Source of the DNA: Mya arenaria
Taxonomy: Eukaryota > Mollusca > Bivalvia > Myida > Myidae
Reading direction: 5' to 3'
Assembly (NCBI RefSeq): GCF_026914265.1
Contig: NC_069130.1
Location: 12,079,700-12,143,699 of the forward strand
Length of the DNA stretch: 64,000 bases
The notes under the pieces are model-generated. The model was not told the origin of the DNA. It saw only the letters and a list, made by a program, of their open reading frames with translations, and did no database searches. Of the stretch, positions 1 to 64,000 are shown piece after piece. The stretch's first letter is position 1, and each line of letters opens with the position of its first letter. Position numbers and translations under genes: made by a program.

Positions 1-1331
1 GGAAAAATGAATTTAGCAGGTTAGTTGATTATTTTCTATGTTAAGATCAAGGCTGGTAGCGTTTTTACTGTATGCGTATCAATTTGAAACAAATCCAATA
101 TACAACATTAAAAAGACAGTAAGCCATGTTGAAAACACTCACTATGTTTTAACTTTCAAATTCAGTGCTCGTGCCCTGTACTGTTTTCATGAACATTATG
201 ATTCTCTCAGGAAAACCGACCTGAAGTCAGAAATTAACATGCTGAGCTTGGCATCTATAAGTTCAGTTATTCCGGAAGAACAGAATGGTCTTAACACAAT
301 TAAACACAAAACACCAACACTTATGTTACTATGAGAAAAAAACATGGATCGATCCATTTTCTGGGACAGACTTTAAACAGATTACAAATATACTTATGTA
401 CCAAAAACTGTTAAAATTCAATATCAAAATACAATGTTCGAATAATACAACGTTGTACGAATTATGACATTTTAAGCCAGCGTAAAAACCAGAGATCAAA
501 ACATCAACTGTTTGTAAAATAACCCTGGAAAACTGTATCTTAATATCACAGTGCTTCAATTTTCATCAATATTTTCTAAAACATCAAAATATATCCGTAT
601 TTTATATATTTGTCAATACTTTTTGAAATATTTCAGTTTCGTGACCTTCGTGTTTTTTAACACACAATTGACAAGACTATGTAAACGTTTCCAATGAACT
701 TTCCGATTTTCCGATTGTTATAACAACATATAATGCATAAAACATCTTTGGGCCAACATAAAGTAATCGAATTTAAAATAAATCAAGTTAACCACTCAAA
801 GTCAAGCATATAACTGACCAATACAATAAAACCCCGTGCATATGCCCGCCTTTCTCCTCGCCTGACCATACATCACGTGATATAAAACGCTTCAATAACC
901 CGCGCAAACTTTATTTTTGTGGTGAACGTTATGTTTAGACATAAGTTCTGTGCTCTTCTACGTAACGCGCAGAATTTACAATTTAAATGTAAAATCCTGA
1001 TGACACTAGCCAATTGATGATCAAACTACCGTGATACAACAATTCATAAATGATGTTATAAGTACCTATTTATTTATTTTGGGGCTTATTGATGACGTTC
1101 GTTTTCTGTTTAAGTATTAAAGAGAATGAACAATGATCGGACTGTCTTCTGTCATGAGTTAGTATTGTTGCGTTTTTGGAATCGCACCAGAATAAGGAAC
1201 AACTTTAGAGCAAAGATGTGGTTCATTCTTGGAATCATACAATAATGTTTTGAAATATTCATATAGTCACTTTCAGTGGCACATTTATGAGGTATTTCTA
1301 TTTAAGGAATTTATTTATATATTATTTGTAG
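1..1331. other. No clear exon; possible promoter patch
   Basis: I find no convincing exon here. Near 840-960 the sequence is less AT-rich, with an E-box CACGTG (874-879) followed at once by TATAAAA (881-887), which could be a core promoter firing rightward. No start codon or donor site confirms this. The stretch is probably an intron or upstream flank of the gene whose last exons follow. Confidence 0.3.
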
Positions 1332-2100
1332 CTGGCACTTCAACCGCAAATCAGTGATGATGTCCTTATGTTGGAACAACAAAACAAGATTAAAGAACTG
1401 GAAAGGGAAAACGAATTACTAAGGTATTTTATTCGGGCATTAAAAATTGTTGTTTAGTTGTTGTTCTTATTTTCGAAGAGAAAAGGTTAGGAAACTGTGA
1501 AAATGTTTAGGTTGTCAATGAAGTTTTCTCAGTGAATGTATTTTAAAAGGTATCATTGACCATAAGCACTTGCATTTAATAACAGTTGAGCTATGCTCCT
1601 TTATCAACTGAACGATACAAATGTTTTCACCCCTTTCAGTGCTCTTGTTTTATGATACCTCCGAATACTTTTCATAGTTTAATATACTACAATTTGTACT
1701 GTTGAAATTATCTTCACAATTTTAGGTAAATACACTGTTACGTCCTGTCAATATTCTTTACTGCTAAAACTAATTGTTTGATTGTAAATAACATTTTAGT
1801 GGAAACAACGTACAATGTTTCGATCTTAAGTGACAGTTCAAGTTATTTCAGTTTCAGTGAAAAAAAATAATATTTTTCTAGGTTATGTAAAATGTGTTTT
1901 TGAATCAGTTCAATGCAATATCTATTACATTTGTCTTTCAATATGTTTTATAGACCAGCCAAAGTCATTGAAATTGAAAGCCAAAATGTCCAAAAAAATC
2001 CAATCAAAATCTAGTGGTTTTTTCAACTAATTTTAATGATTACTTCAGGTCGAAACTGAATGAGCAGACTAGAGAAGGACCGCCTTGTATCGTCATTTAA
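1332..2100 (+). CDS. 3' end of a coiled-coil protein gene (two exons, C-terminal CIVI)
   Basis: Two exons can be read. Exon 1332-1423 follows an acceptor (tttgtag) and ends at AAG/gtatttt. It encodes 30 residues with a heptad-like, highly charged run (NKIKELERENELLR), a typical coiled coil, and ends in phase 2. Exon 2049-2100 follows tacttcag, restores the frame and ends in TAA at 2098-2100. The joined C-terminus is SKLNEQTREGPPCIVI. The last four residues, Cys-Ile-Val-Ile, fit a CaaX prenylation box of the geranylgeranyl type; that is inference from the motif alone. Upstream exons lie outside the window or were not found, so the gene cannot be named. A phase-compatible alternative last exon may lie at 5115-5168. 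Confidence 0.6.
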
Positions 2101-3985
2101 CACTTAACGGTATTTCCCCATTGTTTAATCAAGCATCCATTAGCCATTTCCATTTGAAGTGAGGTGCACTTACTATTTATTGTTTTGTCCTTCCGTTTAC
2201 CTTAATATTAAATTTCCATTCTTAAAAACATAATATTAAGTTAGGTGTGATATTATATAAAAATTGCATGGCTTCCAGTGTGACAGTACATATTGTCAAC
2301 ATGAGGGAAATACTGTTACCCGAGGAGAAGCCGAACACAGTTACATTTATATACATATATAAGATTTTTACCTTTACACAACTTTCAAGTTTTAATCAAT
2401 TAATTCTGGAATTATTGTTTGTTTACATAAGTTGTCATTTTGTTGCAAATGTCGTTTAGAAATAATGCCAACACCGGTTGTAACTAGATTTACAACACAT
2501 TTTATAAGCGCTTACCATCTCAGACTTGGAAAACCAAAAAAACCTATTTTTAGACGCGCGTGATATGTGACAGTATCATGTATACCGGTCAAAACGGTAC
2601 TTTCAGTGTTTGATAGTACGAAATTGCCAACGATTGGTATATGAGAAATTAACATTGGCAGGTCACGTGAGGTATAATAAGATAAATTATTGCCTGATGA
2701 TTCTAAAAATGTCAACTAAGTGACCGAAAAACTCCCTATAACACTTATGGTGTGTTTGTTCGCTATTTCAACTGAAGTTAGGTATCTCCCAAAGGCAAAC
2801 AAATGATATTGCAGTATATGCTGTTGTTTTACATGTTCAAGTGTTAAAGCCATTTATTGATACTAAAATAAATTAGAGACAGCAGGAATATATATATAAC
2901 CGATGAGGACATTAAAATCCTTATATTATCAAGGCAGGTCACAATAAATATTAGCTGAAAAGCCCTTTTAAGTGATTTGTTTCTTCTGACAATTAGTATT
3001 TATTTATAAATACATTTCATTTGTATTTTTCTGACGAGCGAATTGCCGCTATTGCTATAACATGTAGCACTTTTTTATTATCATCTGAGTTAAAATTTCT
3101 CTAAAAATACGTTTGTCCCTAATTACAAGATTACAGTAATCAGTTCTGTTTTAGGATCAAATATGTATTATCCTTAATAAGTTAATAAACAGTGTTTATC
3201 TGTTCAATTGCAGCAACGAAACGCAATGGGAATAAGATAGCCGTCTTAGATACATTAAATATATTCGAACTATGAGTACATATATATTGTATGCTATGCA
3301 ACATCGCAAGGAGAACTATGAAGGCATGCGAAGCAGTTAATATCAAGATTAATCTGATTAAGCGGAAAAAAGATCAAAAGTCAATCATTAAAAAGTAGTC
3401 TGCTTAAGAATCGAATAACATGCACATTTATGCGAGTCTGTGATAAGTACATTCTGAAAACGGGTAATTTGTATACTATTGTTGAATTCAAAAACGGAAA
3501 TTAGGCATTCTGTGCTTCTTGGATTGCCACATTTCAATTAAACTTGAAAACATTCTTTTTTTATTACAGATATGTTCTGTCGAGTAAACAAATACAACCA
3601 TAACAGGCATTGACACATTTTTAAGTAATATGCTTTTTGTTGGTAACCATAACACTAAAAGATGCATTTATTTATGTGCATGTGTGAAAGGCTGGTATTT
3701 TTCTCGTTCAGTGTATGTTAGGCCGTGACTTTATTTTTATTTTTTTATTCTATCTTTTTTATATTAGAGATATGCCCTGTTGATGATACTTCTGGTAGAA
3801 ATTGTAGTTCATAGCGAAGCAGGGAAGTTATATATAGGCGAAGTATATGTGGTGTACTTTTTTGTTAGTGCTTAATAAATATGACAAGACTATCAAACAT
3901 CTATATGTAGTTACTTGCTGAAATTTGCTGTATTTAATGATCTTTATATACACATAACCAAAACATCTTCATAATACTTACAAGA
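2101..3985. other. AT-rich non-coding stretch
   Basis: No convincing gene. An acceptor near 3213 opens a very short frame that stops after seven codons and could equally be chance. The open frames on both strands here lack splice support or recognisable motifs. Confidence 0.5.
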
Positions 3986-3989
3986 ACAT

Positions 3990-4380
3990 ACATGTTGTCT
4001 GGGGTAATACCTACGGTTGGTCACTATCAGTATGACGTCTAAAGTGCCAACTCAAATTATTCAATATCAATATGCTGTCTGAGTTATTACCTAAAGCTAC
4101 TCACTATCAATATACCGTCTTGGGTTTACCTCAGGAGATTCACTATCAATAAACTGCTTGGGTTGAAACCTACAGCCAACTGTATAAAAATATTTACCCA
4201 GGGTAATATTTTATCGGCGTAAGTTCTGGTAAATTGATGGTAAGCAATTGTTTAAAACAGAATCAAGATGATACCGAGCGATTTACAGCGGTAATACTTA
4301 CCCTCCACCAAGAGGTTGGTAAATTGATTTACCGTCTCAGTTACCGGAATCAAGATGGCTGACCAGATATAAAAAATGCT
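3990..4380. repeat. Decayed block of the 40-bp minisatellite with a flanking arm
   Basis: 3990-4180 holds about four to five degenerate copies of the unit that fills 9.3-11.8 kb, recognisable by CACTATCAATAT and the GCTGTCTGGG-like motif that follows. From about 4185 to 4380 comes a stretch rich in TTTACC/GGTAAA words. It resembles, in mirror orientation, the stretch at 9110-9290 that borders the main array. This suggests the tandem repeats are the inside of a mobile element with inverted arms. Confidence 0.6.
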
Positions 4381-5114
4381 CGATTTACAACTCATTTCGT
4401 CGATTTTAAAGACAAATCGAAACTTCGTGAATATAAAACTGTTTAATTACATCCATAGTAATAATAAACAGGAATACATAGGTAAGAATTCACGAAAAAA
4501 CACTTTGTGAACAATTAAATGCTTTAAAAATATTTAAAGGAACCAATATCATGTGCACAAACAGCGACACTTAAGAAATCAGGCAGTTGAAAGAATGTGT
4601 TTACCTTGTTTTGCGCTAAAATAATTCCAACATCTTTCAATATTCAATGCAATGTTTCGAGACCAACACTTGATTGCATGTATTGACCTTACTGTGTACA
4701 AATATATCCCTCTACGGACATATTTTGAATATTTTGCATATAATGATTTACAATCAAATTTAACCGCCTGTAAACATTGAATAATAAATGACAGCAATGA
4801 CGTCATTTTCAATGAAAACATTCCTCAGTCTAAAGACTAATTCTACAGTTTTCTTTTTATAAAGAGGCACCCAATATGGCGATTGCTTATCAGATACTGT
4901 ACAGTATACTGGTTAATTGAAAGAAACAAAACAGCTGTGGTATGACCTAAGGACTTTAACAAAAACAACATACCCAAGTATGAGTTTTTGTAATCTTTAT
5001 AATTTATATAAATACTATTACATTAACAATTCTGTGATTAACATGTCACGCTTTTGTTCAATTGTACACAACAATTTCATAATTATGATAATGAATATAA
5101 ATAATCATTTTAGG
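4381..5114. other. Non-coding, AT-rich
   Basis: No supported gene. Short open frames on both strands have no motif or splice support. Confidence 0.5.
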
Positions 5115-5168
5115 TTGTTCACCAGCGAAAGCCAGCAGAGCTTGTGTGATGTTAAAACATATTACTAG
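5115..5168 (+). CDS. Possible alternative last exon of the coiled-coil gene
   Basis: The sequence after the acceptor catttttag, read with one leading base, is open for 17 codons (LFTSESQQSLCDVKTYY) and then TAG. The phase fits a direct join to the exon ending at 1423, giving a different C-terminus without the CaaX-like end. This is weak: a short frame that ends early can arise by chance. Confidence 0.25.
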   Translation: MFTSESQQSLCDVKTYY

Positions 5169-5537
5169 CATCAGATAAAATACTTCAAAAGCACTGACTC
5201 ACAGAGGTAATAATAGGTGTTTTTCTTCTTGAATTTATTAAACAAAGCAGTACACTGTCATTTAAGTGAAAGAAAAATATTTATTACTGGTTTGTTTATT
5301 GTGATATCCATCTTCTTGTTAACTTACCTTTTAAATTAAAAAAAAACATTGACACTTTCGGAACACCATCTGCCCCACCACCACCACCACCACTGCTTAA
5401 AATATTCAAATGACTTTTTTTTACATATCCGCGCCCAATAGTCATTAGTCAGCCATTTAAGATATGACACCATGCTGATTTTCACATACTACTATGAATT
5501 TTAATAATTATAAAATATTAAATTTACTTTTCTTTAG

Positions 5538-5678
5538 ATAGCTACCAGTGGGGGACCTAAGTCATATGACAAACGTGCCGCCAAGAAAACATCACTAAAT
5601 GAACTTTCTGGTGGTTTTAGTAGTGTATATTCCGGGTCCCGGCGTGAGCACATTGAGGGTCCCAGAGTAACAGTGTAA
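5538..5678 (+). CDS. Terminal exon of an unidentified host gene
   Basis: A polypyrimidine tract and TTTAG acceptor (ends 5537) are followed by a single open frame of 46 codons and TAA (5676-5678). The peptide is basic and Ser/Gly-rich: it contains SYDKRAAKKTSLNELSGGF and ends EHIEGPRVTV. Composition and codon use look coding, and the other two phases close at once. It begins in phase 0, so it does not join directly to the exon ending at 1423 (phase 2); a linking exon would be needed if both belong to one gene. No family is recognised. Confidence 0.5.
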   Translation: MATSGGPKSYDKRAAKKTSLNELSGGFSSVYSGSRREHIEGPRVTV

Positions 5679-5689
5679 CCACCGCACAC

Positions 5690-5903
5690 CTATCCTGGGC
5701 ATACTATCAGGCGGTTAGCCTGTTCTAGGTGCCTTCACAACTGACAACTTTTGTACATGCTAGGGACAGTGGAACAATGCATATAGTCGTAAAAAGGATT
5801 TCATAACTAATCACAACAGAGTAACCTGGTCCACCTGGGAATCGAACCCGTGTTGTCCGATTCACAGTCCAACGCTCTACCGATTGAGCTAACCGGGCGG
5901 ACG
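5690..5903 (-). mobile_element. tRNA-derived SINE (or SINE head)
   Basis: On the minus strand, 5903 down to about 5827 is tRNA-like: an A box (TAGCTCAATCGG, 5881-5892), a B box (GGTTCGATTCC) and a GTG in the anticodon position. The T-stem and acceptor pairings are poor and there is no canonical tRNA-His sequence, so this is a SINE head with an intact RNA polymerase III promoter, not a tRNA gene. The body runs toward lower coordinates, and its end near 5690 is a guess. Tail and target-site duplication were not resolved. Confidence 0.6.
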
Positions 5904-5932
5904 ATAAACTTTTTGGAGCCGCTAATGTATCA

Positions 5933-5972
5933 CTGTGTGGGAATGGACACCGGATATAGCTCAAAAAGTGAT
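5933..5972 (-). repeat. Inverted copy of a 40-nt dispersed motif
   Basis: The minus strand of 5933-5961 matches the plus strand of 8152-8180 at 28 of 29 positions (AGCTATATCCGGTGTCCATT core). Weaker similarity continues about 10 nt further on the A+T-rich side. It lies just upstream of the SINE head here but without a SINE at 8.15 kb, so it belongs to another repeat family. Confidence 0.55.
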
Positions 5973-6327
5973 AAGTAAACAGACAAGTATGCAGCTGTTT
6001 TTCATAACAGAGGTAAGATCTTGCTGTGTAAACGCATATCTACCGTATCCACCAATGAAGCAAGTTTTTGAATTAATAGATGAATACTAAATTTGGCCTA
6101 TGGTATACTTTAAAGTGCTTACGATTTAGCAGACTTCGTATAATGTTTCTTCAAATCTGAGCTTATCACCTCAAAACTTACAGAATTTCGACAAGTATTG
6201 GTTTTTTAAGGAAATATATCGAATAAATACAAATTCTAAATCGAAAGATTTCACTTGCATAAGCTCAACTATTTTTATTGTGAGATATGACAATGTAACT
6301 TTTAAACTGTTAAAGATATGCCCTTAG

Positions 6328-6355
6328 TTCGTTCGTTCGTTCGTTCGTTCGTTCG
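6328..6355. repeat. (TTCG)7 microsatellite
   Basis: Seven uninterrupted TTCG units. Confidence 0.95.
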
Positions 6356-7088
6356 CCTTAGAAATGTTCACAGTACTGTACTGGGGATAGCCGTATAATG
6401 TACTGGGGATAGTTTCAAAGTTGAAAATTAGTGTCCTGGTGATAACATATACAATGGGACAAAAATTGGTAGTAACACTGTTAATATACAATATACATGT
6501 ATATGTCTATTTCGAACTTTCAAATAATCTGCAAACAGTGAGAGTACAATTTGATTGAAGCAAATTATTGAGCAAACTTTTGTTAATAATGAGTTTGATT
6601 CATGCTCTCCTAAATGAACGTATATGCAAGCAGCGTAAATATCAGGGTTGGTCACAATACATTCTTTCTCCCTGAAATGAACGAACAGAGACCATTATTC
6701 TGTTCTAAGTAATACCAAAATCGACCGAAGCTAAGAAAAAAGCTTTACGTGTTCCAAATTTGATCACAATATCTCATTCCCTACTGGTGACTTTCTGTGT
6801 GCAAAAACGTACCTTGGTTTACAAAGCAATACTATATATATGAATAGCAAACACCACAAAAATTATATGGCCAAATGTTTTGAGTTACTCAATAAATAAG
6901 ATTACCGGCGTATTTCAAATATTTAGATATTGATGGTTGTGAAAAACACATCATGGTTAACTAATATGTATGAATGAAACAGTTTTAAGTGCATACAAAT
7001 ACAATAAAACAACAACATGTTTTTGCTGTCATCCCTCGATATTAACAACATCGAACAATTTCCCTCGAGCTCGCGTAGATATAGATTA

Positions 7089-7241
7089 TAAGTATCTTCC
7101 ATGCCTAGAGTGTAAGATAGGTTCATTCCGACCCGAGCGTAGGATGTTTTGCGGAAACGAGGTTTACCGAGTTTCCGCAAAACAACCTGCGCGAGGGTCG
7201 GGATAAACCTATCTTACACGAGCGGCTATGGTAGATGCTTT
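7089..7241. mobile_element. Foldback (hairpin) element
   Basis: Arms 7110-7158 and 7171-7219 are near-perfect reverse complements of about 49 bp around a 12-nt loop. Weaker pairing extends outward to about 7089 and 7241. The outer boundaries read GTGTAAGATAGG inward from both sides. There is no coding capacity, so it is a MITE-like foldback. A further inverted pair (GCTTTTGCTACCACC at 7236 and its mate near 7655-7674) suggests the hairpin may be one end of a larger element of about 580 bp. Confidence 0.7.
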
Positions 7242-7674
7242 TGCTACCACCTCAGTTAAACAAAATAAAGTAAAATGTAGTTTTTTGCTGGAACTCTTTT
7301 GTGCTTAGTGAAAATAAATGCGTATGGATATGCGATAATTCGTGGTTGTCATGGATATGCGCGCAGTGATTTAGGTTATGTTATTAGTCAGTAATTCTAA
7401 GGAGAGTGAAACATTATTTCTTGAAAGGTGCGTGAAAACTATTTAATGTTGACATTTGAAGCGAAAAATAATTAATTAACCTTCTAAAATTGCCATATGA
7501 CAAGGTTTCCATGATGCTACAGACGACAGTCTTCAACAAGGGAGGTAATTACAATGCGGCGACAAATAAAAAGGAGGTCCATACCGGCATTTTATCTTCG
7601 CCCGTGAGCAAGATAAGAATTTTTAGCTTGGTTAAATTATGGGATATACTTATCTAAGGTGGTAGAAAAAAGCC
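7236..7674. mobile_element. Possible non-autonomous element with inverted ends
   Basis: GCTTTTGCTACCACCTCAG starts at 7236, and its imperfect reverse complement (CTAAGGTGGTAGAAAAAAGC) lies at about 7655-7674. The interior is non-coding and has a small hairpin near 7595-7620. It may be one unit with the adjacent foldback. Confidence 0.4.
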
Positions 7675-8151
7675 GTAATCATTATCACAGTCTCGTTATT
7701 CTTAATGCATCGTTACTATCCTCAGTCCACTGATAGCTACCCCTGTGCAGTTATTTATTTGCTTCATCTATCCCCAGTACACTTCCAGGACATCAAAAGG
7801 TTTGAATATCTCATAACAACAAAATATATCATATTGATATTTTACACATTACTAGATTATGTTATTACAATGAAATCGATCGATTCAGTTTTTATTCTTG
7901 TTTTCAATTTGTTGATTTATGTTTGAAATCGTACCACATAAATGAACATTTGTGAGCGATCATGCAACTTTCGGAGTGAAATGGGCTATTATACAAAAGA
8001 GGAGATATATTTTCATCATAGTCGTATATTGCACGGTATCAAGTAATTCAAAACTCTTCGATTTTGTTAAATATATCAACATTAAATACAGAAAATGATA
8101 GAAAACTGACCATGTGTCAAAATCAAACGCTAATCGATTGATCATTTTTTT

Positions 8152-8180
8152 AGCTATATCCGGTGTCCATTCCCGCACAG
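8152..8180 (+). repeat. Dispersed motif, inverted partner of 5933-5961
   Basis: See the entry at 5933-5972. The pair faces inward across 2.2 kb. Confidence 0.5.
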
Positions 8181-8431
8181 TTTGTATGCTGTTTAACATC
8201 GCAATTCTGGTTATAGGTATCTATATTAAAATTGACTTTGATTTTGAATTAAAGACCATTCATAGTTTAATGAAAATCGTAAATAAAAGTTACAGTCCAT
8301 GTTTATTGACTTTATGCTCCTGTAAAATGAAAATATTGTGACTAGTATATGAGTAAGTACTTCTAACAATTTGACGTCGACAATGGGACAGCTTAGTTTT
8401 AAGATAGTAAAAAAATATTATTAAATAGTGC

Positions 8432-8515
8432 TTATCGAGGGGTGAATGCGAAAAGGTTCTAAGTGACATTAAATAAAGAAGCAGATAGAACCTTTTCGCT
8501 TTCACCCCTCGTTAT
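8432..8515. mobile_element. 76-bp palindromic MITE with TTAT flanks
   Basis: Arms 8436-8461 and 8486-8511 are inverted repeats of 26 bp with one mismatch (CGAGGGGTGAATGCGAAAAG on the left), separated by 24 bp. Both are flanked by TTAT (8432-8435 and 8512-8515), a likely target-site duplication. It is too short to code for anything. Confidence 0.75.
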
Positions 8516-9109
8516 AATAACTGAAGATATAGTGTTCCATTCTATTTTAAACAGAAACAATGATGACATTATTGAGCAGAAACTAAATATAATTTCATTA
8601 TGTAAATTATACATGATTGCAATTTTAGTAATTGAGGTTACTGCAAGACTAGCGGTAGGAACATTATCAAACAAACATATATGTATATATAAGGTGTCAG
8701 CGTGAGAAAAACAGATGATGCCATTAAATTGTATTCAAAGATATTTTTTTTTGTATTTTGTTTAACCAAGTTTATATTCTTGTCATTTTTGATTTGTTTT
8801 TAAATTATTCAGATATATTGTGACATTATTACTTGCATATCATTGCAATAATGTCGCATTTTCCCTCGGAAGTCGTTGACCGTGTTGTACAGAATACGAC
8901 CCTGAATTCAGAATAAACCTACCCCTTGAAGTGTTGCATGTATGTTATTGATCAGCCACAGGGGTAGCTTATAAATACGTTGTACTGTTTTGATGAATAT
9001 TTAACATGTAACTTGTTTGACCGATTTAATGAAGTTTGTCAATAAATCTGCCTTTTACAAAGACTTTTATAAAAAATAAATGTGGAAGTTGAATTTTTTA
9101 TAAGACAGA

Positions 9110-9290
9110 TACCTCCAATCTGACGGCTGTGCGGGAAAATGACGTCATTCAATTGCATCATGGGACAGTTTGGTAAACTTTATCTAGGTAAACTTTCACC
9201 CTCCCCTGGTTAGTTTACCGCATTGGTAATTTCTTTTATACGAAATATTTCCCGCCATGGTAATTTTACCACAGAATTTATTTATTTAGA
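9110..9290. repeat. GGTAAA/TTTACC-rich arm bordering the 40-bp array
   Basis: Repeated GGTAAACT/TTTACC words sit just before the first minisatellite unit. Read outward, this stretch resembles 4185-4380, which borders the other block of the same repeat. It may be the terminal arm of the element that carries the array. Confidence 0.45.
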
Positions 9291-11822
9291 TAGTTATTCA
9301 CTATCAATATGATGTCTTGTGTGTCATCTCACTATCAATATGCTGTCTGGATTGCCACCTCAAGTTATTCACTATCAATATGCTGTCTAGGGTGCTATCT
9401 CAAGTTATAAACTATCAATATACTGTCTAAGGGTGCCATCTCAAGTTATTCACTACCAATATGCTGTCTAGGGTGCCATCTCAAGTTATTCACTATCAAA
9501 ACCGTGTCTGGGGTGCCATCTCAAGTTATTCACTATCAATATGCTGTCAGGGGTGCCATCTCAAGTTATTCACTATCAATATGCTGAATAGTGTGCCATC
9601 TCAAGTTATTCACTCTCAATATGCTGTCAAGGGTGCCATCTCAAGTTATTCACTATCAACATACTGTCTGGGGTGCCATCTCAAGTTATTCACTATAAAC
9701 ATACTTTCTAGGGTACCATCTCAGTTATTCACTATCAATATGCTATGCTGTCTAGGGTGCCATCCCAAGTTATTCATTATCAACATACTGTCTGAGGTGC
9801 CATCTCAAGTAATTCACTATCAATATGCTGTCTAGGGTGCCATCTCAAGTTATTCACAATCAATATGCTGTCTAAGGTGCCATCTCAAGTTATTCACTAT
9901 CAATATGTTGTCTAGGGTGTAACCTCAAGTTATTCACTATCAATATGCTGTCTTGGGTGCAATCTCAAGTTACTCAATATCAACATACTGTCTGGGTGCC
10001 ATCCCAATGATATGCTGTCTGGGTTGGCATCTCAAGTCATTTACTATTATTATGCTGTCTATGGTGCCATCTCAAGTTATTCACTATCAACACACTGTCT
10101 GGGGTGCTACCTCCAGTTATTCACTATCGATATGCTGTCTGGGGTGCCATCTCAAGTTATTCACTATCAACATACTGTCTGGTGTGCCATCTCAATTTAT
10201 TCACTATCAATATACTGTTTAAGGTGCCATCTCAAGTTATTCACTATCAATATGCTGTCTGGGGTGCCATCTCAAGTTATTCACTATCAATATGCTGTCT
10301 GGGGTGCCATCTCAAGTTATTCACTAACAAAATACTTTCTGGCGTGCCATATCAAGTTATTTACTATCAATATACTGTCTAAGGTGCCATCTCAAGTAAT
10401 TCACTATCAATATACTGTCTGGGGTGCCATCTCAAGTTATTCACTATCAACATGCTGTCTGGGGTGCTACGTACAGTTATTCACTATCAACATGCTGTCT
10501 GGGGTGCCATCTCAAGTTATTCACTATTAACATACTGTCTGGCGTGCCAGCTCCAGTTATTCTCTATCAATATGCTGTCTGTGGTGCCATCTCAAGGTAT
10601 TCAGTATCAATATGCTGTCTGGGGTGCCATCTCAAGTTATTTACTATCAATATGCTATCTTTGGCGCCATCACAAGTTTTTCACTATCAATATGCTGTGT
10701 GGGGTGCCATCTCAAGTTATTCACTATCAATATGCTGTCTAGGGTGCTACTTCAAGTTATTCACTATCAACATACTGTCTGTGGTGCAACCTCAAGTTAT
10801 CCACTATCAATATGCTGTCTGGGGTGCCATCTCAAGTTATTCACTATCAACATACTGTCTTGGGTGCCATCTCAAGTTTTTCATTATCAATATACTATCT
10901 AGGGTGCCATTTCATGTTATTCACAATCAGTATGCTGTCTTGTGTGTCATCTCAAGTTATTCACTATCATTATGCTGTCTGGGGTGCAACCTCAAGTTAT
11001 TCACTATCAACCTACTGTCTGGGGTGCTACTTCATGTTATTCACTATTAATATGCCGACCGGGGTGCAACCTCAACTTATTCACTACCAACATACTGTCT
11101 GGGTGCCATCTCATGTTATTCACTATCAATATGCTGTCTACGTTGCCATCTCAAGTTACTCACTATCAATATACTGTCTGGGTTGCCATATCAAGTTATT
11201 CACTATCAACACACTGTCTGGGATGCCATCTCAAGTTATTCACTATCAACATACTGTCTGGTGTGCCATCTCAAGTTATTCACTATCAATATGCTGTCTT
11301 GGGTGCTACTTCAAATATTCACTATCAATATGCTGTCTGGGGTGCCACCTCAGGTTGTTCTCTATCAATATGCTGTGTTGGGTGCTACCTCAAGTTATTC
11401 ACTAACAACATTCTGTCTGGGGTGCTACCTTCAATTATTTACTATCAATATGCTCTCTCGGTTGTTACCTGGAGTTATTTACTATTAATGTACTGCCTAG
11501 GTACAACCCATGTTATTCAGCATCCATATAATGTCTGTGGTGCCACCTAACGCTTTTGACTATCAATATGCCTTTCGTGTGCTACCTGAAGTTATTCGCT
11601 ATCAATATTCTGTCTAGTTTGCTACCTTAAGTTATTTACTATCAATATACTGCCTGGGTTGCAACCTAAAGGTATATTCTATCAATATGTTGTCTAGGGT
11701 GACACCTGAAGTTATTTATTATCGGTATGGTGTCTTGGGTTCTGCCTGGATTTATTCACTATTAATATGTTTTACCTAAAATTATTCACTATCAATTTTG
11801 TGTCCAGGGTGCTACCCAAGGC
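9291..11822 (+). repeat. 40-bp minisatellite array, about 63 units
   Basis: The unit is 40 bp, made of TCAAGTTATTCACTATCAAT followed by ATGCTGTCTGGGGTGCCATC. Units between about 9440 and 11400 are tight in length, with frequent point differences. Those after about 11500 are more degraded, as expected at an array edge. Because 40 is not a multiple of three and the unit lacks stops, all three plus-strand frames stay open for long runs with a 40-residue period. These translations are artefacts and not proteins. The array resumes at 14145 beyond an inserted transposon. Confidence 0.95.
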
Positions 11823-11827
11823 CAGAT

Positions 11828-14135
11828 TTTTTTATTATGTGGTTAACGGGAGAGCCGACCATATTTTTTGCCAAAACCATAAAAAAAATAAAAAGTTTAT
11901 CGTTATCTTTTATTTTTATTTTGGCCGCCGACTGTCATTTTTTCTTGCGAAAAAAAGATTGATGACCTCCGATTATTCGGAGAGGATTTGTCAAATTTTA
12001 TACTTTTCCGCGTCTATAACGGCTTTTTTAATTGGATGTTCACTGCGCTTAAATATATGATGTAAGCCAATCAGAATCATCGTAATTGCATCGTCATAGG
12101 CCTGCCAAACAAGATGTCGGCATTTGATGTTAGCAACAATACGATAAATGCGTTATTAAATATTTTAAATTGATACTTATAGACGAAAACACTTCGAAAT
12201 CATTGGTACGCAAAGAAAAATTAACGTTATCAGTTGGTGAAGTTGTGGAATAATTTAATGCTCAGTTAAAAAGTAAAACGTTAAAATAAAGAAAGTCCTT
12301 GCCGAGAAACTGACAGATGGTTGGCGGATGGAGTTTTTAACAGATTGTTGTAAGTATGATCCTTATTAGCTCAAGCTTAGGGCATACTAATGTTTAAAGT
12401 GGTCTTAACATAGCTTAATAGAGTACAACTGAAAAAAACAATAATTAAGGATTTGCATTTTGCAGAAACTTTATTATTGTCCCTTATGAAATATATATTT
12501 CAATAAGGTACTCATTGCCAGAAGTAATGCATAACTGAAAAGATAATGGACAATAACTCGACACTGACAGTTAAATTTTTAAACATGTCCAAATGCTGTA
12601 CTGATTTGCTAAAACATAATTTCTGATATTCTACAGAAACATTTTGTGCACAATATAGATTCCAGTTATATTTTTTATGTTCATCTTTAAATGATGTTTC
12701 AGCCTCGGTCAAGGCGTTCATTATGTGCCGGGAGTAGGGTAAACGTAGGATTGTGTAAGGCCCAGCAAAATTGACATCATCTGAGGCTCAGTCAGTCACC
12801 GGAGTTGAGGAAGAGCTTCTTTACATATGCGGGGATCCGCTCTTCCAAGCAAGGACTTACAGGTACCAAATCATTGTCAAGGAAGGCTTGTCATGCAGTA
12901 CCTTATAGAGGCATCTTATTAAGAAGGTCGGACATTCAACTTTTCTAGCCTGAAAATCATCTACTTGAATACAAGCCTAACTCAGTGCCCAGTTTATTCT
13001 CATGAATTATGAAAAATGATCGTTGGCAAAGCATTGCTTAAGTGGCAGCCTGGTGATTCAATATGACTGACAGTTCACTCTATAACTACTTTGTTTAAGC
13101 CTGTATAACGAACCCATTAAATGAAGGTTACAAATGAATATGTTTGCGTTTTCAGGTCAAACAATGATTTTGGACGATATCTGCTTCTACTGTGGGGTTA
13201 GTGATGTTCTAGACACTGCGAGGTTTCAAGGAACATTTTGACATGGTTTGTCTGATATGCGCAACATGCAGGGAAACAAAACTTTTCAAGACTAGTGGGG
13301 CTCAGAAAACAATAAAAGAGTGCAACAAATAATAGTTCATTTCACCACAAAGAGATGCTTTGAAGTCTGAATAGAGACGATTAAAACTGAGGTGTTTATA
13401 TGTGTAACAATTAATTTTAGTCGTAGCAGTGACATTGCTACAATTGTTGTATATAATGTCTTCTTTTTTATTTCTTATAGATACATCTTTCTCTTGTGTA
13501 TGGAAAGCTGTAATATGATGATCATCTATGTGAAATTAATGTGTTTGGTTCTTGTAGTAGTATTTTTGCTTAAAGCTTAGAATCTTTAAGTGTATTTGTA
13601 TGTGACACAGGCTAAAGTGTAAAGAAATACAGCAATTATTTTTGTGTGGTGAGTTTGAACTAGAATGTTATAGTTGAAAACAGTTAAAATCGATATGTTT
13701 ACTAGTAAACATTTGAGACATAGATCTTTCACGCGCAAATTGGGACAGTCATTATCGATAGTGTATTGCAAAGAAAAATATCAAATAGAACACATGATAT
13801 GAAAACAACAGACTTATACAACAAATTCATTTCATTAATGAAACAAATTAAAATGTAGACAATTCTACATATTAACGTATTCAAAATAGCATAAAATAAC
13901 TTATTTTCAGTTTACAATAGTGTTTTTTTTTCAGTTCAAAAGTATTATCAAGGTGCAAAAAAGACACTATACAACGGTTGTAATAAATAAAATAAAATTG
14001 TTCTATCCTTACTTATATTTTTATTTTTTTGGTCGACTGGGGAAAATTTTGACTTTTATTTTTATTTTTCTATTCCTCCCCCCCCCCCCCCGACCCATTT
14101 TTTTAAAATATTTCCCGTAAACCACATAATAAAAA
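11828..14135. mobile_element. 2.3-kb DNA transposon inserted in the minisatellite
   Basis: The ends are inverted: TTTTTATTATGTGGTTAACGGG near 11828 and, on the minus strand from 14135, TTTTTATTATGTGGTTTACGGG. Subterminal runs of TTTTTATTTTTATTT and a poly-C tract (about 14077-14091) lie inside. The 40-bp repeats stop on one side and resume on the other, so this is an insertion. The inside has scraps of a broken gene: a start-like MSAFDVSNNTINALLNIL at 12114, EKLTDGWRMEFLTD near 12310 before a GTAAGT donor, and a Cys-rich segment with FYCGVSDVLD near 13185. All are interrupted by stops. The superfamily is not identified. Confidence 0.6.
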
Positions 14136-14144
14136 TATGTTGTC

Positions 14145-14275
14145 CCAAAGTTATTCACTATCAATATTTTGTCTTACGTGCTACCGAAGGGTATTCACTA
14201 TCAATCCGCTTTTTTGCGATGCAAGCTAAATTTATTCACTTTTGAGATGTTATCTAAAGTTGCACCTAAATTGAT
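14145..14275 (+). repeat. Remainder of the 40-bp array
   Basis: Three to four degraded units (TTATTCACTATCAAT motif) follow immediately after the transposon end. Confidence 0.8.
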
Positions 14276-15590
14276 TTAATTCGTGAAAACAAACTATCTA
14301 GCCTTCAAGTACTTATTGTTCATTCTAAACAACTAATGGCAGTTATAAAATATTAGGTGTTTTAAATATGATTTAGAAGATGATGTAATAAGCAGATATC
14401 TGATATTTTAGCAAAGTCTCCTACTCTAGCAATGAGATTCCTTTTTAAAACATTATTCATCAGTTTCATTTTTTACTACATCTGGTATTCACTTCAATCT
14501 AAAGAGTGTTGTAATTTTCTCTTTTCTCTTCAACTGGTATACAGTTCAATTAACTCTGCCTGTAGTATGGGTGCGGACATAAGGTTAATGTTTTGAAAAA
14601 TAGCTCTCAGAAACAAAGGATGTAATTCGAAATGTAAAATTCAAACAGATTGTTACTCATACTTTCAACTCATTAATGCATTCAGTCTGCAGTGATCATG
14701 TGTTCATGTCCTATTGCCATTTATATTTGCGAAAGTTTGCCAGACAGTTATTTAATGTTTGCAAACATAATCCGTTCAATAACACATTAACAGTTTGTTT
14801 ATCAATGCATATTATTAACACAGATATCATTCACTTCAACAATGATTAAAGCTAGGATTGTATTTGTTCAAATTGCCCATTGATATCTCATCAGACGTTC
14901 TTAAGTGAAATTCTTAAAGATGTGCTGGACGGTTGAAAGACGGACTGACGGACAAATCGGCAACTGAATGCTTCCCTTATTAATAAGTATTTATTTTACG
15001 TGATGGTAATATTAAACCGGATATAGACTGTTACTCGTCATTATTCAAAATATGTTCTGAAATTGAATAAATGCCTGATAAATGAGCACAGGTCGATATC
15101 AATAGGAATAGCCACATTTCAACTGACTAATAATAGCCGGGCAGAGAGGGGCGAAAGTGCATGTGCATCCAGTCCTTGAACAATTTGTTTACTTCCTCAA
15201 ATATTTGACCTTGACATTAATTGACCTTCATCGATAAATGACGATGAAAAACAATAATGCACCAAAGTTTCATTAACAGAAGAAAAATTGATATCTAGTA
15301 TGTTAAGTTTGTAAATAGTTGTTGCCCTTATTGCATAAGTAAATCATGTAATTGTTACACTACTTACGCTCATAAGCAACGGCTTAAACAGTAGTATAGT
15401 GTATAGATGACCTCTTTGCTGGTATAGTCCTGCTCGATACACCAGGAACTCGAACATGATCTGCTTGTTGGATTACTTAAGATTCTCGGACTAGCAAATG
15501 TATGGCCTTTTCCATGGAAAGAGCCAGTTATTCGCCTTTTTGTCAGATTTAGAAATCCGAATTGCTTTAACAATAACATATACGTATATA
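14276..15590. other. Non-coding, no gene seen
   Basis: No convincing exon on either strand. The minus-strand open frame at 15370-15780 overlaps the inverted end of the pogo-like element and is not a gene. Confidence 0.5.
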
Positions 15591-16269
15591 CAGTAAAACT
15601 GCGGTCGTTCGTACAAGCGGTCGTTTGAGAACCGGCGTTCCCTCGAGGTCGGAGCTTGGTCCCGAACCTTTTTCCTGCTATTTTCATATAGAATATACCT
15701 ACGCTGCATCGAAACCTAATTGTGTCGAGGAGTCGAGCAATATTCTCGGTTCCAAGTACACAAATCATGCACAAAACCAATGACAGTTGAAGGGCAATTT
15801 ATAAGGTGTGAACAACCGTTTAACACTGTTAATGCATGACCGATATTAATTGATATAGGCATGTTAGAAAATAATTATGAGAAATAAATGACGAGAAGTT
15901 AATTTTGAGAAATGTAAATGAGCAATAAAATATGAATAAATACTTCCATATCGATCCAACATCGGAAGCTCTGAAAAGAAATAATTTTTGTCACTTTATT
16001 TTGGAATATGGCCATTTTGTAAAAATAATCGATTTATTGACTTATTGATACTTCTTTTACATTTTCTTTTACAGCCTTTGAACATATGAGCGATTTCCAC
16101 AACGCAAAACATAAATGGTGTCTTAGTAAAGAGACTACTTCATACTTGAAACACACTGAAATATATTTCATAGCAGACCGGATAATTAAAAATCGGGTCA
16201 TTCGAAACATCGGTTCCCTCGAAGTTTAGGCTTGGTCCCCTATGACCTCGAGCGATCGCAGTTTTACTG
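15591..16269. mobile_element. Non-autonomous pogo/Tigger-like element
   Basis: It starts CAGTAAAACTGCGGTCG and ends with the inverted counterpart CGATCGCAGTTTTACTG. TA dinucleotides flank both ends (15589-15590 and 16270-16271). CAGT termini and TA target sites are known of pogo-like Tc1/mariner elements. The subterminal regions share a GTTCCCTCGA...GCTTGGTCCC block. No transposase remains in the 679 bp. Confidence 0.7.
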
Positions 16270-16346
16270 TATATATATATATGCCTAAAATCACATTATA
16301 GTATGATGAAACGTCGAAATCTGGATTGATACTTTATGGGTTTCAG

Positions 16347-16654
16347 ATCAAGAGTGGAATGTTTTGATAGAGAAGAAAGACATTGCTGGGATGAAAGCGC
16401 TGATTGAGAAAAGGCAGCCACCATCTACATATGACACGTTTAAACGCGCGATAGACTTCATGCACGATCAAGCAAAACTTGTAAGACAATTATGTCGTCT
16501 AGTTTCGGAAGACATCTTGACATTATTTGATCCTACGAAAGTCATCAAAGTGTACGCAGCAACTACTGAAGATAACCCCGACATTACATTTATTGTAGTA
16601 TCCCGTGATCCAGTTCCTGTACCAAAGTATAACGATTTTTTCGTGAACTTTTTT
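16347..16654 (+). CDS. Internal exon of an unidentified host gene
   Basis: An acceptor (GGGTTTCAG) precedes 16347 and a strong donor (TTT/GTAAGT) follows 16654. With two leading bases the exon is open for 102 codons and ends in phase 0. The peptide looks folded, with alternating charge: EWNVLIEKKDIAGMKALIEK near the start, a middle segment DILTLFDPTKVIKVYAA, then TFIVVSRDPVPVPKYNDFF. A possible next exon begins after an ATGCAG acceptor near 18089 (AYPDKLLAISIYPMYAKKYN, open 38 codons to a stop), also phase 0. No family is recognised. The 5' neighbour may have been displaced by the element at 15591-16269. Confidence 0.55.
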
Positions 16655-16983
16655 GTAAGTGTTAAAGTATATCACGCGCTTTAGTGGACAAAATATTTTT
16701 TTAATAATAACGTTCGCTGTAAGGAAAATTCGCGGCGATGTGCAAACTGTGGAAAAAAGGCGTGTTGTAGGTCATCGGATTTGTTCTTCTATCAAAGTTG
16801 TGGCAAGAGGTTGAATGTATTTTAGCGTGTGTCAGGTCACATTAAATAAAAAAACGTCTTAAAGAAAACATGATTAAGTAAGCATTTAATGTTCATTTCA
16901 TCATCGCTGGCTCCTCCAAATAAAACAACAAAAATACTTTTATTCGCTTGCCACGATTATGATAAAATAAAAGAAACACATCC

Positions 16984-17234
16984 GGCCCCAATTTCTCGAA
17001 ACTCCTTAAGAACCTTATAACAGGATTAAGCTAATCTCACTATTTTTGTTGTTCTATAAAATGTGTTATATTTACTTCTTCAAGAATTTTTAGAAATTAT
17101 GTGGGAACAATCTGTATGATTTTTAGAATAAACCATTTTTCATTTATCAAAATCCATTTTCAGTATGTATTTCGGCTAATTGAAATAAGCGACTTAAGCC
17201 TGTTAAGCTTAAGAAGTTTCGAGAAATTGGGGCC
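16984..17234. mobile_element. MITE with 27-bp terminal inverted repeats
   Basis: GGCCCCAATTTCTCGAAACT begins at 16984, and its reverse complement ends at 17234. Arms of about 27 bp match with a single difference. The 251-bp interior is non-coding. A second, partial copy starts at 45537 within a host intron. Confidence 0.8.
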
Positions 17235-17321
17235 TGATGTCCAATTCGATGTGTGGATATGTATTAATTTACTGGTAAGCGTTTAGAATGCTAAAATGTT
17301 AAGCTAGTATTATTGAACATT

Positions 17322-17860
17322 ATTTAAAAGTTATTATGTATTTAACAAGATATTTGTTATGCAATTAATATGTGATACTATTAAATGTAAATTATTCAGG
17401 AGTTCCGATGTAATTAACAATATATTGATTATGTAATTTAACTCTGATACTATTAAATGTAACTTATTCTGGAGTTTCGATGTAATTAACAATATATTGA
17501 TTATGTAATTTAACTCTGATACTATTAATTGTAAATTATTCAGGAGTTCTGATATATTAAACAAGATATTGATTGTTATTAACAATTATTTTTATGTATT
17601 AATTATGCAATTTAACTGTGATAATGTTAATTGTAAATGATTCATGAGTTCCGATGTAATTAACAATATATTGATTATGTAATTTAACTCTGATGCTATT
17701 AAATGTAAATTATTCAGGAGTTCCGATGTAATTAACAATATATTGATTATGTAATTTAAGTCTGATACTATTAATTGTAAATTATTCAGGAGTTCTGATG
17801 TATTAAACAAGATATTGATTGTACAATTTATCTGTGATACTATTAAATGTATCTCCTATT
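17322..17860. repeat. 72-bp tandem repeat, about seven units
   Basis: AT-rich units of about 72 bp, each with AATATATTGATTATGTAATT and TTCAGGAGTTCCGAT-like segments. The unit length is a multiple of three, so the minus strand shows repetitive open frames (SELLNNLHLIVSELNYIINI type). These are by-products of the repeat and not a gene. Confidence 0.9.
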
Positions 17861-18929
17861 TTTCTGTAACAATACTTAGTGCTATTTGTAGTTTTCATAG
17901 TTTACCATACGCATTTTACCGTCCGGCTTTAAACAACGAAGTTAAATAAAAGTTGCTCTTTGGCATCATTTGTATAATTATACAGATGACAATACTCTTT
18001 CTGTGTGTGATTAAATGCTGATGTTGTTAAGACAACGTATGAATAAGAAAGTATTATTTTGATGAACTGGTTTACTTCCAACCAAATGCAGGCTTACCCT
18101 GACAAACTTTTAGCAATTTCAATTTACCCAATGTATGCAAAGAAATATAACAACTTAATATACTTAATCACACTATTGTTTGTGAAGAGCGAGTTTAACT
18201 TTTAGGCGTTGAGTGATAGTTTATTAAGTACTGAGTACATATTTCTAAAATGTGCAAAAATGCAGCTACCTACTGAATATCCTTCAAAGACTACGCATTC
18301 TTTGACAATCAATACCTAGCCTTATGTCTTATTTTACATAATATTTTATCAGATCCAAGCTCAACTGCTGTCGCAATACAAACACAGATATAATAAATAA
18401 GATTCAAAATGGAGCTTTTATAATTATTTATATGAGTACACCTTATATTACGAAATTCTTCTTCATATAGTTCAAATACCAGAATGCATCGTTATTGAAA
18501 CTTAAAAATGTATGTACAGGATATCTTCTGAATATGCACAAAACCCTGAAGCGTTCAAGATAGCACATTAAGGCAGACCACTATATTGTTAACAATGTGC
18601 TTTTCAACCAAAATGAGATCGTACACATACAGGATTTTATTATATCGAACTAATCATCAATCATTTCACAAAAATGCATACCACGCAACCAATAATTAGA
18701 AATTGTATAATGCAGTAGGCATTTATTATATAGCATCGTGTATTCATTATTTAACTAATGATCTTTAAGAAGGTTTGTTTTATATAAAAGTGTATAAGTA
18801 TCTAATGTAGGAGCTTGCTGAAAAAGAACTGCGATAGTGTTTCATACATCTTTGGATAAGAAACAAAACTATTTCTTACCCTAATTGGCATTGTAGCAAA
18901 ATGAAATGATATTTTCTAGGTAGTGGACT
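17861..18929. other. Non-coding; one possible exon near 18089
   Basis: Apart from the candidate exon mentioned at 16347-16654, nothing is supported here. Confidence 0.4.
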
Positions 18930-19540
18930 TCACTGACACAAACACATTGGCATGAGCAATACAGAAAATAAAGATAATACCACCAACATGAAATTGATAT
19001 CTGTATATAAAATGATTATTAACATTATTCTTTTAATACAGGAACAGACAGAGTTAGGTTTTTGTAAAGTTATTTTAGAAGTTTTCTTTCTGAATTGTTG
19101 ATATTTTAATGGTATTTTAGACTTCTGCTCCATATTGTCCAGCAATATGCCCTCGAAGAATATAAGCGTTGTAAAAAGCCTTTTTCTGTCAAAGTTTAAA
19201 AAATAACTAATGATTTTGAGAAGTCCAATTTGAGAGTTGTTTTCACGCCATGCTTGGTTAATTTGATCTTTCAAGTTTAATTGATCATCAATAATACCAC
19301 CGAGAACAATATTGCTAGCGACTTGTTCAAGCATTTCACTATGCATTTCACTACTAACGATAATGTATTGATTTGTTTGGGTTTGTAACAACTAAAATTC
19401 ATGATGCATTTTGATTTGCACGGGTGGTTAAACATATTGCTGTTAGAGCAACATAATCATAGGAGAAACCATGCCGTTGTTCGCTACTGTTTCTGATAAT
19501 ATCATCAAAGTCTAGAAGCATTTGAATAACGTGATAAATT
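18930..19540 (-). pseudogene. LINE reverse-transcriptase C-terminal remnant
   Basis: The minus-strand frame 19391-18930 carries VLGGIIDDQLNLKDQINQA, followed by QIGLLKIISYFLNFDRKRLF. This resembles the segment after the catalytic YADD block of non-LTR reverse transcriptases (usual pattern LGVIIDxxLxFxxHI...KIGLLRRI). Just upstream (19400-19540) other frames hold ANQN...NPNKS-like text matching the W-N-P-K stretch of such enzymes. No catalytic motif survives. This is a short, old fragment. Confidence 0.5.
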
Positions 19541-21424
19541 AAGAGCCTTCTCTAAGCATAAAAAGGATTTTTTATTTCAAGCAGTAATAATTATATCATT
19601 TTACCAACTACACATCATCGTACAAGTCTGTAATTCCCATGTATATGATGCTACTTACAATGTTGCTGCTTTGAATGTATACGATAATCCATGATATGTT
19701 ATACTCTTCAAATAAAGAACAATTTTCCAGTGAAATGTCAACTAGAGACACAGCGCGCTTGTGGATTGCCCGTACCGAAAAAATAATTGTTATCACTGTA
19801 TAAAGTGTTCTTATCGACATTATTTTTTTGTAATTTTATGCAAGAATATATTAAGAAACGGCTTTTGAAAATACTAGTTCTGATAATGTGACTTTTAAAA
19901 TTAACATGCTTTTATTTCAAGTTCACCAGCACTTTGTTAAGTTTTGATATGTTATGTATGTTAATGTTATGTGATGTGTGTTGTTCATGTCTGAAAAAAG
20001 CTCATAGAGCTAATGTTTCTTGTTAGCATATACCCGACTTAAATAAACATTCGCGTATCTTTTAAGTTGTATATTTTATTATGTAGGAATATATGGCATT
20101 AGTTTAAGTTAACAAAAAAACAATAAGGTAGTATCATAATCAATTTGACAATTAATATGACAAATGTACTACTCCTGACAAAGTGCATTGAATAAAGTCA
20201 TAGAGTGAATAAAGAAGGCCCGACATAATTATTTATTTGAGAACAGCTTGCCAAATTCGGTGAAAAGGGATGTCTATCCAACTGAAGAAAATCTTTACTT
20301 GAGCAAAATGTAAACGAAGAGCATAATTTACTAACTATCACTAGAAAATGAATTTCAGCTTGCAATACGTCTACAAATTGACATAAAAATATATTCGTAC
20401 GCAAAACGTTTACATTTCATACCATGAATATTGTCTCGCGCAAATAATTCCACGATCATTTTGAGTGTTTAGTTGCTATTGCGATTAGATGTTTTTCCTC
20501 AACACCTGAATATGCTCCAAATAGTATTTTACATTTCCTGTTCATGTGTCAACTAAGCAAATTGGAACATACTTGATATTAAGGAATGCAAGGCGTCGGC
20601 ATTGCAAAAAGAGGTACACAAAGTAATGTCCTTATCAATGTATGTGCTTTATATAACGGTCCCTCAAGCCCAACCGTTCATGCGCTAGTGGTCTAGAAGG
20701 GGCATACCTGAATTCACCTAGACCCTAATTTAAGTAGATAAATAAATGTTTCAATATCACTATTACCTGGATTTTTTCCAGATTCTCAGAAAACATGTAT
20801 ACTGATCCGGTTAATTTTTATTGTAAACATAAGGAAACTATTAAATTTACAATGTAAGCATAGTTGATTAATAATACATTGGTACATTAAACCAGATTCT
20901 CAGATTTCTTCGATAAATTATTCAAAAGTAATCCTTGTTGTTGAGTTATATCAATAAATCCAAAATGTTCAATTTCTATTTATTTTTAACATAAATGTTT
21001 ACTTTTTTAAGAAACGTTAACCTTACACTAAACCTCAGACTAGACCTTATATTCAACAAATTCTTATTCTACAATTCCTATACATGAATAGTTAAAGAAC
21101 CCTTAAAGATTCGTAACAAAAATGCTAAGTATTTTCTTATAGAATTAAACAAGAAGAAAGTGTTTCCTTTTTAATAAATATATGGCACCTTGCACAGAAC
21201 AATAAACAAAAAAACATCTTAAGGAATATAGTTTAAAATTCTAATACAGTACAATATACCACTCAATAAATATATGTGATTGAATCAGTAACATTAAATT
21301 GTAACATTTCACAACCTCTTGATGCTCAGCATAACGACGAAAAGCGACATTAACGGATTGGGATTGTCAACGTCTTTCCAGATTTAAGCCAAATGGATGG
21401 TGCTCATTCTGTCTTCAGTTCTGA
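19541..21424. other. Non-coding, nothing recognised
   Basis: AT-rich sequence without exon signals that I can support. Confidence 0.5.
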
Positions 21425-22125
21425 AGTATATGACGGACAGTTTGAATATTTACTGTCTGGATAACGGGATCAGGGTCCTTCTGCCTTCCTTTCTGAGGTA
21501 AAGGACTCACAGTGTAGGTATTTACTGTCTGGTCATGCGGGGTCAGGGTCCTTCTGCCTTCCTTTCTAAAGTATATGACGGACAGTTTGAATATTTACTG
21601 TCTGGTCATGCGGGATCAGGGTCCTTCTGCCTTTCTTTCTGAAGTTAATGACGGACAGTTTGAATATTTACTGTCTGGTCATGCTGGATCAGGGTCCTTC
21701 TACCATCCTTTCTGAAGTATATGACAGACAGTTTGAATATTTACTGTCTGGTCATGCGGGATCAGGGTCCTTCTGCCTTTCTTTCTGAGCTATATGACGA
21801 ACAGATTGAATATTTACTGTCTAGTCGTGCGGGATCAGGGTCCTTCTGCCTATATTTCTGAACTATATGACGCACAGTTTGAAATATTTACTGTCTGGTC
21901 ATGCGGGATCAGGGTCTTTCTGCCTTTCTTTCTGAAGTATATGACGGACAAGTTGAATATTTACTGTCTGGTCATGCGGGATCAGGGTCCTTCTGCCTTT
22001 CTGTCTGAAGTATATGACGGACAGTTTGAATATTTACTGTCTGGTAATGCGGGATCAGGGTCCTTCTGCCTTTCTGTTTGAAGTATAGGACTCACAGTGT
22101 GGATATTTACTGTCTGGTTCATATC
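21425..22125. repeat. 73-bp tandem repeat, about 9.5 units
   Basis: Units of 73 bp begin at 21425, 21498, 21571, 21644, 21717, 21790 and so on, each with TTGAATATTTACTGTCTGG and GATCAGGGTCCTTCTGCC. Units 2 and last share a variant start (GGACTCACAGTGT), which suggests a higher-order or edge variant. No coding role is seen. Confidence 0.93.
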
Positions 22126-23339
22126 AGGATTTCTTACTTGGAAATGCATCCCTGAACAACGTTTTGTTGAAAATATTATTTCTTTTGCGCAAAAATAGAA
22201 TAACGAATTCACTTAAGAGGAGTTTGATATGTTGGTCATACAGTCTTACATATTGTGCATCTTATTTAGATAGTTAATTGAATATCACGATGTTCTGATG
22301 GACTGAAACAAAATCGGTCAGCTATAATATTCATTTAACAAGCTGTCATCTGTTCACCATTGTCCACAATATCAGCCAAGATGTATTGTGTATTCTGCAA
22401 TAACTGCTTTTTGATGTATATTTCAATACAAAAGAACCACACAAAATAAAAAAAATCGACTATAAATAGCATGGCGAGATAATGAACCTTCTACCTCTTA
22501 TAATAGCTGTATTTCCTGCGGCAAACTTTTAAGTCTGAAATTTGGGATACAACTGTAAAATTTCAATCTAATTTGTCGAGAATCAGGTATATTTATGTGA
22601 ATTTTGAAAGATGGTACCCCTCATATTTTAACAGAACTGTTAAGTTATCTACATATTTGTAAGGTCAATATTTTAAAATCTATTGCAAATATCGTTTGAT
22701 TATCTGCCCTCGTCTGTGTTTGCCCGCGAGATTCAATAAAACATATATAAGTATGATACTTACTTATAAACTCAATTCCGGTGTGCTTACTAAAACCAGT
22801 GTGACGTTGAAACACATTTTACATGTGTCCTCTATACCATCTAGGGGCTTCACATATAAATTATACCCATTCATGACGCAATCGAAGTCTGCCAAATGAT
22901 ATGATGCGGACACAACAATAATGGTATGTTACCCGAAAATTCGCCTTCTTTCTGGCGTGTTCCATTCCGTGGCATCAGGAAGTCGTATTAAAAGTGGGAA
23001 CACTCTCAACTTTGTCCATTCCGTAAACGAAAATCATTATCAACGCTGCGCGCTTAATGCCATTGGTTGTAACAAAGGGAACGGTCACGTTTTTCCTAGC
23101 TCTGTTAAAAAGTAAATTTATTATAGTTGATATATATGTAAATGGACAAAAATTATATTGTTTTGAAGGAATTACGGAGGTTTATCTGATGGATAACAAT
23201 TTTGTGTTGGGATATACAGTGACAAGTGAGTTATTCAAGGTGTTCTGGAAAACAATAGAAAATCAGCAATAGTTAAGGAAAGGATTACATTTATTGTTGT
23301 GGGATAGTACTGGATAATTCTTTTTTATAAAGCGGCCGG
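22126..23339. other. Mostly non-coding; unassigned open frames 22921-23272
   Basis: Overlapping open frames at 22921-23115 and 23057-23272 (the latter containing FEGITEVYLMDNNFVLGYTV) look mildly protein-like. They lack splice signals and a recognisable family, and may belong to the 5' part of the LINE that follows. Confidence 0.3.
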
Positions 23340-26210
23340 CGGCGATGTGTGATATTCGCTCAGTTGTGAATGACAGGCCTTATTGTGCACCGCCAGTGAC
23401 TACTGAAGATGGCCGAGGGCGGTGTGAAATACCGTATATAATACATGTCATGCATGGGGAACGACAAAACGGATGTAAAGTCACTATTGTCGAATGTCAA
23501 AATGCAAGATGTTGAAGATGTTGAAGAGACATTATGTTGCCTAGAAACGGCGTGTGCAATCAAGAATCAATGACGCAAAGAACTCGGTCAGATGATTTGT
23601 CAGGTGATATGGCATGTGATTTGTCATGTGATGAAGGCATTTGTCATGGTACCGAAGATGACTTAAGTGACGTTGACGACGAGGACCGGGTTATTGAAGA
23701 ATATCGGACTCGACAAAAGCATTACAGAGAACTCCCGAAGGAAATGTGTGTACGACAGATCATGCGTGATTATGCGTCGAGCGACAGTGATCTTGAACGA
23801 CTGCGCTGCCATTAGTTTGAGCATCTCAAACACATTGATGAAACATTTTCATTCGATCAAACTGCTGAATTGAGGTGGGGGTATTTACTAGGAATGGAGA
23901 ACCGTTACCAATTCGGTTTGAAAGGGACATTTATAACATAACAGAGATGACGGAGGGCGGTGATCCTATTGTACTGAAAAACATGATCGGCACCGGTAAG
24001 GGGCGTAAAAGCTCAATCGCTTTCCAAAAGGCATTGAAAACGCAAAACACAGGACAACAGCCAGAGAAATTTTTCTGTGCTATTGAGGCATGTTAAAGGA
24101 CACTGTTTTATCGTTACAGGCAGGTTTTATATTGCTTGAACAGTCGTTACATATAAATGACAAACTTAGATCTGAACAATTGGTTCTCACAAGAAACGTT
24201 TTGCAAAGTATAAATCTGACTAGAATACAGTGTAAAAGTGCGATAAAAACTTCTGCAAGCTCGTTTGTAGATAAAATAACTGAATTAACTAGCTCCTGTG
24301 TAGCGAGAATTACAGAGCTGAAAGACAGGGTACGGAACCTTGAGAGTTTTCTTGACACGGAGCATATTGATAGCCGCGATGTCGTCTGGCATTTTTGCGT
24401 GTGGAAAACCCCACTGATTGCATTGTCTGAGTTTGTGGACTAATACAACGGGCGTTTACAAATCATTAATAGTTGACCTTGTGATTGTTCTTATTATTAT
24501 GCGAACCATACGTATATTTTAACTATATTTATGAGTCTATGTAATCTTAATCTATTTGCATGGAATGTAACTGGAATACTGTCTAGTGCAACTTATCTTT
24601 GTGATGTATTAACGCAGGGAAATATAGACATATATAGGATGCTGCCATCCAACTCACATATCATAAACTTGATATCAAGTGATCATTATACATGTTTTTG
24701 ATAAAACTCTGAAGCAATGTGGGGTAGGAAAGGGCCGTGTCTCTTTAGAATGACCATTTTTTCACCATTGCATATAAATGATGATCGTATTGTATGTATT
24801 CAATTCCAAGTTGTATCTGGACAATATAAGTACATTTTTCAAGTATACATGCCTTGTGTGGACCACTCTTTTGAGATATATTATGATTATATTTCCAAAC
24901 TTGTATGATTTATATCACACTTAAAGTAAAATGGGTCTAACGATTTTTATGGGCGACTTTAATGTCATGGTGCGTTCGCTGCTATTAAACAGCCGAGATA
25001 AGTGTTTGATAGACTTTTTAAATGTTTGTAACATGTGTCCTGTAAATACCATGCCATCGTGTGATACCACGGGAGACTATTGACTTTGTGATACATTGTG
25101 AAGTTGCGGATGACTGTTGTTTAAACGAGTCTCGACATAGACCTAGTATGTGTTGCTTATCGCTTAAATTGTTGATTGTATTGATAATGAATATAATGAC
25201 AATAATATGACTAACTTTACTAACTGGAAAAAGGTCAAGGTAAATCACATTTATTGCTATCAATCTTTATTGCTTTATGAGTTTAACCAGTTTACTATAG
25301 AACTATGTTACGAAATGGGCATTGACAAATTGTATCAAAGTGTAATAAACTGTGAGAATGTTCGAGTAAATCATTTCTAGAACGAATCTTCAAGAGACAC
25401 CTTAAACCATATTGGTCGGAAGAGCTCTCTATTCTACAAAAAAAAACATGAAAGTTTTACGTGATATCTGGTGCCGGGCTGGTAGGCCAAGAGGCGAAAA
25501 TTATTTTGAATATGTTTAGTGCAAAAAAGCGAGGTTCTCATTTAGACGTAAAAATAGAAACACTTGAAGAATTTATGCAAAGTCTGGACCATACACTTGA
25601 AAGGGCGGCTGTAAAGATTCCGAGTATTTCTGTTAATCAATGAAAGTGCGAAAGAATAGCTATGTGAATAAGATTGGTGATGGAATAGAGTTTAGTGGCG
25701 ATATGTGCAGAGGCCGGGGCAAAATTACAGAGCAGTGGGGCTTGTATTTTCAGTCAATTTATTCTCCATCAGAATCACCCGAGTTTGAAAAGAATTGGAA
25801 GGAACATATAACAGAGGCGATGGAGCAGTCTTTTGCGGAAATTACCTTTCATGCAAAAGCTGTCGTGTCACCTTAAGTTGTGAAAAACGAGATAAAGACA
25901 TTTCCAAAGGGAAAGACGTGTGGGTCAGTTAGTGTTAGGCATTAACATTTTATTTATGGGCGAAACGTTGTATCCAATTATCTGGCACACTAGTATGCAT
26001 TTATATATTCCTGATTTGATGAAGCATGGGGAAACAATCCATAAGAGCCGGAAAAACTCACAAAACGATCCCTATAACTTCCGTGCCATCACGTTATCTT
26101 CTACTATACTCAAACTTTACGAATTAGGCTTTTACAATGGGCGTTACGCATAGACAACTGAGAAAGTAAGTGGACTGTAATGCCAAATGTGTGTAGCTAC
26201 TGAAACTAGT
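23340..26210 (+). mobile_element. Decayed non-LTR retrotransposon (LINE), 3'-incomplete
   Basis: The copy reads left to right through several frames. 23534-24443 holds an acidic then coiled-coil-like ORF1 region (KITELTSSCVARITELKDR). From about 24530 the apurinic endonuclease domain of ORF2 follows: LNLFAWNVTGI, then the catalytic GDFNV near 24951-24965, GDYIDFVIHC near 25075 (frame shifted) and a degraded SDH-type motif, SRHRPS, near 25132. The start of the reverse transcriptase follows at 25640-26150, with NDPYNFRAITLSSTILKLYE as the first conserved RT block. The copy ends there, so the catalytic YADD region is missing. Frameshifts and stops are numerous, and the element is dead. Confidence 0.75.
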
Positions 26211-26231
26211 TGATTTAAACGCATTGAACAC

Positions 26232-26255
26232 ATTATTATTATTATTATTATTATT
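26232..26255. repeat. (ATT)8 microsatellite
   Basis: Eight ATT units shortly after the LINE end. Confidence 0.9.
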
Positions 26256-26569
26256 GAAAGCTTATCTTCGATTTTTCACAAAGGGTTTCTGCGGAAACTT
26301 CAGCTTAAGTATCGAGCATTACGATCATTGGTCAATACTTATTTTATTCAGATCTAATGTAGCCAATTAATAATAATAGCCTACGTATGAAAAAAACACA
26401 TTTATATACAGTAGCTTATGAATATATAATGCACTTATTTCTAATGGCACAGGGTCTCTGCAACTTGATATTCAAGCGAGGCCAAACATTTAAAGAATAT
26501 CAATAATCCAATAATTATAATAATATATTCTTATCGACATTGTAAATTTAAGTTTTAAAGTCATTAAGG

Positions 26570-26925
26570 AACGTGCACATGTTAGTATGCTACATGTTAC
26601 TCAGTTGGTTCAAACTTAGTTGGTTTAAACTGGCTTAAACCTCCATTAAATTTACATTTAACCGACCGTTCCAAGGCGGCACCTAACCATCCTTGATAAA
26701 TGTACTTAGTTGTTTTATATATAGTATGTATGTACTGTGCTGTTTGTGGAGTTTTGTGTTGTTCTTCCATGTGTCTTGTTTGTGTTTTGTTTTTGATTTT
26801 ACGCTCTCTGTCTTTATGTCTTTATGTGCGTTATACCCAGTGCCATTGAACTGGTTTATGTTTAAACTCCTTACTACTGAGCTTGTTGCTGTAGTGTTTG
26901 CATACGTATTCATTCCAAACGTATG
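26570..26925 (-). repeat. Dispersed repeat family, copy 1 (long)
   Basis: The most complete of seven copies in the window. The minus strand reads ACTACAGCAACAAGCTCAGT, then a GTTTAAACATAAACC block, then CAGTGCCA and GGGTATAACGC. Its other end (plus strand 26655-26700) has ACCGACCGTTCCAAGGCGG and CCTTGATAAA. Open frames on both strands are incidental. No transposase, RT or polymerase III box was seen, so the class is unknown. Confidence 0.7.
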
Positions 26926-29635
26926 TTTAGATTGTTCATATATATTTGATATAATTATAATCCCCCTTTTCATATATTTTGAAAGGGCAAGCATACACTT
27001 CTAAGCATATATAACAATCTTGAATGGAGCTTTTATTACCACATACTTGGAACAAAATGACATTTACTGAAACTGCTTAAAGCATGAAACCGCTAGATTA
27101 TTCTCAATAGGTGCAACCTTACCTGACGAATAGTTTCAAATGGTGAATTAAACAGACGCTTCGTTCCTTCTTCAAAGCAAATCTAATTCGTTGAACCTGT
27201 ATGCATGACAGTGCATGACGGTACATTAATAGCTATTCATGTTAAATGGTATGAATAAATAAAACCATCTCTGATGGCTTAGTCAAACTCGTTAAATTTT
27301 GACGCTTAGTGATCCTGTATAATGTTTGTATCGTTTTAAAGTTATTTGTTTCTATTTTAAATTAACGATCAAACGTACATTGTTCATTCAGTTATTTGAC
27401 TTTGTAAACTTGTACCTTAGTTCAAGCCATTAGCAATATTTGAAGGTAAAATTAACTTGATTGTTGTACATTTTGCTTTTCCCGAACACAAATCCCTGTC
27501 AGAAATACCGATGTAGTTTGAGTTCACCAGGTATCCACATATAATTTATGTGTGATCCGGATATGATAATTTGTGACAAAAAAAATCAACTTTTCTTATT
27601 CCAGTACGTTTGCCTAAGCCTCCCGTGTATTAATACAAATCATTGCATAAAATGTGTGTTTTCAGGCCGTTAACGTGGTGTGTTAAAACGCGAAATCGGT
27701 AGAAAACGTGCATTATACACGTGCCGTGAAAGACCGGCTTTTTGTTTTACATAAGCGCTATCAGAGCACGCATCATTACAATGGAAGCTGAGCGACCTGG
27801 TTTCTGACTGAAATTGTACGAATAGAAACATATATCAGCATTTATAGCCGTATAGAAATATTTAAAAAAATAATATAAACCACTTTAACTTTTTCTTCTG
27901 AGTTGTCTTTTTTCTTGCTGGCTGATAGTGTACATCTGTAAGTCTTAATCGTTTAACTCCTCCCGACTTTAGTTATTTATTTTATTCAGAACAAATGACT
28001 TTTATGGATATGCATCTATTTCCTCGTATGCAATGAACAAACAATCGACGGAACCCGTAAAAAAGGCGTCCAAACAAAAATGCAAATGTGAAGTTTTGTT
28101 GCGGCCCTTATCAAGCTTATCGTAAAACGTTTTCAAGACATCGTTCATGAAGTCACACAATAACCTGTTGTGGAGGTTATTTTGAACTTTTTGGGCATTT
28201 TCGTGACATTTAACAGCTTTTTTAAACACGAAACGTACTCATGGTGTGTATTTTATGCGATTATAGTGATAATACAACTTTACAGGCACTCGGGCTATAA
28301 ACCATTTTGCGGGACTGTGCACATTGTGTATTAATCATATAGCATGCTTGTTTTCAAACTACAATGTAATTGCAGCGCAAACACGTTATATCGTTCGTAG
28401 TATTAAATATTGTATAATTTTATGAATCCTAGAAATATGCATACCCTCTCCCCTTACGTTGTATTATTATACCTCACTTATATTCTCTATGTTAAATTCC
28501 CTATACCCGAGCGGTCAATATCTTTTATTATCAGCCAGCCTTTATGTCAGGTAATCTGTTAAAGCTATCCGCAAAGTTAGTTGATAGTTTTTGCTGTCGT
28601 TCTGTTGTTGTTTTTCTGCATCTCATGTTTATTTTATAAAAAACGTTTTGTAGACCAATATCCACTATAATTTCAATTTTATATTCAAATGAAATGAAAT
28701 TAATAAAATAATTTACAGTTTCCAAGTGGAAATAGAATATTTAATTGGAAATATGTAAATAAATTCCTATTCGAAAGTCGAATATATGTTCTAAAATGAC
28801 TAAAACAATATCACTTTATTAAACAAGTTTTAATACAGAACACATGTTTTACATTTCTTTGTTATTAGAATTATTGAAAAAAATTGGTGCAAATATCGCC
28901 CGTAAAACCTAATAATTATCAAAATTTTAATAATGCATGCAAATTTCAGACGGAATTGAATGAGATTGCAGTTCAGGAAAATAACATTCTTGACAGAACA
29001 ACTAGTGATACATAAGAAGGAATTTTATTGCTATCGATTGATGCAACAATTTCTTTTGTGCGATAGGAGCCAATGGAAGTCCAACTTGTAATTCAATATT
29101 GTGTTTTTGTAAATGCAAACCATACATATGAGCTTTCCTTTCGATATAGCATAACTACAAATGCATGGTATTAGTATTGCTTTTAAAATAGCAGCCTATG
29201 GTTATTCTGGCACAAACTCAAATTAAAGAGGAATATTGTTATGATAAAGTGATTCACAAAATGAAACGCGTACTTTTAGAACTTTTGGCTTCAGTACGTT
29301 AATACAGTTAATATAGTTTCAATCTCATCCTGCTTCACTCTATTGTATATTTGTGGCACCTTTACCATAAAAGCAAGTTTACGTAGAGTTCGTGAAAGGT
29401 GGTGGAATCTTCTTTTTTTTAGGTTTTACTAGAGATGCTCGTCAATTCCTAGTTCAACAGGTATTTGAGAGCCCAAAATATATCATCCATCCCTTAAAGA
29501 TATGGGCGAGGATGAACGGTACATTGGAAAGGTGTTAATTAAAAGTTATGTTGTCCAAGTTTTGTTTAACCTGAAAGTGATTTCTTTTTCATAAATGACT
29601 CACATTATTCTCTTAAACAACTTACTATGAGGTTG
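26926..29635. other. Non-coding, nothing recognised
   Basis: No exon, RNA gene or repeat that I can support. The 75-codon minus-strand frame at 28002-28229 is protein-like in composition but isolated. Confidence 0.45.
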
Positions 29636-29639
29636 TGCA

Positions 29640-29800
29640 TACAAACAGGTTTAAACCCCAAGTAAATTTACATTTTACTGACCGTTCCAAGGCTTTACCT
29701 AGTAATCCTTGATAAACATGCCTAGTGTTTTATATATTATTATGTTCAAACTATTTGCTACTGAGCTTGTTTCTGTAGTTTTTCATATAGATATTGTGAC
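29640..29800 (-). repeat. Dispersed repeat family, copy 2 (internally deleted)
   Basis: Carries both ends of the family (ACTGACCGTTCCAAGGCTTT near 29675, CTACTGAGCTTGTTTCTGTA near 29758) but lacks most of the middle seen in copy 1. Confidence 0.7.
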
Positions 29801-31485
29801 AGTGGCTAAGGCCTCAATTAAAATTGACAGATTTACTCGTGAAATACTTTGTATTGGTGGGGATCAATATGTATGAGGCTGTTATTTCTCATAAAACAAT
29901 ATTTACACCTCAACTTCCATTCCTTAAATATACTGCCTTTTGGCATTTGCGTTCATCAATTTAGAATCAGAGATAATGTTTTCCACGTCAAGGATTTTAA
30001 TTGTAATGTGCGTTTTTATTTAAACGAAGTGCATGACTTACTCATTACCGCATATTACAACGTGATGTATTATATAAACGTTTCCTTTTTAAACGGCTAT
30101 TTATATTTGACATGCTGTGAACAATCTCAAACGTTAGTTTCGTCGACAATTTTTCCTAATTAAATTTTGTATTACGGTATTTACGAACTTTATTTGCAAG
30201 TCTTTGGACACTTCATGAAATTTCTAAATTACAAACATCAAAGTAGTAAACATGTACTGATTTTTAACGAAAGTAAATTAAATCTCGACTTATCTACCTT
30301 TACACGTAATCATTTTCACGAATAATTTGGAGAATGTGTGGTTAATTGTCTAATGATTTAGGTAAACTGCGAATATAATGACTTTGCTTCATGATTACAG
30401 CTGTTCATTAAAACCTAAAAGTAGCTGTTGTGCCTGGTTTACTTTGCAGGTGATATCTGCATCTTTTAAGGCGACAGTGACATTGACTTTTTAGCTGCGC
30501 AATGACATGATTACACATAATTACACAATTGAAACTACAGGTGCAATTCAAATAGTTTACAATTTAACCAAAATTCTCTTGAAAGTAGGAAGAATCAAGG
30601 TCAAACGTATATCAATCAACAGGCACATCGCAACATGAAACCAAATACTAACAATATAATCAATACATTTTGGGGTATCGCAAGAAGTGAAATCAAAGTA
30701 AGAACCCATTTAACCAATTAGGCAGGCGTCCTCGTACCTTTACGTATTTCCTCATACAAAACTGCAACTTTAAAAAATAGCCTTCAACTTATTCAGCATT
30801 CATTTCATTGCGGTTAACCAAGAAACTTTTAATACTGAATTCATCCCTCTAAACCAAGTTGATGAATTTAGGAGTAATATTGAAATTGATTTCACCTAGA
30901 GTTAAGGAAAACAACATTTGATGTTTTATTCAGGCTTCACAATTTTACATAGCCTTAATTATATTCATTGCCCGATGACTTTTGTGCTCTTACCGTTTCC
31001 CGACTTAACTTGATCGACCCAAACGTTTTTCATTGACATCTTACATATTTTATTCTGACAATGTCCCGACCTACCTCGACCCCCTAAGTTTTTGTTGCCA
31101 TCTGACAGTTTGTCATAACCGTCCTGAATTATCCCGCTCAAAGTCAGATTTAGCCATCTGTAATGCTTGTTTTACCTTTTAAATGATCACGTTTTGGTAG
31201 ACCCGTGCTTATTAAAGAGCCTCAATATGTATTTATAAGACGCCGTTTTAATCAAGACTAATCTGTAGTGTTTTGAAGTGAAAGATGATAGTGATACAAC
31301 CTTACTAATTACCAATAATAACACAATCAAATAAACTCCAAACTACCTAAACTAGATGTTGTATAAACAGTAATTACGTTGGCAAACACCTTAACTAGTT
31401 TTGCCTTATACAATTATACGGTATGTACTTTTTATAACAAACACGCGATTTTAATCTACTTCTTATGAATATCCTGTTTAATATT
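29801..31485. other. Non-coding, nothing recognised
   Basis: No supported feature. The open frame 29849-30163 has no motif or splice context. Confidence 0.45.
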
Positions 31486-31487
31486 TA

Positions 31488-31610
31488 TGCGAAAAGCTAC
31501 AGAAACTAGCCCAGTAGCGAAAAGTTTAAACATAAACCCAGTTTAGTTGCACTGGGCAAACGCCTAAGACATATAACACAAAATCACATACAAAATCAAA
31601 ATCAACTGCA
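31488..31610 (+). repeat. Dispersed repeat family, copy 3
   Basis: GCTACAGAAACTAGCCCAGT, then AAGTTTAAACATAAACCC and GCACTGGGCAAACGCC, in plus orientation. Confidence 0.7.
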
Positions 31611-32289
31611 CTTAAGACAGTAGGTAATAAACACTGAGTTTGTGCTTCAGAAGTGTTTTGTTTTATTTACTGTAACAGATAATATCGTCGAACCCCTTTT
31701 TCAAAAAAAGCCTAACCACAAATTAAACGGATTCAGTTTGTCAAATAAACTATGAAATGTTTTTCATGGTGTTATATTACTAAGTAAAGCGAGCAGAAAG
31801 ATCCGCTTGAACTCAAGTAAAACGTTGTTTACGTGTAACGATGTTAAAGAAACTCGCTCATAAATAATAATAGTAATACTTGCGGCGACGTTTACAAAAC
31901 GTGTTTACATCAATGAATTCTAGTAGTAATCAGCAACAAAAACTTAATTGAACGCACTTTTAAAAAAAATCATTCTTCATATCAGTCAACTTTCAAACTG
32001 CTAAACATGAATTATTTCAGGGATAAAGAAGAATACTCAGCCGCTGGTTCTAGTAAGTACGAACGACGGTCTTTCTTTATTTATACTTCCAATGACAAGT
32101 TACCATTGTTTCCAGGACTTATTTCAGACTATACACAAAAGGAATGTTTTCACAATATCAGAGCCTCTAAAACGTGAATGAGTCTCTTTAACATTTGCGG
32201 TAAGATAACACATGTATGAAGTTTCTTCTTAGAAATGTTTTCTTATGCATACACATTTACAAAATCGTAGAAGTGTCCGGGTTTGCCAC

Positions 32290-32297
32290 TATAAATA
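32290..32297 (+). promoter_or_regulatory. TATA box of the single-domain lectin gene
   Basis: TATAAATA lies about 80 nt upstream of the start codon at 32372, leaving a short 5' leader. The position fits a TATA-driven secreted-protein gene. Confidence 0.6.
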
Positions 32298-32371
32298 TAA
32301 GGATAATTTCAACTAATCCAAACAACACAAGACGAATTCACGTTGTTGAAAACTTAGAAAAACGTTCAAAA

Positions 32372-34246
32372 ATGAACTCAGTTGCTGTGTTATTGTTTGC
32401 CGTGTGTGCAGTGTTGGCTATTAGCTCCGGTATGTTTTAACTTTTATCTAATGTAAAGTTTAATTTTTTTTATCACATTTAAACGCAGTAATATAGTCAT
32501 GATTTTAACTTGTTCTCATGTTTGCTTCATTAATCAGTCTTTGTGCTGCCTATTTCACTTTGCCAAAGTTCTATTTATGTACGAATTGCTGTATTTGCAT
32601 TGTTTTTCAATATGCAAGTATGTTATAAATCAAAAAGGCTACAATCGAGCTAATAATCAGTCATCCTTTTCAGCCAATTATATGTTTGGCGACCTCTGTA
32701 ATAATAGATACGCATGAAACCTTTGTTTTGCACATTGACAATGTGTTCGGAATTTAGATACAAAATACTGTATGTAGGACTAATAATCACACATCACACA
32801 CTAAAATAGAATAGGACAGAACGTTCTTTGTTTCGATAGTAATACACCCAATGCGTGACGTATTATAATGCACTCATGTTTATCATTTAGCATTGACGTC
32901 AGTTTGTCCCACTTATAAAGGGACGAACTTTAAACCGATGAAATGATGATGAATGTATGATGAGAATAATAAAATCGTACGTGCGTAGCCATTTGAAACA
33001 CAATTTTATGAAACTAAGTTTATATTTTTCCCCTACTCGATCGCTGTTTTATTTGTATTTGAATGCAAATCATATAAGATCTTTTATACATTTTATATTG
33101 TACACGGCTGCGTTTTCTATTTTCAACAGGGATACCCTTTATCACCTTTAGAATTAATCAATACTAGTTTCTACCCTTTGAGCGTGTTCAGATTGATTTA
33201 TATCAGCTTTCGTCTGTCTTCATATTTGAGCTACTATAAATAAGAAAAGAAACATATTTTTGTTTACCACGTCAGTCTCGGGAGATGCGATTTTATGTGA
33301 GGGATCGAAAGGTTACATCCAGTGTCCTCCTGGCCAGAAGATAGCAGTTTATAACGCTTACTACGGAAGAACACACAATGGGAGTATCTGTCCCCATCCC
33401 GCCACATCCAACCAGAATTGCCGCGCATCTGGCTCCTTCAACAAAATCAAAAGTGCTTGCCACAATAAACAGGTACATGTTTATTAGTTTAAAAACCTTA
33501 TCGATTTTTTCTCAGTGTGAACAAGAGTAAGCAATTAACGTTAGAAGTGCCGCTCTCAGGTCCGCATATGTCAATAAACAAAATTGATCAGTTTTAACAA
33601 ATTCCGGACAGCTAATTAACTGACACGATTCATTTTCAAGTAAGCATATCCCGGACAGGTATTTACCTGATTCGAATCTTTCTCAAGGGGCAATCTGGTC
33701 GTAACTTATAACAGACAGCCATTAAACTGAGTCAAATCAAATGCGCAATCAGTTAATAACTAGCTTCAATGATGGGGCTACAATATTTAGCCCTTGGACA
33801 CTCTCACCTGCAGACGCACTAGTATTCAAATGTAAATATACAGGAAAACAGTCCAGTATGCGCAAGTTTAAACATATAAAGACTTCGATGACATTTAAAA
33901 AAAAGATAGATTAGAGTGATAAATTTGTGGTCACATCCTATTAAGGATATCAAAAGCATACAGTACAGTTTGCAGTATACGAGTATGTATAATGTTGCAC
34001 TAAGATTTAGTCCTGGAATGAGAAACATTATTTAATATCAAATATTTGCTGATTAAAACAATTCTAACTTTTTGTGAATACCAGTGATGCATTTTTAGGA
34101 AAACCCTTTTTCAAATATTCAATTAATAATATGTTATTTTCGATCAACAGCGATGCTATTTGGCGGCAAACAATGGAGTGTATGGCGATCCCTGCGTTGG
34201 AACGTACAAATACATTGAAGTGAAGTTCGCCTGTGTGCAGGCATAA
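32372..34246 (+). CDS. Rhamnose-binding (SUEL-type) lectin, single domain
   Basis: Three exons join in consistent phase: 32372-32429 (signal peptide, ends phase 1 before GTATGT), 33276-33472 (197 nt, after CACGTCAG) and 34151-34246 (after TCAACAG, ends TAA). The protein is 116 residues. Residues 1-20 (MNSVAVLLFAVCAVLAISSV) form a secretion signal, and 21-116 are one SUEL/Gal_lectin domain. It has the family hallmarks YGR (49-51), DPC (98-100) and a terminal KYIEVKFAC, with eight cysteines as expected for four disulfides. Such lectins bind rhamnose or galactose on microbes and cells and act outside the cell in mucus or haemolymph. The single domain is shorter than the two- or three-domain fish proteins. 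AATAAA near 34857 is a possible poly(A) signal. It shares exon plan and sequence with the lectin module at 47659-48048. Confidence 0.92.
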
Positions 34247-36310
34247 AACAGCCGGACATTGTTTATACTTATGAATAATTCAAATCATGTGTTGTGTAAA
34301 TGAGTCATAATGATATGAATAATTCTAAAACTGATATACTAATGAAACAAATATATATATGCCTTCTATGAAGGCGACAGAAGACTTGTCACGAGATATT
34401 TAAAAATCATTTGTTGTTCAACTCCATCAATTAATATATCAATGTACATGCGGAAACAAGAAAGAAGTTATTACAAGTGACAATTCTGGCAAAATGAAAC
34501 AATAGTTCAAAGTGGTGTTTACTTAAATTTATAAAGTAACAGAAGTTTATTTGTCTGCATAGTAACTTTACCCCTGTAGAATGTATTGTGAAAAAATCCC
34601 ATTAGATACTATTTTAAGCATATTAAGTATGTGTTTTTGCTTTTCATCTGGATGAGTTCTGATATTTATAAATGGCTAAACATTTAAAACTTATTCAATT
34701 TATGTTGCTGCGTAATATTCTTTTTGGTTAATGTGTAGATATATATATATAATTAGAAACAACTCTTCTATCTAAGCTACATGTCAGAGCACTTGTACGA
34801 ATTCCATATTCGAACAACAATGCTTAATTTGTTGAACATGTTCATTTTATTTTTTGAAATAAATGAGTTACACCAGTAAAACAATCTTGAGCTCGTTTTG
34901 CCATGCTATATAGACACATACAAACCAAAGTGGTTCGATGTGGTGTGCAAAAAGAACGACTGCCCTAGTAGTCGACCGTAGAGTAGGTTTACAATATATT
35001 TAGAGTTGCACGTCCAAATTTAGAGGCAATTTTCAAAATTGCACTTCCATATTTCGCCATGGCCAATCAAAGTCCGTCTTCAAATACGAAAATACGGACA
35101 GCTAAAAATCACAGATTAAATATCCGCGGGGCGAGATCCAAAGTGACATATAACTGACATAGAATGTTACGTACCTTTTGATTGGCCGATACGCATTACA
35201 CAAATTGTAGAAATGTGTGCTTCTAGGCCAATAACATGAATATTGTATTTAATGACATTCGCAATGCAAATACTCGACAATTGACGACAATGTATGCCAA
35301 AACTCGCCTAATATCGACCAGAGTCGGCCAATATGAGTTTCTGTTGTTTTGTTGGTCTACGAAATTCGCCACGGGATTCGAGCAACTTTCATTGGCTGTT
35401 GAAAATCGCACTTATATGAAAATGCTGTAAATCATTTTCAAAGGCAGCCATTTTGTTTTCCGTTTTACCAACTGTTTTGAGAAATGCGTGCCTTGTTTAA
35501 AACATAGCAGCAAATAGAATAGTTGAACCTCTCTAAACGGTTTGATATTACAGATGTATTTAACCAGTAAGTGGATGTTATGACAATTATATTTTTGGAA
35601 ACCGACAAAATTGACGACGAAGGTGAAAACAATCGCGAACACATTTTTTTTTTAAAATGCGAAGGTTTAAGACATATTAACAAAATATTTATAAGACAGA
35701 TAGTAAATTACTAAAATACTTGCTATTTTTTCTCATTCAGCAGTATTAGCCATCGCCCTTCGGGCTCAGGCCAATAAAACAGACCTTAGACAAATAAATT
35801 GGTCAATGTGAAATCACATTATTAAGAACATTATAGTAAAAACATTGTAAACCTATTTATATTAGGTAGCATATATCTAAGTACCATTATGGCAAATCTT
35901 TAACATTCGGTTTTCCTTGTTTACATTGCACTAATGTAAAGGCTATTCCATTGTACTGCTTTGTGTAAATATTGCTTCAATGGCTTGTCCATTGTTGTAT
36001 GGAAAAGTGAAGGCAATTCAATCAAACAGTATGTATTAAATAAAAATTTATCCCATGGACGGGGTCCAAGAAGATATTGACTGAAAAGGCATAGCGCCAT
36101 ATGTATTGCCCGCAACAGGGTGCTTCAACTACCTTTGTGGAGGTCTGAAAATGAACGAGAAGAACGAAATATGCCAACAACGACTCAAACAGACAGAATT
36201 TAGTCAGTACTACTCCTTTTTTAGCAGAACATAAATTAAGAAGAATCATTCCGCAATATGTTCTGTTGACTTCGGGTAATGGTCGAAATAAGGTCATCAA
36301 ATGTAAGTAT
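34247..36310. other. 3' flank and intergenic; cluster of CCAAT boxes
   Basis: No gene is supported. 35050-35400 has at least five CCAAT/ATTGG words in both orientations (about 35053, 35178, 35226, 35327, 35389) in a less AT-rich stretch, as seen in some promoters or in MITEs. A minus-strand open frame at 36022-36300 is unrecognised. Confidence 0.35.
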
Positions 36311-36484
36311 CATAAATATCAAAGACGATAACAATAGACGAATTTCACGTTACGTGAAACACACGGCGATCATTTTGGAGGCACATGCGCAGTGCTATTT
36401 TCCGCTCCAGCTGAGTAAACAGAAATAACTGTTAAAACTAACAGGTCATTATTATCTTTTCCCGGGAGCTTTAAATGTCAAAAT

Positions 36485-38110
36485 ATGGTAATTAAGTGTT
36501 CAGTGATTGGTTGTTCGAACAGAAAGGATTGTAAGAAAGACTTGCTATACTACAGAATACCTGCAGTGATCAAAAATCAAGGTGATGATTTAGAGAGGCT
36601 TTCTATAAATCGGAGAGGACAGTGGTTAGCACAACTTGGGCAGAGCTTTGAAAACAAGAACATAGATAATGTCCGAATATGTTCAGCTCTTTTTGTTATA
36701 GGTAAGAATATTTTCTTTTATTCCAAATGAAAAGTAGTACATTCAAAAGAGATGTTTTCATTGTAGTAACTAATTAAGAATATATACACTGAATCATTAC
36801 AAATTTAGTTCCTACCAGTTGAGTTCATGAAGTAGAAAAATTGTTACAACTTCATTATGAGATATAAAAGGATAAAGTTCATGTATGATAGTCAAAACCA
36901 AAATATGTGACTATTGTCCTCATTCTTCAGACAAGTATGATCAGCTAAATCCGGACTGGAATCCTACCATTTACCTCAGGGGATGCGCTACACCGAAACC
37001 GCCAGTCAATCATGACATCACAACTCCGTCTACCAGTCGTTACAATCGCCAAAATGAGAGAATACAGCGGAGATTAGATATGTCCCAGTTTGCCACATGT
37101 AATCAACTTAATTTAACAGCATATTAGATATAACGGCTTAACCATAGGTATATAAGATACTTACCAGTGAATATGTGGGATTTAAACCTGTTAAATATTA
37201 TAACCTTCTTTTGACCTGTCAACAGCTGTAATACTTTCTATAGGTTGTATATATATTTTAGTTGCACTTTTTAATTTGTTCGTGGGATGTTTCAGCTGAG
37301 CCGACAGACAAAGTCCCATTGGATGCAGTTCCTGAGGCACCATGTTCTTCAACACAAACATACATCAATGGCCAGAATATAGAGGGTATGAAACTTGAGA
37401 TTGAAGCACTCCAATCTCTAAATCTGCACTCGAGGTCTCAGCTATCAGACATGTTCTCAGAGAAAGACTTCGAAGGGAATGATGAAAACGTGAACCACCG
37501 ACCGGGTTGTCATCATATGAAACACTGATGTTGGTGTTTAAATACCTACTTCCATATTTGCCATCTTCACTTGTTATGACACAGTTCAAGATGTTAATCG
37601 TGACTCTTATGAGACTAAAACTTAACTTGTCAGTGATGTTTCTGGCAGACGAATTTAGTGTTTCTCATGCCATCTCAGTGTCACGTGTGTTTACAAATGT
37701 GATGGCCTCAGCGAGAAGTTTTACAAAAGACAATGCCAATGCAATTTCGGAAAAAACTTTGGAAAGAAAGTTATTTTGATTATAGACTTTTTTGATATTT
37801 TTATTGATAAACCTTCTAATTTTCAGTCTTCGGCAGAAACCTATAGCTGATATAAACACCATCATACTGTTATATTCTTTATTGGAATATCAGCTTAAGG
37901 AACTGTGTCTTTTATTTCTAAAGGCTTGGGTGGTAGAACCAGCGACAAGTATATAACTGAACACTGTGGTTATTTGAACAAGCTATCACCAGTCGATTTG
38001 ATCTTAGCTGACCGAAGTTTGGATATGAATTCGTGTAGAACGGGTTATTGGAAATGTCAGTCAAAAGTACTCATTTCTAAATAGAACGGTGCCTATAAGA
38101 TATCTTATGT
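36485..38110 (+). pseudogene. THAP-domain DDE transposase remnant
   Basis: Exon 1 starts at ATG 36485 with a THAP zinc finger (CSVIGCSNRKDCKKD). The last ligand motif reads VRICSALF, without the expected His, before a GTAAGA donor near 36701. A second exon from about 36931 has KYDQLNPDWNPTIYL, the usual link after THAP in these proteins. A third, from about 37297, holds a Glu-rich segment. After a frameshift, 37507-37700 encodes the helix-turn-helix (RLKLNLSVMFLADEFSVSHA), and 37920-38030 the DDE core piece [14 protein letters not shown]...LILADR. The rest is broken by stops. Inactive. Confidence 0.7.
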
Positions 38111-38197
38111 ATAAGGATGAAAATTATTTCACTGTACTTGACGAAACTGCCCATGTGTGTTGTGCTCTAGTTAAACTAAATGCATCAGTTGTAGGAT

Positions 38198-38458
38198 TTG
38201 ATTGAAAGTGAACTAGATATTGTTGTTTGTTTTGCACATCAAGTATTGTTTTTACAGGCACCACTGTTACACGTTCATAACAAATATAAATATGAAATGT
38301 ATTGCTCTCAGTTGTTACACCCTGCTGGTATCTTTGACCATGTGTTCACTGTTCAACATGAAAACTTGGTGTATTTAACAGCTCAAAGGTATTTACATGA
38401 AACTTGGTTTACTGTCAAATCATTTCAAGCAGGCTTTACACATTTTGATGAGCCCTAA
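38198..38458 (+). other. Unassigned open frame between the two transposon genes
   Basis: 86 codons without a recognisable motif, at the 3' side of the transposase remnant. It could be transposase C-terminus or chance. Confidence 0.2.
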
Positions 38459-39034
38459 AAGACAACTTAGATATGTGGACATTGAAACTAAAAAATGGTG
38501 ATCATATGCTCAACAATGTGACATATGTATGAGTTACTCTACTTTTACACTTTGCAAACAAAATGCATATTAAGTTTATTCCGATTTGAGATTGATCAGT
38601 TAGATGACAAATATTAATCGCTCTCGAATATGTTCCGTGTAGATCCAGTACTAAGCATCCTTATTATAGGCCATAATAGTTTGCTAAAACTTGGGATCGA
38701 ACACGGGACTGGTCATCTGGAATGCAGACACTCTGCAACCTTTTATGAAATTGCATTACATTTCAGTGTCTAAACTTTGAGCACCAAAAGCCACACTCAT
38801 CTGCATTTCACAAGCTGTGACCACAGAAAGCGTAAAAAAAGAAAGGAGACTTTTGAAATCATTTATCTTTCAATGAACAATAATTATACTGATTAGGTAT
38901 GAAATGCAGCAATAACAAGTAAATTGTACATATTAAGAATTGACTATTATTGTACATATAAAAATGCAGTAATAAAGCATGTTCATGACTGTGTTAATTT
39001 ATGGAAAAAACATTAACATGTGAAAGATATACAT

Positions 39035-40440
39035 TCATTTATAAATTAGACAGTCAGCACAATAACTCAGTTGATGGCGAGCAAGACGCCTTCGCTTGAA
39101 CCGTGGTAGCTTCCTACATACATGGCAAAACCATTTCCCAGCTGGAGCACTTTCAATGTTAACACAACCATAATGAAACCTCTCAATTTCACAATCCTTA
39201 TTGTCACAACCTATCATTTTACCAAACTCAACCTGGTTACAAACACAATACAGTTTGTCATCACTTTCGTCATTGCTTTGGATATTTTCTGATGATTTCA
39301 GTGGCGGAGTACATGAAGACTGGTTTTGTCAACAGCAAGAGCTGTGTGCACTTTAGCTACAAGCTCAGGCAGTATTGCAATTTCAATCAAATTGTCCCTT
39401 TATTTACAAATATTTTCAAAGAAGTTTTTGTCAAATGGTATTGTCTCAAGTGAGTAAGTCACATCCAATTTACAAACTCTCATTTGTGTGTGAACCTGGT
39501 AGTAGTAGCTGTGTTCCCGGTTTAGTGTAAACTAGCCTTCTTTGATTTCAAGGCATGTACAATTGCTCTCGCAGAGCCACAACAACCACACGTGAGAATT
39601 CCATCAGATGACGCCCCGAGAAATGGCCTGTCTGTGCTGATGAATAACCCACAGTCTGAAATGCACATTCCCTCGTGCTCATGGTTCACATGCTGAACGA
39701 ACTGGTCACGTGCTCTGCTTTCATTACTTAGACCCCACCTTTTCGCATTGTTTTCAAATCTGCTACTTTCAGGGTAGCAAATACTCTTTACCAGACTTTT
39801 AGATGACTTAAGCGGGTTGGTCATACATGCAGCCTTCATTTTTGAAGTAGTTATCCGACCGGCTTTAAATTTAAACCATTTGCAGCTTGTTCAACAGAAC
39901 ATTTCAAAACAACAATTGTAGTGACCTAACCAATGAGGTCTGGATCACGCAGTTTTGTCAATTGTTCTGGTAAGTCGAGTTTGTCTGCCCTTGAGATGAA
40001 CTCATCAGCAAAAGGATCAATGACAGAGAGTAGGCCAGGTTTCTTCTGCAACTGTTGGGCTTTCTCATAAAATGATATGAAGTCTGAATATGAGGCTTTT
40101 AGAAAACACGCGTGTTTGGTGTTTTCCTGGCATTTCACATGTTAAAGTCATCTTCCGGGATGCGGATTTCTTTGATATGAAATCTCACTGATTACCTTAT
40201 AGTTGATCGCCTTTGTAGCTGTTGGCTGTATCCACTAGCATTTGCTTTCTGTCATAGACTTAGAGTACCTTACTTCCACAACAGCCATGACATAAAACAA
40301 GAGGGCTGCAACGTGAGTACACGCCTCGCCAAGACCAGCCATGCAGTTACAATGGGCAGCAACAAAAACCCCATCTGGCTTTGCGATGACCCATGGTTGT
40401 AGCGGCTTTTCTCGCAGCCTCTGTGAATGCAGGACCTGAA
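39035..40440 (-). pseudogene. SWIM-YqaJ-PHD accessory protein remnant of the transposon
   Basis: Read on the minus strand. After an acceptor (TTTCTTCAG) near 40440 comes a SWIM zinc finger (CNCMAGLGEACTH within about 40290-40420). 40138-39926 (LPEQLTKLRDPDLIG) is a linker. 39870-39540 is the start of a YqaJ-type exonuclease domain (KSICYPESSRFENNAKRWG, then FISTDRPFLGASSDGIL with the catalytic GASSDG region). 39520-39370 has HSYYYQVHTQM, also typical of YqaJ. 39217-39080 is a PHD finger (CDNKDCEIERFHYGCV...WFCHVC). Several stops and a frameshift separate the parts, so it is a dead copy. Confidence 0.7.
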
Positions 40441-40663
40441 GAAATAAGAAACTGAAACCTGATAGGTTTCCATGTTGGGATGATTAACAATCAAAGCAGA
40501 CCAATGACACTAGTTTTATCGATAAAAACATAGCATGTCCAATCCCCGCCAAATGCCCTCGCACCCGAGGGACCTTAGGTAAGACCCAATCTCCGCTGTA
40601 TTTGGAACAAAGACAAAACCACCCCATTCAACCCATTAACCCGGCACTGCGGGGCCACCGACG

Positions 40664-40692
40664 CACACACACACACACACATATATATATAT
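40664..40692. repeat. (CA)n(TA)n microsatellite
   Basis: CA repeats at 40664-40680 run directly into TA repeats at 40681-40692. Confidence 0.9.
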
Positions 40693-41865
40693 AGATATTC
40701 AAGCTATAACTATTGTGTATTTAGAAAAACTAACTTGGGATTTAACCTGTTTCAATGTATCGACCTCATATTTGCCTTAACGATATTAACACAACACTGA
40801 AATTTGTATAATTTAGTTTCCCTTTTGTTAGTTTATTGTGTCTAAAATTGATATTATATGGAAACAGTCATATATGAATTAACTTTTTGTTTAACAATCA
40901 ATGTGTTTTAGGGAACAATATGTCAAGCATCATCAAAGCAAGGTTTTTAATCCAAAGGTACGATATCGTGTCATTATGTGATTTCATGCAGTTTATTGTT
41001 ATAGAACTACAGTGAATAATTGATTGTCAACAGATATTAAAAACAAATCATGAAGAGTCTGTACATATACTGTTTCTTTTCAACTCCTTACATGGGTCCA
41101 TTATCAATTTTGTCTGACTCTACTTATCTTAAAATCGTTTAGATACATACTCATCTACAACGATTACGTAAGTAGTTTACATCCATTTTCTTCGTTACTC
41201 CATGCGTGTACCAACAAACAGACTCAATTTAGCCCTGACGTGTAGAATTATTAATGAGACTTTATAACTAAATAGTTCATAGATTTGCTAAAATGTTTTA
41301 ATCCATCCCAAATAGTTCACATTGGAAACCTGGTCAAACCAGCGATGTGTTCACTCTCCTCCTCTTCAAGTTTTTTTGAGCTTATCTGACAAATAACTAA
41401 ACACACCCTGATAGACAATCACACATTTAAAATAGAATGATTTGCTTCCATTGTTACTGAAAGATTGTTTACTTGTTTCGTGATACGTTTATTGACAAGT
41501 GACAAACGAGATAAAGGTTATGTGTGTTAAAATCATTCTCTTATCTTCTCCCCCTGCTTATTTCCACTTGAGGTCACGAAGATGATAAAGGAACACTGAT
41601 CTATATACAAGGTAAAATATTTGTTGTAACAAATTGTGATGTGAACTAAACAATAAAAAAACTACTTCTAAAGGATTTAAATTTATTTGCAACTATTTAC
41701 CAACCATTCAACTTTCTTGTTTCGTTCATCTTGAGTCGACGGTGTCAAATTTTATAACAGATGGTACCATGTCTGTCATTGAATCGATGGTGTAATATTT
41801 TGTATATATTGTATTATATTATCATTATATAATGCACTAGACTCGTTCGTGACAAAATCGTAACA
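40693..41865. other. Non-coding; possible 5' UTR exon
   Basis: A short stretch at about 41572-41611, between CTTGAG and a GTAAAA donor, could be an untranslated exon of the downstream Ly6-lectin gene, because that gene's first coding exon itself starts at an acceptor. The evidence is weak. Confidence 0.25.
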
Positions 41866-42115
41866 CAGGGTGTCAGTTTCTTGACCAGATGATGTCAAGT
41901 ATTTAACAAGCAGATGTCATGTACTTGAATAGAAGGTGGCAAGTATTTTACTAGAAGGAGTTATATCCTTAACTAGATGGTAACAAGTTCGCTTCTGGAG
42001 CTTGTCATGTCATAGACTTGATGGTTTCAAGTATGGTACCAGCAAATTTCATGTCTAAGTTCCTTACTAAAGGGTGTCATGTCCTTAACTCGATTGCATC
42101 AAATATTTTTCTTAA
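41866..42115 (+). repeat. Degenerate minisatellite, unit about 23 bp
   Basis: Loose alternation of ATGGTGTCAAGTATTTTAC-like and TGTCATGTCCTTAACTAGA-like segments, about ten decayed units. Confidence 0.5.
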
Positions 42116-42342
42116 GCGTCCATTCAATTATTTAAGTAAATATGTAAAGGTGGCAATCGCATTTAATTGAATGCTCTATTGCTGTGAAGAAAATAAGAAA
42201 AACAGTTTTAACCGATAGGCTAGGATGACAAAGCTTTTTTAAATGCGATCTCCATGTTTAAATGGTCGGTTGTACTGACGATGTGAGTTTGTTTGAAATT
42301 CAATAGTTGCAAATAATTTGACTTTGTTTCAGACACCACTGA

Positions 42343-45300
42343 ATGACAACAAGTATGAGGCATTTGGTTTGGTCGAGCTTTCTGATGTCATGTTTGGTTA
42401 ATGAATGTAAGTCTTCATTCATTAAGCATTCATCTCCTATTGTCTGATGGTTCAACAATTTGAAACCGAAGGAAATTACTCACAATAAGTCGTTTGGATA
42501 TCAAAATAATGAGAGTAGATATCAAAAACGGTTTAATACATTTACTGTTACAATTAATGTTATGAGAACTGTAACTGTTAATAGATGAACACGTTTTTTT
42601 AAATGAATACCATTCACCAAAAATGCATAGGCAAAAACAGAAAGGGAATACTCATTCAACAAGTCAACTGTCGCAAAACATTTCAAAGGTAATGTCAGAC
42701 TTCCGAGATGACTTTTAGCAGACATACGTCGTATACGACCTTGCAGTCATAATAATCTACATAACAATTTAAATCAGATAAAAAACTAAGAATTATTTGT
42801 TAAGAACAACGAGAGCTATTTGTAAAAGGACAAACATTTTTAGAGTATGTTTAAATGTTCTTTAAAGAGTAAACAAGTATAAATTATGTGCCATAGGAAT
42901 AAAATAAATGCCAAAACCTTGAACTAGAATGCTATTATACGTTAATTTAATCCCACAAATACGACTTCTGATAAAAAATTATTGTATATGCTTTGACACG
43001 AAATTGTATGTGAGTAATGTACGACGTACGACATTGAATGTACGCCGCGATAAATGACGTGAATTTCATAACTGTACATGTAGCTACATATACATGTTGC
43101 AGTTTAGTTAAAAAGTCGGTTGATTCATTTAACGATAAACCAGTACTTGTACGCTTGATAATAATTGCATAAATAAGTTTCCTGGTGCTATATTTAAAGT
43201 GACACTTTTATTCAAAATCTATGAATACACATGTATAACAAACTTTTGAGTGATAAACCTTTGACAATTTACTTTATAATGCATTCATGGAAAATACTAA
43301 TTACTGATAACAAGATTGAAGCCGTGTATTTAAAAGCATAAAACACAAAAAAAAATTTAAATGATTGGTGAATGCTAAAAGATTTAGTGTGATCTATTAT
43401 AGTTTCATAAGATAGAAATTCCGTGTTTTCTGCACATTTCTTTGAAATAAAACTCGTTATTCTTCAAAAGAACCATTGTTTTCGACATTTATTCATCTTT
43501 TCTGGTATATTAAGACAATCGAATTAATTGTGGTCAATACTTTTTTGGAGTAATAGTGCATCTTTAATATAATGTCTTTTTAAACATTTACAATATGATC
43601 AAACTTTGATGACGTTGTGCACAAAAGCTAGTTAGCGCGTAAAAGTGTTCCAAAACTTTTCTTTTTTCTCGATTAGAACGTAATAACTTTAGTTAGAAGA
43701 TTTGATGCTATGACTTAAATACCATAATGGTAAAGATCATAATCTGATTTGACCTATATTTCGTTTAAGTAAACGATATGAACAATTTTCATGAACTATG
43801 GTTGGCTTTTAAACGTGAACATGTTCAAGAGATTTAGGATGGGAAGTCGTTTGAATGAAAATGTTGAAGACGGACAGACGGACGGACGGACGACGGACAA
43901 TCACTCTATCACAATAGTTCACAGTGAGCACTTTGTGCGCAGGTAAGCTAAAAACGCAAAACATATTAGAAAAATGTTTATGCATGTTCGTTTCAATCAT
44001 TTTCATTTTCTCAGCTCATTCAAATACGTTGAAATAGGTAAAATTAAACTGGAGCTTTAATTCACACGTTTTTCAAGTACTAAATATATGTGTGTCAATA
44101 TACTGCCCAAATAAATGTATCTTTATTTAAACAGCGCTACATTTTTCCAGGCCTGAGTCTTGTCTGCCTCAATTGCTCCTCCACACTTTCGCCACGTGAC
44201 TGCACTGACGTCACGACTTGTGCGTCAAATGAGGTACAAATTTGGACATTTAATGTTTGGTTGTGTAAAATTAACATGATTGCGTTATGTTTCTTTCGCA
44301 TGTTTATAAAACAATGCTACCTTTTTTATTTTGCTGTCTGGCCAATGCTTGGTTTTACATGTATCTTCATTGAATTTTTTCTCTTGCTTGGTATTCTGTT
44401 CATATAAAATGGCACCATGATTGCTCAGAGCTGCTATTTAATATTACGCTCCGCCTACTATCTGATGTTATTGTTATTACTGCTGAAGGTTTTTGTACAT
44501 AGCAGAGTTGTGTTTACTATCATGAGATGTATATCGTTATTAAAGTATAAAACATTGTATTGTGTTTATATACACTTACCACTCAATTTCATAACATCCC
44601 TCATGTTGATACTCTTCTTATGGACGTACTGTTGGCGCAGTGGTTCTCGTCTGACCTATGCGACTCGGGTTCGATTCTCGGCCTTGGCGCCTGTATGTTG
44701 ATCTGTGGTCATCAGTTCGGAAAAGTGGGTTTCCTCCGTGTACTCCGGAGTCCCACACAACACAAGACCACTCTCGTGTCACACCAAGCCAACGAGAGTG
44801 ATAAATAAAATGTTGTAATAACTTGTTGCACAATCGTTGTTAAAAATAGTTTAAACTTATAATTATCTTTGTCGAACAAATTATGTTTTATTTACATGTC
44901 TTATTTTAAAGTGCGTTTATTAGGTTTGCTTTGCCGACATACTGTCCACCGCAGATGGAATCAAACATGTGTATGGATGTAGAAGTGCCATGGTAAGTAC
45001 GCGAACAGCATCTATACTTTCAAGTTCTACTCTATTACTAGGCACACTCTCGGTGTCAGTCGACATACGTGTTTACATTCACGAAAAAAGAAACAAGTAA
45101 TTGGTTGTATAAGGCCTCTTGAACACTTCTAAATATAGACAGACAATACAATCTACACGTTAAGAAGTGAAAAAATGCCCGGCCTTTGTATACGATCGGT
45201 ATAAGATAACATAATGGATAAAGTAATACCTTTTTTGCTATTTACCATAGCAATGTGGAGTAGCCATCGTTGGAAAACGATCCAACAGTAACTGCTCTCA

Positions 45301-48048
45301 ATGCTGCCAAGGTGATCTATGTAATGCATTTCTTTGTGGTGAAACTGACGGCCTAACGACTTCGGGGCCCGTGTGTTACTCCTGTGGAGAACGGCCTAAC
45401 TCCGATGGATGCAGCAAAATCCGACAATGTGACAGGGATCAAGTATTCTTGCATTTTTTTTCTGACTTGCAAAACTGAAACTTATATAAGAAAACTTTTC
45501 ACTTGTGTTTTAACGTTCGTAATTCTTGCCCCAATTTCTCGAAACTTCTTTATGTTAACATGTTTAAGTAGCTTATTTCGTTTTGCCACATAAAATCCTT
45601 AAATTTGATTTTGATAATTGCTTTATAGTAAATAACATAACGATAATTAATATTTATAGTCTAACAAATCTTGAAGAAGTAAATATAACACAACTCTCAT
45701 TTATCAATTGTCTTAATTAAATAATAACAAACTTCTTTTGCCGCAGGTTTGCGAGCTTTATCCGAGCATTACTTCGATATCCCATCGACTGGTTTATTCC
45801 ACAGACTGTCAAAGTAGAACAGTATGTTTCTTAACATTACTTTACTGTTATTGACGTTACTGTCATTTACGGTATATTTTGGTTAAAGCATAGACTTTAA
45901 TGCATTTTGCATTTGTTATCGACAAAATACTTAACGCAGTCGATAAGCATTGTATTACAAACAAACATGTCTCGATTCATCCCAGCATAAGTTATGTAAT
46001 TCAAAATTACGTCCTTTTACAAAAAATTAAATTGGACTTTTTTCTGGAATTTGTTCACTTAATATTGATTGCTTGATCTCTTGAAGATCTGTGAAAGTCG
46101 GATAAAGGCAACCAACAGTTTTCATCCAGGTAAGACGCTATTATTAAAGATTGTAACTCTTTTTTATTGACGTAAGTTTTCATTAAGCATAAGTGTAATG
46201 TACGAGGGGTGTCCGGAAAGTTTTTCGATTGTGTCTTTATTTCAAAACGGTTTTAATTTAAATCAACAAACAATACATAGCTGTATAAAGACTATTCACG
46301 ATTTTTCTTTTGAAAAATAAAATGACATAAGCTCGTACTTAGGAAGGAAATGGTTGTCAAGACAACCCATGTAGCGCTTCACGGAACACTTTGAAATTGA
46401 CGTTTTCTAAAAATTTGTTCACAATTCGTTATATACTATTCCAATCTCATTAAAATCATATCGTGACGTTCACTTCATTTCATTACGTTCATAGCGTAAC
46501 ATCGTGAAGCGTGTATTGGGGATCTGATTTTAATGAGATTGATACTACTCCCACTGAATAATAGACGCCAAAACGTCACGTTTAAACATATGACGACAGT
46601 ATGAGATCAGCTGCATCACTGCGCAAATTATTGACGTCATCTAACTGTAAATGTATTGATGCTAATTAACTCTTTTTTATTGGCGTATGTTTTGCATTAA
46701 GCAGAAGAAGTATTATGTATAACAAAAGTATGATATTTACATTTGTTGTTTTAAAGCCTCCGACTCAGAAACAAGCTAGTACTCTGATATAGGCATGGCA
46801 CTGATAACGAATGTAAAATAAATGATTTAAAGTACATACATAAAAAGTGTTATAAGATGAGTATTTGCCCTTTTGTCAACTACAATGTGTCGTAAATGGC
46901 CTATTTGCAATCTTGGATGGCCAGAAAAAAAATTGTTTGATATATAATTATTATTTTTCATATCTTTGACATTTGAAATTTCTTTTTCTGCAAATAAAAC
47001 CGTTTCAAGAAACTAAAATAGTATGGGGTCACAGGCATATAACATTCACATTTGTGTGGGTAGGATACCTCAATGGCCATGCCCATGTTGTTATACATAG
47101 TACAAGGCGTCGATTTTCATTAAAATGTCCATGTCTGTGTTTCAGGTAATGTCTGTGGCTCTATATGTTGCGACACCAATTTGTGCAATAAGGCCAATTG
47201 TGCTAACACAACCATTACAGGTCAGTAATTAATGATGCTTCGTTGATGGACGTAATATCATCATCATCATTATCATCATCATCATCATCATCATCATCAC
47301 ATCATCATCATCAGCATCAGCATCAGCATCATCATCATCAGCAGCAGCAGCATCAGCATCAGCATCAGCATCATCATCATCATCATCATCATCAGCAGCA
47401 GCATCAGCATCAGAATCATCATCATCACATCATCATCAGCAGCAGCAGCAGAAACATCATCATCATCATCATCATCATCATCACCATTATCATCGTCAAT
47501 CATCAATCATCATATACATCATCACATACATCATCATCCTCCATTTATAATGGGGGGTTTTGTTATCTATACGAAGCCGCTTAAATTAATCTGCTGCCTT
47601 ACATTGAGTAATACTTCCGCATTTATAAAGATTCAACTTACGTTTCATACCACATTAGTCTCGGGGGATGCGATAATATGCGAGGGCTCGAGTGGTTACA
47701 TCCAGTGTCCCCCTGGCAAGAAAATAGCAGTTTCTGACGCTTACTACGGAAGGACAAATGACGGATCTGTTTGCCCCTTTTCATCTATATTCGACCTCAA
47801 CTGCCGCGCTGCCGACTCCTTTACCAAGATTAATAACACTTGCAGCAATAAACAGGTAATTAAAATGAAATATGTTTGTACAATTTTGATGAATGAATAC
47901 GGTAGTTTTACTCTAGTTTTATATTACATATGTTGTTTCTTTTCCATAGCAATGTTTCCTGACGGCGACGAACGCAATGTACGGAGATCCATGTTCTGGC
48001 ACGTACAAATACATCGAAGTGAAATTCACCTGTGTGGTCGTAGTCTGA
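42343..48048 (+). CDS. Secreted Ly6/uPAR-Ly6/uPAR-SUEL lectin fusion protein
   Basis: Nine coding exons: 42343-42406, 44151-44233, 44924-44992, 45251-45442, 45747-45821, 46087-46129, 47146-47220, 47659-47855 and 47950-48048. All have AG/GT borders and matching phases, and sum to 299 codons including TGA. Residues 1-25 are signal-like ([20 protein letters not shown]). Residues 26-102 are a first three-finger domain (CLNC...GCRSAM/QCG...CCQGDLCN). Residues 113-194 are a second (CYSC...ICCDTNLCN). Residues 202-298 are a SUEL lectin with YGR (230-232), DPC (279-281) and eight Cys. The two Ly6 domains share intron positions, so they arose by duplication. No GPI or transmembrane tail is seen, so it is probably secreted. 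The function is inferred to be carbohydrate binding plus protein-protein contacts. AATAAA lies at 48079. The first exon starts with an acceptor at 42332, so an upstream non-coding exon is implied. The first-exon assignment is the least certain part. Confidence 0.8.
43869..43900. repeat. (GGAC)n-like microsatellite
   Basis: Imperfect GACGGACAGACGGACGGACG run inside intron 1 of the Ly6-lectin gene. Confidence 0.8.
44625..44840 (+). mobile_element. tRNA-derived SINE in a Ly6-lectin intron
   Basis: The head has an A box (TTGGCGCAGTGG) and a B box (GGGTTCGATTCTC). The body has GGGTTTCCTCCGTGTACTCC and a late segment AACGAGAGTGATAAATAAA, a layout common in bivalve tRNA SINEs. It lies in sense orientation between exons 2 and 3. 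The target-site duplication is not resolved. Confidence 0.75.
45537..45720 (+). mobile_element. Partial MITE, same family as 16984-17234
   Basis: GCCCCAATTTCTCGAAACTT matches the terminal repeat at 16984. The far end is not clearly preserved. It lies in the intron after exon 4 of the Ly6-lectin gene. Confidence 0.6.
46204..46440 (+). mobile_element. Mariner-like terminal fragment
   Basis: ACGAGGGGTGTCCGGAAAGT followed by TTTTCGA resembles the terminal repeat of mariner-family elements. No matching inverted end or transposase was found, so it is a one-ended fragment or a strongly deleted copy. Confidence 0.45.
46440..46543. mobile_element. Short MITE with 17-bp inverted ends
   Basis: CAATCTCATTAAAATCA (46442-46458) and its exact reverse complement (46525-46541) bracket a 66-bp core. 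Non-coding. Confidence 0.6.
47256..47545. repeat. Long (ATC/AGC)n compound microsatellite
   Basis: Nearly 290 bp of TCA and GCA triplets fill most of the intron that joins the second Ly6 domain to the lectin domain. Its translations (poly-His/Gln/Ser or poly-Met/Asp) are not genes. Confidence 0.93.
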
Positions 48049-48078
48049 GCGCATATCACTTTTAATACAAGTGTATAA

Positions 48079-48084
48079 AATAAA
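48079..48084 (+). terminator. Poly(A) signal of the Ly6-lectin gene
   Basis: AATAAA 31 nt after the stop codon implies a very short 3' UTR. Confidence 0.6.
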
Positions 48085-48364
48085 GCTTGCGGAGACTTAA
48101 TCAAGTGGTTTTCGATAATAAGTTGTTCACCTCCATAAATGTACACATCAATTTACTAAGTCACTCAAAACACACAAAAAGGCGTACATATATATTTAAA
48201 AAGCCTGCCCCACGTGTATATATGGACAGGAAAACAATTGAAATGGGTTTTATAACATTATCAATTAAATCATAATATAAAGTATGTGTGTTTAACCGGA
48301 TTACTTATTAGACTAAGATAATTGTCTAGTTCCTTGTAGAAATGGCTTAGACAAATATGAAACA

Positions 48365-48546
48365 ATAATAGTATATATGCACTGGGTTGTCTGTGGAGTT
48401 TATCGTTGTTCCATGTTCTGTTTTGCGATTCATTGTTTTTATGTTTTATGTTTTTGGCGTTTACCCTGTGCCATTTAACGGGGTAAATGTTTAAACTTTT
48501 GATTACTGAGCCTGCTTCTGTAGTTTTGCACATAAATATAGTAGCC
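48365..48546 (-). repeat. Dispersed repeat family, copy 4
   Basis: The minus strand reads CTACAGAAGCAGGCTCAGTA, AAGTTTAAACATTTACCC and GGGTAAACGCC. Confidence 0.65.
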
Positions 48547-49008
48547 AAACCATGTATTATATCTTATGTTTTTGTATGATGTACGTTTAATTGATTGCAT
48601 AAATGTTTATCATGATTATTTTACCAAAGATCACTTCTTTATGCTTAAACAAATTATCATATTTAAACAACCTGTTAATGTATCAAATAGTTTTAAATAA
48701 AGAGTTATGGAAGTGTGCCTCACCCTGTGTTGTGTTTCAAGTCGACGGACCAACACTTTTAGCTTGCTTCCTACCATTAAACTGTTACGTGATTAAATGT
48801 GCATTCTCATATCCATTTAATACGGTTTGGATCAAAGGAGTTATCAATATCAGACAGATTGTAATAGGAGAAACATCAGCTTTTTCGATTTCTTTCATGA
48901 CAGCAGAATAATCATTCGAAAATATCAATGTAATGGCGACCTCGACGATATTAAGTCCATAGCCCATTATGAAAGCATTTTTATAAATACTGAAGACAAA
49001 ACGGATTG

Positions 49009-49081
49009 CATCCCCGGCGGGATTCGAACCCGCGACCTCTGGATTAGAAGTCCAGCGCGCTATCCACTGCGCTACGGGGAC
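49009..49081 (-). tRNA. tRNA-Arg (anticodon TCT)
   Basis: 73 nt, clean cloverleaf: acceptor GTCCCCG with CGGGGAT, D arm TAGCGCAGTGGATAGCGC, loop CTTCTAA giving anticodon TCT, and T arm GGGTTCGAATCCC. TTTT follows the 3' end on the minus strand (polymerase III terminator). Identical to the copy at 54983-55055. Confidence 0.96.
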
Positions 49082-49270
49082 ATGGATTTATCGTATGCTT
49101 CCTTTTTCATTGATCGGTCTACAGTAAATTTAAAGTATTAAGTACACAACTTAAAATCGAAAACCTGTACTACCGATTTTAACGTTTATTGCCTAATGTT
49201 CAAACTAAACACAAACGTATATACGTATATATTGGAAAACTATTTACATAAATGCACGAATATACAATAA

Positions 49271-49338
49271 CGCGACGCGGAATCAAACCCAATTATGGCC
49301 AATCCCTGGAAGACAGACTAGACTACACTATCTAGGAA
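49271..49338 (-). pseudogene. Decayed tRNA gene (tRNA-Asp-like)
   Basis: The minus strand starts TTCCTAGATAGTGTAGTCTA and ends GGGTTTGATTCCGCGTCGCG, close to the layout of the intact tRNA-Asp but with a ruined anticodon arm. It sits about 190 bp past tRNA-Arg, as does its partner in copy B. Confidence 0.5.
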
Positions 49339-49599
49339 TGCAAGCCAGTTCGTAATGTAGATAAGGGACATGATTGATCATGAGATATAAGTCATGTACG
49401 TTACAAGATACAATTACATTTTTTTACATTTTCGTAGAAAAAAACTAAAATTAAATATATTTAAAAATAGCAAATAAGTAAAAAGAGATGGTTGTGGGTC
49501 ACGTGATTCCTAAGAAAGATATCTCTGCTCGAAAAATATAATTCAAAATTTGAATTGTCCTACTTCAGGTAAGGCAGCTACCATAAATACAAAAATGCT

Positions 49600-50850
49600 A
49601 ACGGTGAAGTTTCATTTTTAAATTACAAAAATGTAATGTTTTTACCGACAGCTTTTTTATATCAGCAATTTGTAATCTAAGAAACAAATCAATGCAAATG
49701 CTATATAATCAGATATTTCTGTTTGAACTCCCCTTGATATATCATAACAGAAGCGTCTTTAGGCCACACCAAACTGATAACTTGTTCATCGGATTTTTTC
49801 CAAAAAATAATGGGGCGAGCGAGCGAAGTGATAATTAAAATATTTCTTTTGCATTTAGCAAAAAAGAGGAGCGAGCGAAGGATGAACAAATATAAATAGT
49901 CATTTAACTCACTTTTGCTCACATTTTATTCACTTATTAACTAAACAATGATATTGTAAACAGTACAAGGATAACATCCAGTGAAAGAATGATAATATAT
50001 ATGCAAAAAGCTACAGAAACATGCTCAGTAGCAAAAAGTTTAAACATAAACCCGGTTTAGTGGCAATGGGCAAACGCCAAAGACATAGAACAGAACACTA
50101 AAAGATAATTCTATACAAGTATTAGTTTTGAGATCAAACAAATGATATTTGAGATCAAGCAAATGTATTTCTTTAAAAAAAATTAATAAATGAGAGAACT
50201 CAAAACCACAGTTTTCCAGTTTTTTTAAACCTTTTTGATTTTTTTTCAAAATACCCTATGCATGGCTAAGTTAAGGCCTGGACACAAGCGCCAATGGTCA
50301 TAGCCACCTACCTGCCCAATGGCATAGCCAAATCTATTAAGTAGGTTTTCCACTTTTCCTTAGGAAAACTTGGTTAAAAATAATTATCTATTAAAATACA
50401 TTGTCATATCTCATGCCATGGAAATGACTAGACAAGGTGACTTGAAAAATAACTTACAAAATAAATATAGGCATTTGAAATCAAATATAAACTACAGCTA
50501 TCACTCTTGCAATGACTACACGATTGGCCATCTTAGTTCTGAAAGAGAATTCACAAAAATCCTACACAGTATTGTAAACCATTTCAGCACCAAATATGTC
50601 ACAGAAAATTCCAACCAGCGCCAGATTGATTTTAGGCTTTATCAGAATTTAACGCTTATCTTTTTTAAACTTGCAGATTTTCCTTATTTTTTTAGATATC
50701 TTGTTCAAATTTAGACAAGTAATAGAAATACAAAAGACACTTTTACTTCTTTTGTACTGCAAAAACTGATTGTGTACAAGAATATGCAATATGTTTTCAT
50801 AGACAAAACCAATCAGCATAAATATTTATAATCATTCATAATTTTGCACA
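49600..50850. other. Insertion specific to duplication copy A
   Basis: Absent from the equivalent place in copy B (about 55680-55745). Contains a dispersed repeat copy, GAGCGAGCGAAG words (49816-49877) and an unassigned 114-codon open frame at 50370-50714 with no motif. Confidence 0.5.
49998..50110 (+). repeat. Dispersed repeat family, copy 5
   Basis: GCTACAGAAACATGCTCAGT, AAGTTTAAACATAAACCC and GGGCAAACGCCAAAGACATA. Confidence 0.7.
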
Positions 50851-50878
50851 TTTAGTATGTTTAATTCAGATTTATTTT

Positions 50879-51170
50879 CCCGGTGGCCAAGAAGACTAGG
50901 GATTTCACTGAAAGGTCATGTTTCGGTTTGACTTCTACCTTGTAGATGTTCAAAATGGATCACACTGAAAGTTGATCTATGAAAGATTCTCCTAATGGGG
51001 GGGTCCTATTATACGTGAAAATGTTCACTCTGTGAAATAAATTACATCTTGACATCCACTTTATATTGACATAGGACACATTAAAATGGCTTAAAAATTG
51101 CACAGGTAAATCATGTTGTGTTTAAATAATATATATTCTGATGTTCGAAAGTAATTAAATATATAAAGTT
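50879..51170 (+). repeat. tRNA-like block, copy A
   Basis: Begins CCCGGTGGCCAAGAAGACTA, with degraded A- and B-box positions, and continues about 290 bp shared with 55780-56060 and 62270-62540. It may be an old tRNA gene or SINE carried along by the segmental duplication. Confidence 0.5.
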
Positions 51171-52056
51171 ACAATCCTTGGGTTCTCAGTTACCACTCTA
51201 ACGTTAGTCATACCATTAAAATTCCATTAATCAAATAAGAACGTTTTCTTACTGATAAACAATACTAATGACATTAGTAACATGGTTATAGTTTTGAAAT
51301 GTACATTGAAACACTTGTATTACTTAATAGTGATGTCCGATTTAAAACATGACCAAATATGAACCTCAATTGTTTTAGCTACGATTCGGTATAAGCAAGA
51401 AACTCAATCTTAGTTGTAAAGCTTAGACACTAAAGACCCTTCGCGTAACTGTAATTGAAATTACATCGGAAATGCCCTTCACTTTTGCTTATGGATCGTT
51501 TAGCTCAAGACCACAGTTATCTGCCCCCGTTGACCAAGATCCGGATGTTAATACAGAAAAAAGAGTCCTTCTGTTCAAGTATCAATATTTTATTAAAATT
51601 GAATGAAAAAGAAGCAAAAAATGTTCTTCTTGCAGATAACTTGACTGAATTTGACACTCTATTGCAGAAATTGATAGTTTTCAGTGTACATTTTGGAAAA
51701 ATCATAGCTTGTGGAAGTCTGAAAATTAGTTGTTTATAGCCGATTGACTCCTTGGCGGAAGGGTTCTGTATTTGAACTCAATTTTGACAGTCGGGTCAAT
51801 GGTCAACATGGTGTTTTCTTGTGATTATATTTTGTGTCTTGAATTGTTCTAGAGATGCCATGTCCTTGTTTTTCAATTGGGATGTGTATAAAGTCAAAAG
51901 CCAGGTTAGTGTCGATATGAAACATATAGTAAAAATAACTGTGGTCTCACGCCTAATGGTACTCTCGGTATCTTGGTGTGTTTTGCAAAGGTAGACAAAA
52001 CGCTTATGGCATTCCCGGCGGAATTCCAAACGACGAGCATAACATAAAAAGGAATG

Positions 52057-52128
52057 CTCCCCGACGGGGAATCGAACCCCGGTCTCCCGCGTGACAGGCG
52101 GGGATACTTACCACTATACTATCGAGGA
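52057..52128 (-). tRNA. tRNA-Asp (anticodon GTC)
   Basis: 72 nt, clean cloverleaf: acceptor TCCTCGA with TCGGGGA, anticodon arm CCCGC-CTGTCAC-GCGGG, T arm GGGGTTCGATTCCCC. TTTTT follows on the minus strand. Identical to 56393-56464. Confidence 0.96.
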
Positions 52129-52559
52129 AGCGATATTTGTGGCGTTAGATCTTAACACAAAAATGAGATATAATCGGCTAAGGGATATTGGTCTACTACG
52201 TTAAATTTCTTATACATTGCAAAGTTTTGTAAAACATACTATAGATAGTATACGTATTTAAAAGAGATAACAGATCATCACATGATGTAATAGTTTTTTG
52301 ATATTATATATGACCGATGATAATTAAACTCATATATTGCTAATGGACATATATAAATATTAAGATTCATTCTGATAATCCGCAAATAAACAATGTTCAC
52401 TTTAAACGTAACATTTAAGTTGGGCTGATTTCGTTTGTTTGATTTTCGTAAAATTATCAATTGTTGATTTATATTAACAGTAATTTTAAATATCGCCATT
52501 GAATCTTGTTCCGACAAGCTTGATTAAAGCACGCTTGAAGTATGATACGTAAACCACTA

Positions 52560-52710
52560 GCACGGGCCAATTATATTTACTTTCCTTTTAAGGCAAACAT
52601 CACGCTCGCGCCACAATTCGACTATCGCGTGCTTGATTTAGTTTTACCTACCTTTCTTATCGTTGTGAATGTTTGCTTAAATGTGGTTAAGACTGGAGCT
52701 TAAATCAGAA
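52560..52710 (+). promoter_or_regulatory. Conserved Hes promoter block, copy A
   Basis: Over about 100 bp (GCGCCACAATTCGACTATCG onward) it differs from copy B at only about four positions, far fewer than the surrounding sequence. It contains CGCGTG (52626-52631), the class-C E-box that Hes proteins are known to bind. Autorepression is therefore possible, but that is inference. Confidence 0.55.
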
Positions 52711-52911
52711 GTATTAGGGATCGATATTGATTAAAGTAATAAAAAAGAGATCACGTTCAATTCAAATGTTAGATCTTAAGCGGAACATGTTTTGAAATAG
52801 CTGTCAGTTAAAAGAAATGCTAAATGTTTGTGTAAGCTATATTATTTTAAACCTGCTGTTTTGGAATAGAAGATCGTGCAGCGTGTATTAAGAACGTGTC
52901 TCGCTATTGAT

Positions 52912-52965
52912 ATGGGACCGCCTACGTCACCAAACAAAGACAAACCGAAAGGCATTCAACGAAAG
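52912..52965 (+). CDS. Hes first exon 1A (alternative)
   Basis: ATG at 52912 is the first in-frame start after a TAG. It encodes 18 residues, MGPPTSPNKDKPKGIQRK, and ends at AAG/GTATTT in phase 0, which fits exon 60805-60900. Homologous to exon 1B (57312-57365) by segmental duplication. No second set of downstream exons exists between the two, so both must splice to the same exon 2 or one is inactive. Confidence 0.7.
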
Positions 52966-54414
52966 GTATTTTTTGAAAACATTAGGTTTTTTTTAAATAT
53001 TGTAAATGGATATATTATCTGTTTAAAGAAGTGTATAAAAAACAAACTTTTTTTAAACAACTAATAGTCTATGTTGATAAACATATTCTGTGGAGTTTGC
53101 AAATTGCAATAACTATCTCACTGAATCAATTATGCGGTTATAGAAATACTTTCCTCTTGCAAACAGTAGGGGTATTTCATATCAAATTCAAACTTTCGTT
53201 CATCCTTCATTCAGGTCCTTTTCCATTAGTCGAAAGATATATTGTTTTTGTTTTTCATAGTTTACAACTACAATCTAATAAATTAAAATGATTTACATAC
53301 TGTTATTATTTAAAGAATTATTCAGAGAAAAAAAACAGGCCCAAACAGAGTTTTATTAAGAGATTATATCAACTTGATTATATCTGAATCATGCACTTCA
53401 GATTATCGAATAACTACGTCATGAGTTGATCCTTTAAAAAGGAATAATCTATGACAAGATTATGAATACTCTTTTTGAAAGAAGACTGAAATTAGTGGTT
53501 TAACTTTATAAATGTTTGAAGTTATTTTGGGGGCGTTTTTGGAATCTTAAATTCTTAGTTATTTCTTAAATCAGCCGTAAGAGCTTACTATCAGTCAATT
53601 TAGATTGAATGTTGATTGCAGATCATTGTTTTAACATTTGTTTCGAAACAAAATAAGGCGTTGGAATCTATAGTTGCAACACTATTAATACATGTTATGT
53701 TTAACGTTAAACGACATGTTTCTGCTTGAATGAATAAAGAAAGACATCAATTCATATGTATTTCTTAAATTTGATCGATTTGAGAGATCTGTACCAAATA
53801 ACAGCTATATTCTTTAAAATTGAAACTGATCCGATATGAGTTAGCGGTCATCATGATAATGAATGGGCATACTAAATCATTTACCAAAACACTAGCAAGG
53901 GATTTGTTTCTTTGTAAATATATATCACTCTTTTATGCCGCCTATGAGTCTTTGTTTTAATCTAGTTTTATACACTGCGGTGACAATACATTATGTTTTA
54001 TCTGAATTGTCCTTCATTTATGCTACAATTTATTTTTTAACCAATGAAAAACATTAAAATCTCGAAAAACACTTTTGTTGCATGAATGTCATTTTAACAC
54101 TTTACAACACGTTATATTATCAACTATAAGCACATATAACAAGTAATTAAACAAGAAAATAAGTTTAACGCGTTAACGTCCAATGTCTGGTCTGAAAAAC
54201 GTATTCTTTGAGTGTTGTTTAAATGCCATCCCCACATATACAGTCTGATACGAAAACATTTGTATGGCCTTTATTCCAACATAGCCTCAAACTGATTGTT
54301 GACGACCATTAAGTCCATATAATAATATAGACTCTTCATCGTCATGAATGCACATAATGTCAATTAACTTATATTAGACCAATATAGACCCTAGACCACT
54401 ATTTATATGAAACA

Positions 54415-54500
54415 CTACAGAAACAAGTCCAGTAGAATAAAGTTTAATTATAAACCCCGTTCAATGGCACAGAGTAAACGCCAATGAACAGAAATATGTT
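54415..54500 (+). repeat. Dispersed repeat family, copy 6
   Basis: CTACAGAAACAAGTCCAGTA, then CCCCGTTCAATGGCACAGAG. The equivalent copy in duplication B is at 59040. Confidence 0.65.
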
Positions 54501-54982
54501 ATGTTGTGTGTATATATCGTGCAACTATTATGCAATTCCGTCGACATTCCTATATCGAACGCATGTGTTGCCTTACTATAGTACTAACATTGTCGTCATA
54601 ACATGGGAATTGTTATCATTATCCAAGTGTTAGTTGGAAAGGATTCGGCATTTTAACCGCACCGACCAGAGTTATATTGCCTGCTCCTACCTTTTCACTA
54701 AGCCGCCGCCTGGTGAAGCACTGTCAAAACATTGTCATTTTAGAAACACGTTTTTCCAAGTGTTTGAGAAAACCAATCTTTTTATCAAATTCTCGTAATA
54801 TACCGAAGGCGGGGTTCTTTAAGCGGAATAGACTTTTCCCTTTGTTTCATTTAAAATGGTGAAGAAAAAGATCATGTATCTTTGTTAAAAGTGTTCATTA
54901 GAAGCACAATATTGCCTTTTAACGTAGCGTTAATGACGTAATTTATCACATGGTATACACACACTGAAGACAAAACGGATTT

Positions 54983-55055
54983 CATCCCCGGCGGGATTCG
55001 AACCCGCGACCTCTGGATTAGAAGTCCAGCGCGCTATCCACTGCGCTACGGGGAC
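54983..55055 (-). tRNA. tRNA-Arg (anticodon TCT), duplicate
   Basis: Same 73-nt sequence as 49009-49081, with a TTTT terminator. The flanks have diverged clearly beyond the gene ends. Confidence 0.96.
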
Positions 55056-55350
55056 ATAAAAGTAGGAGTTGCGTGCTTATCTTTTTACAGTCGACAGTGA
55101 ATTTAAAGTACTAAGTTATTTAGAAATTAAACTTGAATACTGATAAAACCGATTTTAATGCTTATTGTCAACTGTTCAACCAACAGTCAAAACTCGTTAT
55201 GTCAAAGTCGTTGGGACCTTGGGAAATACTTCAAGATAACGAACATTCGATGGAACTGAAATATAAAAAGTGTTGAACTGAACCAAACACATTCGAAAAC
55301 GGTTGGACATAACAAGAAAATTGAGATAACAGAGTTCGACATATCGAGTT

Positions 55351-55427
55351 CCTCCTCCATGACACTTAAGCGAACACCAATCTTCAGAAGACAAGTTGGG
55401 ACACTTACCACTGCGCTATGTAGGAAT
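55351..55427 (-). pseudogene. Decayed tRNA gene, duplicate
   Basis: The minus strand starts TTCCTACATAGCGCAGTGGT and keeps a D-arm-like and partial T-arm-like segment. It holds the same place as 49271-49338 in copy A, but is only loosely similar to it. Confidence 0.45.
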
Positions 55428-55779
55428 TTGGAATTGAAATATAAGACATAATCGATTATGAGATATAAGTCATATACCTCACACGCTACCGTTACGTTTT
55501 CCTTCAATTTTTCGTTTAAAAAACGTATGTATCAAAAAGATATTTTCGAGGAAATCTATCCTTCATTAAAGCAAATTGGGGAGGATCACGTTATTCATAA
55601 GAAAAATATCTCCGCTTGCAGAAAATGCAAACACGTTTCTTTTTAGTAAGGCTATCATATACGCATCAATTTTGATACTGCATTTGTTTATATTTTGGAA
55701 CCATTATATTTCATCTGTAATAACAGTATCTATCAATGATAATTGAGCATAGTTAGTATGTTTAATTCAGATTTATTAT

Positions 55780-56060
55780 CCCGGTAGCCGAGAGGACTAG
55801 GGATTACACTGAAAAGTCATGTTTCAGTTTGAATTCTACCATGAAGATGTTCAAAATGTATCACACTGAAAGTTGATTTATGAAAGATTCTCTTAATGGG
55901 GGATCCTATTACAAGTGAAAATGTATACTCTGTGAAATAAATAACATCTTGACATCCACTTAATATTGAGCTAGGACACATCTCAATGGGTGATAAATTG
56001 AACAGGCAAATCATGTTGTGTTTAAATAATATATATTCTGATGTTCGAAAGTAATAAAAT
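55780..56060 (+). repeat. tRNA-like block, copy B
   Basis: Best preserved of three: CCCGGTAGCCGAGAGGACTA with an A-box-like TAGCCGAGAGG, ACTGAAAAGT in the anticodon position and AGTTTGAATTC as a B-box-like site. The acceptor does not pair, so it is not a working tRNA. Confidence 0.5.
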
Positions 56061-56392
56061 ATATTTAGTTACAATCCTTGGGTTTTCAATTACCACTCGA
56101 TTTCTTAATAATAAACAATACTAATGACAGAAGTAACATGGTTATAGTTTGAAATGTACATTGAAACACTTGTATTACCTGAGCCGCATCCCTCGATTTA
56201 GGGCCTTCGGACATGTCTGATACGATAACATGTGTACGTTAAAGCTCTTTATTTATATATGTAATATAACGAGAAAAGTAACAAAAGGATCAGTTTGGCC
56301 TTTATTCCAACGGCAATGTATAAACCTGCATTAAACAGATATGGCATTTCAAGGCGGAATTCCACACCACGAACATAACATTAAAAGATTTG

Positions 56393-56464
56393 CTCCCCGA
56401 CGGGGAATCGAACCCCGGTCTCCCGCGTGACAGGCGGGGATACTTACCACTATACTATCGAGGA
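56393..56464 (-). tRNA. tRNA-Asp (anticodon GTC), duplicate
   Basis: Identical 72-nt gene to 52057-52128. TTTT lies downstream on the minus strand. Confidence 0.96.
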
Positions 56465-56949
56465 AGCGATGCCTGTATGTGCTACATCGTATCATAAATT
56501 ATGAGACATAATCAGATATGGGGTATTGGTCTTAAAACCTACACGCGATTATTCCTTTTCCTATACATTGCAATGTTTTGTAAACATACTAGATAATGTA
56601 CGTATTTGAAAAAAGTAAACAGATTATCGCATGATGTAATAGCTTTTTACATTATATTGTGTGAATATTTGTGAAGATAATTAAACCCATATATTGCTTA
56701 TGGAAATATATAAATATCAAGATTCATTCATTCATTCAATTCACCAAGATCAAATTTATTCTGATAATCCGCACATGAGCAATATTTACTTAAAACGTAA
56801 CATTAAAGTTGAGCTGATTTCGTTTGTTTGATTTTCGTAAAATTATCAATTCTTGGTTTCTATTATCAGTAATTTGAAATATCGTCCGTTAATCTTGTTC
56901 CGACAAGCTTCATCATAGCACGCTTGAAGTATGAAATGTAAAATATAAG

Positions 56950-57100
56950 CACGAGCCAAGTATATTTACTTTCCTTTTATGGTAAACACCGCTCGCGCCA
57001 CAATTCGACTATCGCGTGCCTGATTTAGTTTTACCTATTTTTCTTATCGTTGTGAATATTTGCTTAAATGTGGTTAGGACTGGAGCTTAAATCAGATGCG
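56950..57100 (+). promoter_or_regulatory. Conserved Hes promoter block, copy B
   Basis: Partner of 52560-52710, with the same class-C E-box CGCGTG at 57013-57018. Confidence 0.55.
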
Positions 57101-57261
57101 GTATGTATATTTGGGATCGATATTGATTAAAGTGATAAAGAGAGATCACGTTCAATTCAAATTTTAAAGCTTAAGCAGAACATGTTTTGAAATAGCTGAG
57201 AGGTAAAAGGAAAGTTGATGTTTGTATAAGCTGTATTATTTTAAAGCTGTTGTTTTTGAAA

Positions 57262-57268
57262 GTGGGAA
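57262..57268 (+). promoter_or_regulatory. CSL/Su(H)-type site near Hes exon 1B
   Basis: GTGGGAA, the core recognised by the Notch effector CSL, lies 44 nt upstream of the exon 1B start codon. It is missing from the equivalent stretch of copy A (52855-52875). The position is probably within or near the 5' leader. A single 7-mer is weak evidence. Confidence 0.35.
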
Positions 57269-57311
57269 GTAAATCGTGCTGTGTGTATTAAGCAAGTGCC
57301 TAGCTATTGAT

Positions 57312-60300
57312 ATGGGACCACACACGTCATCAGATAAAGACGAACCGAAAAGCATTCAGCGAAAGGTATTTTTCGGAGAAGATTTTTTTTTTTTCAAAAA
57401 TACTGCAAATGGATATAATATCTGTTAAAAGAAGTGTATCATGCCCATCAATATATTTTTAAACAAATAATAGTCTCTTTTATAAACATATTTTGTGTAG
57501 TAAACAAATTGCAATAACTTATCTCACTGAATCAATCGTGCGAATATAGAAATAATAATATTTTGCAAGCAGTAGGAGTATTTCAAATCAAATTCATTTT
57601 TTTTGTTTTTCATTTCTTAAGGTCCTTTGCAATTAGGCGAAAGATAAATAGTATTTGTATTTAATAATTTACAACTACAATCTAATAAATTAAAATGATT
57701 TACATACTGTTATTATTTAAAGAATTGTTTAGAGTAAAAGCAGGCCCAAACATTAGGAACATTCATGACGCTGAATACTCTATACATGTAGTATTTTATG
57801 TACTGAATGATCGCCCGTTTTGTTAAGAGCATAGCATTCAACTTGATTATATCTGAATCATGTACTTCAGATTATCGAATAACTACGTCATAAGGTGAAG
57901 TGGCCTTTAAAAAGAAATAATCTATGACATGATGATGAATACTATTTTTGGAAGAAGACATACATTAATGCTTAAGTATTATAAGTGTTTGAAGTTATTT
58001 TTGGGGCGTTCTTGAAATCTTAAATTCTTAATTCTATCTTAAATCAGCCGTAAGTGCTTACTATAAATTAATTTAGATTGAATGTTGATTGCCAATACAA
58101 GTTATAGCATTTGTTTAGAAATTAAAAAGGGCGTTAGAATCTATAGTTGCAATACTTTTAATACATGTTATGTTTAACGTACTGTAATATATACTCAGAA
58201 TAAACGAAATGTTTCTGCTTGAAAGAATAAAGAAACACATCAATTAATATGTATTTCTTAAATGTGATCGATTTGAGAGATCTGTACCAAATTACAGCTA
58301 TATTCCTTTAAAGTGAAACTGATCCGATATGAGTAAGTGGTCATGATGATAATGAATGGGCTAATAAATCATTTGCCCACACACTATCAAAGGATATTTT
58401 CTTTGTATACATATATTTGAAGAAAAAAAAACGATTTTATTGTCGCCTATATGTCTTTGTTTTAATCTAGTCTAATACACCGTGGAGACAATAAATTATA
58501 TTTTATCTAAATTGTCCTTAATTATAATTTAATACACCGGCGGACAATAAAAATATATTTTGTTTCTGAATAGTCCTTCATTTATGCTACATTGTATCAT
58601 TTAACCAATAAAAACACGAAAATCTCGAATACTACTTTTGTTGCATGTATGTCATTTTAACACTTAAGCAACGCGTTATATAATCAACTGTAAGCACCTA
58701 GAGCCAGCTAGATAATAACAACAAGAAAACAAGTTTAAAATTCAACGTTAACGTCCAATGTCTGGTCTAAAAAATGTATTGTTTGAGCATTGTGAACCTG
58801 CAATCAACAACTGTACAGTCTGATACGTAAACATTTGTATGTTAAAGCTTTCAATTTCTCTACGTTATATTACAAGAAAGGTAACAAAAGGATCATTTGG
58901 GCCGTTATTCCAACGGCAATGTATAAACCTGCACTTAACAGCCTGTTGGCGACTGTTCAGTCCATATATACGATAGAGTCTTCAACGTCATAAATGTTCA
59001 TAATATCAATTATCTACCCTACAGCAATATTTATATGAAAAATACGGGGTCCTACAAGTCAAGAAGTAGACAGTTTCATTCTAAACCCCGTTCAATGGCA
59101 CAGAGTCAACGCCAATGAAACAGAACAGAAAAACCCATCCACACACCAGAAAAAACAAACAATAAAACTAAAGATCACAAACACTTAATATATGGAATAA
59201 AAAACTAGGGTCATTTTTCAAGTATTGTTAAAGTCAGAAAAAATGTTATATTACTTTGGGTTTGTGTGCACAACCACAGATTATCCCATCAATCCCGAAT
59301 AAAGAAGAAGAAGAAGATGATTTTATTTCATTTCAAACATTCAAAATACATGGTTTCAATTAAATAAGTCGAAATGACCCTTGATCATTGCAAAAGCTGA
59401 TACATATTCATATATATATTTATATGGCGATCATAGTCAATAGTTCAAATGTAAAAACATTTAGTATTCGAGCATGTATAGCACATAGATAAACTATACA
59501 CACAAAGAAATGAAAGTAATATGCGTTTAAATTCAAGGCTTAAACTCTTTATAAATTATTACGCTACCTAGTTAACTCTTTCCGTATTTCAAAAGCTCTA
59601 AATACAAAAACTGCAAGATTTTTAACTACATTAACATTCTTCGACATAAAAAGCGCAGTTGTTTTATACATGCTTGGATGTAGACGATAGTATCGAGGTA
59701 AGTATCTTTGTCTAATATCGGTATACATGTTACATTCAACAAGAAAGTGGAATTCATCTTCTAAAATGTTACACGATGGACATATCCTATTATCAATATA
59801 TGTACGGTTCCATCGACCGGTTTCAATACTTAATCTATGAGATGATAACCTCAATTTGCTGAGCGCAATCCTATATTTTTCAATATTAACGCATTTTAAA
59901 TAAAACTGAAAATCAAAGAAAAATATATTTTAATAAAACAATGCCCTAGAAGATTCAGTCAGCCTCCTATGAAGGTTTTGAACACAATTATCCGTTAGTC
60001 TTTGTTTAAAAAGTGATAGAAAACTCGTGTAGTCTCCTACATCTTGTACTAACCAGACATGATAGAAACCCAATGAACTTAGAACACCTTTAACCTGTGT
60101 TGCCCAGTTATGTTTTAAAGGACGAATTTCAATATCATCTAACATGAGTTTATAAATAAGATTAATGTATTTGTGTTCCGGAGAACAAATAACCTTAAAC
60201 CAGTACTTAATCATGCTTATAGTGCTGTGTGTCTGAATATCTAGTTTACCGGCCTCTGCTTGGATAAAATCATTTTGTGTACTAGTTTTCACAGATAGTA

Positions 60301-63300
60301 TATATTTGATAAATTGAGTATGTATCCTTTCTATATGAATTCTTTTAATAGATCCCCATACTTCAGACCCATGTAACAAAATTGGCTTAATAAGTTTATC
60401 GAAGAGCTCAATTTTATGTTCTGGAGTAATATTAACGAATTTATTTAAGTATTTTCTTAATTTGTATATCGCCTTTTGCGCTTGACCAGCTAAGGTTTGT
60501 ATGGCCTGCATAAACGATCCCCCTGTTGTAAAAACTATTCCTAAGTACGTAAAATTATTTACAATTTCAATGGTGGCATCGTCATATAAAAACTCCAGAT
60601 AAAGTAAACACGTATATGGTATATTTAATTAAAGTATGCATTAACTTGAGAAAAATAAAAAATAAAACTGCTTGACTAAACTTTATATATTAATTACCTG
60701 AACGTATTACAGATATATATACCACACTGTCTGATTTTAGTTCATGGGTCCGCTCTAATGGCACGGGAAATAGCTGGTATATTAACCAACATATCTGATT
60801 TCAGCTGAACAAGCCCCTGATCGAGAAGAGACGACGGGCCCGCATCAACGAGTGTTTGTCGCAGCTTAAGGAAATAGTACTGGAGGCAAATAAGGGAGAG
60901 GTGAGGTTTAAATAAAAGATTAATATCAAATAATAAAAGATTAAATTTAGTTGCTTGTGTAACACAAAATTGGAAAATTGTAAAATCAAAGGAAAGGATT
61001 TTAACAAAAGATGCTTCTTTAACGTGACAATAATAGTTAAACATAATATGACAGTATGCACAGAAACACATTAATTATTGTTTTGTTATATTGCAAGATC
61101 CAACAAAATCAATTGTCATTTAAAAGATAACATCTTCATTTACAAACACAATACGTTTTATACGAGCACATTACGTTAACACTATATAAAATGATCACTT
61201 TTCATATTGCTCATTAAATAATGCATATAAAAGGTTGTATGATTTTAGATACAACGACTACATATCGCCAAATGTTCATACATATTTCAGAGATGTAAAG
61301 AAAGACATGCTTTCATGTGCAAAGAAAACATCATTAATGCAAATCCAGATGCTTAAAATAATAGAGTAGCCTGTTGCAAAATCGCCTTTCCAACCCAAGC
61401 ACATTTACAATGCATTCGTTTTTTAACACAAACAATTGTTGATTAGTAATCAGGTTTGACTATAAATCGCGTGGTCCATTTGTAATCAAACTTCATTCAT
61501 TCTAAAAGAAAGAAAATAATACAAATAGTTACCATACAATACCATAGTTAACATACATACCAATACATGTCATATAACATACATATCAAGGTTCCTTTTA
61601 CATGGCTACAACAAATACAATAACATACATGCAATACCCGCAAATGTCGCATTTATTTGTACTAAATGAACTTCCAAAACAATAAAAAGTGCCTACTTGT
61701 CAAAATAAAAACGGATATGTACTAAACGAACCATTATTTCTTATGCACCCACATAAACCAATATTACCCAGGCGCCCAGATGGTAACCCAAACTGAAATG
61801 TAAAACCTCAGGCTTTACACCGCCCAAGTATTAAGTACACGATGTCAATTATAGTAGGTGCGTGAAAACCAACAGCAAGCAATGTCAAAATTCGAATTAT
61901 CAAAAAAAAAATCTTCATTTGGTGCATAACTTTGGTCTTAAATATCATGTCAAGGTTTCTAAATCTTAGATTGTGCTATAAGTTATTTGTAGATTTATTT
62001 AAATAATTCAAATGATCTGAAAGAAGGGAGTAATCACATCACGTCTTTTTAAACGTTAACATGCTTATCTACTAAACTACCTACAACTGTTATTGTTGCT
62101 TTAACCTAAACTGTTCAAATACGCTTCTTTTTAATAAAGCTTTCACATAAGCATCAATTTTGTTATCGCGATTATTTTTAAATTCGAACATTAAACGTTG
62201 TTTTTAATCGCAGTTCATATCAATGATAATTCAAGTGCTTCTCTCTTATATTTAATTATAATTTAATAGCCCGGTTGCCAGGAAGACTACAGACTTTGGA
62301 AAAGTCATATTTTGGGTGGACCCCCATCGTGTTTATATGTAAACACATCGATTTGTGAATAATGAAAGATTACATTACAAGGGTGGTTCTGTTATATAAT
62401 AAAATGTGAACTCTGTCAACGAAATAACATCTTGACATTCACTTTATTTAAACAGAGGAAACCCATTAACGGCTGAAAATTGCGCATTTAAATCAGATTG
62501 TGTGTATTAATAATGCTATACTTTCTGATGATAGAATCGTATAAAACGTATTAAGTTACAAACCACGAGCAATAACTTTACCGTAACAATGATAGTCGTA
62601 CAATCAAAATTCATTTATCAAATGAAAGAAAGAATTTATTCTTAATCATTATTATGACATTGCATAAACTTGTCAATAGTGGGTGAAATTCGAAGTTTGT
62701 ATAAAGGCATCTTTATCTAACGGATCCAGTTGTGGACCTTTTGATAACAATATGGTAGAAAGAATGTATTTCGAATTTAAGAAAAAAACATTACTTTTTC
62801 AGGCCAACAAACCATCGAAGCTAGAGAAAGCCGACATCTTAGAAATGACAGTGGACTTTGTGAAATCCCGCCTCGTCTCACATTCTGGTAAAGCGCAAAG
62901 TTTGCCGTAAATATGCGAAACAACATTTAAATAAATATTAATTCAGGATCAATGTTCAATGCATTGGACTCAGTCTAGAATCGCAATAGTTTATATTTAT
63001 GAGTCAAATATCAAATACTGCAATTTTGTAATATTATACAAAAAACGTGAAATTGTGTTAACGTTGAAATAAAACAAACCTGGTCTACTTTCAGATCTAA
63101 ATGCAAGGAATGCAACCCCTCCATCAACACTGTCTGATGGTGAACGGAAATATCTCGCTGGCTACTCGAAGTGTTTGGAGGAAGTTTCCACTTTCCTTGA
63201 ACAATCTACGAATACAAGTCATATATTACAGAGGAACATTGTACAACATATGTCCAATAAACGTGACCAGAAGAATTGTGCATTTGGAGTGGACATGGAT

Positions 63301-64000
63301 GAATTTCACGGTATTGACGATCTGACCTTACAAAGTAATATAGAAAAACAAGTGCCTGAGCAGAACCCACTTGGAACCGGCGTAAATCCTGAACAAACCC
63401 AAAGCAGTAACGAGAGAAACGAAACTGAACAGGGGGGAACATTCCAACATTTGTCACAAGAACTCAAACAGCATCCAAGCGAATTACAATTGAGTTTTAA
63501 AGTTTCGGAAACATGCAAACAAGTGCCAGTTTTACCTGTAACGCCACAATGCCAAACTTTGGACTTATCAACGGTGAAACCAACATTGATTAGTGAAAAA
63601 GCCACTAAAAGATGTGCAAACATGAAGAAAACATGTATAGAAAATAATGGTCAAATACATTTAGAAGTCAAATCAATGACTCAAGTCCGACCAAGTTATA
63701 TTTTGCCACCAATGCTGCAGCCAGTTGGTATGTTGTACGGAGGGCAGTTTTTGTTGTTACAAATCAACCCAACCACAGTACCACAAACCACAACACACGT
63801 TCAGTGGAACTCTTCATTTGTACCAGATGGAAATACTGACACCCCTTCCAGCCCTTCGTATTCTGATATTTTGAAAAATGCCAATGACCTACTTGAATGC
63901 ACTTCGTCGCAAAATCAAACAGCAAATCCAAGCAATGTTGAAAAAAGAATTTTAACAGACAAATCAAATAAACTTAAAGATGGTAATGGCCATCAATGGC
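57312..64000 (+). CDS. Hes-family bHLH-Orange transcriptional repressor (3' end beyond window)
   Basis: Exons: 1B 57312-57365, 2 60805-60900, 3 62803-62887, 4 63095 to beyond 64000, all with AG/GT borders and consistent phase. At least 380 residues are visible. Basic region and helix 1: NKPLIEKRRRARINECLSQL, with the proline typical of Hes/Hey. Loop and helix 2: KPSKLEKADILEMTVDFV. The Orange domain runs at about residues 92-135 (SDGERKYLAGYSKCLEEVST...). Then follows a long Gln/Ser/Thr-rich region with no stop in the window, so the terminal WRPW motif (Groucho binding) cannot be checked. Such proteins bind N-/E-box DNA as dimers in the nucleus, usually downstream of Notch. Introns are 3.4 kb, 1.9 kb and 207 bp. 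Exon 1A (52912) is an alternative start. Orthology to a particular Hes was not attempted. Confidence 0.9.
59040..59290 (+). repeat. Dispersed repeat family, copy 7
   Basis: CCCCGTTCAATGGCACAGAG and CAACGCCAATGAAACAGAAC. Extends further than copy 6 and abuts the LINE tail. Confidence 0.6.
59300..60620 (-). mobile_element. 5'-truncated LINE, reverse-transcriptase C-terminal part
   Basis: The minus strand is in one frame from about 60610 to 59564, broken only by a TAA near 59930. It starts in the RT thumb region (VNNFTYLGIVFTTGGSFMQA), continues with KLIKPILLHGSEVWG, STQNDFIQAEAGKLD and WATQVKGVLSSLGFYHVW, and ends with RLSSHRLSIETGRW and a C-x2-C...EDEFHFLVEC zinc-knuckle-like motif. This C-terminal layout is common in a CR1-like LINE group of bivalves. 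A short (GAA)n/(TTC)n run at 59303-59318 may be its 3' tail. The 5' end is truncated, as usual for target-primed insertion. It lies antisense in Hes intron 1. Confidence 0.8.
61980..62680. repeat. Third, partial copy of the duplicated segment
   Basis: Resembles 55590-56170 and the matching parts of copy A: TTTCTTTTTAATAAAGC..., TATCAATGATAATT, the tRNA-like block from 62270 (CCCGGTTGCCAGGAAGACTA) and the downstream CTCTGT...AAATAACATCTTGACAT. More diverged than A versus B. It lies in Hes intron 2 and has no tRNA gene. Confidence 0.65.

Follow-up and report, generated by a model that had tools for sequence, protein, structure and literature searches.

Whether a gene of Mya arenaria joins a pair of Ly6/uPAR-type (LU) domains to a rhamnose-binding lectin domain of the SUEL/RBL type, or whether two adjoining genes have been run together by prediction, is the question raised by positions 42343-48048 of the window, i.e. 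the entire stretch of 64,000 nucleotides from contig NC_069130.1 that we analysed. Taken as a whole, our data make us lean towards one gene that encodes a secreted LU-LU-SUEL protein, whose lectin exons were probably captured from a duplicated RBL gene and whose product would work as a soluble adaptor. The parts of this explanation differ in strength, and we therefore treat gene structure, domain content, origin and mode of action in turn.

Gene structure and predicted product

Joined across eight GT/AG introns of compatible phase, nine exons on the forward strand encode 298 amino acids plus a stop. The structural details given in a first-pass annotation made from the sequence letters (nine exons, splice phases, start, end, the length of 298 residues and, in particular, the exons at 47146-47220 and 47659-47855) was reproduced in our analysis. 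The features of the locus are:

42343..42406, forward strand: exon 1, with the start codon and a probable signal peptide; it ends in phase 1 at the donor gtaagt
44151..44233, forward strand: exon 2, opening portion of LU domain 1
44924..44992, forward strand: exon 3, middle of LU domain 1 with two canonical Cys; missing in the gene model MAR_004101
45251..45442, forward strand: exon 4, which closes LU domain 1 (CCx4CN) and opens LU domain 2
45747..45821, forward strand: exon 5, middle of LU domain 2 with two canonical Cys; missing in MAR_004101
46087..46129, forward strand: exon 6, LU domain 2; it ends in phase 1
47146..47220, forward strand: exon 7, which completes LU domain 2 (CCx4CN) and adds a linker; both ends are in phase 1
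47221..47658, forward strand: intron 7/8, 438 bases, mostly an ATC microsatellite (47257-47538)
47659..47855, forward strand: exon 8, opening portion of the SUEL/RBL domain; it begins in phase 1
47950..48048, forward strand: exon 9, which completes the SUEL/RBL domain (DPC motif) and carries the stop codon
48079..48084, forward strand: AATAAA; it starts 31 bases after the final base of the lectin stop codon

The GC content of the exons is 46.6% as opposed to 32.1% for the introns. An acceptor-like tttgtttcag, found by eye, ends at 42332 just before exon 1, so that an additional 5' UTR exon is likely to lie further upstream. The joined product is identical in 298/298 residues to an NCBI protein named 'L-rhamnose-binding lectin CSL1-like [Mya arenaria]', whose precomputed Pfam entry is PF02140 only. 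NCBI thus already lists the fusion protein, as a lectin, and what we offer is a fresh interpretation of that record; its current database name conceals half of the protein, namely the LU domains.

Several other features share the window with this locus. Two local duplication blocks (50831-54266 and 55732-58841), about 77-81% identical, carry tRNA-Asp genes (52056, 56392), and a tRNA-Arg gene plus flank is also repeated (49008, 54982). On the reverse strand, 39522-39890 encodes a YqaJ-type recombinase domain (PF09588, 48.3 bits with a cut-off of 22), and a PHD-like open reading frame close to it (39035-39328; 18.8 bits, under the cut-off of 24) may possibly form one gene or mobile element with it. 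Tandem repeats occupy 9329-11769 (a 40-base unit in about 61 copies, with related sequence at about 3992-4171), 17336-17851 (72-base units) and 21419-22118 (a 73-base unit in about 9.6 copies).

Two LU domains and one SUEL/RBL lectin domain

LU domains follow a pattern of ten Cys that ends in CCx4CN. Both candidate domains of the fusion protein, 28% identical to each other, have 12 Cys apiece, ten of which fit this pattern, and both end in CCx4CN. With Pfam, LU domain 1 scored 22.2 bits and LU domain 2 21.2 bits against PF00087 (cut-off 21.2), the latter barely at the cut-off. The UPAR_LY6 profile (PF00021, cut-off 24.8) was missed by both at 16.5 and 15.7 bits, respectively, and LU domain 1 also stayed below the cut-off of Activin_recp (16.9 versus 20.9). 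Weighing pattern and profile matches against the PF00021 miss, we regard both domains as LU-type, though not as PF00021 members by that family's own cut-off. A profile built from the two LU sequences and run against solved structures points the same way: it picked up LYPD1 (E 3.3e-4), PSCA (0.009) and SLURP1 (0.013), followed by TGF-beta receptor 1 (E 0.032 and up), CD59 (0.27 and up) and, more weakly, GPIHBP1 and LYPD6. Of the 21 sequences listed up to an E of 10, one is unrelated (hybrid cluster protein, E 1), and LYPD1 is alone in passing 0.001. The two Cys per domain in excess of the pattern flank the end motif in both LU domains (C87/C101 and C179/C194) and may pair with each other. An AlphaFold model computed from the single sequence reached a mean pLDDT of 31.5, too low to speak for or against a three-finger fold. 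Elsewhere in the window, a six-frame scan for CCx3-6CN ends gave only two unconvincing cases (54502 and 63248), and no further LU exons came up in a tblastn search with the full-length protein, which divergent ones could escape.

The lectin half is a SUEL/RBL domain by a clear match: in the Pfam scan PF02140 scores 72.4 bits (E 4e-20, cut-off 31.4) and its profile is covered from position 1 to 80 of 80. The domain content proposed earlier, two Ly6/uPAR-type domains and one rhamnose-binding lectin domain, is borne out. The best solved relatives are the L-rhamnose-binding lectin 5h4s (E 8.4e-53, in three stretches) and CSL3 (E 1.1e-33, in two stretches). YGR and DPC motifs are present along with eight Cys; according to the accessible part of PMC3269628, these two motifs and four disulfides belong to the RBL domain. 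The same excerpt names the residues of the primary sugar site in CSL3 and, when mapped by hand on the alignment, 6/6 of these are present in the fusion protein (E209, Y230, N274, D279, G283, K286). They are likewise all present in a paralogue further upstream (see below). Of the two CSL3 residues linked to Gb3 preference, however, Arg39 has no counterpart and Gln43 is replaced by Ser, as judged from a hand count on the alignment. Hence, Gb3 preference is not to be expected, and terminal rhamnose or galactose would be the likelier ligands of what we predict, from its sequence, to be a rhamnose/galactose binder.

An upstream paralogue and the origin of the fusion

The window holds a second gene with a lectin domain of the same type:

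32372-34246, forward strand: paralogue with a single SUEL domain, 116 amino acids, made up of a signal-type exon (32372-32429) and two SUEL exons (33276-33472, 34151-34246)

Its lectin part (95 residues) scores 82.7 bits with PF02140 and it is preceded by a TATA-like tataaatata at 32290, noted by eye. In paralogue and fusion the SUEL exons have equal intron phases (1, then 0) and matching splice sites, and the encoded SUEL parts are identical in 65/97 amino acids (dN 0.21, dS 0.81). The similarity extends into non-coding DNA: 47648-47858, which spans exon 8, its acceptor and 11 bases of the preceding intron, is 75.8% identical to 33265-33475, and 47928-48036, i.e. most of exon 9 plus 22 bases before it, shares 73.4% of its positions with 34129-34237. 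The 3' flank adds a weak match of 35 bases (E 0.002). The signal exon of the paralogue has no counterpart near the fusion lectin exons (46000-48600 compared with 31500-35500, E up to 0.01); in the fusion, LU exon 7 with its phase-1 end stands in its place.

A paralogue whose lectin exons, phases and splice sites match those of the fusion suggests that the latter probably arose by capture of lectin exons. In the simplest history, a single-domain RBL gene would have been copied in tandem, the copy would have been left without a signal exon and a two-LU gene would then have captured both of its lectin exons via compatible phase-1 introns. The direction and timing of such a capture are inferred.

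One transcript or two genes

NCBI holds a second model of the locus, MAR_004101 (42262-52965), in which exons 3, 5, 8 and 9 have no counterpart. It translates the ATC microsatellite, a segment at 48902-49132 that covers a tRNA-Arg gene on the opposite strand (49008-49081) and two further segments, 52557-52670 and 52870-52965, and it has no Pfam match at E 0.01. We considered MAR_004101 as a paralogue and rejected the idea, its pieces mapping to the same locus. Since it removes two canonical Cys from each LU domain and lacks a Pfam match, we give it little weight; very likely, it is a faulty gene model. As to the sources of both models, the name style of the 298-residue protein suggests that it derives from the NCBI pipeline annotation of this assembly, which, as far as the available text of PMC11978232 goes, used RNA-seq from six tissues, and we take MAR_004101 to be a MAKER model. 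According to an excerpt of PMC10663159 the MAKER annotation was given a Trinity transcriptome, yet the lectin exons are omitted from MAR_004101. If this attribution is right, transcript support for them may be weak or absent, perhaps due to weak expression.

Omission of the SUEL exons from MAR_004101 is what one would expect if prediction had merged two adjoining genes, one for a two-LU secreted protein that stops soon after exon 7 and another for a separate single-domain RBL with its first exon within 47221-47658 or missing. This option gains from the finding that translation continued past the end of exon 7 meets a stop after Gly-Gln, and from an ATG at 47550 within intron 7/8, in frame with exon 8, as a possible rival start. 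The N-terminus beginning at this ATG is more hydrophobic than exon 1 (best 9-residue hydropathy window 2.23 versus 1.84, compared to 3.23 for the signal exon of the paralogue), so a separate lectin start is possible. Moreover, a stand-alone RBL gene exists in the same window and there is precedent in a rotifer, where the part of PMC8878817 available to us describes adjacent SUEL genes fused in a gene model, likely as an annotation artefact. By eye, the pyrimidine tract of the exon-8 acceptor is weak; its place, phase and AG, though, match those of the paralogue acceptor, and the stretches compared above gave no homologue of the signal exon near it. Nor does the 438-base intron 7/8 contain an AATAAA or ATTAAA; downstream, the first such signals are two where exon 8 ends (47847, 47859) and the one at 48079. 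The model that leaves out the SUEL exons looks itself unsound, given that exons 3 and 5 are missing from it as well and that it reads through a microsatellite and a stretch antisense to a tRNA-Arg gene. The fit of the phases, the identical NCBI protein and the AATAAA shortly after the lectin stop also speak for one transcript. To our minds, a merger of two genes is unlikely, and we are fairly confident that 42343-48048 is one real gene.

A gene that is transcribed as a fusion might still be a recent or non-functional by-product, for instance of read-through splicing, whose joined protein has no selected role. Consistent with this, a single LU-bearing copy was found in the window, protein searches of low power did not recover an orthologue of the fusion and the two annotations conflict. 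Retention of all six sugar-site residues in the lectin domain, however, argues against it, and so does a dN/dS of about 0.26 for the SUEL pair, albeit this ratio cannot tell which copy is constrained, nor does it speak for the fusion as such. We consider such a by-product less probable still than the merger and proceed with one gene for one LU-LU-SUEL protein.

Secretion and mode of action

Exon 1 encodes a probable signal peptide, predicted as a weak one from simple hydropathy. Cys residues are distributed over the three domains as 12, 12 and 8, and the last Cys is followed by four residues, which is why inspection of the C-terminus reveals no GPI or membrane tail. Judged from these parts (weak predicted signal peptide, Cys counts and short tail) the fusion product is most likely a soluble secreted protein. 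With a single RBL site, any second contact would require the LU domains or self-association. As a soluble adaptor in mucus or haemolymph, the protein would use its lone RBL domain to bind terminal rhamnose or galactose on the surface of a microbe or cell, and its two LU domains would supply the contact to a protein, be it a haemocyte receptor or another partner. Tentatively, we take this to be the most likely mode of action; it is in line with the bridge between a carbohydrate surface and a protein partner that the first-pass annotation proposed.

Its chief rival accepts the fusion as real but not as a bridge. Here, the LU pair would be a stabilising or oligomerising stalk, and several single RBL domains would act together as an agglutinin. 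Classical RBLs are multimers or tandem repeats, with SUEL being a disulfide-linked homodimer (excerpts of PMC3269628 and PMC8350385), and the fusion protein has only one RBL domain. In addition, Cys22 sits just before LU domain 1 and, if signal cleavage precedes it, would be left unpaired for a covalent dimer. If Cys22 leaves with the signal peptide, on the other hand, each domain has an even number of Cys and none to spare. We regard such a stalk as rather unlikely, if less so than either the merger or the by-product above, and keep the soluble adaptor as our preferred reading.

Relation to known systems

With animal RBLs (SUEL/RBL; CSL1-3) the fusion shares YGR, DPC, eight Cys and, as far as the accessible description of CSL3 goes, all the primary-site residues; it differs from them by having one C-terminal RBL domain behind two LU domains and by not keeping CSL3 Arg39/Gln43. 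LYPD1, SLURP1, PSCA and CD59, LU proteins that are secreted or GPI-anchored, have in common with it the 10-Cys pattern, the CCx4CN end and a profile match over most of the domain. Unlike these, the fusion has LU domains in tandem with two extra Cys each, shows no GPI tail, has a lectin attached and scores below the UPAR_LY6 cut-off. The upstream paralogue differs again in that its signal-type exon directly precedes SUEL, without LU domains. Similar in layout are the rhamnospondins of Hydractinia, which, according to the consulted part of PMC3269628, are likewise secreted, place repeated modules before a C-terminal RBL domain and have a proposed role in immune recognition, but carry thrombospondin repeats and a serine-rich region in place of LU domains. 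Thrombospondin type 1 repeats do not occur among the Pfam matches of the fusion protein up to E 10.

We had also inherited the statement that no named family joins LU and SUEL domains. It fits the many RBL partner domains listed in the accessible section of PMC3269628 (including thrombospondin repeats, olfactomedin, GPS/7tm, C-type lectin, PLAT and discoidin), with no Ly6/uPAR among them, and a literature search on lectins combined with Ly6/uPAR or three-finger domains, which covered few subscription papers and was judged by titles and the starts of abstracts, gave no relevant report. Still, the statement is unproven, because the protein searches for relatives of the same architecture returned only the NCBI record itself and MAR_004101 and were too insensitive to recover ordinary SUEL lectins. 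A search with the SUEL region gave 7 candidates, all of them proteins from about 164 amino acids up, so that SUEL-only models are excluded and nothing is said on how widespread the architecture is. We therefore describe the combination of LU and SUEL as apparently undescribed, within families that are themselves known.

If the locus is expressed as one mRNA, it would be a compact case of domain shuffling in which the fused product and a gene of the likely donor type lie inside 16 kb. One could go further and envisage a kind of secreted recognition protein that has no name so far and that arose in clams through exon capture: its one-site lectin would be aimed at glycans, its Ly6-type pair would recruit a host protein, and the whole would be a soluble glycan-to-protein adaptor. 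We find this somewhat doubtful. On the same proviso of one mRNA, the fusion protein would be a candidate for a lectin adaptor that serves immunity or gamete recognition in bivalves.
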